Source: Cafeteria roenbergensis
Taxonomy: Eukaryota; Sar; Bigyra; Bicosoecida; Cafeteriaceae
Assembly (NCBI GenBank): GCA_008330645.1
Contig: VLTN01000038.1
Location: 62,001 to 126,000 of the forward strand
Reading direction: 5' to 3'
Length of the DNA: 64,000 bases
Positions 1 through 64,000 of the stretch are shown here, one piece after another. The notes beneath the pieces are model-generated. The model made no database searches. It worked only from the letters and a program-made list of their open reading frames with translations, and was not told where the DNA came from. How positions within the stretch are numbered: position 1 is the stretch's first letter; each line of letters starts with the position of its first letter. The position numbers and the translations under genes were made by a program.

Positions 1-3000
1 ATCGACCAAGTCGTGCGCCCGGAGCCGGAGACCCGCTCCAGTGACCCGGACTCTCACGCGGCCGAAGGCACCCGTGGCGGCGCCCGTCGCCGGCGGCCCT
101 CGATTGGGAAGGATTGCATCGCTTCCCCACGGAGTCAGCTGGGGGTGGTCGCGCGCCTGATTCGTTCTCGCGGCGCCGGGCAGGGCTGGCAGTCGGCCGA
201 CGCGTCATACAGCTCTGCCCATCACTACTCCATCGGCATCAGCGGCGCATCGCTCGAGGCCGCATCGGCAGTCCAGAGCGCGTGGGTCGAGCTGATGCTG
301 CTGGTGGGGGATGTGGCGACGGCGGCGGCCTCCGCGGGCGATGCCGCGCTGACCCACGCGGCGCTGTGGGCAGCAACGCAAGACTTCCAGATGCAGGATG
401 CGGAGTTCCTTCTCCGCACCGGGATCGTGCCGGTCATCGCACACCTCTGCTCCGTGAAGGCGTCAGCTGACAGAGCCGCGGCGATTGCGCACGCCGACGG
501 CTGTCTGGCCACGCCGGACGACGACCCCGCCGGAACCCTCCTCGACATGCCACTGCTCTGGCCAGCTGACACCGTCGAACGGCGCTTGCGGGACGGCTCC
601 CTCTCGGCGCTGGAGGTGGTTGCGCTCATCAAACACGTCGGGCGGGCTATCGAGCGGCACTGCCTGCCCCAGCGCCGCGCCCGCCACATCGCCGCCTATG
701 GCAGCGCGGACTGCAGCGATATTCGTCGCTCGGACTGGTGGCGCTCCCGCGGCCTCTCCTTACCGGCGCATTATTTGGCCGACACGCTCACCACGAGCCA
801 GGTGGCGCAGCTCTACCGCCAGTTCACTTCGATTGCGGGGCCAGCCTTTGCTGAGGCGAGGGCTGGCCCCGGCCCCGCGTACCCCGGGGCTCCGGACGCT
901 GACTTCGCCCTGGGAGGCCTCGGGGCGCCGGCTCTGCCCCTGCCGGCGGCCTACGAACCCTGGTCTGGAAATGGCAAGCGAAACAGCCGTGAAACCGCTG
1001 CGGCCGCGTCGCGATTCAACGCTTCGCCCGGCCTTCACGCCCTCCAACATCCGGACGGCAGAGCCGCTTCGGGTGACGACGACGACGACGATGACGACGG
1101 CGTCACTGCCGGCGCCGCTGACGGCACGGGCCGCGGCCGCCGCCCCCGCCGGCAGAGCCGCTCCCCATCGGTTGCCGCGTCGCCAAGGTGGACGGGCCGG
1201 GGTCAGACCCCGCTCGCAACTCCGCCGTTGTCCGCATCGCTGGGCGTTGCACAGCTGGCCCAAGGTCAGACTGAGCGCGCCGCTGCGAGAAGCGCCGTGT
1301 TCTCGCCGCTGCCGCCAGCCCACGACGGCGGGCCGCTCCTAGCCTCCCCGCTGGCCACGGCGCCCCCTGGCCCTCTCACCGCCACTCCTGGCTCTACCGA
1401 ACGAAGTGGCTCTGCAGCACTTACCGGTGGCGACAGGCGCCCTGGCGCGGTCGGTGGACCAACATCGCCCGGGCGGGCTCCTGCGCCGAGCCCCGCCCGC
1501 GCCCGTGTGCCCGACTCCGAACGCGTCGCGTCGGCGGGCCTTCAGGGGAGTGCGGCACCGCTGGTTGATGGCCGAACAGCCCACGTCACTCGTGTTATGG
1601 GGACGGCCGCCTGGGGAATGTTCCGTATCATTGCTGCAAGGGCGTGCGGGGCGCGGCGCACTCCGCGCGAAACCGCCATGGCACTGCTGGGAAGCGACTT
1701 TGACCCGACTCTCCGTGGCGAAACCGCTGGCGTTGCAAGGGTGGGTGTCATCGCTGACGTCGACGGTGACGTCGAGCAGGGCCAGCTCTACCGAGCGCCA
1801 TTGGGCGGATCGACAGCCGACGGAAGCTGCCGGCCACCGGCTGGCCTGGCTGCTGCAGCATCTGCCGGGGCTCTGCCGGCAGAGCCGTCGCTCGGGGCGT
1901 CGCCGTCGGAAGTGGTGTTTGAAGCCAAAATCCGCCTTGCTCTGCCGGGAACGGCTCTGCCAAGGGCGGCGCTGACAGGCGAGGTGTTGGTCGAGGAGAT
2001 GGCAGCTCGCGACGAGCCTGCTGGCTCTGCCCTGCGGGTCATGAGCGAGTCACTCGCTGCTGCAGAGCTGGCTTGCAGCGTGATGGGCGCTGGGGAGCGA
2101 CTCGGCACTTCCTCCGCCCACAGCTCTGCCGGACGATTCAGCCGCGGCCTCCGCGAGCTCTGCCTCGGAATGGTCCTGGAGGACATTGCAGTTGCGGCCG
2201 CAGCCATCGGCAGAGCCAGGCGGTTCCCTGGACGGTCCGTTGGGCCGACCCATCGCACGGCAGAGCTGGTGGCTGCGCTGGCAGGGCTTCCCGGATCCGC
2301 TGCCCAGAGCTCTGCCGCAGTCGCAGCAGCTGCTTCGTCGATCGAACTTGGCCAGGCAGAGCCGCTGCTCTACCGATCCCTCCTATTCCTGTCTTCGATG
2401 CGGGGCCTCCCTGCCATTGCGGAGTTCGCGTCTAGAAGCGGAGTCATTGCTCTGCTCTGCATCTCACTTCGCGTCGCATCTCCCCGGTGCAAGCGGCTCT
2501 GCCTCCTGCTGCTGGCAGCGGGTCTGCCTCTGGCCGCTCCGGTGCAGGCAGATGCAGCGGTTTCGCGGGCGCTGCGAGTTCCGTTGCACGTGGTACATTC
2601 TGGCTCTGACAGCAGCAGCAGAAGCAGCAGCAGCGGTAGCGGCAGTGGCGGCGGCAGCGGTGCTTTCGATGGACCCGCGACGCTGTCGCTGCTGGAGTCG
2701 CTCTCTGCGGAGCCCGGGTCAGTTGCCGTCGGGTGGTTGCTGTTGATCTGCGGGTCAGCCGGCGCTGTCGGAGTGTCCAGCTCTGCTGGATGCGGTGGCG
2801 TGCCAGCAGCGATCGCGGCATCAGACCGGCTTGCCGACCCACTTCCTGCGGTTTCGGGCATTTTGTATCCGCGTGGGGTTGGAGCCGGCTGGGCGCTGTC
2901 CGTGACAGCTGCTGCCGCCGTGGAGACGGTGCGGAGTTTGTGGAACTCCGCACACGCAGGCCCGGGTGCCGCCAAGGCGGGCACGGAACAGCTGATGGCG

Positions 3001-6000
3001 TCGCTCTCAGCGTCGCTCAGCAACCCCTCCCTGGGCCGGAGCCCCTCCGCAGCCTCCTCGGGGAGCGGGCCGCGAATGGGTCTCGGGGTCACGTCAGCGG
3101 CTGATTGGGCCGACGTCCTGACCAACACTCTCCACCTTGCGGTGGCAGGCGCTGGCTCTACCGGCGGAAACGCATCCGGCCAGCTTGCCGATCCGGTGGA
3201 CGTCGTAAGAGCCGTTGCTCGCGACCAGGCGAGCGCCGGCAGAGCTGCTGCCGCTGCCGCTGCCGCTGGTGGCGGTGCAGCTGGTGTTGGCGGCGGCGGT
3301 GGCGGCGGTGGCGGCGGCGGCCGTGCCGCTGCTGCGGAGGCGGCTGCGGAGGCCAAGGCTTCTGCTGCTGCTGCCAGCGCCGCGCAGCTTGACGGTCTTA
3401 TGGCAGAGCTGATGGCAGCAGGCATCAGCCGGGAAGAGGCGGAGGCGGCGGCCGCTGCCGCGGTGGAGGCCGAGGCGGCGTCGGCGGCAGCAGCGCCAGT
3501 CGCAGCAGCGCCGGCACCAATGTCCACTGCTGATGCCGGCGTGTCAGAGGAGTCAGCTGATCCGGCGTCTCACGATGACGTGGCGTGGCGTGAGGGCATG
3601 CAATCGTCAGAGTCGCTCACTTGGATGAGGGCTGCGTCGCTCGGTCTGGCCACGGGGGCCCTGTCCGTTGCCGGCGGCTTTTCCGAGCCGCTGCGGGTCG
3701 GCGGTTTCGTGGTGACTGCAGAGCAGGTGTCTCAAGCTGGCGGGCTGGCGTCGCTGGGAGACGTCGCCGCGCGGTTTCGCGGCACCGTTGTGCAGGTGTC
3801 GCCCACCCACGATGTGGCGCTGGTTGCATTCCCGGGATCGCCCAAGCCGCGGCAGTGCGCGGTTTCGTCGCTGTTCCCGGTTGACGTCGTGGATCCTTCC
3901 GAGACGCTGGCCAGCCAGCTCATCGTTGATGCGGCTCTGCCACTTCTCCGAGAGTTGCTCGAGTTCGAGACGGCTCTGCCAACCCTGGAGCGTGACCCCG
4001 GCTCGGACAACCCGTCGCGCCCAGCCGAGACGTCGGGCGACGAGTGGTGGGACCCGTCTGACGAGCGGGTGTCCAAGCCCGTCGGCAGCAGGACGGCGCG
4101 CGACCGCGCGGCGGGTGTCGCTCCAAAGGGCAGCGGCAGCGGCAGCGGCAGCGGCAGCGGCAGCAGCGGCTCGGGCGGCGATGGCTCTGCCGGTGAAGTG
4201 TCTCTTCCTGCGATGACGAGGGCTCTGCTTGCAGTGCTGGAGCTGCGCTCCAGCGCAGTCGGCGCCCTGGCCACCTGCTGCTATGTGGACGCTGTTTCGG
4301 CTGCCATCGTGACGGCGGGGCTGGCAGAGCCGCTGGTTCGGCTGGCAGTTTCGCCGGCTCCGCTGCCTCAGACGCTGTCGACGAGGGCGCTGCGGATGCG
4401 TCAGCTGATCACTTCGTCGCTCATTGGCGACGTGTCTTCGGGAGTCCGCATCGGAAACTCCGCGCTCCGCCGCGAAACCGCCGTCTCGACTGCAGTGTCG
4501 GCAAAGCAGCAGCAGCGCCTGTCGATGGGAGCCCAGATCCAGGAACTTTCCGGGAAACCTCTCGACGTGTGCGTCAAGGCCCTTGAAGTGTGCGATGACG
4601 ATGCCGACAGAGCCGTTGAATGGCTCTTCTCAGGGCAGGGCGACGCCTTCGTGCGGGGCGGCGGGATGCAGGACGCTTCGGCGGAAGATTGGGCCGGTGA
4701 CGTGGAGCTGCAGAGCCAGGCGAAGTCGCTGGCGACGTCCTTCGGCCAGCCGCCCAAGCTGGTGCTTCGCGCCTTGCAGATGTTCGAGCGGAACCAAGAT
4801 CGGGCCATGGACTGGCTGCTCACCCACGGGGCGAGACACGTCCCGGGAATGGCAGAGCCGGATGCGGAACTGGGCTCTGCCGAGCCGAGCCGGGAGGGCA
4901 GCTCGGTGTTTGGCCGCGGCCGTCCGACGCTGGCGCAGGTGCTTGCTATGGACCAGGATGGCTCTGCCGGTGACGGTGTTGCGGGCTCTGCGCATGCGTT
5001 GGGCAGGGCGCAGTCGGTTGGCAGCGGCGGGGACGGTGGTCACGATGATGGAGCCGTGATTGACGACTTGGACGTCGGCGAGGCAGAGCGCTGGGATGAC
5101 GGAATGGACGTCGGCCCCATCGTCACGGCTGGCACACGGAGCAACGTGGGCAGGAATGGCCGTCGTGGTCGCGGGGGCAGAGCCGACGACGGCGGTCGCC
5201 AGGCGGCGGCGGAGGCGCTGTGGGCGGCGCTGCAGATGCACGCGGCGGAGGCGGAGGCGGATGCGGAGGCGGAGAGACCCCCGTGGGAACGACGTTCCCA
5301 TGGCAGCGTCGACAGCCACCGCCTGTATGGTGGCGGCAGTGACGGCAGTGACGGCAGTGACGGCAGTGACGGCAGTGACATCAGTGACGGCAGCGATGGC
5401 GGTTCCAGCCATCCGCCAAGCGACGACGATGATGATGATGCGATGCGTAGCAGCAGCAGCAGCGGCCGCAGCCGCCGCAGCGGCGAACGCACCGATCCCA
5501 CGACGCCGCCGCGCGGCCCGTCCGGGCGCTGGCGCGCGGTCGAGCTGCCCCCGCCGTCGCTGCCGCTGCGCCACCGCCCAGGGCTGGTGCCCCCGCGCAC
5601 GACAGTTGGCGCCGCCCGGCCGGCAGAGCCCCCCTCCGGGGACCGTTCCAGGGACCGCTCCAGGGACCGCTCCAGGGACCGCTCCAGGGACCGCTCCAGG
5701 GACCGGGGTGGTGCTGCGGGCGGTCCAGAGAGGGAGGCCGCCGTGTCGGCGCGGATGCATGCTCGTCCAGAAATGGCGCCTTCACAGGCCCCGGAGGCCA
5801 GAGTTGAACTCGGAGTTGGACACAGAGTTTGGCCCAGAGATGACTCCGGAGTTCAGTCGACTGTGTATCGAACCTCGGATTCGCCGCAGCACGACTCGGC
5901 CGCGGCCTATGCCGCTGTGGTGCGCGCCTTTGAGGATCCCCCCAGGCGTCACGAGGGCGCGCCGCGCCTCCGAGCGGCAGAGCCGTCGAATCCGTTTGCG

Positions 6001-9000
6001 GGCCCCTTCAGCCGTTCGACGGCAGGATCAACCCTTCCCCCCAGGCCCGCGGCCCCGCGCGAGGGCTCGGGCCGTGGTGAGGATGGCCCCGGCAGCGGAG
6101 GTCGTTCACGGCGCCGCACATCGTCCCGCGGCCCTCCCAGCGCCCGCGATTCGGCGTCCAACGCTGACGTCGGAAGTCACGCTTCCAACCTGGATGAGTT
6201 CCTTCGTCTTCGAAGCGGGGTCGAAGAGCCGCTGGGACCAGGTGACCATCCCGGGCGCGTCACCTTCCCATCAGGCGACGATCAAGCTGCGCTCCGCGCC
6301 GCCGCGCTGAGTCGGCGATCGGCTGCCCGCGCCCGGCAGCAGCAGCGGCAGCAGCGCGAGCAGCGGCAGCAGCAGCAGCCGCCCGAGCCACGGTGGCCAT
6401 CGGCGCCTGACATGGGACCCTTCGGGGCTTATCGTCCCGATGCCTCCCTCGAAGCTGCTGCAGCTGCTGAGGCTGCTTTTCCAGCTGACGCTGCTGACGC
6501 TGCTGCTGCTGACGCCGCTGCTGCCGCCGCACGCCGGGCCAACCGCTTCGGAGGCCTTGTGGGCAGAGCGACGCGCCTGCATCGCGCGCAGGGGCGGCCT
6601 CTCGTGGTCGATGGCAGCCGAACAGGCGCCGCCGCGGCGGCTGCTCCCGCCACCGCTGGTTTCGTGGGGTCCACCGCGGGCGACAGCTGGGTCGCTCTGG
6701 GCGGCCTCGCCATGCCGGCGGCCGTCGTTGTCGACGACGAGGGCCGCCGCGTCGCCACCGGCGTGGAATCCTTCTTCGAAGGGGCTTCCGGACGACGGGC
6801 GGTTTCGGTTCTGGACGTCGACCGGTGGTGCACATCGCTCGAGCCGGCTTCGCCTTCTCAGGTGACGAATGTGGGCCACGTCTTCGGATCGCCAGTGAGC
6901 GACGCGGAGTCGCTCTTCCACATCCACGCAGCGGTTTCGCACTCGCTCTGCCTTCGCGACGCTCGCGAGGCACTTGCCGGGATGTTGCTGCAGTCTACTC
7001 CGGGCGGTTTCGAGGATGCCATCAGCGCCGAGTCAGTCCTGACGCTTGTGCGACTGGCTGCAGTCACTGACGGCCTCACGGGGCGAGGCCGCGGCCGCTC
7101 CGGCAGCCATGCCAACACCAGGCCCTCAGCCGCGGCCTCAGCGGTCGCTGGTGGCGCCGATGCTGGTGCTGGCGCCGATACCGGCGCTGGCGCTGGCGGC
7201 TTCGCGTCGGCAATGCTGGCAGAGCTTGCCGGGGCGGCGGGAGGCCTGCGCCGAACCCTTCCAGCCGACGCCGCCAGGAGGTCAGCGCGATACGAAACCG
7301 ATATCCCCGATCCTTCCTGGTCGCCAGGCCAGTCGCACCCGATGCTGGAGGAGTACCGGCAAGCCATCGCCGAGGCGGAGGCTAACGCCCTGGGCAGCGG
7401 AGGCGGCGCCGCCCACCACATGGCCCGAGCCGCTCGTGCCCGAGCTGTCCTGGGTGGCTTGGGTGCTGCCACCGGCCACCCTGGCGGGGACTTTGCCGCT
7501 GCTGCCGCTGCTGCCGCTGGCGCTGGCGCTGGCGATGCCGCCGCTGGCGCTGCTGCTGCCGCAGCGGTCGGTTCTGGCGCTGGCTCTGCAGGAAGTGGCT
7601 CTGCCGATGCCGTGGATTTGCTGCCAGCGGGCGAAGGCCTGCGGCGGCTGGCAGGCTTGCGGTTTCGCCTGCCGCGTGGCGGCACCACGATGTGCGCGAT
7701 GCAGGAGGTGGTGCGGCGTCAGCTGAACCGCACCAAGACCGGATCCGGCTCTGCCGGTCCAACGGGCCACTTCTCGCAGCTCTGCCTGCGGCACGCAACG
7801 GCCGACGTCCTCCGGGCAACAGAGCCGTCGACCACAGCTGAGAGGCGCGTCCGGCAGAGCCTCCACCCGCACGTGTCGCGCGCCGCGGTGACCGACTTCG
7901 TTTCAGTGCCGGGCACGCGAGCGCTGTGGGTGACGTTCGACCCGCGGTGCTGCCTGCCGCGCGGGGCGGAGCTGGTCTTCCTGGGAGAGGACGAGCGGAC
8001 CGTCATCGCGCGGTTTCGCGGCGGCGAGATGTCCAGCGGGGCTCGGGTTCCGGCGTGGCGACCGCTGGTCATTCACGGCTCAAAGGTCCGTTACCGGTTC
8101 ATCTGCCGCTGCGAGGCCGAGGAGGTCTGTTGGGGCTACCGGTTTCACGTGCAGCGGGTGGAGGGCCTGCACTGGCGCGGCGAGGCGGAGGCAGCTGACA
8201 AGGGGTCCCTCGAATTCGGTTGCTGGCTGCTCGAGCTCATTCTGAGAGACGCTCCGAGAGTGGTCGAGTCAGGTGAAGTTCACTCCTCCCAGACCTTCAA
8301 CGGACTGGTAGGCTACCTGAGAGCCCGCGGCGCTCCCTACAAGCACCGCATCGTGGCTCTGCTCACGCGCCTGCTCCGGTCGCCGGCTCTGCGCAACGCG
8401 CCGGAGCCGGTGCAGACACGGGCCCTGTCCTCGCTGGAGGGGCCCGTGATGCAGCGTTGCATGGCCCTGCTCAACGGAGCCGGCGGCGACCGGCGGCGAC
8501 GCTTCCTCGGCGACGACGACGACGGCGGGCGGGGGGGCGTGCTGCCTCCGCGGCTGATGCGGCTGGTAGAGCTGCTCACAACTGTCCGGGCGGTAGAGCT
8601 GGACTCGGCCACGCGAGACAGCGCGGCCGGTGGCTCTGCCGCCGCTGCCGGGTCCGCCGCCGCTGCCGGGTCCGCCGCCGCTGCTGCCGGGTCCGCCGCC
8701 GCTGCTGCCGGCTCTGGCGAGGTGTGCCCCGTCGGATCGGTGCCCGATCCTTCCAGGCCAACGGATCTCTTGCTGCCGCTGCCCTGCGTGCGGCGCAGCG
8801 ACGTCGTCGACGAAACCGCAGTCGCGACGTGCCCGCTGATGCCTCTCATCGTGGACGTGCATCAGCTGACGCTGGCCATCCACGGCCAGAGCCGCCTCCC
8901 GGACGCGTTCGTCGCGCGCTGCGTGATTGACGCGGGACTTGCCAGTGACGCCGAGGCGTGCACGGCAGAGCTGCTCAGCAGAGCCGCGCGGTCGCTCGCC

Positions 9001-10620
9001 ACGTGGGCCGCCGAGGACGACGAGCAGCTGGCCGCCTGGATGGTGGTCATCACGTCTCCGGCGCGTCGCGCTCGCATCAGAGAGTTCCAGGAGTGTGAGC
9101 GCGACGGCCGGCGGCCCCCCTCGGGCCCCAGGCCGGGAGACGGCGGCGCTGGCAGCGCCACTTCGCCGGCAGAGCTCCCCACCCATCTGCTCGAACTCAA
9201 CGACAAGGGCGACGGTCTCGCATTCGGCCGCATCGCCGGCAGAGCCGTCGAGGAGCTCCGGCTCCGCGCGGCTCTGCTGCAGGCGCTGAACCGCCGGCTG
9301 AACCGGGTGCTGCCTCTGCTGGACCTTGTGGGCGCCGAGGACGCCTCCAGCGTCGGGTTCCGCCTCCGTTCCGTGTCTCACTGCATATTCGCGGACGCGA
9401 AGCACACGGTGCTGACGGCAGCTCTGCGCGGGAGCGAAGTGGGCCGCGAGGGCATGGGGTCCATCGACTTCGACAACGGCGCGGCGTTTCAATCCGCCGA
9501 GGTGGCGCGCCGCGACGCGAGTAAGGGTGCCATCGGGCAGTACCGGGGGGCGTTCGTGCAGCTGTTCGAGCAGCTCGCGCGGCACCCTGCCTCGCAGTTC
9601 CGCGTGCGACTCAACGGCCACGGCTGTCTCTTCAAGGTGGACATGGTGGGGGAGGCAGGCATCGACCAGGGGGGCCTGTTCCGCGACGTGTTCTCCAGAT
9701 CCGTTGAGGACGCCTTCGCCCCGCACTTTGAGTTCTTCGCCGCGACGCCCAACTCGCGCCGCGGCACTGGCGCCAGTCTCGACAAGGCGCTGCCGCACCC
9801 GGCGGCGGCGGCGTCGCCGGCTGGTCTGGCCATGTTCGAGTTCCTCGGGCGGATCCTTGGCGCAACGCTCCGCCACCGGCTCTACCAGCCGTTTGACATG
9901 GCGTCGCTGGTGTGGAAGCAGCTGGCCGGAGAAACGTTGTGCCGGGGGGACCTGTCGTCCGTCGATCTGCGCGTCGCGAAGCACCTCGACGCAGTGGCGG
10001 AAGCAGCATCGCCCGAGGAGTTCGCCTCGCTGGGCGAAGTGACCTACTCCGTGGAAGGGCTTCTCGGCTCTGCAATCGAGCTCTACCCTGGAGGCGCGGC
10101 CGTGCCGGTGCCGTTCGAGGAGCGCGTTGCCTACGCCGAGGCGGCGGCGGAGGCGAGGTTCCGCGAGTTTGCGCCGGCGGTTTCGGCCATCCGTCGCGGG
10201 CTGGAGTCGGTGGTTCCGGCCCGCGCCCTCCGCCTGTTCACGTGGCGGGAGCTGGAGCAGTCGGCGTGCGGCGACCCGCTGGTGGACGTGGCGCTGCTGC
10301 GCGCCAACACCACGTACAGCGGCGGATACGAGGAGGGACACCCGGTCATCGAGCGCTTCTGGCGCGTGTTCGGAGCGATGAGCAACTCCGACCGGGGCAA
10401 GATCGTTCGCTTCGCGTGGGGGCGCAGCCGGCTCCCGCGGGCAGGGGACTTCCGCACCAAGTTCAAGCTGTCCCGCGGCCCGCCGCCCGACCACCTGCCC
10501 CTGGCGCACGTATGCTTCTTTCACATGGAGCTGCCCGAGTACCCCTCGGACGACGTCATGCGGCGCATGCTTGCCACGGCAGCGGCGCACGGCACCGGCG
10601 GCGAGTTCCTCATGGCCTGA
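1..10620 (+). CDS. Giant HECT-type E3 ubiquitin ligase, 5'-partial
   Basis: The frame is open from base 1 to a TGA at 10618-10620 with no convincing start, so the N-terminus lies outside the window and over 3,500 residues are inside. Counting from base 13, two UBA-like modules lie at about 1508-1545 and 1570-1608 (each ending in a DRAxxWL pattern). A beta-rich segment at about 2636-2720 (starts LWVTFDPRC) resembles a module of large HECT ligases such as HECTD4. The HECT domain fills about 3200-3535, with FKVDMVGEAGIDQGGLF at its N-lobe and the catalytic cysteine in AHVCFF (codon 10513-10515), then LPEY. HECT ligases take ubiquitin onto this cysteine before passing it to substrate. Long disordered tracts (poly-Ala/Gly, GSD, DRSR, acidic runs) separate the domains. 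No intron is evident. The substrate cannot be inferred. Confidence 0.93.
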   Translation: MDQVVRPEPETRSSDPDSHAAEGTRGGARRRRPSIGKDCIASPRSQLGVVARLIRSRGAGQGWQSADASYSSAHHYSIGISGASLEAASAVQSAWVELMLLVGDVATAAASAGDAALTHAALWAATQDFQMQDAEFLLRTGIVPVIAHLCSVKASADRAAAIAHADGCLATPDDDPAGTLLDMPLLWPADTVERRLRDGSLSALEVVALIKHVGRAIERHCLPQRRARHIAAYGSADCSDIRRSDWWRSRGLSLPAHYLADTLTTSQVAQLYRQFTSIAGPAFAEARAGPGPAYPGAPDADFALGGLGAPALPLPAAYEPWSGNGKRNSRETAAAASRFNASPGLHALQHPDGRAASGDDDDDDDDGVTAGAADGTGRGRRPRRQSRSPSVAASPRWTGRGQTPLATPPLSASLGVAQLAQGQTERAAARSAVFSPLPPAHDGGPLLASPLATAPPGPLTATPGSTERSGSAALTGGDRRPGAVGGPTSPGRAPAPSPARARVPDSERVASAGLQGSAAPLVDGRTAHVTRVMGTAAWGMFRIIAARACGARRTPRETAMALLGSDFDPTLRGETAGVARVGVIADVDGDVEQGQLYRAPLGGSTADGSCRPPAGLAAAASAGALPAEPSLGASPSEVVFEAKIRLALPGTALPRAALTGEVLVEEMAARDEPAGSALRVMSESLAAAELACSVMGAGERLGTSSAHSSAGRFSRGLRELCLGMVLEDIAVAAAAIGRARRFPGRSVGPTHRTAELVAALAGLPGSAAQSSAAVAAAASSIELGQAEPLLYRSLLFLSSMRGLPAIAEFASRSGVIALLCISLRVASPRCKRLCLLLLAAGLPLAAPVQADAAVSRALRVPLHVVHSGSDSSSRSSSSGSGSGGGSGAFDGPATLSLLESLSAEPGSVAVGWLLLICGSAGAVGVSSSAGCGGVPAAIAASDRLADPLPAVSGILYPRGVGAGWALSVTAAAAVETVRSLWNSAHAGPGAAKAGTEQLMASLSASLSNPSLGRSPSAASSGSGPRMGLGVTSAADWADVLTNTLHLAVAGAGSTGGNASGQLADPVDVVRAVARDQASAGRAAAAAAAAGGGAAGVGGGGGGGGGGGRAAAAEAAAEAKASAAAASAAQLDGLMAELMAAGISREEAEAAAAAAVEAEAASAAAAPVAAAPAPMSTADAGVSEESADPASHDDVAWREGMQSSESLTWMRAASLGLATGALSVAGGFSEPLRVGGFVVTAEQVSQAGGLASLGDVAARFRGTVVQVSPTHDVALVAFPGSPKPRQCAVSSLFPVDVVDPSETLASQLIVDAALPLLRELLEFETALPTLERDPGSDNPSRPAETSGDEWWDPSDERVSKPVGSRTARDRAAGVAPKGSGSGSGSGSGSSGSGGDGSAGEVSLPAMTRALLAVLELRSSAVGALATCCYVDAVSAAIVTAGLAEPLVRLAVSPAPLPQTLSTRALRMRQLITSSLIGDVSSGVRIGNSALRRETAVSTAVSAKQQQRLSMGAQIQELSGKPLDVCVKALEVCDDDADRAVEWLFSGQGDAFVRGGGMQDASAEDWAGDVELQSQAKSLATSFGQPPKLVLRALQMFERNQDRAMDWLLTHGARHVPGMAEPDAELGSAEPSREGSSVFGRGRPTLAQVLAMDQDGSAGDGVAGSAHALGRAQSVGSGGDGGHDDGAVIDDLDVGEAERWDDGMDVGPIVTAGTRSNVGRNGRRGRGGRADDGGRQAAAEALWAALQMHAAEAEADAEAERPPWERRSHGSVDSHRLYGGGSDGSDGSDGSDGSDISDGSDGGSSHPPSDDDDDDAMRSSSSSGRSRRSGERTDPTTPPRGPSGRWRAVELPPPSLPLRHRPGLVPPRTTVGAARPAEPPSGDRSRDRSRDRSRDRSRDRSRDRGGAAGGPEREAAVSARMHARPEMAPSQAPEARVELGVGHRVWPRDDSGVQSTVYRTSDSPQHDSAAAYAAVVRAFEDPPRRHEGAPRLRAAEPSNPFAGPFSRSTAGSTLPPRPAAPREGSGRGEDGPGSGGRSRRRTSSRGPPSARDSASNADVGSHASNLDEFLRLRSGVEEPLGPGDHPGRVTFPSGDDQAALRAAALSRRSAARARQQQRQQREQRQQQQPPEPRWPSAPDMGPFGAYRPDASLEAAAAAEAAFPADAADAAAADAAAAAARRANRFGGLVGRATRLHRAQGRPLVVDGSRTGAAAAAAPATAGFVGSTAGDSWVALGGLAMPAAVVVDDEGRRVATGVESFFEGASGRRAVSVLDVDRWCTSLEPASPSQVTNVGHVFGSPVSDAESLFHIHAAVSHSLCLRDAREALAGMLLQSTPGGFEDAISAESVLTLVRLAAVTDGLTGRGRGRSGSHANTRPSAAASAVAGGADAGAGADTGAGAGGFASAMLAELAGAAGGLRRTLPADAARRSARYETDIPDPSWSPGQSHPMLEEYRQAIAEAEANALGSGGGAAHHMARAARARAVLGGLGAATGHPGGDFAAAAAAAAGAGAGDAAAGAAAAAAVGSGAGSAGSGSADAVDLLPAGEGLRRLAGLRFRLPRGGTTMCAMQEVVRRQLNRTKTGSGSAGPTGHFSQLCLRHATADVLRATEPSTTAERRVRQSLHPHVSRAAVTDFVSVPGTRALWVTFDPRCCLPRGAELVFLGEDERTVIARFRGGEMSSGARVPAWRPLVIHGSKVRYRFICRCEAEEVCWGYRFHVQRVEGLHWRGEAEAADKGSLEFGCWLLELILRDAPRVVESGEVHSSQTFNGLVGYLRARGAPYKHRIVALLTRLLRSPALRNAPEPVQTRALSSLEGPVMQRCMALLNGAGGDRRRRFLGDDDDGGRGGVLPPRLMRLVELLTTVRAVELDSATRDSAAGGSAAAAGSAAAAGSAAAAAGSAAAAAGSGEVCPVGSVPDPSRPTDLLLPLPCVRRSDVVDETAVATCPLMPLIVDVHQLTLAIHGQSRLPDAFVARCVIDAGLASDAEACTAELLSRAARSLATWAAEDDEQLAAWMVVITSPARRARIREFQECERDGRRPPSGPRPGDGGAGSATSPAELPTHLLELNDKGDGLAFGRIAGRAVEELRLRAALLQALNRRLNRVLPLLDLVGAEDASSVGFRLRSVSHCIFADAKHTVLTAALRGSEVGREGMGSIDFDNGAAFQSAEVARRDASKGAIGQYRGAFVQLFEQLARHPASQFRVRLNGHGCLFKVDMVGEAGIDQGGLFRDVFSRSVEDAFAPHFEFFAATPNSRRGTGASLDKALPHPAAAASPAGLAMFEFLGRILGATLRHRLYQPFDMASLVWKQLAGETLCRGDLSSVDLRVAKHLDAVAEAASPEEFASLGEVTYSVEGLLGSAIELYPGGAAVPVPFEERVAYAEAAAEARFREFAPAVSAIRRGLESVVPARALRLFTWRELEQSACGDPLVDVALLRANTTYSGGYEEGHPVIERFWRVFGAMSNSDRGKIVRFAWGRSRLPRAGDFRTKFKLSRGPPPDHLPLAHVCFFHMELPEYPSDDVMRRMLATAAAHGTGGEFLMA
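5335..5397 (+). repeat. 9-bp tandem repeat (GSD codons)
   Basis: The unit GGCAGTGAC recurs about five times and then degenerates, encoding a Gly-Ser-Asp run in the disordered part of the HECT ligase. The repeat is in frame, so copy-number change would not break the gene. Confidence 0.9.
5641..5703 (+). repeat. 12-bp tandem repeat (DRSR codons)
   Basis: Five near-perfect copies of GACCGCTCCAGG encode Asp-Arg-Ser-Arg repeats in the HECT ligase. The first copy has one T for C difference. Confidence 0.95.
8632..8713 (+). repeat. 15/18-bp Ala-Gly-Ser tandem repeat
   Basis: Units of the form GCCGCCGCTGCCGGGTCC, some with an extra GCT, encode Ala-rich AAAGS repeats. They lie between the beta-rich segment and the HECT domain, within the coding frame. 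Confidence 0.88.
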
Positions 10621-11342
10621 GCGGCGCGCGGGACGCAAACGAACCTCGGCCCCGGCCACCTCGCTTGCAGCTTGGCGGCGGCCCGCCGCCGCTCTGCTGG
10701 TCTGTCGGCCTGCGCCACGTTCGTCCCGTCTGCGTGTGACGCGGCGCTTTCGCGCCTGCGCGCGCTCGATCACCCCATTTGGCCACGAAGCGACGCCCTC
10801 GCCACAACAACCAGAAACGCCACTGCAGAGGCAATCACATCTAGCATGCAAGGGTCGTGCACAACGCAAGAGCAGCCCAGAGAATCTGCCCAGTGTCGTG
10901 CATTCGCTGGCACCGCTGGCCGCACATTCACGACTGGCCTGCAGGCGAGGGCATGAGGCTCTGTGCCATGAGAGGTGAGTGCTGCCGCGCTGTGGAGGCC
11001 ACGCAGGCTTTCCGAGTATGGCAGGCCTGTGCGCTTGCGTGTGCCCGAAGTGCTAGTCTTGAAAGTGCCGCGAGGGCAGCGTCATGCGCAGAGGGGCAGT
11101 GTTTGAGGGCCAAGAGGCGATCGAGCACTCTCCTGGCACGTGACACGCGGTGCTCACTTGCAGCCACGGCTCCGCGCCGGGACAGGGACGAGAACGCGTT
11201 GCGGAGAGCCGCTCCGCGGGCAGCACACGCTTGGGCGTCGCAGATGGCATCGCTTCGGCTCTGAGCCGCGCATCGAAGCAGCCTCCAGACTCCATCGCAG
11301 GTGCAGCAGCCAGCCCAGGGAGCCTTTCCCACGAACCCGCGT
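10621..11342. other. Intergenic, convergent gene ends
   Basis: About 720 bases separate the HECT stop from the stop of the next gene on the opposite strand. Open frames here are short and mutually overlapping. I see no RNA gene or convincing coding sequence. Confidence 0.6.
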
Positions 11343-13927
11343 TCATTCCTCGGACTCATCGTAGCTTGAGTCGTCTTCGCTGTCCCGCGCGGTGAGAACT
11401 TCGCGCACGTCGCTTGACTCCGCGTTGAGCTGCCCTCTGTCCTCCATTGACTTGCCCACCCGCTTTCGTGTGCTGAAGAAGCTGCCTTGCGTGAGCTCGC
11501 AGGCCTTTGCGAACTTCTCCGCGTCTTCGTCGCTGCCGTATGCTCGAATCGCCTCCCCCAAGCTTAGCGACTCATGTGAGACGACTGGCACATGGTCTGA
11601 GAGGAGCTCGTGCCTGCCGAAGATGGTGCGGTGCCCAGTCGACTCTTCGGATGCGACTGCAGCCAGGTGCCTTCCCCTCGCCGTGTCGTCGTCCACTGCC
11701 ATGTTTACCAGGTACGGCACCCGCTGCTGGAACGCTTCTCGAGCGTTGGTAACGAGCTCTAGCTCGGAGTTTTGGGGAAGGCCCAGCAGACCAGGCTCAA
11801 TGGTCTCCAAGAACCCGCGCGTCGCGATCTCGAAGAGCGGGTTTTTGGTATCCTCGAGCTTCTGGCAAAACGTGAACATCGGCAGCTGTCCAGCGACCCT
11901 CAGAACCTGCGGAGGCAACAGCCTGAGGGACTGCAGGTTGGCGAGCATTTTCGGGGCCTGCTTGGCTTCCTGGGACTCCGCCTGGTCAAGGGCACGAAGG
12001 AAGCGGTTGATCGTCACGAACGCCAGACCCTTGCGGAAGCCCCTCCGGCGGCGCTCGAGGCTGCTTCCCAAATTCGTGGACAGCGTCAGCAAGAGCTTGT
12101 CTTGCCCGATGGTGAGCCCACGAACGATGGCGTGCCAGAACCGGTCGGCCTTGCCGAACTGGTCCTTGAACACCTCCTTCATCAGGTCGTTGGTGTTGGC
12201 CATGTACGTGTCGAGCGCCGACTCTGCAAATTTGCCGTCTGCCACGCGCCTGGCCGCCATGAGGGCCCGCGCCTTTTTCTTGTTGCTGAGGATGAAGCCC
12301 AGAATAATTTGGCGCATCATGCCTGCAAGCATGTTCTTGTTGATCTCGTCCTGCACCTCGTGCGTAAGGTCGTGCACTTGCTTTTGCAGCTCTTGGCTGG
12401 CCAGATCTTCTTCCGTTGCCGCCTGCGAGAAGGCTTGGTCGAAGGCGTTGTCGCTGCCCTCCACGGCCTTGAGCGCACCCTCGGGGTTCGTCGCATCAAA
12501 TCGCATGCCTTCAGGAAGCCTGGGAAGGTACTCTTCGTCCGCTTTGTTCAGGAACGGCGTCGTGTCCAATCCGCAAAAGACCTTCGGGAGCTCGCCGTTG
12601 TGGAAGATGTCGTACAGCACTTGCGGCGGCGACAGCGCATGGCAAGCCAGGCATTGTCGGAACTCAGGGTCCAAGGCTTTGTCTACCCCCTGGGCCACGA
12701 TAAAGGAGAAGAGACGAATGCTATAGGTCAAGAACGGAAAGAGCGAGTTCAGGCCGTAGCTGATGGCCGCGTTTGTGGCCATGAGCGCGACCGTTGCAGC
12801 CTTGCCCCTGTTCAGGCCGCTTGACTCTGGACCAGGTGGCAGCATGATGTCCGAGGGCCGGAGGATCAGCTCTCCGCGCGGAACTTCAATGTGTTCCATC
12901 AGTGGGTTGATCTGCTCCACGACTTGGCTGGTGGCTGGTGTCGCCACCCCAGAGCGAATCGCTGCGTTCAAGGGATTCTCAGTCTCTTGCCGGTCGTCTT
13001 CGAACAAGGAGTTCAAAGGATTCATAGTCTCTTGGCGCTCGAAGCCATCGTCGCTGGCGGGCCCGCCCTCGGAATCCAAAAGCGCCTGCTCCCTGTGCTT
13101 CTGGCCACGGAACGGCATGGATAGGCGAGACGGCCACCCGCGGCTTGTTGCCTGGAGCAGTGCTGAGCCCCGCAAGTGCTGCCCTGCGTCCTTGGCCAAC
13201 TCGCCAACAACCGGTGATGCAAGCGCGCTCGCCTGGTCCAGCGCAACCTCGGCTCCAATGTACGCTGCTGACTGGGCCAAGGTCTTGTAATTGAGCAAGT
13301 TGCCGTACGTGCAGTGCACGTGCTTACGACGCTCAGCGTCCATGCGGGAGGAAATTTCGTCGTCCAGTCGCGAAAAGAACCCGTCTCTGGCTGACTGGAC
13401 GTCTGGAGCAGTGACTTCTGCGGCATGCCGAGCGGGGCCGAATGCGGCGGAAAGCTTAAAAGTGCTGCATCATGCTCGCGCTGCCGCTCGTCGCCATCGG
13501 CGACAGTGCAAGGGGCCAGAAAATGCGCCACTGCGGCCGCCTCACGCAAATCGGTGTAGATGTGACACATGAGCATTTGAGCACTCGAGCGCGTCTTGCT
13601 GCTGGCCGCGTAGTACTCCTTGGCGAGGCCTTCGCCGTCCTCGTTGCACAAGTGCCAATCAGCTTCGCAAGCCCACGACGTGCCCATATGCCAGTGGTTG
13701 TGCCTGCTGTTGCCACAGTCATCGCCGGCGGCACAGGTCGAGGCCGCCACACCTGTACCTGCAGAATGGAGAGGCGCGGGAGGGGAGAAACGCACGCGAG
13801 GCGGCGGCTGCGGGTTCGCGGTGCTCGACAAGCGCGCAATGCCTCAACGGTGCCGCCCAGGCGACTCACACCCAGCCGCAAGCACAGCCACCGCAGCGGG
13901 CCATGCCAACTGCGCACCCCTGCGCAT
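11343..13927 (-). CDS. Predicted secreted/luminal protein of unknown family, three exons
   Basis: Proposed exons on the minus strand are 13927-13870, 13758-13546 and 13417-11343, giving 781 residues. Both introns have GTGAG donors and CAG acceptors and keep phase (one-base overhang each time). Exon 1 starts at an ATG and encodes a signal-peptide-like stretch (MRRGAQLAWPAAVAVLAAG). Exon 2 is rich in Cys, His and Trp (HNHWHMGTSW, DWHLCNEDGEG). Exon 3 is mostly helical, with one hydrophobic stretch (VALMATNAAISYGLNSLFPF) and an acidic C-terminus ending DESEE. I do not recognise the family. A broken partial copy of its C-terminal region lies at 16140-16448. The gene contains almost none of the short repeated words that fill neighbouring genes. 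The exon joins come from frame and splice-site logic only. Confidence 0.72.
13418..13545 (-). other. Predicted intron 2 of the secreted-protein gene
   Basis: 128 bases. The donor is GTGAGG at 13545 and the acceptor is CCGCAG at 13418. It is needed because the exon 2 frame and the 11-13.4 kb frame differ, and the latter meets a stop just upstream. A sequencing frameshift is the alternative. Confidence 0.6.
13759..13869 (-). other. Predicted intron 1 of the secreted-protein gene
   Basis: 111 bases. The donor is GTGAGTCG at 13869. The acceptor is a pyrimidine-rich run ending CTGCAG at 13759. Joining leaves a Cys codon across the junction and keeps the frame. Confidence 0.6.
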
Positions 13928-14938
13928 GCTTTGCCGGCGCAACGAGTGGTGCGCGCTGTGTGGCGCGGCCTCAGGGCGCCTCGCGGACGTCGGCGTGCTA
14001 GTGGAGCCGCGTTGAGTCATCATTCGCGAGGGTCCAATTTTCGATGCAAGGCTCCGGGCCGCGCGTGCGCCCCGCCTCGCAGCGCTGCGTGGCGGGGCGG
14101 GTGAATCCCGGCCGCGGGGTCGGCACCGGCGGCTCTGGCCCCGCACGGCTGCTCGCTGCTCCGAGCCCGACAGCCTTGCCGCATGCCGAATTGCCTGTGT
14201 CCACAGCAACTCTCGCAGCCAACGGGCGATCAAGAGGTTGAGCGGTGACGCTGCTCCCCGGTGGGCAGCACGCTGATGTGTCGTTCTGCCATCAATTCAA
14301 GTGGCTGGCCAAGGCAAGCTTCCATCCAGCCGCCAGGGGCAGGATCGGCCGAGGGTTGCTTGGGCTGCTGGCCCGCGTCGGGCTGGCAGGGGTGCCGGGG
14401 CTGTTGGCGCTGGATCAGTGCGTGTGCCGCAATGTTCATGCTGTGGCGCGGCTGGGGCCTTGCGGGAGGGCCGCCGGCAGTCGGCCGCGAAGCAACTCGC
14501 CGCGGCCACCGACATTGCGCGGTGGCCGTCGTTTGGCTTGCGCGCGCGCCCAGTGAAGCGCGAGCGGCCAAACACCAAGCTGCCGCTGCAACTGCAGCTC
14601 CAGCCATGGGTGCGACGACAAGGCGCGGGGCGAGGCAGTCTCGCAAAGCGACCGAGAACTCCGCGAGCGGTTTGCGGCTCCGGCTGCGAACCTCACGCAT
14701 TGAACAGACCAGGCGGCAGATGCACCGGCGCTGGCGGCGCCCTTCACGACACCATTGCGCATGCAGTAGCACGCCTACCCCGGAGCCGCGCTCCTGGCGC
14801 CATCCACACTCCAGCCCGCGTGCGATGCAGCGGCTGGCCGACATGCGGCCAGACAGCTCCGCACCCCAGCCGCGCCCCCAGCAACAAGCGACTCGCGTCG
14901 CCGTCTATCCCGGGCCCCCTCCGACGTCGAGTCGCCGC
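13928..14938. other. Intergenic or 5' flank, no supported gene
   Basis: About 1 kb between the start of the secreted-protein gene and the stop of the next minus-strand gene. Several overlapping open frames exist on both strands, as expected at this GC content, but none shows recognisable protein character. The promoter of the secreted-protein gene should lie at its left end. Confidence 0.5.
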
Positions 14939-15751
14939 TCAAGCTACTATCGGCCCTGCCTGCGTCACTGCCCCGCACGCCCCAGGGAACATCCTCGTTG
15001 CTGCCGGAGCGGGCGCCAGCTGCCGCAAGTCCGGAGCCAGCCAGCCCCCCCGGGCCGCGCAGTCCCCACCAAAGAGAGCGGCGCGGGAGCAGAGCACCCA
15101 CATGGACGCCGAGGACGACAGCGGGACTGAAGAGTCAGCAGCAGAGCTGGACGTTCCGGCCGCCTCAGAGGTTGCGGCCGCGGCGCCAGGACCCGCTGGC
15201 GCCGCCGCGGTGGCCAACTCCGCCTCTGCCACCGCTGCCACGACACGAGAGCTGCCCTTCAGCGACAAGAAGGACACGCTCCCGTCGCCGCCGCGGGCAC
15301 GACCCTCGCTGGTGCCGCCGGTGCGGCCGCCTGGCGCTTCGGAAGCAGCAGCTGCAGAGGCAGCCGCCTCCGCCAGCGCCAGCAGCACCATGCGGAACCA
15401 CAGCTCGGTTATGGTCCAGTGGAACCCGACGGAAAGCTTCGCAGCATGCGCCCCATTGTACCGCTGAATGCCCCCGACCACGCAGCGGAGGGCGGCAGAG
15501 CACCGGGCCGACGCGCTGTCCGGCGCGGACGGTGGCACAGGCATCCCGTCCAGCGCAGAGTGGCGCAGCAGCTGCAAGGTGGCCATTCGCAGGTGCGCAG
15601 CGTGGGTCCATGCCTCGAACGGCAGCGAGCCGTCCTCAAACTGCGCAATGAATTTCGCGTCCGAGGCCGCGAGCGAATCAGCAGGTGCTGCCCAAGGCGC
15701 GGCCTTCCATTCGACACTGCCGCGCGGCCCCGGTCGGGCCGACGAAGCCAT
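14939..15751 (-). CDS. Conserved protein with WTHxAHLR and GFHxTIT motifs (bacterial-type hypothetical family)
   Basis: About 270 residues from the ATG at 15751; an in-frame upstream ATG at 15868 would add 39 residues. Visible in order are FEDGSLPFEAWTHAAHLRMA, then GGIQRYNGAH, then SVGFHWTITELWFRMV, and near the C-terminus ARGGWLAPDLRQL. From memory, the same order of motifs (W-T-H-x-A-H-L, I-x-x-Y-N, G-(Y/F)-H-x-T-I-T, A-R-x-x-W-x-x-P-D-L) is found in a short uncharacterised bacterial family of roughly 200 residues. Here an Ala/Ser/Gly-rich insert of about 80 residues separates the last two motifs. The conserved histidines suggest a metal site or catalysis, which is unproven. Transfer from bacteria is possible. 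Function unknown. Confidence 0.65.
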   Translation of the reverse strand: MASSARPGPRGSVEWKAAPWAAPADSLAASDAKFIAQFEDGSLPFEAWTHAAHLRMATLQLLRHSALDGMPVPPSAPDSASARCSAALRCVVGGIQRYNGAHAAKLSVGFHWTITELWFRMVLLALAEAAASAAAASEAPGGRTGGTSEGRARGGDGSVSFLSLKGSSRVVAAVAEAELATAAAPAGPGAAAATSEAAGTSSSAADSSVPLSSSASMWVLCSRAALFGGDCAARGGWLAPDLRQLAPAPAATRMFPGACGAVTQAGPIVA

Positions 15752-16139
15752 CGTGCTGCGCGCGTCGACCTGCGCGCTTGTCCGGCCAATGCAGTGGCTG
15801 ATAGGCGACGGCACGCGCCTGCATCGATATTTGTCGCCACAGCAAATATGGCAAGCGCCGCACCTCACGCAGCCGATTCGCGGCTCGTTGGCAGGACAAC
15901 TGGCTTGGTTTCACGGACCGATCGCAGCAGAGTGCGCTCTGGGCTCGTGTTGGGCGTGGCAGTTCGCGGCGGGCTCGAGCGGAGGCGTCAGTGTCCTTGA
16001 CTGGCTTGGCGGCTGGTGCAAGGGGCCACGCTGGGAAGTCCGGGCGGCAGGGTGGCGGTGGGTGGGTGGAGCAGGCCCTGGGAAACACAGAGGCGCTGGG
16101 TGAGGTCGCAACCATGCTCGTGACGTCCGGCATCAGCTC

Positions 16140-16448
16140 TTAGTGCTTATCCTTGGCGTTGGCAATGAGCTCGAGCTCGGCGTTTGGGCTTGTCGGGAGG
16201 TGCAGCAGCTCCCGGTCAGTAGTCTGCCTGAGGGCATCGTCAGCGCCTGCAGCTTCGGAAGCGTCTGACCGCCCTTGGTCATGCAAACCAGCGTCGTCTG
16301 CCACCTGTTGCGCCGCTATACCCGCGCCCGCAGGGGCTTGCGTTGACTGAGCTGCGTAGACGTCCCTCAGCAGGCCGGCTGTCGCGAAATCAAAGAGGGG
16401 CGGCCGCTGCTCAACATTGCAGAGCGCCCACATGGGAAGCTGCCCCAC
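16140..16448 (-). pseudogene. Truncated paralogue of the 11.3-13.9 kb gene
   Basis: The frame encodes GQLPMWALC, then PLFDFATAGLL, then LLHLPTSPNAELELIANAK and a stop. These match, in the same order, GQLPMFTFC, PLFEIATRGFL and LLGLPQNSELELVTNAR in the C-terminal part of the 11.3-13.9 kb gene. Upstream similarity (RRVVGQLPM against LRVAGQLPM) continues a few codons and stops at a TAG preceded by a T-rich run (TGTTTTTGTAG), which could instead be a splice acceptor. The stretch between the second and third matches is longer and unrelated. No matching upstream exon was found, so it is probably a decayed duplicate. It could be the last exon of a diverged gene. Confidence 0.6.
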
Positions 16449-17057
16449 GACGCGCCGTACGCGCTTTGGATACTCCCCCCTCTACAAAAACAGACACCCG
16501 CCTTGTTGGGCCACCGCTGCGCTGCCGAAGCAGCACAACAATTCCTGACCACCGAAGCCGATGGCCAGCGTGCGCCCCGAGACTTGCCTGACGCGCCACC
16601 ACCCGCCCCTGCACTGCACTCTTCCGCCGTCCACCGATGCACCTCGCAGCGCGGACCGCTGTGACGCTCGGTGGGCCTATTTCGAGATTGCTGTCGCTCC
16701 TCGCAGTCTTCCTGGCCCGAGTGCAGCCGGGCACGAAATGCAGTCGGGGCGCAGTGCGTTCCCAGTCCGACGGCGCACAACGAATGGCAAGCGTGACCTG
16801 CTACAGCAGCGCGCGTCCGGCTGCGCTGCATTCGGATTCCGTGCACCGCCCAGTCGCGAGCAGGCGTGTTCGGTCACGAGCAGCACGCATGCACTCGACG
16901 CCAATAGTTGCAAATGAACGAAAAAAAACATACAATCAAACGCCGGAGCCAACCGCAATGCCCGCGAGAGCTCCGGCGCCCGCTGCCACGCCGCTCGCAG
17001 AGTGCAGCTGTGCCCAAGCGGGCAGCAGCAGTATGTCGCATGCCCCTCTCTCTAAAA
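16449..17057. other. Intergenic, nothing recognised
   Basis: About 600 bases between the paralogue fragment and the stop of the coiled-coil gene. The only unusual feature is an eight-base A run at 16920-16927 in locally AT-richer sequence. Confidence 0.5.
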
Positions 17058-20000
17058 TCAGATCCTTCCACTCGCCATTCGCCTGCGACGGGACGCCTCA
17101 CGGGCACTCGCGATGGAAGGGTCCAGCTCTGCCCAGGCCGGCGCGGCCGCCTCCCCGGCACGTCCTCGTGCCGACGCCAGCGCGTCGGCGGGCTCTGCCG
17201 GTGCTGACCTCGCCGGGACCCCCCTGCCCTGCGCGGCTCTGCGATCCTGATCTTGAGCCCTTCCACCTCGGCTCTGCTCGGCCACTTCTCCCGGCTCTGC
17301 CAGCCAGTCGAGGTCGTCTCGGCTGGCAAGCTCCAGGAGCGACGCCCCCAGCGACAGATCCACTGGCTCTGCCGCCACACCGTGCAAGGCGGTTCCGCCA
17401 GAGAGACCGTCTGGTCTGCCGCGCACTGACGCGTCGGGGGTCAGCGGCGAGCGAAGTCCCGATCCGGGCAGAGCCGCAGATCCTTCCTGCCCAGGCCTCC
17501 GCCCCCTGGTGCCGACAGGCGGCGACGGAGGCGGTGGCGGTTCTGCCGGGCTCTGCCGCAGGCGCGCGGAGGCTGGCCCCGTTCCACCCGCAGCTGTCGC
17601 GTTCGCGGTTGCAGTTGCAGTTGCAGTTTCCGCTGGAAGGCGCCGTGCCGCCGCCCGAGCACGGCTTTGTTGAGCGGCTGGTGCCGCGGCTCGCTGCGCC
17701 CTGGGGTAACCGCCGCCGCCGTCACCACCGATGCCGCCGCCGCCGCCACCACTGCCGCCGCCACTGACACCGCCACTGACGCCGCCGCCGTCAATGCCGT
17801 CGCGATGGCTGCGGTCGCTGGCTCCGGCTGCGGCTGCGGCTGCGGCGCGGTGTTGGTCGTGCGCACGCTGACCCTGGGAGCGGCGAGGCGTTTCCCCGCC
17901 GAAACCGCCTGTACCGCGCCGACCAGCGTCGCTGCCTGCCTCCAGGAGTCCGACAACGCTGTCGCCAGTCAAGTCGGCATCAACTCCGGGCAGAGCCGAC
18001 ACCCCTCCCCCGGCTCTGCCGGCCCGACGCGCGCCTGCAGCCATCGAGGCGGCAACGCGCACCTGCGTCAGCTCCCGCTCAAGCAGAGCCGCCGTGCGTT
18101 GACGGGCGCGCGCGTCCCGCCAAGCGTCCTCCGCTTGCCGCCGGAGCGACGCGCACTCAGCCGCCATGTGGCCCCGCGCGGTTTCGGCTGCCTGCGCTGC
18201 TGCGCGTGCCTGGGAGGCGTCGTGACGGGCCGCTTCGCAGTCGCGACGAAGAGAGTCGGCGCGGGCTTCGGCAGAAAGTTTGGCCGACTCCGCGGCGTCG
18301 ACTGCTGCTCGAGCCGACGCCTCGGCTTGCTCTACCGAAGTGCGTATCCGCAGCTCTGCCTCCTGCAGAGCTGCCTCTGCTCGAAGTTTGCCACGCCGCT
18401 CTGACCGAGCGACGTGCCTCGCCTGCTCTACCGCGGCACGAAGTGACCCCACCTCGCGCTCTGCAGCTGCAGCGGTTTCGCGAGCCTGGGACGCGTCTGC
18501 GACGGCAGACTCCGCTGCTGCCTCCAGAGCGGTGACTCGGCGGGCCGCCCGCTCGCTCTCATGGGTCACACTTCGTTTCGCCTCGACTGCCGACGTCGCC
18601 TCCCGCTCTGCCGCAGCGGCGCGCCGCTCAGCAGCCACGGCGCGTTGCTCCGCCTCCTTGGCCGTGCGCAGCGCTCGGGCCGCCTCCGCCTCAGCCGACG
18701 CAGCGCGAGCAGTGGCCGCCCTTGCTGCAGCGGTTTCGCGTTCAGCGGCCAAGGTGGCCTCCTTCCGTCGAAGCTCTGCGGCCTCAACTGCTCTGCGGCT
18801 CTGCAGCTCTGCCGACCCCACTTCAGCACGCGCTCTTGCCGACGTCTCTCGAAGCTCCGCCTCCGCCTCCGCAGCCCGCCGTCTCGATGAGGCCACGTCA
18901 TCCAGAAGCACGTCGCGTTGCCGCGTTGCCTCAACTGCAACCCGACCGGCAGCCAAAAGCCACCCGCGAAACCGCGCAGCCGAAACCGCAACGTCTCTCA
19001 ACGGCACGGGGAGTGGTGGTCCCGCAGCGCCAAGCGCTGCTCTGCCGCGAGTTTGCGATTGACCAAGGCCTGTGCGATCGACGAAACGTGACGAAGCCCC
19101 AAGGTGCGGCGAAGTCCTCCCGAAGTCAGTCATCGCGAGTGACCCCGAGGTCGCTCCCAGACCCATCACGCCCCCATCACCTTCGCCCTCCGCACCACCA
19201 GCATCACCGCTGCCACCGCCAGCCACCGCCGACCAGCCTTGCAAGGCAGCGTCAACGAGCGCAGCCGCCGCTGCCTCCGCCTCCGCCTCCGCCTCCGCCG
19301 CGTCAGCTGCACCGCCTCCAAAGTCGAACGCATCGCCACCACCACTGCCACCGCCACTGCCACCGCCACCACCGATGCCGTCGCTCTCACCGCCGCCACC
19401 GCGGTCTCTCAGGCCGGCTCTGCCGCCGCCCCCGAGTACCGAGAGCTCCCGTCTCGCTCGTTCCCGCATCGCAGACAACGACGATGAAACTGCTGAAACC
19501 GCCGCCTCCCATCGCGCTGCGGTTTCGCCGCTTGCCGCTTTTGCTGCACGAGTCGCTCGCTTTGCTGCGGCAGCGAGCGACTCCGCTTCGTCGCGCCTCA
19601 GCGCCGCCGCATCGGCGCGCGCCGACTCCGCGTCTGCGCGCGAAACCGCCTGCGCAACTGCCCGCTCTGCTTCCGAGGCCCGGGTGCGCGCCTCTGCGGC
19701 GTCGGCCTCTGCCCGCCGACGTCCTTCCAGAGCCCGCGAAACCGCCTTCTCAGCCTCTTGGAGCTCATGTCGCATCGAAGACACTTGCGAAACAGCGGCG
19801 TCTCGTTCCGCCGAAATCTCCTCCAAGGCCCGAGACATGCGCGACGCTCTTGAAGCAGCCTGCGAAACCGCGGTTTCGCGCTCTTCAAGAGTGGTCGCTT
19901 GCCTAGCCACCAGTCTCGACAGCCGGTCCATCTGGGTCTGGAGCTGGTCACAAGCGCGTCTGGAGTCACTCAGCATTTCCCGAAGCTTCACTGCCTCCGT

Positions 20001-21722
20001 CTCAGCCGCATCAGCGCGCCGCTCCAGAGCGGAGTTTCGAATCTCCGCACCGCCGTGGTCAGCTGGTGTCCCAGCTGTCACATCCGCGCCGACCTGAGAC
20101 CAGTCGCGACGTTGTGGCTCTGCCACTTCGCTGCCGTGGCCAGCCCCCCTGCCGCCGCGGTAAGCGCCGGCACCGTCCTCCACGTCGGTTCCCAGGAGCA
20201 GGTGCTCGCCAGCGCTCACCTCCTCGTCGTCGTCGTCGTCGTCGTCGTCTTCGAAGCCAGCACCGGCTGACGGGCCGCCCTCCGCGGCGGTTTCGCGGCC
20301 GGGGGTCGCTTGCTCGAGCTCGTCGGCTCTACGATCCTCCGCGGAGTCCGTGCCGACGTCGGCGTCGTCGTGGACGCCGTAACCGCCGCCTCCATCGGCA
20401 TCGGCATACTCCATGGCGGTTTCACCGGACACGAACGCACCGTGGTGATGGCCGAATGACCCCGACGACGCGTCCGACCCGTGCTTGCCATGCTGGTGCT
20501 GTTGGTGGTGCTGGTGGTGTTGGTGCTGGTGGTGGTGATGGCCCTGCTGCTGTTGGTGCTGGTGGTGGGCGTGGCTGGCGTGATCCCGCTGGAGGGGAGC
20601 CGCGCCAGCGCCCGTGCCGTCGTGGGCTTGCGATTGACCAAGGCTTGCGGGGAGTGGCCGGGGGGCAGTGCGCTGTCCAACGCGCGCTCTCCCGGTGGCT
20701 CTGCCACGCTCGACCGGGGGCGAGCTGCGGTTTTGGCTTGACACCGTGGGTCTGGCGTGGCCTGGCGAAACCGCACGAAGTCGTCTGCCTGCCGTCGAGG
20801 GCGGAGTGGAGGCGGAGCCCGGCTGACTGGCCTGTGATGGGGTCTGACGCCCTGACGATCGGGCCAAGGAGTCTCTGGAGAAGCGCCCGGCAAGCCGGGT
20901 TGGCGAAGTGGACCTCCCCGCTCTGCCGGCAGAGCCGAGGTGTCCCGAGGCGTGCGGACTGTGTCCGCTGCCGGGGCGGCGAGCTGCGGGCGACGATAGC
21001 GACGGCGACGGCGGAGACGGCGACGACGACGGCGACGCCGCAGGCGCCCGCTGGCCGGCTGGCGCTGGCGCTGGCGACCATCGATCGTCGCGCCCGCCGG
21101 TGCGCGCCTCAGCAAACCGGACTGAGCGGCGCCCATCCAGCGCGCCCGCGGCGGCACTGGAATGGGCGCCGCGGCTTGAAGGGCCGTCGCGGCGCGAGTG
21201 CGGCAGGTCGGCCGCGGCTGGCACGGCGTCGCTGCGGACCCCGTCGTGGCCAACTGCCCGCCCGGCGGACGCGCGAGCTGTGCGCCTCGTGGGCTCCGCC
21301 TCGGCCGGCCCTCGGTCTCTCGTCTGGTACCCGTGCCGGTCGCTGTAGGCCTGCAAGGGCGGGGAGTCCGATCCCGAGGCCGCGCTGCGGCGCGGCGGCG
21401 CGGGCGATGACGAATGCCGGCCGGCAGAGCGCAGGCTTGCGCGGGACTCGTCAAACGCCCGCTCCAGGGGCCCAACGACGGAGCTGCTCAGCTGGGAGAT
21501 GGACAGCGCAGGGGTGGCCGCCGTTGCCGGGGAGCGGGCGGAACGGCGGGCGGCCGCGCCCCCGGCAGCGGATCGTCGACCGTTGGCTGGTGGTGGTGGT
21601 GTTGCGGCGGCCACCGAGCTCTGGTCGAGCCAGTCAAGCGCAGCGTCCTCGACCGCGCGAGCAAACGACAGCGCGGTGGAGTCTTCGCCGCGGGGGGCGG
21701 TCCTGCCGCGGCGGGAGGCCAT
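17058..21722 (-). CDS. Large coiled-coil protein, probable cytoskeletal or centrosomal scaffold
   Basis: The frame is open from 22112, but the stretch before the ATG at 21722 reads like flanking sequence and the next codons (MASRRGRTAPRGED) look like a true N-terminus, so I chose 21722 (about 1,554 residues). The N-terminal third is disordered, with a His/Gln-rich tract (about 20480-20575) and an acidic Asp run (about 20220-20250). A long coiled coil of Ala/Glu/Arg heptads follows, broken by a Gly-rich linker, then more coiled coil (about 18,000-19,050). The C-terminal region is disordered. Short acidic Trp motifs occur near both ends (DWLDQ, DWLAE). No family is recognised. The gene is very dense in the words GCGGTTTCGC and GGCTCTGCC. 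Confidence 0.75.
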   Translation of the reverse strand: MASRRGRTAPRGEDSTALSFARAVEDAALDWLDQSSVAAATPPPPANGRRSAAGGAAARRSARSPATAATPALSISQLSSSVVGPLERAFDESRASLRSAGRHSSSPAPPRRSAASGSDSPPLQAYSDRHGYQTRDRGPAEAEPTRRTARASAGRAVGHDGVRSDAVPAAADLPHSRRDGPSSRGAHSSAAAGALDGRRSVRFAEARTGGRDDRWSPAPAPAGQRAPAASPSSSPSPPSPSLSSPAARRPGSGHSPHASGHLGSAGRAGRSTSPTRLAGRFSRDSLARSSGRQTPSQASQPGSASTPPSTAGRRLRAVSPGHARPTVSSQNRSSPPVERGRATGRARVGQRTAPRPLPASLGQSQAHDGTGAGAAPLQRDHASHAHHQHQQQQGHHHHQHQHHQHHQQHQHGKHGSDASSGSFGHHHGAFVSGETAMEYADADGGGGYGVHDDADVGTDSAEDRRADELEQATPGRETAAEGGPSAGAGFEDDDDDDDDEEVSAGEHLLLGTDVEDGAGAYRGGRGAGHGSEVAEPQRRDWSQVGADVTAGTPADHGGAEIRNSALERRADAAETEAVKLREMLSDSRRACDQLQTQMDRLSRLVARQATTLEERETAVSQAASRASRMSRALEEISAERDAAVSQVSSMRHELQEAEKAVSRALEGRRRAEADAAEARTRASEAERAVAQAVSRADAESARADAAALRRDEAESLAAAAKRATRAAKAASGETAARWEAAVSAVSSSLSAMRERARRELSVLGGGGRAGLRDRGGGGESDGIGGGGGSGGGSGGGDAFDFGGGAADAAEAEAEAEAAAAALVDAALQGWSAVAGGGSGDAGGAEGEGDGGVMGLGATSGSLAMTDFGRTSPHLGASSRFVDRTGLGQSQTRGRAALGAAGPPLPVPLRDVAVSAARFRGWLLAAGRVAVEATRQRDVLLDDVASSRRRAAEAEAELRETSARARAEVGSAELQSRRAVEAAELRRKEATLAAERETAAARAATARAASAEAEAARALRTAKEAEQRAVAAERRAAAAEREATSAVEAKRSVTHESERAARRVTALEAAAESAVADASQARETAAAAEREVGSLRAAVEQARHVARSERRGKLRAEAALQEAELRIRTSVEQAEASARAAVDAAESAKLSAEARADSLRRDCEAARHDASQARAAAQAAETARGHMAAECASLRRQAEDAWRDARARQRTAALLERELTQVRVAASMAAGARRAGRAGGGVSALPGVDADLTGDSVVGLLEAGSDAGRRGTGGFGGETPRRSQGQRAHDQHRAAAAAAAGASDRSHRDGIDGGGVSGGVSGGGSGGGGGGIGGDGGGGYPRAQRAAAPAAQQSRARAAARRLPAETATATATANATAAGGTGPASARLRQSPAEPPPPPSPPVGTRGRRPGQEGSAALPGSGLRSPLTPDASVRGRPDGLSGGTALHGVAAEPVDLSLGASLLELASRDDLDWLAEPGEVAEQSRGGRAQDQDRRAAQGRGVPARSAPAEPADALASARGRAGEAAAPAWAELDPSIASAREASRRRRMASGRI
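19862..19879. repeat. Perfect 18-bp palindrome made of two facing words
   Basis: GCGAAACCGCGGTTTCGC consists of the first word and its reverse complement sharing the central GC. It lies in the coding region of the coiled-coil gene. Confidence 0.95.
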
Positions 21723-22196
21723 GGCGGCGCGCGCACGGAGGCCGCGTGCGCTGCGACTGCTTCTGCAATCGGCCGGCGACGGATTTCGTCCAGCGGCCGG
21801 CAGAGCCATCGCTTGTGCTTGTGGGGCAGAGCACTCCCGGACCTCCAGTGACGCGTCGCGCGTCGCATGCCACGCACGGCAGCTCGCGGCGACGGCCCGC
21901 AAGCGCGCCGGCCGCCCCTGCCACACCCAGCCCTCGCGGCTGTTGCCGCGGCCCGTGGAGGCCGGCTTGAAGCCCAGCCTCGTTGCGACAGCGAACCGGC
22001 CGAAAGCGACTCGCGCCTCGGCCGCAAACGGCCTCGTGCTCGGCACGGTCATCGTCATTGTCGTCAGCAAGCTCGCGAAACACAGCACCAGTAGCAACAC
22101 CCGCGCAAGCACCAGCGTTTGCGCTCAGAAGTCCTCCTGCCAACGCGAAAACGGGCCGCCGCACACTCCGCCAGCTCAGCCTCCCCTTCGGAGCCG

Positions 22197-23195
22197 TCAC
22201 CCGTTCCCCGGGCCAGCCTGACCCCCGCTGCCCGCAAGCCGAAGTTTGCTCACACCGCCGATCGCCCGTGCAAACATCGCGAAACCGCCAGCCGGACGCC
22301 GCCGACCACCGCTGCTGCCGCTTGCGCCTCCGCCGCTGACTCCGGGCTCGCCTCCGCCCCGCGCCGCGACTGCAGGGTCAGTGGGCCGGCTGCGGGGTTC
22401 AGCTGACTGACCAAGCGCTGCTCTCACAGCCAGAGCAAACTTCCCCCCGGTTCTGCCGGCTGCAACCGCCGGCGCCGCTCCCAGCGCCCGCGAAGGGCCC
22501 TCGGATGACGTCGCCGACCCAGCAGGCGCCCCCGACGGGCCCTCCTCGGTGCCCCGTCCCACGAGGCGGGGCCCTGCCTGACCGCGCCCCCTCCTTGTCA
22601 GGTGCGCTGCTGGTGATTGGACCCTGATCGGGGCATGGCCCGGTTGCGATGGGTTTTCGCGAACCTCATCGGAAGCAGCACAATTTCCTCCCGCTTGCTT
22701 CGCCGATGCAGCCGCTTCACCGGCGTCTGCGGTTTCGCCATCGCGACGGCGCTTGGCTGCGCGCGAGGCGAAGGTGGTTCCGGAATCTCCGCTCACTGCG
22801 GCACTGTGCGGCTCTGCTGCGGCGGCTCCGGCAGCGGAAGCCACTGCTGGGGTCGCTGCCGGGGTCGCTGCTGGGGTCGCTGCCGGGGTCGCTGGCGCTT
22901 GGCGGCGGAACGACACCAGAGCCGGCGCACGGGGCGCTCCGGCGGCCGAGGCAGCGGCGGGCGTGGCGGCGACTGCCACGGACTCCGCAGGTGGCAACTG
23001 CGCGACGCGCCCGCCGGGAGGAGCGGCGGAATGATCCTCCGCCCGTGGCCGCTTCAGCGACAGCATCGGGGCACCCACCGCTGCCGGCGCCGCCGTCGTG
23101 GACGCCGCTGCTGCTGCCGTCGTCGTGGACGCCGGTCGGGCCATTCGGCGCGCGTTGAAGCCCTCCGCCGCATCCACAGTGCGCGCGAGGGTCAT
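22197..23195 (-). CDS. Hypothetical basic low-complexity protein with nuclear-localisation-like motifs
   Basis: 332 residues from the ATG at 23195; an in-frame ATG at 23414 would add 73 residues that look non-conserved. Visible are two basic clusters (KRPRAED, AAKRRRDGE), a four-fold ATPA repeat from a 12-bp minisatellite, and a Gly-rich C-terminus containing GGFAMFARAIGGVSKLRL. The presence of the coding-region words (22278, 22727) and two plausible NLS clusters support a real gene. The family is unknown. It is transcribed in the same direction as its neighbours. Confidence 0.5.
   Translation of the reverse strand: MTLARTVDAAEGFNARRMARPASTTTAAAAASTTAAPAAVGAPMLSLKRPRAEDHSAAPPGGRVAQLPPAESVAVAATPAAASAAGAPRAPALVSFRRQAPATPAATPAATPAATPAVASAAGAAAAEPHSAAVSGDSGTTFASRAAKRRRDGETADAGEAAASAKQAGGNCAASDEVRENPSQPGHAPIRVQSPAAHLTRRGRGQAGPRLVGRGTEEGPSGAPAGSATSSEGPSRALGAAPAVAAGRTGGKFALAVRAALGQSAEPRSRPTDPAVAARGGGEPGVSGGGASGSSGGRRRPAGGFAMFARAIGGVSKLRLAGSGGQAGPGNG
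22846..22895 (-). repeat. 12-bp minisatellite (ATPA codons)
   Basis: Four copies of GGGGTCGCTGCC or GGGGTCGCTGCT, in frame in the 22.2-23.2 kb gene. Confidence 0.9.
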
Positions 23196-23906
23196 GGCGG
23201 CGGCGAAGCGTGGCCGAGCCTGCGCTGCACTCTGCTGCATGTGACGCCGGTCCTGCGAGGCACCAGGGCTCCAGCAGGCGCAGCGGTGCTGGCAGGAAAA
23301 CGGCGCAGCACGACGCCTCGACCAGCGCAAGCTCGCAACGGCGAGGCCCCAGGCGAGGCAAACAGCAAGCAAGACCCAATAATAGTGATCCCGCGAAATG
23401 GGGTCGCCTGCCAAGGCCGCGGCTGGCGCGCGGGCGATGGTGGCGGGGGCGCGGCGGGCCTATGGCGGGAGGGAGGAGTCCAGGCTCAACTGATCGGTGG
23501 CCTGTCCAGGGAAGGGCTCACCGCGCGCCGCGCTGCTTTCGCGTATATAGCAGACGCGAGGGCCTCGATCGTGTCGGCCATAGCCTCGGGAATGAGGCGA
23601 GTGTGCGCAGCAGCTCAATTTCGTTGGTGCAGGCAGGCAGTTTCGAATATTCGCCATCGCCGAATATCGGGTGCTTGAGGCCGAGGGTTTGTGTGGCAGC
23701 ACCCGACGGCTCGCGTTCCCGGGCTGTGTGGCAATCGACTGCGTTTCGGGTCGCCCAATGGTGGCACAACAACGTCCAATCGTTCTCCGGTCAAATCCGG
23801 GTCAACAACAAGTGTCCAAGATTTTCAGTGGGGGGGGGTTTGGTGGGTGGGCGAGGCCTTCGGCGCCGTCCAATGGAACGCGCTGCAGAAGGCAGTCACT
23901 GGGCGG
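23196..23906. other. Intergenic, possible promoter of the 22.2 kb gene
   Basis: About 700 bases. A TATATA at 23544-23549 and several AT-rich patches stand out in this GC-rich window. A frame at 23518-23772 (minus) contains KHPIFGDGEY, which recalls the GHPIxGDxxY of RluA pseudouridine synthases, but nothing else of that family is present. A run of nine G lies near 23829. Confidence 0.4.
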
Positions 23907-26900
23907 TCATGAGTCCGCGTTGCGATGCGCCAGGTCTTTGACGGCGGAAAGAATGGCCGCAGTCTGGCGGCGCATCGCATCGAGCTCTGCCAAGACCGAC
24001 ATCTGCTGCTCTGCTGATGCCACTTCGGCTGCTCCCATGCGTCGCTCCAGGTACACAAGGTGCCTCGCCAGGTCGACCGAGCTGGCAGAGCCAGTCATCG
24101 CACCATCACCAGCCGGAGTCACTCGATCAGCCGCAAGCGGCACGTGTGCGTGGGGCCACATGTGCCGCACGGGAACGACGCGCGCCGGCGGCGGGGGGGC
24201 CTGGGGGGCCTGTTGCTGGCGGCGATGTTGGTCCTCGTCCTCGGCAGGGGCCTCGGGGCAGACTGAGGCCCCTGCTGGGTCCGCAGCCTGGTGGTGGTGC
24301 CGGTTGTGGTGGTGCCGGTGGTGGTCGGGGCGAGGGCTGCGGCCGCGCTCGACCGAGCAAGCGGCCTCCTCCGCCGTGGTGGCGAGCCGTCGGGCTGCCG
24401 ACTCCGCCTCCGCCTCCGCCTCCGCATCCGCATCCGCATCCGCATCCGCATCCGCATCCGCATCCGCATCCGCGTCAGCACCGGCTTCGGCTTCCGCGTT
24501 GCACCGCTCAGGCGACGCCGTAGAGGCGTCATGTGTCCGTTGGGGGGAGCCTTCCCGGGAGTGGCGGTCATCGTCGGTGCCCTCCTGCACGGCTGAGAGG
24601 CCCGTGCCGGCATGTGTCCGGTGCAGAGCCGCTTCGACGTCGCCGGCGTCAATCACCTCGGCGTCGCCGGTGGTGTCGGCGCTGTCAGCGCTGCCGCTGC
24701 CAGTGACTCCGCCTCGGCAGTGGCCGCGTCCCCGGTGGATCCTTCCAGCGGAGCGGCGATCAGAGCTTGCCGACGTCCCCTTGGCGGCGGTTGCTGTTGC
24801 CGCCGCAGCGTCAGTTGCGGCCTCGGCGCCAGCAGCAGCCCCGTCGGACCCGCTGACCGCCGTTGAAAACGTCGCCGATACAACATCCGTTTCTGGTGCA
24901 GCAGTCACCGCCCCATCGTGGTCGGTTCCGAAGCCGGTCACCGGCTGGTCAAGCGAGTCAAGTGTGGCAGCGCGAGCCGCGCTGCCCGCGACCGCTGCAG
25001 TTGCAGTCGCTTGTCCGCTGATTGTGGCCCGACGGGGAGGAAGGTGTCTCTGGCGAAACCGCTCGTCCCGCCAGAAGTGGGTTTGCGCCTCGCGGTGGGC
25101 TCGTGACTCGGCGGCAACGCCCAGCGCAGCAGTCGTGGCCCCGTCTTCCGACCCGGCGAAACCGCGGACAAATGGTTGCGCCGGCAGGGAATAGCTCTGC
25201 CGGGCGACGGCGCCAACGCTGGAAGGCCGTTGGAGTCTGTCTCTGCTGCGCCGGCGGATGTTTCCCCCACCACCGGCTCTTCGTTCCGCCGATCCGCGCG
25301 CCTCGCGGTTGCTTGTGCCGGAGTCAGACCCGTCCCCGCGCCGACCACTCTCCTCGCTGCGACCACGGCGCCGACCACCCACCGCGCCGCTGCCGCCGCC
25401 GCCGCCGCCGCGACGGTGCTCATGCCTGCCGCCGTGCCTTCCCGCGAAACCGCGCCGACGTCCATCACGGCCATCGCCGTGTCGGTCCGCGCGGTCGTCG
25501 GGCTCGTCGGTGTCGTACGCGGCGCCGGCGCCGTCCCGCTGGCTCCGGAGGCGGCGTGTTGCGGCTCTGCCTCCCTCGTCCAGCTCGGCGCTCTCCACGT
25601 CGTCGTCGTAGACGCCGTGGTGGCGGCGTCCCCTCGAATGGTGGTCATGGTGGTGGTGGTGGTCGTAGTGGTGGTGCCTGTGGCTGTGGTCCGGCGAATA
25701 GAACGACCGACCACGGCCGTCGAGCTGCTGCCCAGTGGGCCCGAAACCAGAACGCGCAGACAAGAAATGATGGCTGTGTGACGATCCAATGATTCCCCCG
25801 TGATGGGCGTGATGACCGCCAAGCATGAGGGCCCCTCTAGGCGTTGACGTCAGGAGGGGCCCTGTGCGGGGCATCTCTCCCATGGCTTGCGCTGCCACCT
25901 TTGCTCTGTTGAGTCGCTGTTCGAGAGTCAGACGCCGGTTTTCGGGCTGGGGTCCGTGGAAGGATTCCTTGAAGAGCTCTGCCGAAGAGGTAGAGCCACC
26001 TGTGAAGAATGCCAAGCCTCGGCGCATGGACCCTCCGGGGTGCAGCGCCAGCGACGCGCCGGCACCAGAAGCAGCAGCGCCTGCAGCGCCAGCGCCAGCG
26101 CCACCGCCAGAAGCAGCGGCTCCAGAGGTGGGAGGGGCTCCCGGCGCCGAGACAGGGTGGGCGTGGGTCACTCCGGGCGCCGCGGCAGCGGTGTTGGCGC
26201 CGGCTGTGGCGCCCGTTGTGCTGGCTACAGTGGTCATCGACAGGCGGGGGCTGTGTGCGGCGCGGCGGACACCGCCGTCCCCGGCCACGCCGCGGCTGCG
26301 GACGCTGCCGCCACCCGCACCGGCACCCATCCCCGCTGTGACAGCGTCAGTGTCAGTGTCAGCGCCAGCGCCAGCGCCAGCGCCAGCGTCAGAAACGGCC
26401 GGCGCCGGCTGAGACGTCGCCGCCGTCGCTGGGGCTGCCTTCCCGCTGGGCTGGGGCCTGGACGGGTCCGTCAGGGCTCCAGCCGACGTCGTCGTGGATA
26501 CGGTGGCTTCGGTCGCGCCGCGGGGCCCTCCGGCGGCCCCAGTCACCACGGCATCACGTGCTGATGACCCGCGAGCTGTTTCGGCAGGGAAGCGGAACAC
26601 GCGACCATCACTCCCCGGGGGGGACCGGGGGGCCTGTCCGGGGGCCTCTTTGCCGTCGGCGTCGGATGCACGAGGGCCCGACGCAGCTGCGCGCAGCTGG
26701 CCCATGGTGGGCGAAACCGCTCGCTTTTGATCCAAGTCAGGCGGCGCGGTTTCGCGATGATTCGCCCCGAATCCGGGACTGCTGCCCGTGCCCGTGGTGG
26801 TGGCAGTGGTCGTGGTCGCCGTGGCGGTGTGGCGCCGCCTGTGGCCGGTGCCAGCCGCGGGCCCAGCGAGGGGCAGCTGGCGGTGCCGGCTGCCAGACAT

Positions 26901-29045
26901 GCCGCTGGCAGAGCCCAGCTCCGAGGACGGGGAGCCCAGGCCGCCACCACCGCCACCGCCACCGCCACTACCGCCACCACCCCACGAAACCGCGGCAGAG
27001 CCATCGAAGAGGCCAGCGTCGGCGGTGGCGGCAGCGCGAGCGGCCCTGGCGGCCGGGTCGCGCGTCGGCACCAGTCGCCCAGCGATGTTGCGGTGGAAGC
27101 TCTGCGCTCTGCGGCTCGCGTCCAGCGGGTGCGGCGTCGGGGAGAGGGGCTCGAAGCTGCCGCTCTCGCACTGGTCGGATATGGCAGAGCCCAGCCCAAT
27201 GCCGTACATTTGCATCTGCTCGAGGAACTGCGGCTCCACGATGTCCCGGCCCATGCGCTCGCGAAACCGCGTGAGTCGGGCAAGTGCTCGGCGCTTGAGG
27301 CGCACGGCGAACTCGGGGTACTGCCCGAGAATGGAGAGGAGATCTTCGCGCCGGAGCAAATATAGCTCGCAGTCCGTGACGGACTGCACAGATAGCAGGC
27401 GGAGGCTGCTGAATAGGCAGTCGATGAGGCCGAAGTACGACCCGGCGCCGAGGGAGGCGATGCGCTCGCCGGACTGGAGCACGTTTGCGCGGCCGCTGGT
27501 GAGGAATGACATGCTGGTGGCGTAGGTGCCCTCCACTGTGACGTAGTCGCCCCTGGAGGACACCTGGCGGGTGATGCGCTCCAGCACGGCGGCCTGCACC
27601 TCCGCGCGCTCGGACTGCAGGAGGGGGATGAGGTGGAGCTGCCGGCGGTTTGTGAAGAGCACCACCTCCATGCGAAGCGGCGCGGAGAGCATGTCGAGCA
27701 CCTGGCGCGTGGAGGCGGCGTTGGCGCGGGCCTGCTCGCCGCGCGCCACGCTCTCGAGGTGCGAAGAGACTCGGCGCTTGAGCGAGCGCGGCAGCTTCGC
27801 CGTTCGCATGAAGCTGTCGAGCAGCAGCAGCTTTTGCCGGATTTCGTGGTTTGTGCGGTCCAGGCTCATCATGACCGTGTTCACGGAGGAAACGACGATG
27901 CCAGCCCACGCGAGGCCAAGGAGCATGACGGCCATGGTGTAGATGCGCTCCAAGTCGTTGGCCGGGACGATCTCGCCAAAGCCCGTGCTGGTCAGAGTGA
28001 CGATTGCAAAGTAGACGCTCACCGCGTACCGCGTGCCCAGGCTGACGGACGGGTCGAGGAGTCCCTCGGTTTCCACCCACGACGGCCACCCCGAGTCGTT
28101 GGACTCGGCGCCGATGAACCACCAGATGGAGCCGGAGAAGTGAAGCAGCACAAACGCCCAAAACGTGATCATGAACACGCGCGCAATGGCCGGGTGCATG
28201 TCTGCGGAGCGCTCCACGCGGCGCAGGTGGCCCTGGAGGTGCACGAGCCGAAGCGCGCGGAGGAGCCGGAGGAGCCGGAGGAGCCGCAGGGAGCGGGGCA
28301 GGCGAGCGAGCTTGGAGAGCTCGTTGACGGAGCTTGCCGAGTCGCCTGTGATGAATGCGTCGATTGGCACCGAGGCGATGAGGTCGACGATGAACCAGCC
28401 GAAGATGTAGCGGCGCGCGATGAGCCAGGGGTTGACGACCAGGTTGTCCGTCGAGGGGTCGCGGTACGCGCTGCAAAAGTTCACGACGATGTCCACCCAG
28501 AAGCAGGCCGTCACGAACCACTCGACCGTGTCCATCCAGGGGTCCACCACGGGCTGGAAGAAGATGCGAATGGGAGTCACCACCGCGATGTACAGCAGCG
28601 GGATGATCATGGCGGGCTGCCAGAAGCGGCGGAAGGGGTGGTGCGGCAGCAGGACCCAGAACGGCTTTTCGCCGACGATGCGCGTCATCTCGAGGCGCTG
28701 GTACCACAGCTCCTCCTGGTCCGCGTCCACCGCCATGCCCCCGTAGTCCCGGTACTCCCGCACCACGCGGTTGAAGGCCACCACGGCACGCACGACTGCG
28801 CGCACGCGGCGCCAGCGGGACCGCGGGGGGAGCACCAGGTCCGAGTACTGCCGCGGGGCGCGGTCAGCGGGCCTGCTCATCGGGCTGCCGTCTGCATCGA
28901 GGCTCGACCCGGAGCCCTTGCGCTCGCGACCGCGCCCGGCCGCGTTGCCGGGCGCTGGGTCGCGGCTCGGGCTCCCGTCGGGCCCCGAGGCGGCGGACTT
29001 GTCCGAGTCCACGCGGATCTCGGTCAGCTCGATGGCTGCGGGCAT
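23907..29045 (-). CDS. Voltage-gated K+-type channel with cyclic-nucleotide-binding fold (CNG/EAG/HCN superfamily)
   Basis: 1,712 residues from the ATG at 29045. Six transmembrane segments are seen: S1 about 141-163, S2 175-193, S3 212-232, S4 251-270 with Arg at every third position (251, 254, 257, 260, 263, 266), S5 288-311, S6 368-393. The pore loop has the filter TSTGFGE (352-358), typical of K+-selective or weakly selective members. A C-linker (about 400-500) and a CNB fold (about 500-575) follow. In the phosphate-binding cassette the usual FGE reads FGL and the usual Arg-Ala/Thr is not obvious, so nucleotide binding is doubtful, as in EAG channels. The remaining 1,100 residues are disordered, with His-rich, RG-rich and Asp/Glu-Ala repeats, ending in a short coiled coil that could drive tetramer assembly. 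No intron is seen. Confidence 0.93.
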   Translation of the reverse strand: MPAAIELTEIRVDSDKSAASGPDGSPSRDPAPGNAAGRGRERKGSGSSLDADGSPMSRPADRAPRQYSDLVLPPRSRWRRVRAVVRAVVAFNRVVREYRDYGGMAVDADQEELWYQRLEMTRIVGEKPFWVLLPHHPFRRFWQPAMIIPLLYIAVVTPIRIFFQPVVDPWMDTVEWFVTACFWVDIVVNFCSAYRDPSTDNLVVNPWLIARRYIFGWFIVDLIASVPIDAFITGDSASSVNELSKLARLPRSLRLLRLLRLLRALRLVHLQGHLRRVERSADMHPAIARVFMITFWAFVLLHFSGSIWWFIGAESNDSGWPSWVETEGLLDPSVSLGTRYAVSVYFAIVTLTSTGFGEIVPANDLERIYTMAVMLLGLAWAGIVVSSVNTVMMSLDRTNHEIRQKLLLLDSFMRTAKLPRSLKRRVSSHLESVARGEQARANAASTRQVLDMLSAPLRMEVVLFTNRRQLHLIPLLQSERAEVQAAVLERITRQVSSRGDYVTVEGTYATSMSFLTSGRANVLQSGERIASLGAGSYFGLIDCLFSSLRLLSVQSVTDCELYLLRREDLLSILGQYPEFAVRLKRRALARLTRFRERMGRDIVEPQFLEQMQMYGIGLGSAISDQCESGSFEPLSPTPHPLDASRRAQSFHRNIAGRLVPTRDPAARAARAAATADAGLFDGSAAVSWGGGGSGGGGGGGGGLGSPSSELGSASGMSGSRHRQLPLAGPAAGTGHRRRHTATATTTTATTTGTGSSPGFGANHRETAPPDLDQKRAVSPTMGQLRAAASGPRASDADGKEAPGQAPRSPPGSDGRVFRFPAETARGSSARDAVVTGAAGGPRGATEATVSTTTSAGALTDPSRPQPSGKAAPATAATSQPAPAVSDAGAGAGAGADTDTDAVTAGMGAGAGGGSVRSRGVAGDGGVRRAAHSPRLSMTTVASTTGATAGANTAAAAPGVTHAHPVSAPGAPPTSGAAASGGGAGAGAAGAAASGAGASLALHPGGSMRRGLAFFTGGSTSSAELFKESFHGPQPENRRLTLEQRLNRAKVAAQAMGEMPRTGPLLTSTPRGALMLGGHHAHHGGIIGSSHSHHFLSARSGFGPTGQQLDGRGRSFYSPDHSHRHHHYDHHHHHDHHSRGRRHHGVYDDDVESAELDEGGRAATRRLRSQRDGAGAAYDTDEPDDRADRHGDGRDGRRRGFAGRHGGRHEHRRGGGGGGSGAVGGRRRGRSEESGRRGDGSDSGTSNREARGSAERRAGGGGNIRRRSRDRLQRPSSVGAVARQSYSLPAQPFVRGFAGSEDGATTAALGVAAESRAHREAQTHFWRDERFRQRHLPPRRATISGQATATAAVAGSAARAATLDSLDQPVTGFGTDHDGAVTAAPETDVVSATFSTAVSGSDGAAAGAEAATDAAAATATAAKGTSASSDRRSAGRIHRGRGHCRGGVTGSGSADSADTTGDAEVIDAGDVEAALHRTHAGTGLSAVQEGTDDDRHSREGSPQRTHDASTASPERCNAEAEAGADADADADADADADADADAEAEAEAESAARRLATTAEEAACSVERGRSPRPDHHRHHHNRHHHQAADPAGASVCPEAPAEDEDQHRRQQQAPQAPPPPARVVPVRHMWPHAHVPLAADRVTPAGDGAMTGSASSVDLARHLVYLERRMGAAEVASAEQQMSVLAELDAMRRQTAAILSAVKDLAHRNADS
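24403..24475 (-). repeat. 6-bp tandem repeat (Asp-Ala/Glu-Ala codons)
   Basis: CGCATC repeats about eight times next to CGCCTC repeats. They encode alternating Asp-Ala and Glu-Ala in the channel's C-terminal tail. Confidence 0.92.
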
Positions 29046-30716
29046 CCTGCTCGGGGGGTTGCGACCGAAGGCCTGGCTTGCAAACCAGCAGCAAGCGCCG
29101 CGCGCGGTTCGGGCGTCCGGTCCCGGGGCACGCTAGCTCTGAGGCACGATGCACTTGCGGCGAGCGCGGGGCCGGGCGGGGGCGGGGCGGCCGTTGGCAG
29201 CCTGCGCCGGGCGCGACTTGCGAGCCGCAAAGAGGCGAGTGGCCTCGCGCGAGTTTTGCCGACACGAGCTGCAGAGGGTCCGAGCGACGCACCGGGCACG
29301 CCTTCGCGATTTCGAGCCCTCGGTTGCCCCTCCGGCCGCGGGGGAGCCAGGCACGGGCCAGACACAGCGCCGCCATGTCTTGGGACCGGGGGTCTTGCAC
29401 TCCGGGCCTCGAGGCAGGCGGCCGGCGCGTCGCAGCACGAGGCGCCTCGCCGTTCCTGTCGGGTTTGCTGCAGCCGCACTCCTGCTTGTGCCCGCCCGGC
29501 AGAGCCGCCGACGACCCGCGAAAAACCGCGCAGCGTGCTCGGGGCGGCGCTGCACGCCGTGAAGCAACCTGGCCTCCCGGACCCGGCGCGTCGGCGCAGC
29601 TGGCGCCCGGTCCGGCCCGTGCGGGCCGGAATGAGCGCGCGCGATGCCCAGACGGGGCGCCTCGGGGGCGCTGACGCGGCCCGCCTGACCCACCTCGCGA
29701 TGCCGGGGCGACCGATCCCGGCCGCAGGGCAGCTGCCTCCCGGAAACCCCAAGCGCTCGCTCGGCCCGAAGGCGCTCCAACTAGGGGGCGGCAGGCCCCC
29801 TCCCCGGCCGCTGCGCCTCAAACGGCTCCTGGAGAGCGCCACCGCCGGCTGCTGCCCTCGGCGAAACTGAGTCGGGCGGCGATCGGCTCGGACAGGCGCT
29901 GGCGAAACCCCACCTCCCGTGCTCGCTGCGGGAAAGCACTCGACCCGAGCTCAGTGGGGACAGGCCGCCACTCGCGGTCGACACAGGGGGTGAACGCACG
30001 CCACCGAGCACTGGGCGGGGCACAAAACAGCCGACCCCGGCACTCGATGCTTGCCCACACCCAAGACTTGCCTCGCAGTGCGAAGCACACCCCCGCGCGG
30101 CTCGCCTGCTCACGCGCGGACCACCAGCAGCAGCAGCAGCAGCAGCAGCTGCTGCTGCCCACACTCGCCGAGCGTCGCGCACAACTCAGTGGCCGGCCGC
30201 CAGGGTCAGCCTGGCTGCCCTTGCGAAGGTTCTGAAGGGCTCAATTCCAGGGCCCGGACCGTGGAGCGTGCAACCGAGAGGTCTGAGGTTGCACGGCTGC
30301 TGGTCCCCGTCGACGGAGAGGCCATCGCGTTCAGGGAACTCCGAGGCAACAGTCGCTGTGGTGGTTTGGCAGAACGGCTCCGGCAGCAGGGCGAGCCTGT
30401 TCGGGGCACGCTTGGGCGAACTCCCACTAAAGCGGTTTGTCAAAGTGCCGACGCCTTGATTCGTGCGCCGTCGACAGCCAGCTCAAACACATGAATCTGA
30501 AACACGAAAGCTCGGCAACGCTGCCGGGAGGAGACCCCCCCCGGGTCCATGTCGACGAGGCACGCTGCAGGCTGTGCCTCCCGCACCAGACGGATCTGGG
30601 GCAAGAACCTGAAGAGGCGACTGGAGCGGCAACGGGGAGCGGTGCGGTGCTGAGCTGCCTCAGCCGGAGCCATTGCGTCCGTCGCCGACCTGTCCCCCCG
30701 GCGGTCGCTACCTCGC
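29046..30716. other. Long intergenic region upstream of the channel gene
   Basis: About 1.7 kb between the channel start and the RING-box stop, the longest gene-free stretch. Only overlapping GC-driven open frames occur, on both strands, none with recognisable motifs. It should hold the channel promoter and the RING-box 3' end. I saw no tRNA, 5S or snRNA signature. Confidence 0.5.
30125..30157. repeat. CAG repeat running into CTG repeat
   Basis: Eight CAG units are followed directly by three CTG units, so the tract can fold on itself as a hairpin. It lies outside recognised coding sequence. Confidence 0.9.
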
Positions 30717-31484
30717 TTACTCGTGCCGCTGCACGCGCGCACTGACCCACTCAGCGCTGCAGAGGGGGCACGTGTTGTTGGAGCGCAGCCAGCGGGAGAT
30801 GCACTCCAAGTGGAAGCAGTGGTTGCACTCCCCCCACGAGATGGTCACGTCCTGCAAGAGCGCGGCGGCGGGCGGATCGGGCGACGGGGGCAAGGGGGCA
30901 AGGTGAAGGTCCAGTGGCTCTGACCAGCAGCAGGGGCTCAATGGCGGAGCGCGGGGAGGCAAACCGCGCCACTCTCCGAGGAGACGAATTCTCGCCCTTC
31001 GCTGCAGCGCCGGCTTGCGCCGCCCGTGCTCATGCGGCGGCCCAGTCGGAAGTGCACGCGCACTCACGGTGAGCCCTGCGGCCTGGATCTCAATGGAGGG
31101 CTCGTAGATTGAGTTGCGGCAAATTGCGCAGCGGTCCTGCTCCACGTCCCAGCTCCAGAACGCGACAGCGTTCCACTTCTTCACCTCGAAGCGCTTTGCG
31201 GCGGTGCCTGCGGAGCTCGACACGGCGGCAGGGCACGGGGAGGAGCGCGAGGGGTGGGGGAGGGGCGCAGTAGCGAGGGGGCTGCACTGGCGCGCGGCGG
31301 AGACCGCGTCATCGGCAATGGATCGGCAAACGCTCCGTCTGGAGGCGCTTTCGCGGAGAAGCCGCCCCCCAGCGGCGGCGGGCGGAGCCACCCCCGCCGA
31401 GCCGGTGCCGCGCCTCGCCCGAGCAGCGACAGTCGCAGGCCAGGGACCGTCGGGCCGGTCGCGGGGCAGCCCGGCGCGGCGCAC
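30717..31484 (-). CDS. RBX1/RBX2: RING-box protein (RBX1/RBX2-type cullin-RING ligase subunit)
   Basis: The conserved core starts with RFEVKKWNAVAFWSWD, then CAICR, then after an intron WGECNHCFHLECISRWL and CPLC. RBX proteins bind cullins through the N-terminal strand and recruit E2 enzymes with the RING-H2. A 216-base intron (30852-31067) interrupts it. Its length is a multiple of three without a stop, so the unspliced frame also stays open; removing it gives the family spacing. CPLC, with Cys where RBX1 has Asp, and WSWDVE favour RBX2. The extra CxxC of the family loop (LCIEC in RBX1) reads SIEI here, so ligands of the third zinc site are missing. The start is uncertain: about 100 residues before the core look non-conserved and may contain a 5' intron. 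Confidence 0.88.
   Translation of the reverse strand: MRRAGLPRDRPDGPWPATVAARARRGTGSAGVAPPAAAGGRLLRESASRRSVCRSIADDAVSAARQCSPLATAPLPHPSRSSPCPAAVSSSAGTAAKRFEVKKWNAVAFWSWDVEQDRCAICRNSIYEPSIEIQAAGLTVSARALPTGPPHEHGRRKPALQRRARIRLLGEWRGLPPRAPPLSPCCWSEPLDLHLAPLPPSPDPPAAALLQDVTISWGECNHCFHLECISRWLRSNNTCPLCSAEWVSARVQRHE
30852..31067 (-). other. Intron of the RING-box gene
   Basis: 216 bases. The donor is GTGAGTGCG at 31067 and the acceptor is CTCTTGCAG at 30852, both strong and in phase 0. Removal joins IQAAGLT to DVTISWG, matching family spacing. Confidence 0.88.
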
Positions 31485-32017
31485 TGGGCCCGGCGGCGCG
31501 GCTCAAGACTCGACCGAATTCGCCTCTCCGCCCGCGCGCCCGGGGCGCGCCCTGGGCGCCCCCGCCCGGCCAAGGGCTCCGGCCCAGCAGCCTTCGGACA
31601 GCAGCAGCTCACCCGATGCGGGCTCGGCAGCAGCTCCGGCGGCAGACGCAGCGGCGGCCATCCCGTCAGCTCTCCGTGGACAAGCGAGTGCTCATTCACT
31701 CCCAACTCGCGAGGCGCTTGGTCGATCGCATTTCAATGTCTCGCGGCATTTGGGCTCATGCGTCGCCGCGCCGCGCCGTTCAGCCGCGCCCCTGAGGAGC
31801 CAGGGGGGTACCTTAACTCGGGAACGCGGCGTGCGTGTGGCGCCGCGTGCGGAGTGGCAATGCGGGGCGCCCCTGCGGCGGCGCTTGCCGCGTGCCGGCC
31901 GGCAGAGCCCACGGCCAAGCCGCGGAGCAGGGCTGTCAGCGCTCCCGCCACCCTCCGGCCGAACGCACACCCCGCGGGCCGCGCAGCCGGCGGCTGGCGC
32001 GGTTGGGGGCTGCAGCG

Positions 32018-34369
32018 ATGCTGACGCCGGGGCGTGAGCGGCTGGGGACGGCTCATGTGCTTGGCCTGACCGCCTTTGGCATCGGCGCCGCAGTTTGGCT
32101 GTACGCGTTCGTGCTCCTCATCGTGCCCTCGGAGATTGCCGACATCGTCAGCGCGCGGGGCGTCGGCGAGGCGGCTGCCCATGCCAAGCAGCGCCCGCAC
32201 AGCGCGTCGGACCAAGGCACAAGCCTCGGCCTTGCCCTGCTCGTGGGCGCCCTCGTGTCGGTGGGCTCGTCCCCGCTGCTGGGCAGCATCAGCGACAGGG
32301 CGCGCACCCCATGCGGGCGGCGAGTCCCCTTTGTGCTGGGGGGCGTGGCGGGCGCCGCGCTGGCCAGCGTGGGCCTCTACCGCAGCGCCACCTTCTGGTC
32401 GTACACGGCCTGGTTCGCCGTGATGCAGGCGTGCCTGGCGATGGCGATGACCGCGTTCAACGGCCTCATCTACGAGCGGGTGCCGGCCGGCCAGCGCGGC
32501 ATGGCCAGCGGCGTGATGGGGGGCAGCGTCGCGGCCGGCAACATGCTCGGAGCGCTGCTCGGTGCTGTCTACGCCGCCACGGGCCGCCTCGCCACGTTTG
32601 CTCTGGTATTCGCCCTCGTGGCGCTGTCGGCGCTCACCACCGCCCTGTTCTCAGGGGACGTCGACGCTTACGTCGCGGCCGTGCCGCTGGTGGGGAGAGC
32701 GCTGCTGGCGCTGAGAGACGGCGACGCAGCCGGATTAGCGCACGGCAGCAGGGGCGGCCCTGGCGGCAGCAGGGGCGGCTCTGGCGGTGGCGGGTACCTG
32801 GATCTCGCAGGAGCAGGGTCGGTTCACGATGCCGCCGACGGCGCCGCCGGGAGCGACGCCAACTGCAGCCGGGCCGAAGCTTCTCCAGTCAACGCTCCGC
32901 GTGACAGAGCCGCGGATGGTTTCAGCGGCGAGATCGATGCGGCCGGCGACGAGGGAAGTGCCCTCGCCGCCGATCCTTCCAGCCCCGGGGCGGCAACGTC
33001 ACCCGCGGAGGGGCAGGGTCTTCTCGCCAGCCACAGGGCGGAGGCGGCGGCGCTCGACGCAGCTCTCGCCGGAGTGGCCATGGCTGCAGCTGGCAGGCGC
33101 CACGGCCGGGCGGCGCGCCCCGGCCATCCCGCTCCAGGCCCTCTGCAGGGAAGCTCTGCCGGCCAGCTGCCGGCCGGATTCAGCGACGCTGACGAAGAGT
33201 CGCTCTTGACTTGGGACGACGACGTCGACGATGTCGACGACGCCGGCATCAGTGACATCGGTGACATCGGTGGCGCGGGCGCGGGTGGCGGCAACGGCGC
33301 CGCCAGCGACGAGTTTGCAGTTGGGGCGGCCGCCGATGACGCTGCCGCCGGCGGCAGCCGCAGCAGCAGCGCGCATGCCGGCGCACAGCTGGGGAACACG
33401 ACCGCGCTTGCAGCTGCGGCCTCGGCGGCGGCGGCGCTGCCGCCCGGCGCCGGCAACGGCTCTGTGGCGCGTGGGCTCACTGCACGCGCAGCTGCCGCGT
33501 CAGAGGCGCGCCGCCGAGGGCCCGGCGGCGCGGCCGGCGCAGCCGCGAGCCGCGGCCTCGACGGGGACAGCGGCTGGGGCGATGGGAGGCGGCCCACGAC
33601 GACGCTTAAGCCGCGGGGCGCAACGGCTCTTGGGGACAGGGGCAGCGGCAGCGGCAGCGGCAGCGGCGGCGGCGGCGGCGGGGAGGAGGGGGCTAAGGGT
33701 GGCGTGCGCGGGGCTGCGCACTGCGCCTGCGGGCGGCGGCTGGGCTGCGGGTCGTTCCTCGATCCGTTCGCGGACAACGACTTCCTCTGGGCGTTTCTGT
33801 CACGAATGGCCTACCAGCAGGCGGTGTACACCGTGCAAACGTATTTGCTATACTACATTCGCGATGCCGTGGCGCTGCCGGCGGGCATGCAGCCGCAGAC
33901 CGCGCTGTCCGTGGTGATGCTGCCGCTGCTCTGCTGCGCCCTGCTCAGCCCGCTCGTCACGGGGTACGCCTCGGACGCTGCGGCTGGCGCCAAGCGGCTG
34001 ATCCTGCTCGGAGCCGGCCTGTCCATGGCCGTGGTCACCGCCCTGATGGCCGTGGTCCGAACCTGGTCGGCACTTCCGTGGCTCGCGGCGGCATTCGGGG
34101 CCGGATACGGCACCTTCAATGCGCTGGACTTTGCCCTCGCGATGGACGTGTTGCCTGGCGGGGACGGCTCTGCCGCCAAGGACCTCGGGCTGTGGAACTT
34201 GGCGCTGGCCATTCCAATGTGCCTTGCGGCGCCGTCTGGCGGAATCGTCCTCGACAAGGTCAACGCGGCTTGGGGAAACAACGCTGGCTACACTGTGCTT
34301 TTCGGCATGGCCGCGAGCCTGCTGCTCGTTGGCGTGGCTGCCCTGCTGCGAGTTCGCCGCCTCAAGTGA
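32018..34369 (+). CDS. Major facilitator superfamily transporter with a long central loop
   Basis: 783 residues from the ATG at 32018. The open frame extends upstream but has no ATG there. The N-terminal half has about six membrane helices and the loop 2-3 motif GSISDRARTPCGRRVPF, resembling the SDxxxxxxGRRxP pattern of sugar-type (GPH/SUT-like) carriers. A disordered loop of some 300 residues (acidic Asp clusters, Gly-Ser runs) separates it from the C-terminal half, which has about six more helices (from YQQAVYTVQTYLLYYI) and ends LLRVRRLK. The substrate is unknown; a sugar or other organic solute is possible. It is divergent to the RING-box gene and its 3' end lies 109 bases from the end of kinase A. 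Confidence 0.85.
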   Translation: MLTPGRERLGTAHVLGLTAFGIGAAVWLYAFVLLIVPSEIADIVSARGVGEAAAHAKQRPHSASDQGTSLGLALLVGALVSVGSSPLLGSISDRARTPCGRRVPFVLGGVAGAALASVGLYRSATFWSYTAWFAVMQACLAMAMTAFNGLIYERVPAGQRGMASGVMGGSVAAGNMLGALLGAVYAATGRLATFALVFALVALSALTTALFSGDVDAYVAAVPLVGRALLALRDGDAAGLAHGSRGGPGGSRGGSGGGGYLDLAGAGSVHDAADGAAGSDANCSRAEASPVNAPRDRAADGFSGEIDAAGDEGSALAADPSSPGAATSPAEGQGLLASHRAEAAALDAALAGVAMAAAGRRHGRAARPGHPAPGPLQGSSAGQLPAGFSDADEESLLTWDDDVDDVDDAGISDIGDIGGAGAGGGNGAASDEFAVGAAADDAAAGGSRSSSAHAGAQLGNTTALAAAASAAAALPPGAGNGSVARGLTARAAAASEARRRGPGGAAGAAASRGLDGDSGWGDGRRPTTTLKPRGATALGDRGSGSGSGSGGGGGGEEGAKGGVRGAAHCACGRRLGCGSFLDPFADNDFLWAFLSRMAYQQAVYTVQTYLLYYIRDAVALPAGMQPQTALSVVMLPLLCCALLSPLVTGYASDAAAGAKRLILLGAGLSMAVVTALMAVVRTWSALPWLAAAFGAGYGTFNALDFALAMDVLPGGDGSAAKDLGLWNLALAIPMCLAAPSGGIVLDKVNAAWGNNAGYTVLFGMAASLLLVGVAALLRVRRLK

Positions 34370-34478
34370 CACGATGATTCTTGTGCGTGCGAACATTTTG
34401 TCTCGTCGCCCGTTGGGCGTGGTTTGGGCCGGCAAGAGGGCAACGACACGACCAGCGGTCGCGGGCGCGCCAATGCCT

Positions 34479-37407
34479 TCACACGCAAGAAGAGGCAAGC
34501 AGTGGAACAGCACCCGCGCTTGCGGCACTGCCAGCCCGGAAGTGGCCAGCCTGCGCCCGCTCTCCAAGGGCTGGGCGCCCGGCGGCTGAGCCCGCAGTTT
34601 CGCCCTGCCCTTGGGGGCGCAGGTGGCCCGTCCACGCCTCGCTCGACCGGCGGACCACCGCCACCGGCACACGCAGCCACACGTGCGCGCCGCTCTCCGC
34701 CCCACCGCTCCCCAGGCCCGCCTCGCCGCCCAGCGACACCGCCACGCCGCGCACCACTGCCAGACGGAGCCCCGTCGGCCCCACCGACAGGCTGTCGTCA
34801 CCATGACGGAGCCGGCCGAACGGGTCGAACGGGTCGCCCTCCAGCTCCGCCGCCGAGTACCCCTGCCCCGTGAAGCGCACCTCCACGCACAGCGCGCCCC
34901 GCTCCGACCCGCGCATGCCCCGGCGCGGCGCCAGCGGCTGCGGCCACTGCAGCCCCGCCATCGCGCCCCGGCCCGTCGACACGGACACGGACACGCACAC
35001 CCGGCCGGGCCTGTTGCGGGAGCTGCGCGCTGCGGCGGCGTACGTTCCGATGGCGACCATGGCGACAGCGGCCTGCATGATGCGGGCGTGGTCGGTGAGG
35101 ATGGCCCAGGGGAAGGCCGGGCCGGCGGCACCGCGAACGGGCGCGCCGCTCTGGGAAGAGCCAGCCGAGGCGTTGTGGGAGTCTAGAACGGGTTCCGGAG
35201 CCACCCGCGACCGTCCCCCGGCCCGTGGAGACTCGAAGCGCCTGGCATCGTCTTGGCCCTCGTCTTCACACATGCCGATCGCTCGGGACCGTGCCCTCCA
35301 CGTCGGCTGTGGCTGCTCAGCTTCCCGTAGCTCCCATTCCACAAAGGCTGCCCCGCCGCGGCAGCCCCATATGTCCAGGGTCAGGGCCGCTGCTCGCCTG
35401 TGGCTGGCGAAGTGCCGGCTCAGACGCTCCTCCCAGCTGCTGCCCATCGTGCCCCAGGACCGGAGTGTGGTTGTCTTGCGCCGCGACAGACGCTGCCAGA
35501 GCAAGAGGTCGTCGAGCTCCTGTTTGGAGGACTCCAAAGCGATGCGAAGGTCCCGCAGCATCGCGCGCGTTGGAGGGCCCCCGGAATCAGGATTCTCCAG
35601 CGAACACTGAGACGCGAGGTTTGAAGATTCACTGAGTCGTGCGCTGCCAGGCATCGACACGCCGCAGCCAAAGTCCACTTCGCAGCTCGCAGCGCCCAAC
35701 CGCAGTGACCTGGCACTGACCAGATGACCTGTACTCGGCGCGCTGCTGCCACTGTCCGTCGAGGGGGGTTTGCTGTCCACGTCTGCTTCTGAGCAAGGTC
35801 TGGCTGGCTGCCCGTCCGGTTCAAGCAGTGTCATGCACAGCACTGCCGCGTTCAGCGGGCCACGAGTGTGGTGGTTGACATACGCCACTGCCCGCTTCAT
35901 GGTGTGCACCTGGCTCCGGACCGAGTCCCTCCGGCGCCCGACGGCTGAGGCCTTCAGTTCCAGCAACAGCGACACAGCCAGGAAAACGCTGACAAAGGCT
36001 GTGAAGCCCGAGAGCATGAGTGACATTCGGGCCACATCCATGACTCTGTCGCGCTCTGCCCCTGGAGTGGTCAGGTCGAGCCCCGATGGCCATCGATGGC
36101 TGGGGTCCACGACCTCGAGCTGGTCGCGCCACGCGTCGCAGCCGCCTTGCTCCGCAGACACAGAACTTAAGAAGCCCAAAAGAGCCGCAGTCACCAAAAT
36201 CCGAGCGGCCATTATCATGTGGTCAAATGGTACCGTCCAACACGGCGCACTGACCTGCTCCCGTTCTGGACACTCCCGAGAAGTCTTTCCCCTGTCTTGA
36301 AGGCACCAGCGCCCAAGCCAGGCCTGCCATTTCGACACCCCAGCCTCTTGGATTTCGAAGAACGAATGGAGCCAGCTGGACGAGATGCTACTGACGGCGA
36401 CGATTACCAGAATGGTTGCCCAGGCCGAGTCTGCGTGCCGGAACATCCCGGTAGAGATGGCCACCACGATGGCATGGTGGGCCACCATGGAAACCATTGC
36501 CTTCGCTCCGCCCTGACCGCACACGAAACTTGTTCGCCCGCAGCTGCAGACGGGCTTGGTACATATTGGTCTCTCGTCTGAAGCACCCCAAGCTGAGCCG
36601 ATGATGGCCGCGCCGAGGGAGGTTGTGACAGCTTGCATCAAGACGAAGAAGTCCACGAAAGCGCACCCGCCAGAGAAAAAAATCATCGGTGTCAGCCAGT
36701 GGGGAATACTGGAAACCAGAGGCGAAAGAAGCACCTGGCACAGGAGCAGGACGCAGCTGCAGACAAGTCTGCGACGGGGATCAATCAAGTCAGTCGCGAG
36801 TTTCAGCACGCCTCAGTGTCGAGTCCACGAGCAGCCAGCGATGCTGCCAGGGCATCTTCGAGAGCTGTGCAGAACCACGGTTCCCTAACCAGATGCGTGA
36901 GGAAGGGAGGCGAGGGAGACGCTGTCGCTATGACCCGATGGTGCGTCCTGGAAGCATCGAGCCTGCTACTCACCTTGCTCGCAGCGCAGGCGTCTTCTCC
37001 AAGTGCGAACAGCTGAGCAGGGCGACTACAACGACCACAGCTGCCACGCCCACAACTGCAAAGGTGAGCGTGAGTGCTCGGAGCGCCCGGGCCGTGGCGG
37101 CAGCGACATCGTTGGCCCTGGCCGCGGTGGCATCGGAGCTGCCAGCCAAAGCCGCAGGGAAAACAGCCGCTTCGACGAGCTCGAGCACACTGGCATGCAA
37201 GACTTGCCACGGCGAGCGCCGGTGGGCTCCGGAGACAGTCACCAGCCAAGTGAGTAGCATGGTCCCGGGCACGGCCAGGCCCATGACAGCGGCGCGGCCG
37301 CAGCGAACCGTCACTGGGGCGCGTGAACTTGTCGACGAGTCGTCAGCTCGGCGAGTCGTGGCATGGCTGTCGCCTCTGAGCCCAAGCAGCACGTGCGCGT
37401 CATGCAT
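34479..37407 (-). CDS. Membrane sensor histidine kinase A, no receiver domain
   Basis: Exon 1 is 37407-36974 and exon 2 is 36768-34479. The start ATG at 37407 aligns with the ATGs of copies B and C; the open frame begins at 37533. About eight membrane helices are predicted (two in exon 1, six in exon 2). A HisKA-like helix follows with the H-box NHHTRGPLNA, then a second helix (LESSKQELDDLLLWQRL), then an HATPase-like domain. That domain keeps the PFDPFGRL box but has lost the N-box asparagines, and the G1 Asp is Phe (RFTGQGY), so ATP binding is doubtful. Sequence after the HATPase differs from B and C and ends without a receiver domain. It is the last copy of a head-to-tail array and abuts the MFS gene. 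Confidence 0.8.
34632..35133 (-). repeat. HATPase-coding tract of kinase A, near-identical to B and C
   Basis: About 500 bases match about 38798-39295 and 42660-43152 almost base for base, while flanking coding sequence has diverged strongly. This pattern suggests gene conversion. Confidence 0.88.
36769..36973 (-). other. Intron of kinase A
   Basis: 205 bases. The donor is GTGAGTAGC at 36973, directly after the PALRAR codons shared by all three kinases. The acceptor GTCGCAG precedes ACTTGTC. Same position and phase as in B and C. Confidence 0.9.
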
Positions 37408-38053
37408 TGCCCACAAAAGCAAAACCAGCGGTGCGTTCTCGCTCACTGGGCGTCGCGCGACGCTGTGCAGCAAGCTGCGCGTTTCGCAGACGCGCAGACC
37501 GCGGCAAGCTGCGCGCTCTGCCTTGGGTGACACGCTTCAGAACACAGACATGTGTTCCATGCTTCCGGGCCGATCGTGGAGCTGCTGTTCATCAAAAACT
37601 GAACTCTGAGGCGGCTTCCGCCGGACGCGGCTCGAAGCTGCACGCGCGGGAGGAGAGTCTTGCCCTCTCCGCAATGCTGCGCGGTCATCGAGGCACAAGA
37701 GTGAACCCGCGTTGCCAACGATCCCCACAACAACTCAGAGCGTCTCGAGGCGCCGGTCCTGGAGGGTTCGCCTGCGACAGGTATACAAGCAGGTCTGCGG
37801 TGGTGCTGCGCGGCTCATTGGCTTCGCCACCTGCTGAAGCGGGCGGCGCTTTGCGCAATAATATGACCGGGTCACTCAACTGCTGAACAACTACTTGTCT
37901 TATAATCGTGGTAACTTTCTGGCGGTAGAACGGGCAATCCCCGAACCAGCCTAAACGCAAAGTCGTGAGTCACTTGAATGCCAAGCGTTGCAATAAGCCA
38001 TCGGCCCTGCTTGCTATCAGATACTTTGTGGCTGATGGAGGAAAACAAAATGG
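37408..38053. other. Spacer between kinases A and B
   Basis: About 650 bases counted from the chosen ATG of A. AT-richer patches (AATAATATGA near 37857, TTATAATCG near 37902) may be promoter or 3'-end elements. No coding evidence was found. Confidence 0.4.
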
Positions 38054-41000
38054 TCATGCGGTCTCGCTGAGCAGGCTCGACACCACCAGCGCGCCCGTCA
38101 CCGGCTTGCACAGCACCCCGTCCGCTCCCGCCCTCGACGCCTCGCTCTCCACCCGCGGAGTGGCCTCGCCAGTCACCAGCCACAGACGCGGCCGCCACCA
38201 CGGGGCGCGCGCCTCGCCAAGCGCCACGATGGCGCGAATGGCCTCGACGCCGCCCATGACGGGCATGTGGCCGTCCACCAGCACGCCGTCGGGCAGCTCC
38301 CAGAGCGATCCCGACCCGGGAGGCGCGCCGACCGGCCCGCGCTCGGCCTCGCCGGCGTCCATCGCGGCCTCGACGGCGGCGACGAGCTGCGCTCCGTCGG
38401 CGAATGTGCGGGTGGCAGCTCCGCTGCGCCGGGCGACGAGGGCTGCGACGCGCGCTGTGGTGTCGTCGTCGTCGGCGATCCAGACTCGCCACCCAGACAG
38501 GGGACGGTCTCCACCGCCCCGGCGAAGGCTTCTAGTGCTGCGAGCCGAACCAGACATGCTGCGCGAGTGCATAGACCCGGAGCGCTGCTGCAAAAGCGAT
38601 AGCGCGCCAGGCCGGGCCGATTCGATCTCGACGCGAGAGAGCGCCCGTTGACTTGCGTCGCTCATCGCCAATCCAGACCGAGCGCTGTCGAGACCAGCGA
38701 CACGGCCGCTGGCAGTGCAGCTGCTTGCTGCATAAAAGGCGCTTCCCGCCTTCATAGCGGGAGCTCTGTCCGACGGTGTCTTCCACACATGGTCTGCCCA
38801 CGCGTCGCTCGACCGGCAAACCACCGCTACCGGCACACGCAGCCACACGTGCGCGCCGCTCTCCGCCCCACCGCTCCCCAGGCCCGCCTCGCCGCCCAGC
38901 GACACCGCCACGCCGCGCACCACTGCCAGGCGGAGCCCCGTCGGCCCCACCGACAGGCTGTCGTCACCGTGACGGAGCCGGCCGAACGGGTCGAACGGGT
39001 CGCCCTCCAGCTCCGCCGCCGAGTACCCCTGCCCCGTGAAGCGCACCTCCACGCACAGCGCGCCCCGCTCCGACCCGCGCATGCCCCGGCGCGGCGCCAG
39101 CGGCTGCGGCCACTGCAGCCCCGCCATCGCGCCCCGGCCCGTCGACACGGACACAGATACGCACACCCGGCCGGGCCTGTTGCGGGAGCTGCGCGCTGCG
39201 GCGGCGTACGTTCCGATGGCGACCATGGCGACAGCGGCCTGCATGATGCGGGCGTGGTCGGTGAGGATGGCCCAGGGGAAGGCCGGGCCGGCGGCGAGGA
39301 ACGTCGATGCCGCATGCTCCGCAGCCGTTTCGAAGTGGTGGCCTACTTTCAGGGCTGATGGTGACGCTCTTGCTTCATCATGACCTTGGGGATCCTCGAG
39401 ACCTCCGTGTCTGGGGTCCGACAGCACTCTGGATTGGCTATTACCCGCAGGTGCTGATGCATTTTCGGGGCCTGGTGAAGAAACCTGCGACTCACACCAC
39501 GCCGCCAGGGGTGCCTCCGCCCGACAGCCCCGCACACTCAAACTCAGTGCGGCCGCTCGCCTATGATGCAAGAAGTGGGCGCCAAGCCGCTGCTCCCAAC
39601 TGCTTCCAAAGGTGCCCCAGGAGCGCAGTGTTGTCGTGTTGCGCAGCGACAGTCTTTGCCAGAGCAGCAGGTCGTCCAGCTCCTGCTTGGAGGACTCCAG
39701 AGCGATTTGCAAATCTCGGAGCAGAACCCGGGTGTCCGTGACCCAGGCTTCTCCGTCGTCTTGGTGCTGACCTGTTGATGCCGCCGAGATGGCTTCTGGG
39801 CATTCGCCAATCTCCAGCAGTGCCATGCACAGCACTGCAGCATTCAGCGGGCCTCGTGCGTGGTGGCTGACGTACGTCACTGCCCGCACCATTGTGTCCG
39901 CCTGCGCGCGAACAGCCTTGGCCTGGCTCTCGGCAAGGGAAGACTGAAACTCCAGCAGCAAAGATGCGGCCAAAAAGACGCCATGCAGAGTCGTGAACGT
40001 GGTCAAGAGCAGTGTCGCTCGGGCAACGTCCATAGCCCGGTCGCGCTGTGGCCCCGAGACGGAAAGGTCCAAACCGGCTGGCCAATGATGCTCAGGGTCT
40101 TCAATCTCGAGCTGCTCGTTCCAGGCCCCGCAGCCATCGTGCTTGGAGGACATTGACCCAAGGTAGCCAAGAGCTGCTGCAGTGAAAGCTAGACGGGCTG
40201 CCACCAGCGCGTAGTCGATGGCTGCCGTTGAGCACGCCACGCTTTCGCGAAACCGGCGGCGGGACTCTCGGAGCGACTCGTGCGGTGAACACGCGCACGC
40301 CCGTGCCCTCCGGGCTGACGGCGCGCCTTCGGGCAGTTCGAACGAAGACCGAACCCAACTCAGCGAGATGCTACTCAGGGCGATGATGACCACAACGGAG
40401 GCCCACGCAGAGTCTGCTTGATGGAACATGTCAGTAGCAATCGCCAGCACGATGGCCAGGTGCGCAATGACTGAAACCATGCCCTTTGCCCCGCCCCGGC
40501 TGCACACGATTGCCGATCGGCAGCAGCAGCAGCAGGTGCAGCAGCTGCAGCCCGCCGGCTTGGTGCAGTAGGGCTGATCGTCGGACCTGGGCCAGGCAGA
40601 GCCGACGAGGGCAGTGCCCAGGGACATCATGACGGCTTGCATGAGGACGAAAAAGTCAGCGCAAGTGCAGCCGTCGGAGAAGAAGATCAAGGGGGAGAGC
40701 CAGCGTGGCATGTTCACGGTCAGGGGGGAAACGAGGACAAGGCTGAGCAGCATGATTCCGCTGCTGATCAGTCTGCGCGATGTGGCGGGTCGAGGAAGCC
40801 GGCGTGAAGAGAACAAAATGCCGGCATCAGTTGCAAAAGCACGCCATGCGCAGGACGTGGGCTCAACGGAACCTGGGCATGGGACCAGGCATCTCATCGC
40901 AGACAGGCCGACTCTCAAGGGCAAGGCGACGGTTGGGCAACCTCACCGCGCTCGAAGTGCCGGCTTCGTCGCGATGCGCGACGCACTGAGGAGCGCAATC

Positions 41001-41389
41001 ACGATCGCAACCACTGCCACGGAGGCTGCGGCATAGGTCAAAGTGAGGGCGCGATGGGCCTCGGACAGCGCTGCTGCGCTCCAGTTTTCTTTGGCCACAG
41101 TCGCGTTGGGGCTGCCAGCGAGAGCCAGCGACAACATTGCGGTGCTGAGCGTGTCAAGAGGGCTCGCGTCCAAATTCTGCCACGGCGACCGCCGGTGGGC
41201 TCCCAACGTGGTTACGGCCCACGCTGTCGCTGCAAACGCGGGTGCTGCCACACCCAAGACAGCAGCACGGCCGCAGCGCGCCATGCTCGAATCGGTCGGG
41301 CCTCGCAGGCTCAGAACTTTTTCACCGTGCCTGGCCGTTGCAGCGCGCGTGTCGCCGTCGAGCCCAAGCAGCAGCTGCCGCGATTTCAT
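38054..41389 (-). CDS. Hybrid membrane histidine kinase B with C-terminal receiver
   Basis: Exon 1 is 41389-40947 and exon 2 is 40772-38054, about 1,050 residues. Order: two membrane helices (exon 1), six more (exon 2) with a Cys-rich cytoplasmic or luminal loop, an H-box SHHARGPLNA, an HATPase-like domain almost identical to A and C, a linker, then a receiver domain. The receiver is complete: acidic pair in WIADDDD, phospho-acceptor Asp in VLVDGHMPVMGG, Thr in LVTGEA, Lys in LCKPV. In a standard hybrid kinase, phosphate would pass from His to this Asp. Here the HATPase lacks the N-box asparagines and the G1 Asp, so autokinase activity is uncertain. This is the only copy with all parts and no extra insertion. 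Confidence 0.86.
38798..39295 (-). repeat. HATPase-coding tract of kinase B
   Basis: Near-identical to the corresponding tracts of A and C. The match ends abruptly just upstream of the AFPWAILTDHARI codons. Confidence 0.88.
40773..40946 (-). other. Intron of kinase B
   Basis: 174 bases. The donor is GTGAGGTTG at 40946 after the PALRAR codons. The acceptor GCGCAG precedes ACTGATC. The position is identical to A and C. Confidence 0.9.
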
Positions 41390-41938
41390 TGCGTCAACGG
41401 CGCCTCGATCTCGCGGACCAGCCCCTCGAGGGACTGCCCAAGTTGCCAAGCAGACCTCGCGAGTGCAGCCCCCTCCCCGGGGGGGGCGGGAAAAGAACGC
41501 CCGCCGAGTCGCCAGTTCGGCGTCGCTTTCCGCATCGATCGGCAGAGCAAATGTGCGCGCGGGGCTGCCGATCACGCCGCGTCCTGCCCTGTCGGCCTGA
41601 GCGCCGCTCTTGGCGCGCGGCCGCTGGAGCCAACCATGATGCCGCGCCCTCAGGGCAGGGGCGGGGCCCTCTTGGGTCAGAGGTCAGCCTTTGACGGCGT
41701 ACGGACCGCGAGGCGACGAGAGCGCTGGCCGCACTTGAAAGCGAGCAGAGCCCGGCAGCGATCCACAAGAGGGGAAGTGTCCGCCCACGATGCCCAGCGG
41801 CACGCTTGTGTCGCAGCAGCGCAAACTGCATCAACAGTCAAGGAACCCCCGCGGCCCCTGGCGCCGGCGCTGCCCACGTGCAGACGAGAAATACGCTGGA
41901 ACGCAAATTTCTGGCGACACAACTTGACCAGGCCAGAC
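41390..41938. other. Spacer between kinases B and C
   Basis: About 550 bases holding the B upstream region and C 3' flank. Some similarity to the C upstream region persists (AVDAM codons), consistent with duplication that included 5' flanks. Nothing else recognised. Confidence 0.4.
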
Positions 41939-44900
41939 TCAAGGGGCCTGGCTGAGCAGGCTCGACACCACCAGCGCGCCCGTCACCGGCTTGCACAGCA
42001 CCCCGTCCGCTCCCGCTCTCGATGCCTCGCTCTCCACCCGCGGAGTGGCCTCGCCAGTCACCAGCCACAGACGCGGCCGCCACCACGGGGCGCGCGCCTC
42101 GCCAAGCGACACGATGGCGCGAATGGCCTCGACGCCGCCCATGACGGGCATGTGGCCGTCCACCAGCACGCCGTCGGGCAGCTCCCAGAGCGATCCCGAC
42201 CCGGGAGGCGCGCCGACCGGCCCGCGCTCGGCCTCGCCGGCGTCCATCGCGGCCTCGACGGCGGCGACGAGCTGCGCTCCGTCGGCGAATGTGCGGGTGG
42301 CAGCTCCGCTGCGCCGGGCGACGAGGGCTGCGACGCGCGCTGTGGTGTCGTCGTCGTCGGCAATCCAGACTCGCCACCCAGACAGGGGACTTGCTGCCAC
42401 CTCCGTCGAACTTTGAGCGTTATTGCAATTGCACAAGCGGGATTCTGCGCTCTGCTCGAGGCCAACCGGTTGTCCCGCCACGAATGAGTCTCGCAGAGGC
42501 ATGCGACCGTGTTGTCCGCCCGCGCCAAGCAATGCAGTCTCGCCAGACAGCTGTCTGGTGCTGGTACGCCAGCCGGCAAGGGCTCTACCTGAAGTCCAGC
42601 CAGTGCCTTGAGGAGACTGCCGCGTAGCTCTTGCGCCGGCCTCACCATGCCAATGATCGTACCACGCCTCGCTCGACCGGCGGACCACTGCCACCGGCAC
42701 ACGCAGCCACACGTGCGCGCCGCTCTCCGCCCCACCGCTCCCCAGGCCCGCCTCGCCGCCCAGCGACACTGCCACGCCGCGCACCACTGCCAGGCGGAGC
42801 CCCGTCGGCCCCACCGACAGGCTGTCGTCACCGTGACGGAGCCGGCCGAACGGGTCGAACGGGTCGCCCTCCAGCTCCGCCGCCGAGTACCCCTGCCCCG
42901 TGAAGCGCACCTCCACGCACAGCGCGCCCCGCTCCGACCCGCGCATGCCCCGGCGCGGCGCCAGCGGCTGCGGCCACTGCAGCCCCGCCATCGCGCCCCG
43001 GCCCGTCGACACGGACACGGACACGCACACCCGGCCGGGCTTGAAGCGGGAGCTGCGCGCTGCGGCGGCGTACGTTCCGATGGCGACCATCGCGACTGCG
43101 GCCTGCATGATGCGGGCGTGGTCGGTGAGGATGGCCCAGGGGAAGGCCGGGCTGAGTGCACCTCTTGCGCTCGGTCCGTGGCGAACGCTATGCCGGGGTG
43201 AAGAAGTCACCATATCCTGGCGTGCTGGAGCCGGCGCCACCAATGCCGGGCTTGGAGACTGGAAGAGGTTCATTGCCTGCGCTACCCGCGGGATGCCGGC
43301 AGCATCGCTTGGGCGAGAGAGCGAGTTCAACTCCCGTGGACTTGTACATGGCCGCCGCCGCCGCTGATGTTGCATTGGGTGCTGCCAAATTGCCAACGGT
43401 GCTTCACTGCGGCAGCCCCTGACGTCCAGGGTCATGCTGACCTGAGTGGGCGTTGAGAGGCCGCTTGTTGGTGGAGGACTGGTGTTGACACAAATGGCTT
43501 AAGTTTGGCGCGGCGGGGACCGCACGGGGTCGCCCGAGGGACGGGAGGGAGGGTCAAACGATCGAATCGAGCACACGCACACCACTCGGGGCGCGCGCGT
43601 ACGGCGGGTACGGGTGCGGGTGCGGCCGGTGAGCCCACGCGGGCTCGAACCGGTGTGCCCGCCCAAAGGGCGGGCTTGCGAGCGGGTCGGATGGCCCGCG
43701 CTTGCCGTGAGGCAGAGCCGGGGTCATGTGGTCGGGACCGCTCGCGCGCTAGTCGGAACGCATGCGCGCGGCGGGAACGGGATACGACCGGCGAGCCCCC
43801 ACGCGGGCTCGGGTCGGAGTGCTCGCCCAGAGGGCGGGCTTGCGAGCGGGTCGGGATGGCCCGCGCCTGCCGTGGGGCAGAGCGGGCCCGGTGTTGTTGC
43901 CGCATCTGAAGGCGGCCTCTCAACTCGAGGGGACAGCAGCACAAGATTTACATCACAAACAGGGCCGCTGCTCGCCTGTGGCTGGCGAAGTGCCGGCTCA
44001 GACGCTCCTCCCAGCTGCTGCCCATCGTGCCCCAGGACCGGAGCGTGGTCGTCTTGCGCAGCGACAGGCGCTGCCAGAGCAAGAGGTCGTCCAGCTCCTG
44101 TTTGGAGGACTCCAAAGCGATGTGGAGGTCTCGGAGCGTTGCGTCAACAGTGGGAACCAAGACGCCGTCGATCATGCGCTTGCTCGTAGCGTCCTTGCCG
44201 ATGCTGCCGGACCTGTGCACGCCGCTACACCTGCTGCTAAATGTTTCCCCTTGGCCCCGAGTCGATGGGCATTCGGAGGAGTGAGCCCCGTCTGCGGTGC
44301 TTGGAGCGGCATTCGCCGACGGGACTCGCGCAGCCGGTTCGCGCGGCTGCTCCTGAGCCACAGACGCGTTATCCATCTCCAGAAGCGTCATGCATAGCAC
44401 AGCGGCATTGAGAGGGCCTCGTGCGTGGTGGTTCACGTACGTCAAGGCGCGAACGAGGGCGGCCGCCTGAGTCCTGGCCGTCTCAGCGCGGCTCTCCGCC
44501 AGCGTGGTTTGGAGGTCCAGCAACAATGACACAGCCAGGAAGAAGCCGTTGTGGGTCGTGAAGATCGTGAAGAGGAGCGTGAGCCGAGCTGCGTCTGTCG
44601 CCCTGTTCCGCTCCGGACCTGGGATGGAGAGGTTCAGGCCGGAGGGCCACGTGTGGTCTGGATCATCCGTAGCGAGCTGCTCGTGCCAGGCAGCACACCC
44701 GTCGCTCCGGGCGGAGACCGAGACCACAAAGGTTAAGAATCCAATCGTCATGACTAGCCTGGCGACAAGAATCGCCAAATCAATTTCCGCGGCGGAGCAC
44801 ACTGCCCCGGCTTGGTGGTTGCGGCCAAGCCCTCGGGAAGGCTCGGCAGGTGATGGGCAGCCGCTGCACAGCTGACTGCGCCATCTCGTCCATGCGTGGG

Positions 44901-45976
44901 CTTCCGAGGCTTGCGCAAGCGGGACGGAGCAGGTGGAGCAGTCCCAAAATGACGGAATGCTGCCCAAGGCTCCGACTACCAACGCCGCCGCCCACGCCCA
45001 GTCCGGGCGGCTGAAGACGCCGAACACGACAGCCACGACGAGCACCAGGTGGGCGAGTACGGGCGCGCTGGCCTGGGCGCCTCCCCGGCTGCAGGTGCAA
45101 GCCCTGGCGCAGCAGCACGACTCGGGGCCGGAGCCGCACGGCTGCTCGTCAGATGCTGGCCATGCGGAGCCCACGAGCGTTGCGCCAAGCGACGACAGCG
45201 CGGCTTGCAGCACGACGAAGAGCTCAACGAACGTGCACCCGCCCGGGACGAAAATAAGCGGCGTGAGCCAGCGGGGCACGAGCAGTGCCACTGGCGAGAG
45301 CAGCAGCTGACAACTCAGCATGATGCCGCTGCTGACGAGTCTGCGAGGGCACAGGGGGCAGCCGCGCCAGCGACTGGTGCGTTGAGGCGCAGCAGCGGCA
45401 ACACCCGCACCGCAAGGCCAATCTTGGGTCGCGCAAGACTGCATTCCAAGTGGCCCAGCTTGCTGCGCTGCGACCAGCCCAGGCGTGCTTTGCGAGAGCT
45501 CACCGCGCCCGAAGCGCCGGTTTCCGGGCGATTCGCGACACACTCAGAAGCACGACCACCATGGCAACGCCAGCCACGAATGCAGCAGCAAATGTCAGGG
45601 TGAGCATCCGGTGGGATTGCGCTGTTGCCGCCGCCTGCGTGTTGGCCTTGGCCACGGTTGCGTTGGGACTGCCAGCCAGCGCCAAAGACAGCATCGCGTT
45701 GTCCATGATTTCCAACGGGCTGGCCTGCAGCAGCTGCCACCGCGAGCGCTGGCTCGCCCCAAAGGCGGCTGCTAGCCAGGAGAGCGCCACAAGAGCTGGT
45801 GCTGCCACGCCCAGGACAGCGGCGCGGCCGCATGTCGCACTGGTGCGGGGAGCCTGTCCTGTCGCGACCTCGAGCGTTTCACCGAACTCGCTGGCCACGG
45901 CGCAATGATCCCCTGCCGCGCCCAACATCACAGCTTTGCGTCTCATCGCATCCACGGCCTTGTATGTCAAAGCCAC
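41939..45976 (-). CDS. Hybrid membrane histidine kinase C, carrying an extra insertion/intron
   Basis: Exon 1 runs from 45976 (or the conserved ATG at 45946) to 45504, exon 2 is 45340 to about 43961, exon 3 about 43436-41939. Domain order is as in B: membrane helices, H-box NHHARGPLNA, HATPase-like domain, complete receiver (ADDDD, VDGHMPVMGG, VTGEA, CKPV). Between the codons for HRRAAAL and TLDVRGC, contiguous in A and comparable in B, there is about 0.52 kb of unrelated sequence with stops in frame. GT/AG borders (for example 43960 and 43437, or 43956 and 43442) remove it in frame, so the gene can be whole if it is spliced. The HisKA part is closest to A, the receiver to B. Confidence 0.8.
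41951..42388 (-). repeat. Receiver-domain tract of kinase C, near-identical to B (38066-38501)
   Basis: About 440 bases differ at only a handful of sites from 38066-38501. The linkers upstream of both receivers are unrelated. Confidence 0.88.
42660..43152 (-). repeat. HATPase-coding tract of kinase C
   Basis: Near-identical to A and B, with a small cluster of changes near 43041 (Phe-Lys where A and B have Asn-Arg). Confidence 0.88.
43452..43924. mobile_element. Introner/MITE-like insertion with 13-bp inverted repeats, inside kinase C
   Basis: GTTGAGAGGCCGC at 43452-43464 is perfectly complementary to GCGGCCTCTCAAC at 43912-43924. The pair brackets nearly the whole extra piece that interrupts kinase C, which is absent from A and B at the same codon. 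No transposase frame is present. No clear target duplication was found; the flanks share only a pre-existing CCCTG. Internally it holds two diverged copies of a unit of about 160 bp. Splice-like borders lie 10-15 and 32-36 bases outside the repeats. A non-autonomous DNA element adopted as an intron is my reading; an intron with a closing stem is the alternative. Confidence 0.55.
43580..43895. repeat. Imperfect tandem duplication (about 160-bp unit) with conserved hairpins
   Basis: Copies start near 43580 and 43740. Both contain a GAGCCC...GGGCTC hairpin followed by GCCCGCCCAAAGGGCGGGC or its variant, then GGCTTGCGAGCGGGTCGG and GGCCCGCGC. Both stems are kept while loops and spacers differ. 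Confidence 0.75.
45341..45503 (-). other. First intron of kinase C
   Basis: 163 bases. The donor is GTGAGCTC at 45503 after PALRAR codons. The acceptor CTCGCAG precedes ACTCGTC. Position shared with A and B. Confidence 0.9.
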
Positions 45977-47091
45977 GTCTCGGATGGGCAGGGTGGGTGC
46001 TGGGAGCGTGTGACAGGGCGTGAGTCACTTCGGCGTCAGCCATTGAGCCTGTCGAAGCAAGCCCTGCTGACGAGCAAGCCGGCGGCGGACCGGCTTTCGG
46101 GTGCGCGGCAAGCCAAGGGCTAGCGGTGCGCTCACCCCTGCTGGCCGAGCAGACGCCGTGCTCGATATGGGGCACAAGCACGCCATTCAAGGGCATCGAG
46201 CTGCCATCAGGGGCGGCAGTTTTTCGAGCTCGCACTGCAAGCTGCAGGCAAAGCCGTGCTCGCGCACCGCCAATCCAGGGTGCGTGGGGGGGGGGGAGCG
46301 AAACTGTTGAAAGACGACCGCCTGGCGAGTGCAGCCTTGAAGTGAACGAGCCTGGGCACCTCTGGCGAGCGGCGCAAAGGAAGGTGGCGGAGCACAAGCC
46401 GCTGCTTCGCGACAGCGATTCCCATAGTTGAGACGTGCGCCAAGGAGCAAGACCGCTGTCCACCTGCCAGACTCCTCTCGCACCGTGGCCAGCGCAGAGC
46501 GCCCCCACCCACGTCACGCTTGTCGCATCATGCGCTCCCTAGCGCGCTGCCAGCAGCGGGGCACACGCGGCTGAAGACTTAGGGCGCGTTCACACAGTCT
46601 CACACCCTCCAAGGGGACGGGCGCCTTGCGCAGCAACTGCAACGGGATTCAACGCAGCGAGCTTTCGTCCAGGCCGTGTCTCTTGGACAGTCTCGCATGG
46701 TGCTCAGTGCCTGGCAAGGCCTGAAAGGGAGAGAGAGAGCAAGACGCTGCGCAGCTGGCGCGCAGACTGGGGGCATCAGCTGCGTTACCGCCGCGCTTTC
46801 CGTGCGCTGCCATCTACCGGCCACACGTGTCACCTCAAGGATCTCGGCCGGGTGTTGCACGAAGGAACGGGCGCGGTTCGTGTGCCGGGCAGCTGCCCTT
46901 TTGCGCAGGGACGCGCCCCTCGCCGGCAATTCCAGTCAGGGCAGCTCCCGGGAGCTATCTCGGTGAAGCACACGCGTGACGTTTGGCGGCTTGGCAGCTG
47001 TGCATTCGCGTGCTATTTGGCGGCCTGACTCACGCGTGCCAATTGGCGGCTTGGCAGCTTGACACACGCGGGCTGCTGGGCCACTAGGCAG
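45977..47091. other. Intergenic between kinase C and the Sfi1-like gene
   Basis: About 1.1 kb. It holds a run of G near 46287 and a short degenerate tandem repeat at its right end (listed separately). Open frames are short and overlapping; no gene is supported. Confidence 0.5.
46971..47068. repeat. Degenerate tandem repeat in the 3' flank of the Sfi1-like gene
   Basis: CACGCGTGAC/C plus TTGGCGGCTTGGCAGCT occurs at 46971 and 47031 (period 60), with a half-matching copy (TTTGGCGGCCTGA) between. It lies just downstream of the stop codon of the minus-strand gene. Confidence 0.7.
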
Positions 47092-50000
47092 TCAGAGTTC
47101 GTCGAGGAATCGCGACGCGAAGCGTCTCGAAGACATGCTCGGAGGCGACGCTGCGCTGATGGCGGAGTGGTGGATCGACGCGACTCGAGAGGCACGCGCT
47201 GCCGCTGCCATGGTTGCAAGCTCCGCCTGCATGCGGTCGCTGCGCCTCCGCTCGGCAACGGCCAAACGTTCGGCCGCCTCTCTCGCGGATCGCTCTTCTG
47301 CTCGTGCGGCTCGGTGTCGCTCAAGCTCGCCGATGCGTCTCTCAGTCGTGTCTTTGGCCTCTGCCACGAGCGACGTCAGGTCGCGAGACCTGTCGCGGTA
47401 CTTGCGGAGCTTGGCCTCCAAGCGTGACAGCTCGGCGTCTGACGCTGCCGCGCGCAACTCCGCGTCCTCAACGGCTCGCTGCAACGATCGCACAGCTTCG
47501 GCTTGCTCATCGGCCTCACGTTTCGCCGACTTCGCCAGAGCCTTGTATCGCTCGGCACGCGAAACCGCAGCCTGCAGCTTCTCCTCTCTGTCCGCCACAG
47601 CACGCTGCGACCGACGCGCGTGCCGCCGGAACTCCGCACTTGCACCCGCATCAACTGCAACTGCCCTGGCAGCAGCTTCCGCATCAGCCCGTGCCTGCCG
47701 CAGGTCCAGCTCTGCCGACCGAAGTCGCTCTTCCACTTCGGCGCGTCGCTCCGTCTCGGCTTGAGCCGAAGCCTCCGCTGCCTCGAGGCGCGAAACTACA
47801 GCGGTTTCGCGCCGTTTGGCCTCCTCTGCAGCGCGGTTCGCCTCTGCAACACGCTCCGACGCTTCGTCGGCTGCATGTTTCGCCGCTTCCGCGCGCCGCT
47901 CCGAGTCGGCGGCAGCGGCCTCCGCACGCGCGACAGCTTGCTCTGCCGCATCAGCTGACTCGGCGGCGGCCCTCCCGGCCGCGATCTCACGCTCGGAATG
48001 GGCGGCTTGAAGCGCCCGAAACTCCGCACTGACGCGGTCGAACTCCGCTCTGGAAGCCGCTGCCCGGGTGCGCTCCTCCTCGGCACGCGAAACCGCCCGC
48101 GCAGTTTCGGCCCGGGCAAGCTCGACGTCTGACCTCAGGGTCCGCAACTCCGCCTCCGCATTGGCTCTGCCAGCAGCTGCCTCGGCTTCCGCGGACCGCG
48201 CCGCTGCTGCAGCCGCCTCAGCAGCCTCAAGCCTTGTCCGCATGACGGATTCGGCTCTGCTTGCGGCTTCTGCGTTGGACCGGGCAGCGGCTGCTTCGCG
48301 TCCCGCTGCGGTTGCAGTTGCCTCTGCTGCGGCGCGAGCCTCGTCAGCTGATCGGACGAGTGACTCCGCACCCCGCTTCGCCTCGTCAGCCGCCGCCGCT
48401 GCTGCTTCCGCTTCGGCTCGAGCGACTCCTGCCACTCTCATCGAAGACTCCGCATCCGCACGTGCCGCACGTGCAACTGCAACCTCCTTCTTCAACGATG
48501 CGATTGAGGCGGCGGCAGCAGCCGCCTCCGCCGCCGACGTCGCCGCCTCCTCCTCCGCCGCCGACGTCGCCGCTTCCTCCTCCGCAACGGACGCTTCAGC
48601 AAACAGGAGCGCCTCCGCCTCCGCACCGGCTCTCAGCGACAGAGCGGCAGCTTCTGCCGCCGCGGCTCCGGCCTCCCACTCCGCGTCAAACCGCGCGTAG
48701 CAAGACGCGGTGCACGACGAAACCGCGGAGACAGCCGTTGATACGGAGGCCAGGGCGTTGGCTCGAGCGACTCCAGCGTCTCTCACTCGCTCCTGCTGCC
48801 GGCGTCGCTCTGCCGCCGTCCAGTGAGCAGCGACCGACGGAGCAACCGACTCCGCCACCGCCGAACCCACCCACCGCCAGGCCACCTGCACGGCGACCAG
48901 CGGGACCGACCCGGCCATGCCTGGGTGGTTCACACCCACCGTCACGGACCCCACCGCCGGGGCAGCCCCCAGCCACACACTGGCTCTGCCAGCCGCCAGC
49001 GTTGCCGACGTCGAACCGGCTCCAGCGGCAGCTGGTGCCGACGTCGTCGCTTGCGCCGAGTGTTGGTCCCCGCCGGAGAGCGACGCCTCCCGCCCTGACG
49101 CGTGGAGCAGCAGAGCCGAGCTCTGCACGCGCCGCAGGCCGGTGAGAGACGCGGCGTCGATCACGGAGCTGGAGGCCTGTGGCGCGGAGGCTCCCCTGAC
49201 TCCCGCGTGACTTGCCGATGACTGGCCTGTGATGTATCCCGGTAGAGCCTTGGCAGCTTCCGCAACTGCGACGTCGTCGGCTGGGCCGTATGACGGAAGG
49301 GCTTCGCTTGATTCGGCAACGACTGGAACCAGACTGCCTTCTGACTGGCCAACGGGCGCATCAGGTGACGCTGGCTTGAGCGACCGCGCAACGAGGCTGG
49401 GCTCGTGAGACAGCCACTGACGTTTGACCCCACCGGCGGCACCGCTGACGATGGGAAACTCCGCCTCCGCATCCGCCTCCGCACCCGGCTCCGCACCATC
49501 GGCGACGGCGTTCCGCCCTGCTCCCGCCGATGAATCCCGACCATGTCCTGAGCCCATCATCGAAACATCACCCCAGCGCCGAGACCTACCGCTGCGACCG
49601 GCCGACTGCCGCGAAAGGTCAGCTCTACCGCCCGTGAAACCGCGCTGCCCTTGGCCGCTGTCACCGACGCCGACACCGCCAGCGCCAGCGCCAGCGCCAG
49701 CGCCAGCGCCAGCGCCTCCGCCGTCGTCGTCGCTGTCACCGTCAGCTGTCTCCACATCGTCAGCGGTTTCATCAATCACTTGGTCAATCAGCCCCGAGAG
49801 ACTCCCGATTCGGAAGGATCGCGCAGAGAGGGCCGGCGAAACCGCTGATGCGGCCATCCGATGCCTGGAGGCTCTGCCGAGTCCGGGGCTGCCCCTGGGG
49901 GGGCGGCTGGACGCATCGCCTGGCGATTGCAGTTGCACTTGGCGCAATCTCCGCATGGCCGCCGGAGATGCCGTCGCTAGGCGCCGTAGCGACGGGGAGC

Positions 50001-53000
50001 GATGCAGTGGTGACGGGCCGGGCGAAACCGCTGCCCTCTTCTGTCCGCGCGGCTCTGCCGACCATGGTCCGGCTTTACCTGGGACGTCGGCCGGTTTCGC
50101 GTCCACCGACACCAGCCCGTGAGCGACACTCTTGGCCCGGATGAACGATCGACGAACTCCACCGATGCCCACGCCGGCGCCGGGTTGGACAGCTCCGCCG
50201 ACGGGCGTTCCAGGGCCCGCCAGTGGCTGTGTCTGTGTCCCGCCCGGCGAGCCCCTGTCAGCGCCGACGTCGTCAGCATACTGCCGCCCCGACGCCTGGA
50301 GTTGCAGTTGCAGTTGGCGCTTTCGCAAGTCGCGCTGCCGCCGGTTCGCTGAAACCGCTGGCCCAGAGGCCGCAGCCGAAACCGCGACGTCGTCGCAGCG
50401 CCACAGGCCCCCACCAGCTTCTCCAAACCAAACGACTGCCCCGACAGACGAAACCGCGGCGACGTCGGCTGCAAGCGTTGCCACGAGCGCGGAAGCAGCA
50501 GCTGACACCTCCAACGCGAGTGACTCGCAATCGTCGCACGCAATCAGCTGACCAAAGATCGCTGCCAATGTGCCAGTTGCGTTGGCTCTGCCAAACTCCG
50601 ACCGGCAGAGCCGCGCCCCCAGCAGCAGGGCCCGCATGCCGGCAGTCGACGCTGCGCGCCGCAGCGAAACCGCACGAAGTGCGGACACCATGGCGGCAGA
50701 GCCAGCTCTGCGCCTCAGGGCACGTTCCGCGGTTTCGCGACGCAGGGCGTCGAAGACGCGTCTCAGTGCCAAGCGACGCCGGACCCCTGCCACGCACGCG
50801 ACGGCGGATCGTTTCGCCACCGTTCGACGAGTCGCGGCCTGGCCACGTTGCGAAACCGCTGACGCAGCCCTCCATGCCTGCAGAGCAGACTGCGCGAGCT
50901 TTCGAGTCTTGGTCAATCGCAAGCGATCGGCGGAGCGGACTGCTGCTGCATGGCGCGAAACCGCCAGGTGCCACGCCCTGAGAGCGACACGCCCCATCTC
51001 CTTTTGGGACGCTCGTGAAACCGCAACAACCGCCGACGTCGCATGCGACTTGCTTGCTGCTGAAACAGCCCGAGCCTGACTGGCAGCTGACTGGCGATCC
51101 TTCCACAGCCGCAGCCATCGAGACAGGGCCCTTCCAGCCACTCGTCGCGAAACCGCAGACACAACCGCGGCAGCCGACCGCCGCGCTGCCCAACGCCGAC
51201 GCCAGGCGTGGAACACTTGACGCGAAACCGTGCTGCGAGCGACCCGGCCACGGAGCGACGACAGAGCCACTGTGGCAGACGCGTGCCCACACGAAACCGC
51301 TCTGTCAAACGTTTGCTTTGCCGTGGCTGACGTGGCCGCGACACGCCAGTGGCTGACAGACGACGCCAGCGCCGCGGTCCGGTGCAGCCGCGAAACCGCA
51401 AGGAAGATGCGTCTTGCACCGTCTCGTCTCCTGCGGTTTCGCGCCGCCATACGCTGCCACTCAGCGAGCGCTGCGCGAAACCGCTGAGTCTCTTCGCGCC
51501 GCCACGCCACCAGCCGCGTAGCCCCGCGCGTGGCAGCGACGTCTCTCGCGGCAGCTCGCGAAACCGCCGACTGCCGCCACCGGCTGAGGGCCCGTGCCAC
51601 CACCATCCGCTGCCGGTCACGCGCCAGTCGCTTGCCAGTCGCCCGGGTGCGCGCTCGGCGGAACCACTCGCCGAAAGCCCGCCGTGCTGTCGTCTCCAAG
51701 TCCCGGCCCTGTCGTTCCGCCATCAGCCGCGAAACCGCTCGATCGCGCTGGGTCACCGCGCGCGCACAGCGTTGCAAGGCCGCCTGTTCCCGGCCCAACG
51801 CAGCCTGCAGAGCCGCCTCTGCAAGCTCTGCCCGCTCTGTCAGCGCTGCCTGCGTGGCCTCGACTCGCTGCTGATGGGCTTGTGACGCTGCATGCTTCCA
51901 GCGACGCAAGGCGGCGCCGGCACAACGTTTGGCCGCGGCCGTCAGTCCTGCCGCGAGGAGTCGCTGACGTGAAGACGCCGTGCCTGCCACGACGCTCCTC
52001 CAGGAAGCAAACACTGACTTGCGCACGATGGACGCCTGACGCTGCTCCAGCAGAGCCACGGCGGCGGCAGTCTTTGCACGCGAAACCGCCAAGCCGCGGG
52101 CTGTTTCGTCCGCAAGAGCCTTGCGATCAGCCTCCACCTGGAGCCAGCGCGAAACCGCACGAAGTTTGCAGAGCCCCCGCCGCAAGCCGGCCCTTGTGAA
52201 CAAGATGTGCGCCACACGACGCAGCGCCTGCCTGCGGTGAAACGCAAGCCTCCAAGCCCTCCAGGCATCAGCAGAGCGTCGGCGCCGCATCACCTGCTGG
52301 AGCGACGCGTCGGCGGCCTTGGTAGCCGAAACCGCGGCAGAGCCAAAGGCGCGAATCTTCCAGAAGCAGCTGCGCATGACTGACCGCTGACGAGCCCCTG
52401 ACAGGGCCATGATGGACGCAGCAGCTGCTGCAGCACGAGCTTGCACGCGTCGCTGCTCTGCCAGGCGGGCGGTTTCGCCGGAAAGCGCATTGGCCTCGTC
52501 ACGAGCCGTCGCTGCGGCCGCCGCAGCCGCTGCCTGACACGCCTCCACCGACTCACGATCCTGCCGGATCTGACGCGTAACCGCTCGAAGTGCCTGGAAG
52601 GCGGAGCGTCGCGTTCTCTCCCGGATACGAGCCGCGAGCTTCTGCTGCCGATGCCGGCAGAGCCGGTCGCAACGAGAGACTTCGCGCCACGCAGTCAGCT
52701 GACGGCGCAGAAGCGTGCGGTTTCGCCGCGCTGTGGCGGATGCTGCTGCATGTGCCCACACCCGCCTGCGACCGGCGGTTTCGTGCGCCTGCCACCGCCA
52801 GGCTGCAAGCGTTGCGACCAGCTTTGCGCGGTTTCGTGCGCCCTGCAGAGCTACAGCGCCGCGCCGAGCTGCAGCTCTGCCACCGGCTCTCCTTGACCGT
52901 CGCGCTGCGTCCCTCGCCGTCGCGATGGGCACAGAGCCGCCCCCGCGCAAGAGACCCCACTCGCGGATCCTGGCAAAGCTTCGGGCCATGCGTCTGACAT

Positions 53001-54288
53001 CCCATCGGTGGATTGCTTGGCCGAGGACAGCCGCAACCGAGACGTGTCTCGCGCGGCGCGAGGCAGCGCTGGCCCTGCGAAGAGTGGTCACTGCAACGGC
53101 TTCCGATGTGCGGGCCTCCGTGGCCTGGCGTTGGGAGCGCGAAACCGCCAGTGCGAGCGCCGTGGAGCGAGCGGCCGTCGCCGCCAATGACCGGTCCAGC
53201 GCAGACGCGTCCGCCGACTCGTCCAGCAGCGCCACCGCGCCGCCGGCGTCGCTGTTGCCCTCGAACCCCCTGTCGAGGCTCTGCCACCGGCTCTCGCTTT
53301 GGGAGTCCTTCGCGTCGACGTCCTCCCATGCGGCTCTGCCGGGAGAGGACCACAGTCGACTGCTGTGCCGGGGCCGCCACGGCCGTCTGGGCTCTGCCGA
53401 GGCGTCCGAGCCGGCGGTTTCGTGGGGCGGGCCGAATCGCGACGCGATGGGGATACGGTCGGTAGGGTCCCGGGGGTCTGCCTGCAGCGAGCCTTGGGGC
53501 GTTGCCAGCGCCGTGGCTGCGGCCTGCTGAGGCCTGTGGTACTGCCACTGGTGTTGGTGCTGGAAATGGTGCGTCTGGGGGGGAGGCGGCGGTGGCGGGG
53601 GTGGCAGCGGCAGCGGCCGCGCCTGCGAGCGGCTCGCCCATTGGTGCGCATGCGGCAGCGGCTGCGGCAAGGCGTCCGTGGGAGGGCCGCTGGGGTGACC
53701 GTCCCACGGCGCGTCGTCGAGGGCGTCCCGATGGCCGACCGGCTCGACAGGCCCAACGCCGAACGAGGTGGCACCGCCACCGGAGCCGGCCGCGCCACGC
53801 TCTGCGGCAGCTGCGCGCATCGCTCGTCGGGCGCTGGTGCTGGTGCTGGTGCTGGTCGCGGCTGGGCTGGCGGCGGCGGCGGCGGCGGCGGCCGCGCCGA
53901 AGGCAGTTGCAGATCGGCGTGGCGCACCCGAGGCCGGCGCCGGGCCCATGGCGGAGCGAGACTGGCCCGACCGGTCGCCCGTGTGGCCTGCGCCTGCAAG
54001 GTACTTTTGCCCGTCGCTGGGGGCGCTGGTCGCGACCTGGGCGCGGGGGGCGGGGCGCGGTTGCGCGGCGCGGGCAGTTGTCCGTCCGCCGGGCTGCGAG
54101 CCCGCCTCCAGCAAGCCGGCCTTCATCCGGCTGGAGCCGCGGCCCTGACCGGGCAGGCCGGCCTCGTCCAGGCGGGGTGGCGGCTGGTCCGTGGCGGCTC
54201 GAGGGGACGGGCGAGGGCGGTGGCGGTGGCCGTGCTGCGGCGACCGAAGCGCATCGAGCAGCGACGAATCACCGATGGACGAGTCCAT
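47092..54288 (-). CDS. Sfi1-like centrin-binding/coiled-coil protein (centriole or basal body)
   Basis: The frame is open from 54453, but the ATG at 54288 (MDSSIGDSSLLDALRSP) gives a more protein-like N-terminus, so about 2,398 residues. After a disordered, His/Pro/Gln-rich N-terminus comes a long helical region (about 53,000-50,700) with many copies of an Sfi1-type unit ending in Trp (ALSRWRQSA, ALAEWQRMA, SVSHWRVAA, ALSRWLRLWKD, ALRAWHLAV, ALQAWRAAS). In yeast and animals such repeats each bind one centrin. A low-complexity middle follows, then a C-terminal Ala/Glu/Arg coiled coil of about 550 residues. A flagellar or centrosomal role is inferred. The word GCGGTTTCGC recurs about 30 times, mostly read as Ala-Val-Ser-Arg. 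No intron is evident. Confidence 0.8.
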   Translation of the reverse strand: MDSSIGDSSLLDALRSPQHGHRHRPRPSPRAATDQPPPRLDEAGLPGQGRGSSRMKAGLLEAGSQPGGRTTARAAQPRPAPRAQVATSAPSDGQKYLAGAGHTGDRSGQSRSAMGPAPASGAPRRSATAFGAAAAAAAAASPAATSTSTSTSARRAMRAAAAERGAAGSGGGATSFGVGPVEPVGHRDALDDAPWDGHPSGPPTDALPQPLPHAHQWASRSQARPLPLPPPPPPPPPQTHHFQHQHQWQYHRPQQAAATALATPQGSLQADPRDPTDRIPIASRFGPPHETAGSDASAEPRRPWRPRHSSRLWSSPGRAAWEDVDAKDSQSESRWQSLDRGFEGNSDAGGAVALLDESADASALDRSLAATAARSTALALAVSRSQRQATEARTSEAVAVTTLRRASAASRRARHVSVAAVLGQAIHRWDVRRMARSFARIREWGLLRGGGSVPIATARDAARRSRRAGGRAAARRGAVALQGARNRAKLVATLAAWRWQAHETAGRRRVWAHAAASATARRNRTLLRRQLTAWREVSRCDRLCRHRQQKLAARIRERTRRSAFQALRAVTRQIRQDRESVEACQAAAAAAAATARDEANALSGETARLAEQRRVQARAAAAAASIMALSGARQRSVMRSCFWKIRAFGSAAVSATKAADASLQQVMRRRRSADAWRAWRLAFHRRQALRRVAHILFTRAGLRRGLCKLRAVSRWLQVEADRKALADETARGLAVSRAKTAAAVALLEQRQASIVRKSVFASWRSVVAGTASSRQRLLAAGLTAAAKRCAGAALRRWKHAASQAHQQRVEATQAALTERAELAEAALQAALGREQAALQRCARAVTQRDRAVSRLMAERQGRDLETTARRAFGEWFRRARTRATGKRLARDRQRMVVARALSRWRQSAVSRAAARDVAATRGATRLVAWRREETQRFRAALAEWQRMAARNRRRRDGARRIFLAVSRLHRTAALASSVSHWRVAATSATAKQTFDRAVSCGHASATVALSSLRGRVARSTVSRQVFHAWRRRWAARRSAAAVVSAVSRRVAGRALSRWLRLWKDRQSAASQARAVSAASKSHATSAVVAVSRASQKEMGRVALRAWHLAVSRHAAAVRSADRLRLTKTRKLAQSALQAWRAASAVSQRGQAATRRTVAKRSAVACVAGVRRRLALRRVFDALRRETAERALRRRAGSAAMVSALRAVSLRRAASTAGMRALLLGARLCRSEFGRANATGTLAAIFGQLIACDDCESLALEVSAAASALVATLAADVAAVSSVGAVVWFGEAGGGLWRCDDVAVSAAASGPAVSANRRQRDLRKRQLQLQLQASGRQYADDVGADRGSPGGTQTQPLAGPGTPVGGAVQPGAGVGIGGVRRSFIRAKSVAHGLVSVDAKPADVPGKAGPWSAEPRGQKRAAVSPGPSPLHRSPSLRRLATASPAAMRRLRQVQLQSPGDASSRPPRGSPGLGRASRHRMAASAVSPALSARSFRIGSLSGLIDQVIDETADDVETADGDSDDDGGGAGAGAGAGAGAGGVGVGDSGQGQRGFTGGRADLSRQSAGRSGRSRRWGDVSMMGSGHGRDSSAGAGRNAVADGAEPGAEADAEAEFPIVSGAAGGVKRQWLSHEPSLVARSLKPASPDAPVGQSEGSLVPVVAESSEALPSYGPADDVAVAEAAKALPGYITGQSSASHAGVRGASAPQASSSVIDAASLTGLRRVQSSALLLHASGREASLSGGDQHSAQATTSAPAAAGAGSTSATLAAGRASVWLGAAPAVGSVTVGVNHPGMAGSVPLVAVQVAWRWVGSAVAESVAPSVAAHWTAAERRRQQERVRDAGVARANALASVSTAVSAVSSCTASCYARFDAEWEAGAAAAEAAALSLRAGAEAEALLFAEASVAEEEAATSAAEEEAATSAAEAAAAAASIASLKKEVAVARAARADAESSMRVAGVARAEAEAAAAAADEAKRGAESLVRSADEARAAAEATATAAGREAAAARSNAEAASRAESVMRTRLEAAEAAAAAARSAEAEAAAGRANAEAELRTLRSDVELARAETARAVSRAEEERTRAAASRAEFDRVSAEFRALQAAHSEREIAAGRAAAESADAAEQAVARAEAAAADSERRAEAAKHAADEASERVAEANRAAEEAKRRETAVVSRLEAAEASAQAETERRAEVEERLRSAELDLRQARADAEAAARAVAVDAGASAEFRRHARRSQRAVADREEKLQAAVSRAERYKALAKSAKREADEQAEAVRSLQRAVEDAELRAAASDAELSRLEAKLRKYRDRSRDLTSLVAEAKDTTERRIGELERHRAARAEERSAREAAERLAVAERRRSDRMQAELATMAAAARASRVASIHHSAISAASPPSMSSRRFASRFLDEL

Positions 54289-55533
54289 CGGCCGCCGCCG
54301 CCGGTGCTGGCGCCGGTGCTCGGGCCTTGACACGCGGCAGCTGGCGCGCGGAGCGAGGCGACCGTGCTTGTGGCGGCCGCGGGGCAAGCGGAGTGGGCGG
54401 CGCCTGCGCTGCCTGGGAGCGACTCCCCATCGCGCGCTGGCGAGTTGCGCCAAAAACGGCTGCGAACTGCTGCCAGTCGGGCCATAACTATGGCTCTGCC
54501 TCGCGCGCGAGATTTGGAATGTGTCTAGAGTCTCGAGGGAATACGGTCAAACCTGCATTCGCTGCACCCGAGTTCCGGACTCGGGCGCGCAGAGTCCTGG
54601 GTCAGAGACGACTGCGGCCGCGAGTTCAGACTGCACTCGCCCGGCGCAAACGCCGAGGGAACGCCGGCCCCCATGGATGCTGACGTGCTCGTGTGGACGG
54701 GCGCGCCGATGCCGTCGCTGGTGCTTCGCGTGAGCAGCGCAGCCCTCGGCCTTGCCCCCAGTCCGGCGTGCGCGAGCGGCCGCCAGCGTTGCCAGGCGCT
54801 GCGCGCTGCGCGCGTGCTCCGCGGCACGGCCTCGCGCGACCTTGAGACGCAGACACCGCCCCCAAAATATTGCCACCGCAGGATGCCCCTGGAGTGGGCA
54901 CTGTGTTTGCGTCGTGGGGTCCGGCAGGGGCGCCGCAGCCAGGCTGGTGAGACAAGTGCCGGTCGCGACAGCGAGCAAGCTTGCCCGCCCCAGAGTGGGT
55001 CTCCTCCAGCACCCCCTGAACGGAGTGCACGACGCCAATGCTTATGCGCGTGCCCGCTGCGACGCTGCGGAGCAGTGGCGCTGGCAAGCCATGCCCTGGC
55101 GATGCACCGACTCCGAGGGCGGTCAAGCCGTCCCGGACGGCCCGCCACAGCTTCGGTGCCGCGAGCAGGGGATGCGGGTCACTTTCTTCTCTTGATTGCC
55201 CGCGCTGCGCATGACTGCCCGCCTGAGGACGGGTGGAGTCGCGGCGCGAGCGTTGGTGCGCTCGGCTGCCAGACCGGAGCCTGCGAGTCGCAGCGTCAGC
55301 CCGTTCGCTGCTCCTGGCATCCCCCTGCTGCGCCCCCCCCCGCCTCTACCCCTCCCCGTTCCCGTCCCTGGCTCCCACCTTTGCCCCGTGCCCCGACACC
55401 CTCGCTGGCGCCCAGCCGCCCGCCCAGCAGTCGTGGCGCTTCGCGCGCGCCAGCCGACCACCTTCCTCCGCGCGCGCCCGCCCTCCCCATGAGATGCTGC
55501 CGAATCGCTATTCGCCCGGCCCGCTTGTCGCAG
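54289..55533. other. Divergent upstream region between the Sfi1-like and PH/PDZ genes
   Basis: About 1.2 kb expected to hold both promoters and any first exon of the PH/PDZ gene. A pyrimidine-rich run lies at about 55320-55375. No start exon could be fixed. Confidence 0.4.
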
Positions 55534-58500
55534 CGCGCTCGTACAACCCGGGTTCATCGTGGTCGGCATCCGGCGGCCAGGCTTCAGCCCAGACGAGCGC
55601 CCTGTTGCGCCCGTGGACGCAGCAGCTGTCCACCAGCTGCTCCAACCGCAGCACAGCGGCGGCACGCGCCTCGTAAAGCCGGTCGGAATTGTGTTTCGGC
55701 ACCCCCTCGTGCACGCAGCAGTCCGGTCGGGCGCTACACCGGTGAGTGACAGCGCGGGCACAGCGTTCGGCCGGAGCAACGCGCTGCCGGGCATGATGCG
55801 CTGCCTTGCTCGCGGCGAAAGTGCGCAATCGCTGCACTGTCTCCTCGCGCAACAGCATTGCGCCTCACCGTGCACAGCAAGTTTCAAAGCTTGCGTCTGG
55901 AGGCAGCCATGCCAGTTGGCCCGCGGTCGGCGCCGCGCAGCGCACCGCATTCCAGCATTGCTCTCTCACACGTGCCGATGCAACTGCCCGCTGATTGCCG
56001 CAGCCGGGCCGCGCTCTCTGTCACTTCCGCCGAGACGGCAGACGCCTCCAGGGCCCAATCACCGTTCGTGCAACTCACGGGTTGCCCGGATACAGGCGAT
56101 GGCTCCACCGCTTCTTCGTGCTCGATCCGGACGCGGGCTTGTTGCGGCGCTTCAAGTCGGAGAAGCATTTTACCGACGACCCAGATGGCGGCCGAGCTCT
56201 GCCGCTCTCTGAAATCGCGTCTGTCCGGGTGACAGCAGACGGGCAGGGGCAGCTTCCCTGTCGTGCGGACATCGTCACCAGGTCGGACGAGCATCACCAT
56301 TCCCCTCCCCAGTCCGAGTCAGGGGCCAGTCTCCAGTCGGTCCCCTCTCTGTCATCCAGTTTCGCGTCCTTGTCTCGAAGGGGCAGAGCCAAATCGATCG
56401 CAAGCGCGGTTCACTCGACCGGTCCGCTCCAGATCCGGCCGCCGCAGCTGCCGCCCTCCACGGCCGCAGCTGCGTCGTCGTCCCCGCCCACCCCAGTCTC
56501 GTCAGGATCACGGGCAGCTGCGCTGGCCCCGGGCCCCGCCGAGGCAGCGCCATGGGGGGCTGGGGCAAGCCGCCCGGACCCGATTTCGAGCTCAGCGTCG
56601 GAAGTGCCTGCCAGAGCCCCCCCAGCAACTGCGGCGCTCGTTGCGGGGGGAAGCTCTGCCACTGCTAGCGGTTTCGGCATGTCGCGAGCTCGGGCATCGT
56701 CGGCGGCAGCGGTGGGCGCGGCTGCTGCGGCCTCTAGCGGCAGCGCTGCCGCGGCAGGCACGGCTCAGCGCAAGAGCTTCACTTCCGATCTGCTAGCGGC
56801 CCCGGGTGGCGTGTCGACCGGCTCTGCTGAAAGTGGCTCTGCCGACGTCGTGCTCACTGACGAAAACCCGGCTCAGAAGCTTCGCTTTGCTTGCGGCTTG
56901 GAGTGCCTCGTGTGGGCCGTGGCCGTCGCATCAGCAGCCGGCCACTTGGGCCATCCAGACGTGGCGGAGGAGGCTGTGGGTGCTCCTGGCAGCCCCGTCC
57001 TGTCAGTCAGCTCCCTTCACATCGGTGTCCCAGCAGCGGCTGACGGTGTCACCGACGTCGTCGCGACCCCTCCTGCCGCGGCTCAGGCGCTGCCGTCCGG
57101 GCCTGCTGGGTCGATTGCCACCGCAGCCATCGCCCGTGCGGAACCAGTGCCTGCAATCGTCGCGGGCGCGACTGGGGAGGCTGCGCCAGTCACTCGGCCA
57201 TCACAGCTGGCAGCATCGGCTCCTGCCCCGGGCGGTCTCGGTCCGCCGAGTGCGCCAAACAGCGCCATCAGGGGAGAATCAGATGATATTGCACAAGCAC
57301 CGACCCCAGCAGGAGTTGCTCAAGCGGCAGCCGATTCTCACGGTCCCGACACAGAGCCTGGCATCAGACGCGGCCACGTTGATGGCACAGCCGGCGAAGC
57401 CACTGACGCAAGCATCACCGCTGTCAGGGCCGGAGCAGCAACTGACGCAAGCGCCACCGCTGTCAGGGCCGGAGCAGCGACTGACGCAAGCACCACCGCT
57501 GTCAGGGCCGGAGCAGCGACTGACGCAAGCACCACCGCTGCCAGGGCCGGAGCAGCGACTGACGCAAGCACCACCGCTGTCAGGGCCGGAGCAGCGACTG
57601 ACGCAAGCACCACCGCTGTCAGGGCCGGAGCAGCGACTGACGCAAGCACCACCGCTGCCAGGGCCGGAGCAGCGACTGACGCAAGCGCCACCGCTGTCAG
57701 GGCCGGAGCAGCGACTGACGCAAGCACCACCGCTGTCAGGGCCGGAGCAGCGACTGACGCAAGCACCACCGCTGTCAGGGCCGGAGCAGCGACTGACGCA
57801 AGCACCACCGCTGTCAGGGCCGGTTCGGCAGCTGCTTCAGTTGCTTCCGGTGTGTCTGACGCAACGGCCCCAGATGCAGCAACTGAACCGTCAGCGGACG
57901 CAAAACAGACACTAGCTGCCGCGTCATTGCGGCCAGTGCCTTGCTCGCCCAGCCTGCCGCTGCCAGGCGTCAAGCCGCGACGCAGCGACGCAGGCACCGC
58001 CGCAAAACCGCTGAGGCCAGAGCTTCGGCCGGCTGACCGACCGATCGCATCGGCACGCGACTCCGCCCCGCGTGAAACCGGCGGTTTCGCGTTCCAGTTT
58101 CGTCAGACTCCCGTCATGATCCTGGCGGGATCTCGCTCCGCGGCGGGCGAGGCGGCTCTGCTCACGCGCCACGGCGTGATCGGCACCTGCTCTGTGGCTC
58201 TGCTGGCGGAGTCCGTGGCGGCAGTCGGGGCCTGGTTCGGTCCGCTGGCCGATCAAGTGCGAGTCACGCCTGGCGAGTCAGGTGCAACTCCGTGGGCTTC
58301 GTCTCCAAGGGCGGGTGAGTCTGCATCGGCCGAAAATTCGACCGACTTGCCAGCAGCGACAGGTTCCGACAGTGCCGCTCGCAGTGGCGGTGGCGGTGGC
58401 GGTGGCGGTGGCGGTGGCGGTGGCGGTGCTGCTGGTGCCTCCATCATGGTCGCTGGGGCGCTGGCTCCCAAGGCGTTTCCGTCAGATGACGCTGCACCGG

Positions 58501-61500
58501 GGTCACTGGTCACCGTTGTTGGGTCTCGACCACGACAAGAGTCATCTGCGCCACTCTCTCCCGATGAGCGATGCGGCATCGCTCGCTCACTGGATGCCGC
58601 AATGGTGGCAGCAGCACACGCGTCAGCTGACCGCCTGAAAATTGAGCCGATGACTCCAGCACCCGAGATCATCGCTGCAGCCGAGACAGCAGTTCACTAT
58701 GGCGCACCCTGGCTCTGCCGTGCGGACGTCAAATGCCTATCTGTGGCTCTACCGGCGTCGGCAAGTCACGGAGTCGCTGCCCCACCAAGCGGCTTCACGC
58801 GAAACTTAGCTCGGAGAGTCACTCGTTGGCAGGATCGCGTCGCATCTGTGGGCTCTGCCGCCTGGCCAGGTTCTGGTCTGATTCCAGGCGACGTCGTACT
58901 GGCTGTGGGCGACACTCCGGCAGCGTCGCTCACTCCTGCATCGGCGCTTGAGATGGCGAGCACGGCTCTGCGCAAGACGGGAAGGGTGGTCATTCGCGTT
59001 GCTCGGCCAATTGCTGTCGTGACAGCAGGGGGTGAAACCGCGGGAAACTCCGCTCTCCAACGCGCTGGGGCTTCGCTCTCTGCTGGCGTTGCTGGTCGCG
59101 CTGCGGGGTCAGACCCACTGCACGCTGCCTCTGGGATGCCGTCAGAAGCACGGTCGCCGCGGCCGTCCGGTCAAACTTTCGACCGTCACAACGGGGTCAC
59201 TTCGCGGTCTGGGAGACTGGTACAACGCGCAATGCAGGCGCCGTGGTCTGGCGCAGCCCGGCCAAGCGAGTCGCGTCGAAGTGATGGTCCAATGCAAGCC
59301 ACTTCGACTGTCAAGCTTCTGCCGGCACGGTCTGTGAATTCCGCCTCCGTTGCTCCTCGGCAGAGCTGGATCCTTCCACCCGCGTCGCCTGATGATGCGC
59401 CGACGGCGTCGACAGCGCGTCAGAGGTGGCTTGAGCGCGAGGCAACTGCAACCGCCATCGCCCTTCGACGGCGAGCGGTTTCGTCTCCGGCCCACAAGCA
59501 GCCTTCGGGACGGAGCCAGGCACGGTCCCGGCCTCACCGCAAGCACCTGAAGCAGTCACCGAAACATCCGGCGCCAGTCACCTCCCGATCAAGCACTCCA
59601 TCAGGCCGGCAAGATCCCATTCCCGATGACGTGGCACCTGGAGCAGTCGCGCCAGCCGCCCTCGTCGATCCTTCCGGGGACCCGGATGCCCCGCCACCGC
59701 GTGCCGACCCTGCAGCCGCTCGCAGCCCTCCTGCAAGTTTCACCGCTAGCGATTCCGCCCGTGGCGAGAACGTGACCCTGCCTGATGCCCACGACACACC
59801 GGCTCAATCTGCCACCAGTCGTGAGGCCGTCGCAAGTGCAAGTTCCGAGCTGTCTCCAGGGACGCCAGTCAGCTCAGCATCACCCACTGCTGCCAATGAA
59901 GCGGCCGTATCTCCGCAGGTGCCTGCTATTGCCGCTCGGCTAGCCGATGCCGCCTCGTGCCTGGAGCCAGCCTGCCCAGCAGAGCCGTCTCCGGCTCTGC
60001 TGCCGCTGGCAGTCTGTCCAACCGTTCCGGACATGAGAGCACCGGACGGCAGTGTCGACGGCCCATCTGCAGCGGGTCCTGGCAGTGTCATCGGCACATC
60101 AGCAACAGGCGACGGTGCCACCCGTGACAGCGTGTCCGGCCCCACGCCAGCTGACGACACCGGCGCCACCGGCAGCGCAGACGAGTCAGAAGTGCCGGCC
60201 GCAGACAGCAGCGATGCTGCCGGCGAGCCCTGCACGACGAGTCCGGGTCTCGCCGCCGAGGAGTCCGAGTCAGCACGTACGCCATCACCAGTCGGTCATG
60301 ACGCCATCACTGGGCCCTTGCCGGCGCCTTGTGCCGTTCCACCTTCACCAGCAGCCGCAGCAGCTGCCACTTCAGCGCCCGGCATCGGCACTGCGCCACC
60401 GGCAGCACCTGCCTCTGCCCCTCGTCAGTCGCCAGCGTCAGACCAGCAAAGCGACGCGCTTGCGAAGTGCAGCGATGAGCAGACGACTGGCCATCAGGAC
60501 GGACTGGAAATTTCCAGTTCAACGCCTTTGAGCCTAACCCCGCCTTCTTTGCCTCGAGCTCAGCCGGGTCAGCCTGGGCAGGAGGCAGCCGGCGGCGGCG
60601 GAGTGTCGGCTGACAGGCAGGCGGCGTCGCCCAAAGCCGATTCGCCCGCATCGAGCGCGCAAGCACCCGTTCGTTTGCCTGCAGAGGCTTCCGCAACGAT
60701 GGGCCATTGCTCCGCCTCTGATTCGCCGTCCGCCGATCAAGGCGATCTTGCCGTTGCGCCCACCGTTGGCCGTGCTGGGGGCGCAACTGCCGCCCCGCCT
60801 GCGGCCGAGGAACCGGCCGGCGCCGATCACTGCCATCGCGGCACTGAGCCCGGAGGCTCCGAGTCCGGTGTGCCGGCGCCACTGCGTGGGCCGACGGCTT
60901 CGTCGGCCGCTGGCTGTGGCGACGGCGTATCGAAGCAGGGTCAAGTCGATCCAGCGCAGAGCACGCTGGCCCAAGCTGCAGCTGCTGTCCAAGCTCAAGT
61001 TGAAGTTGAAGCTGAAGTTGACGGTGCGGTTGCAGATGCAAGCGCGAGCGCCCGAGACAGCGGGGCAAGCCCTTGCGAGGCTGACGGAGGCAGCGTTGTG
61101 GCTGGCGCAGACACGCCGGGCGACTCCGATGGCGAGGGCTCGACCGATGACGCGGTGGTCAGCCCGCTGGTGGGTGATGCGCGCGCTTGGGCCACTGCCG
61201 ACGTCCGTCGTCGTCGGCACCCTCTGAGCAAAGCCAAGCGCGCCCAGTCGATGCGCCGCTCGATGCAGCGACGCGTGGCGCGGCGCCGCAGTCGCTCGGC
61301 TGCCGCCTGCGTGCCGGGCGCGGGCTCTGCTGACGGCGTCGCTGCCTGGTTGGAGCGGTCGGCGGGCCAGCAACCGGCCCTGCGTTGCATGCCTGGGGGC
61401 GCTGTTGCGTCCAGCCGGCGCCACGTCACGCCTTCCCCGGCCGAGGTCAGGTCCGATCTTGTCGTTGGCAGCGGCATCGGCGACGACTGGCGCGCCGTGG

Positions 61501-61928
61501 AGCGGGAACGGGGCTTGCCGCGAAGCGGCTGGTGGTCGACGGGCCAAGCGCCAGCCAAGCAGGCCGGCGGGCCGCTGGGGCACATGGGGGATGCTATAGC
61601 AGACCGGGCAGGCTGGGCAGGGCAGATCGGCGCGGAGGCACCGGCCCTGCACCAACCCAACCCGACCGTTGCAGATGGCGGCGCCACCGGTGGCCTTGCA
61701 AAGCGGCGAGCCCTGATCGGCACAGCGGCCATGAACCACCTCGTCGACAACCCGCCGACAAGCACGCTTGCGCCGCTCTTGCGGAGGCAGGGGAAGCCGC
61801 AGGGTGCGCGCCCCGAAGGCCCAGGCGGGCACGGGACAGCGCCGTCGAACGCAAGCTGGTCAGTCCCAATGTTGTCGGACGCAATCGGCAGCATGTGCCG
61901 AGAGAACGCGTGGCTGCCACAGGAGTGA
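55534..61928 (+). CDS. PH-domain and PDZ-like scaffold protein, 5' end incomplete
   Basis: The main frame runs to a TGA at 61926-61928, about 1,975 residues. It begins after a TGA at 55992 with no ATG before the PH domain, so an upstream exon is needed. The stretch 55534-55741 is coding-like (GIRRPGFSPDERPVAPVD), ends at a strong GTGAGT donor, and joins in phase to an acceptor at 56003. The PH domain starts YRRWLHRFFVLD and ends with the Trp helix LECLVWAVAVASAA, but about 200 disordered residues separate these halves. A PDZ-like domain (SGLIPGDVVLAVGDTP, about 58,850-58,990) follows. The rest is disordered Ala/Pro/Ser/Thr sequence with an Arg-rich cluster near 61,250. Membrane-associated scaffolding is inferred. 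The true start remains unknown. Confidence 0.7.
55742..56003 (+). other. Predicted intron in the 5' part of the PH/PDZ gene
   Basis: 262 bases. The donor GTGAGTGAC follows ACACCG. The acceptor GCCGCAG comes after a branch-like CTGAT. Phase 0 on both sides. Confidence 0.5.
57402..57830 (+). repeat. 39-bp minisatellite, 11 copies
   Basis: The unit encodes TDASTTAVRAGAA with Thr/Ala/Ile and Val/Ala variation. Eleven copies lie in frame in the PH/PDZ gene. Because 39 is a multiple of three, a second frame of the same strand is also open through the array. Confidence 0.95.
58386..58430 (+). repeat. GGTGGC hexamer repeat (poly-Gly)
   Basis: Seven GGTGGC units encode an uninterrupted glycine run in the PH/PDZ protein, upstream of the PDZ-like domain. 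Confidence 0.92.
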
Positions 61929-62268
61929 TCGTGGCTGCAACCGCTCGTCTGTTGTTTGTGACCCGAACAGCAAGCAACCTAGGCTGGCCAGTAAGGCGCA
62001 CTGCGTTCGTGCCACTCGCCGCTATGCGGCAAAATCCGCAAACCCAGTGTTTGCGCGCGTGTGATCGCTCAGACACACCGCTCCAGTCAGCGCCAGTCAC
62101 AAGACCATCAGCTGGTGTGTGTGTCGAGCAGGGCTCAGTTTGCGGAATTGAGAGCAGAGCGGTGCAGCCAGGGGGGGGGGGCACTCCCCTACCCGCCCCT
62201 CATCCCTGCTGGCGAAACCGCCAGCCCCTGCGCGCAAGCACACACGCGTTCACACTGCTAGCCTCGCT
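61929..62268. other. Intergenic between convergent gene ends
   Basis: 340 bases with a poly-G run near 62171. Nothing else seen. Confidence 0.6.
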
Positions 62269-64000
62269 TCACAGCATGGCAGCGACCCTGGCCGCGTCGG
62301 CCGGAGGCAGAGCCAATCCTTCCTTCGAGGCCAGGACGCGGAGCGCCTTGGCACGGTCCTGCACCTGACCGCTCCGCCCGCCGGACGACGAGGCTGCAGA
62401 GCTGGCGTGCAGAGCCCATGCGACGTTGACGAGCAGAGCCGAAAAGCACGGCCGCACCAGCGGGTGCGCCTCCGCAAAGGACCGCCACTCCTCGGTTGAG
62501 TCAAGGCCGGACGAAGTGGCTCTGCTGAGCGACGGAAGGATCGGGTCGTCCCCTGGGGGAGCATGGAACGCCAGTTCAACGGCTCTTTCGTACTGCTCCC
62601 GCCCCACAGCGTCGACGACGTCCATGATACGAAGCAGCAGGCTGAGCGACGCCCGGCTCTGCCCGAAAGTCGCTCCGTAGGAGTCTCTCTCTCGCGTCAT
62701 CGAAGTCCTCAGAGCGGCTGCTGCAGCGCTGGTGGCCGAGTCGGGCGGCAGAGCCACGGTGTTGACGAGAAGAGCAGCTCTGCCTCTAAGGGACTCCCGG
62801 TGGGGCTGGTTGGGCCGCAGCAGTGACGCCAGCGACGACATCAGCAGCTCTGCCGCCGACGTCACAGAGTGACCCCGAGCGTGAAGGTCCACCGCCCTGT
62901 CCACGAAACCGCGCGAAGTGCAATCGTGACCGGCGTCGCGGAGGCATGAGCAGAGCTCTCGCCACGCCTGCCCGTGGAGGACGCCACTCTCCACAAGATA
63001 CGGCGGCGAAACCGGGAGGAAGGATCCAGCGAGGCGGCGGGCAGAGGATCCTGCCACGCCTCCGGCGTCGCTCCCTGCCGACGTCAGCGAGCGGCCCCAC
63101 CCTGACAGGACGCTGATGGACGACTGAACGAGAGACGCGGCGTCGCTCCCGTCTCCGCCTTGGGAACCTCGCACGACGTCACCGGCCAGCGCGTCAGCTG
63201 ACACCTGCGCCGCCGACAGCATCGCACTCAGCAGACTGCGGCGGGACGGCGCATCCCTCGCGTGGACCAACATGCAGGGCAGAGCCGCACCGCACCTCGC
63301 CAGCTCTGCCAGGTCAGGGTGGTCTGCGGCAGAGCCCTGCCACCTAGGATCCTTCCCGGCAGAGCCCGCCGTGCTGCGTCCGGCTCCCGAGGGCGAGGTC
63401 AGCGGGATGCAGAGCCGCTGTGCTAGGTAGGCGGCCACCAGCCGACGGATGCAGAGCGAGTCACTGGTGTCGACGTCGCCTCGGCACGACGCGTCTTCCT
63501 GCAGAGCCATGTGGAAGGAGCCGACCCCTCCGGTAGAGCCATGTGGCCTGGCGGTTTCGGCGCCGCATTTGCTCCGGCGGACGAGTAGAGCCCCCGCTGC
63601 GTAGCGAGCGCCGCCGTCGGCGGCTCCGCCAGAGGACGCGGAGGGCCCCGAAGCGGACGTCGCTCCGCCAGTCACCGCCGTGTCAGCGCGCAGCATCAGT
63701 GCCGGGTCAGCCGTCCTGATGAGTCCAGCGTTGTAGAGCACCATTGCAATGTGCACCGCATCCTCTGCGTGCGAAACCGCGTTGAGTCGCTTTCCGTGCA
63801 GAGCCAGCACCGAAACCGCCCACTCGTATCGCTGCAGCAGAAGCAGCGTCGTGGCGAAAAAGTACGCGTCATCGTCGATCGTCTCCCCGGTAGAGCTCGA
63901 CATGCCGCCAACGTTGCCATCGACGTCGTCGTTGTCGTCGTCGTCCTCGAAATCGTCCTCCCAAACCTGGAACGTGTGGATATTTGCGGCGGTAAGCATT
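62269..64000 (-). CDS. NUP93: Nup93/Nic96 nucleoporin, C-terminal part
   Basis: The frame is open to the right edge. An ATG at 63999 exists, but the family's N-terminal half is absent, so the gene very probably continues outside. The visible part (about 577 residues) is all-helical. It opens with an acidic stretch, then YFFATTLLLLQRYEWAVSVL and EDAVHIAMVLYNAGLI, resembling the Nic96/Nup93 pattern of helical pairs in which an aromatic-Leu helix precedes (D/H)AVHxAxxLxxxGLL. The C-terminus (RAKALRVLASKEGLALP) also fits. Nup93 is a structural linker of the inner ring of the nuclear pore. Ala/Ser/Gly-rich inserts lengthen loops. The repeated words are found even in the conserved helices. Confidence 0.82.
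   Translation of the reverse strand, partial: MLTAANIHTFQVWEDDFEDDDDNDDVDGNVGGMSSSTGETIDDDAYFFATTLLLLQRYEWAVSVLALHGKRLNAVSHAEDAVHIAMVLYNAGLIRTADPALMLRADTAVTGGATSASGPSASSGGAADGGARYAAGALLVRRSKCGAETARPHGSTGGVGSFHMALQEDASCRGDVDTSDSLCIRRLVAAYLAQRLCIPLTSPSGAGRSTAGSAGKDPRWQGSAADHPDLAELARCGAALPCMLVHARDAPSRRSLLSAMLSAAQVSADALAGDVVRGSQGGDGSDAASLVQSSISVLSGWGRSLTSAGSDAGGVAGSSARRLAGSFLPVSPPYLVESGVLHGQAWRELCSCLRDAGHDCTSRGFVDRAVDLHARGHSVTSAAELLMSSLASLLRPNQPHRESLRGRAALLVNTVALPPDSATSAAAAALRTSMTRERDSYGATFGQSRASLSLLLRIMDVVDAVGREQYERAVELAFHAPPGDDPILPSLSRATSSGLDSTEEWRSFAEAHPLVRPCFSALLVNVAWALHASSAASSSGGRSGQVQDRAKALRVLASKEGLALPPADAARVAAML

Follow-up and report, generated by a model that had tools for sequence, protein, structure and literature searches.

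The coding DNA of Cafeteria roenbergensis carries several unrelated short words of 8-10 bases that are strongly enriched, indifferent to reading frame and orientation, and sharp in consensus; in a HECT domain, they arose by substitution and not by insertion. These words are putative recognition sites on double-stranded DNA for several binding proteins distributed over gene bodies, a reading that we put forward tentatively, from the sequence itself.

The stretch analysed (the window) comprises 64,000 nucleotides, positions 62001-126000 of contig C38. Its features are listed in Table 1, where the names HECT, ion channel, and Nic96 derive from Pfam matches. Two stretches of the window, 34479-45543 and 11343-13343, are word-poor, in part because few words are expected there. 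Within the former, the adjoining open reading frames (ORFs) 34479-36809 and 38054-40924 both have HATPase_c matches, the second also with a response-regulator domain, and both are word-poor.

Table 1. Word-bearing and contrasting features of the window (window positions; values with a slash are observed/expected)
Feature	Position	Strand	Details
HECT-type ubiquitin ligase ORF, word-rich	13..10620	+	GTG at 13, first ATG at 295; Pfam HECT 1.7e-55; 16 cores A (CGAAACCG), 25 GGCAGAGCC
HECT domain (895 bp), 1 word A and 3 words B	9706..10600	+	4/4 in gap-free columns, HECTD3 alignment
Word A core (ETA)	1668..1675	+	
Word A core	1719..1726	+	
Word A core (AVS)	2558..2565	-	10-mer from 2557
Word A core	2849..2856	-	
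Word A core (GGF)	3702..3709	-	
Word A core (RFR)	3772..3779	-	10-mer from 3771
Word A core	3860..3867	-	
Word A core	4473..4480	+	
Word A core	6800..6807	-	
Word A core	6932..6939	-	
Word A core	7005..7012	-	
Word A core without following C	7293..7300	+	CGAAACCGA
Word A core	7660..7667	-	
Word A core	8011..8018	-	
Word A core	8811..8818	+	
Word A core within HECT domain (AVS)	10178..10185	-	
Word-rich ORF, no Pfam match	17058..22112	-	core A 13/0.72; GGCAGAGCC 12/0.88
Two overlapping words A in opposite orientation	19862..19879	.	18-bp palindrome GCGAAACCGCGGTTTCGC
Ion-channel ORF (Ion_trans, cNMP_binding)	23907..29045	-	word-rich outside the channel domains, which contain no word in 1308 bp
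Word-poor ORF stretch (HATPase_c, response regulator)	34479..45543	.	contrast in same window
Densest ORF, no Pfam match	47092..54453	-	core A 30/1.83; GGCAGAGCC 12/0.65
ORF with moderate words	55995..61928	+	core A 3/0.38; GGCAGAGCC 4/0.63
Nic96/Nup93-like ORF, runs past window end	62269..63999	-	core A 5/0.14; GGCAGAGCC 6/0.28; words within conserved domain too

The word vocabulary and its distribution

The first-pass annotation had described one 10-bp word, here word A, repeated through positions 1-10620. The repetition is real and larger than first claimed. Within these positions, the hexamer GAAACC/GGTTTC occurs 20 times. The 8-bp core, CGAAACCG/CGGTTTCG, was found 16 times in the HECT ORF and 78 times on both strands of the window, and the 10-mer GCGAAACCGC 8 and 49 times (both strands), respectively. 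The readings reported for individual copies (Ala-Val-Ser at 2557, Arg-Phe-Arg at 3771, Gly-Gly-Phe at 3701, and Glu-Thr-Ala at 1667) are correct, and the proposal that the word belongs to the DNA rather than to a peptide motif is borne out. In the HECT ORF alone, the 9-mer CGAAACCGC occupies four of the six frame/orientation classes, and the 8-mer fills all six across 23 word-rich C38 ORFs. Codon-preserving shuffles of the HECT ORF yielded a mean of 0.96 cores (maximum 4 in 300 shuffles), and a stricter shuffle that also keeps the next-base context yielded 1.55 (maximum 7 in 1000), compared to the 16 observed. Nor is the enrichment confined to the window: GCGAAACCGC occurs 2499 times in the 36.3 Mb genome, compared to 249 for the reversed control, and the window is about 11 times denser in this 10-mer than the genome mean. 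The annotation's likening of the word to highly iterated ones, such as HIP1, can be upheld, whereas the label of palindrome does not apply to word A (GCGAAACCGC). Word A also survives as a real word, but not as the single one, being one among several unrelated words; it is not even the commonest of its kind in the HECT ORF, where GGCAGAGCC was observed 25 times (1.65 expected). Among the roles suggested for word A, protein binding in gene bodies is possible, and is the one that we prefer.

Greedy searches of C38, with Markov and codon-shuffle expectations as the baseline, agreed on the same short list of words, from which plain repeats (CAG runs, CCGCCG and TTGCAG hexamers) were excluded. The main words are A (VYGAAACCGC), B (GYAGAGCY), C (GGAAGGATC), and D (RTCAGCTGAY). 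Family A comprises CGAAACCGC and its variant TGAAACCGC, and family B comprises GGCAGAGCC with GGTAGAGC and GGCAGAGCT; further words are F/G (TGAGMGACG and GAGYGACKC), H (TGCGGAGTTC), and K (GGTCTGACCC). Only word D is palindromic, and GCGAAACCGC and GGCAGAGCC are not. Across the organism's own genome (36,303,456 bases in 167 contigs), word B as CGGCAGAGCC occurs 6415 times, compared to 367 for its reverse; the corresponding counts are 925 and 44 for C, and 653 and 48 for D. Word G is weak (2796 versus 1307 reversed), and H and K are barely enriched (96 versus 80, and 175 versus 142). Words A-D are, in short, genome-wide, and H and K are not. On C38, which represents 0.9% of the genome, lie 11 of the 96 copies of H and at least 13 of the 175 copies of K, a concentration inflated by the choice of both words for their frequency on this contig. 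A further candidate, TTGCAGTTG, was dropped as a dispersed word, with 36 of its 48 occurrences in one frame and in 6-bp runs. Runs of TTGCAGTTG at 6-bp steps are found in several C38 ORFs (for example, at C38:160890-160902 and 166042-166054) and represent a coding hexamer repeat.

The enrichment was also observed in ORFs chosen without regard to words. In 39 such ORFs of at least 600 amino acids, CGAAACCGC occurred 122 times, compared to 13.9 under the context-keeping null, and reversed A, B, and C remained at chance in the same ORFs (3, 17, and 0 observed versus 2.8, 15.5, and 0.1). The 23 rich and 16 poor ORFs were separated by their density of words A-D, and fold values for A-D in the rich set are therefore inflated. 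For 45 unselected C38 ORFs, observed and expected counts were 153 and 10.3 for A, 344 and 42.7 for B, 32 and 0.9 for C, and 31 and 3.9 for D. Enrichment was lower but real in 19 ORFs of other contigs, taken from nine 10-kb samples, some of them chosen for words (A, 13/1.6; B, 38/9.8), with none worth naming for C (1/0.2) or D (0/0.5). The 39-ORF sets omit a minisatellite ORF outside the window, C38:185623-189792, which consists of a repeat of about 57 bp (ACAAGGGAACC, 53 times) and contains none of the words A-D.

Word density differs strongly between the ORFs of C38, the rich ones in the window being the HECT, ion-channel, and Nic96/Nup93-like ORFs, together with 17058-22112 and 47092-54453. 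Six word families have correlated densities over 67 C38 ORFs (rho 0.34-0.66), in part because long genuine ORFs are set beside short ones that are doubtful. Within the 62-217 kb zone, with ORFs as a stand-in for genes, fold values inside and outside ORFs were 45 and 8 for A, 12 and 5 for B, and 3.1 and 0.7 for F; word D showed no coding preference (13.6 versus 11.2), and word C had 28 sites in ORFs and 0 outside. Strictly ORF-free DNA amounts to only 2.7 kb, too little to judge. Word A is scarcer near ORF ends, with 2 sites in the first tenth and 8 in the last, compared to 28 in the fifth.

Regional clustering of the words is clear for C38 and less so elsewhere. Words C and D co-cluster by region (Pearson 0.47-0.55, matched in 0 of 5000 circular shifts, with the lengths of C3, C4, and C6 set from the last listed place). 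Rank correlations are weak (C-D, 0.16, p 0.06 and 0.18; A-C, 0.13-0.16, p 0.33 and 0.41), so that the C-D co-clustering rests mainly on C5:620-880 kb, a dense cluster of both words that is probably a further word-rich domain. An apparent chromosome-scale strand bias after C1:160 kb, seen among the matches listed for CGGCAGAGCC, was an artefact of listing. A direct duplication with an offset of about 14.3 kb, nearly devoid of word A, occupies C38 at about 230-260 kb. Among five ORFs sampled at C38 229-265 kb, the single Pfam match was to a C2HC zinc finger; the ORF at C38:261872-264415 contains three such fingers, 8 words B, and no word A.

Orientation, consensus, and spacing

In word-rich ORFs, words A, B, and C fill all six frame/orientation classes evenly, and word D appears in four, namely those without an in-frame stop codon. 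In every one of the six frame classes, word B exceeds local codon-order shuffles by 15 to 25 fold. After codon correction, sense and antisense enrichments were 18.0 and 17.5 fold for A, 9.9 and 9.6 for B, and 32.6 and 34.1 for C, and the T variant of A, TGAAACCGC, gave 13.4 and 11.9. Minor words are less neutral (GGCAGAGCT, 12.5 sense and 7.5 antisense; CGAAGTGA, 13.6 and 5.0). Genome-wide, the totals on the two strands are equal for A, B, and C, which are also neutral relative to genes.

The consensus is sharp. GCGAAACCGC was observed 81 times with 2.9 expected, and its 24 one-base neighbours at positions 3-10 sum to 30, with 27.8 expected; the changes tolerated, in the same numbering, are A or C at position 1 and T at position 2. 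For GGCAGAGC (285 observed, 27.9 expected), the 21 non-tolerated neighbours total 260 versus 311 expected, and the tolerated changes are A or T at position 1 and T at position 3. Tolerance is position-specific, with C/T at one site and "not T" at another. Neighbours of word C show a mild excess (23 observed, 15.0 expected), and word A shows a small excess at a few single variants, such as CGAAACCGT (6 versus 1.1). The words have the sharp consensus, the position-specific tolerance, and the freedom of orientation of protein-DNA recognition sites. The spacing of word A revealed no period, including no nucleosome-like one, and its gaps appear Poisson (CV 0.99, 124 gaps). Pair lags are short of expectation at 5-8 bp (10 versus 19.5) and exceed it at 9-12 bp (35 versus 19.4), as expected if words are adjacent and non-overlapping.

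Proposed binding sites and competing explanations

In the explanation that we favour, several sequence-specific DNA-binding proteins would read the words over gene bodies, with a strength that differs between genes and between chromosome stretches. Each site would be born by point substitution and then held by a selection-like force, with point mutation and this force in equilibrium at a scaled strength of about 2 to 4 per site. Taking the scaled coefficient as the logarithm of the fold value, the enrichment of about 20 to 70 fold over composition in word-rich ORFs corresponds to about 3 to 4, an upper value because these ORFs were chosen by word density, and the 8 to 36 fold of unselected C38 ORFs to about 2 to 3.6. 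The words would write amino acids wherever the protein tolerates change, and the outcome of binding might be a chromatin, gene-body, or pairing mark. The protein readers, selection on their binding as the force, and the effect of that binding are inferred; we prefer binding in view of the several unrelated words, the favouring of ORFs, and the position-specific tolerance. One point against this reading is that long genes carry 1 to 5 words per kb over their whole length, which is high for regulatory sites.

Selection on binding and site-wise biased conversion each match the pattern. Functionless molecular drive, in which word-bearing alleles are favoured during gene conversion or repair, much as transformation favours uptake sequences, and point mutation is combined with biased transmission, is a serious but doubtful competitor. 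Under drive at individual sites, words would be just as blind to frame, neutral in orientation, and sharp in consensus, and would overwrite amino acids too. However, each of the several unrelated words would need a drive of its own, and pure drive should not favour coding DNA, yet A, B, and F (though not D) are higher in ORFs.

An extension of the binding explanation, which we consider unlikely, is a chromosome-address code in coding DNA, made up of about eight words, with A-D genome-wide and others contig-restricted (TGCGGAGTTC, GGTCTGACCC). A family of DNA-binding proteins would use it to mark, pair, or regulate stretches, dictating amino acids in the process.

Insertion of tiny mobile or templated 9-bp units, which would keep the frame and then spread, appears improbable, although the cores of A, B, C, and G are 9 bp long. 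In an alignment with HECTD3, the four words of the HECT domain (read as LYQ, GSA, ELY, and AVS) all occupy columns free of gaps, indicating that the words of this one conserved domain arose by substitution; the Nic96 stretch had no homologue in the structure library searched. Target-site-like repeats were absent from the flanks of 117 CGAAACCGC sites. At 191 GGCAGAGCC sites, longer flank repeats were few (3-5 sites versus 0.1-0.8), in line with local tandem repeats. A neutrally decaying burst of copies should leave one-step neighbours in numbers similar to the words themselves, and this halo is missing for A and B. The gap-free columns, the lack of a one-mismatch excess for the two main words, and the unduplicated flanks of CGAAACCGC also weigh against the first-pass suggestion that the words are remains of tiny mobile words. 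In the word-rich ORFs, the 11 peptides that A and B words encode occur 715 times, compared to 401 times in shuffled proteins; 363 of the 715 are spelled by words, and outside words the count is 352, versus 401 expected. A peptide excess that approximates the number of words implies that the words bring their own peptides and do not settle on ready-made ones, which insertion also predicts. The words are not restricted to linkers, as seen in the Nic96 stretch, with 1 A, 8 B, and 1 C in 564 bp.

A HIP1-like by-product of DNA methylation and mismatch repair is still less probable. The overall likeness, short iterated words running through coding DNA, is in its favour, as are the two CpGs of word A and the fact that the change this word chiefly tolerates replaces the C of a CpG by T. 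Words B and C, however, lack CpG, and an exon-by-exon search of the organism's own genome for the C5 DNA methylase family (PF00145) gave no match; a search of this kind can overlook a gene that is split or diverged, and it gave matches in 10 of 14 control genomes. A C5-methylation role thus lacks enzyme support, and the HIP1 analogy is weakened as a mechanism. Photo_RC and the chlorophyll a/b binding family likewise had no match in the own genome, and the organism is most likely a heterotroph.

Selection on an mRNA hairpin or splicing element is very improbable. Each of the two main words can be written as a stem of 3 bp and a loop of 3-4 bases (GCG-AAAC-CGC and GGC-AGA-GCC). Sense and antisense enrichment are nevertheless equal, although the loops then differ, and TGAAACCGC is as enriched in antisense, where its wobble pair is broken. 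Twelve alternative stems with the AAAC loop gave 0 or 1 occurrence each, indicating that the feature being maintained is not an RNA hairpin. With neither sense-strand bias nor stem covariation, the mRNA hairpin and splicing-enhancer candidates were rejected. Small inverted repeats, with the words masked, showed no general excess by eye; stems of 3 bp with 3- and 4-base loops numbered 4600 and 4642, inside the range of other loop lengths (4362-4773). That ordinary codon usage, composition, or an assembly artefact produces the pattern has a negligible chance: the genome is about 70% GC and repeat-rich, as stated in PMC6972860, but codon- and context-preserving shuffles, reversed-word controls, and neighbour words are all near chance, and codon bias (low GC3) was rejected as the cause of A, whose enrichment stays between 9.7 and 17.5 fold across the six GC3 bins.

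Relation to known iterated words

Highly iterated words, including Chi, uptake sequences, and HIP1, are known from prokaryotes. The DNA uptake sequences (DUS/USS) of Neisseria and Pasteurellaceae are 9-12 bp long, lie in coding DNA in both orientations, and arise by substitution. The Cafeteria words are similarly 9-12 bp long and about equal in both orientations, with an exact core and degenerate flanks. However, DUS consist of one word per genome and are tied to transformation, whereas Cafeteria has at least four genome-wide words plus contig-restricted ones, and we know of no DNA-uptake transformation pathway in this protist. Chi is over-represented in coding DNA, orientation-dependent, and read by RecBCD; the Cafeteria words share its character as a short DNA-level word enriched in coding DNA, but are orientation-neutral relative to genes. 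Among eukaryotes, pairing-centre motifs of C. elegans are read by the zinc-finger proteins ZIM/HIM-8, and MSL recognition elements mark the fly X. These are short words that mark particular chromosomes through readout of double-stranded DNA, as may be the case for the Cafeteria words, but they are clustered or mainly non-coding, whereas the Cafeteria words run through the coding DNA of long genes.

HIP1 (GCGATCGC) is a cyanobacterial iterated word, named alongside Chi sites in PMC4390886. It likewise is a short exact word occurring through coding DNA far above expectation, and its cause is unsettled. HIP1 is a single bacterial palindrome, tied to GATC/CGATCG methyltransferases (PMC4390886), whereas the Cafeteria words are several, mostly non-palindromic, of different sequence, located in a eukaryotic nucleus, and uneven along chromosomes. 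A literature search, including PMC6972860, PMC8547959, and PMC4390886, brought up no account of words of this kind for the organism or for a eukaryotic nucleus, most subscription papers falling outside the coverage.

The genomes of four strains of C. roenbergensis (now burkhardae) have been published (PMC6972860), and with them a multi-word system in nuclear genes would make the old question of why iterated words exist testable. Such a system would mean that DNA-level signals can overlie the protein code at large scale and can set the amino-acid sequence in free regions.
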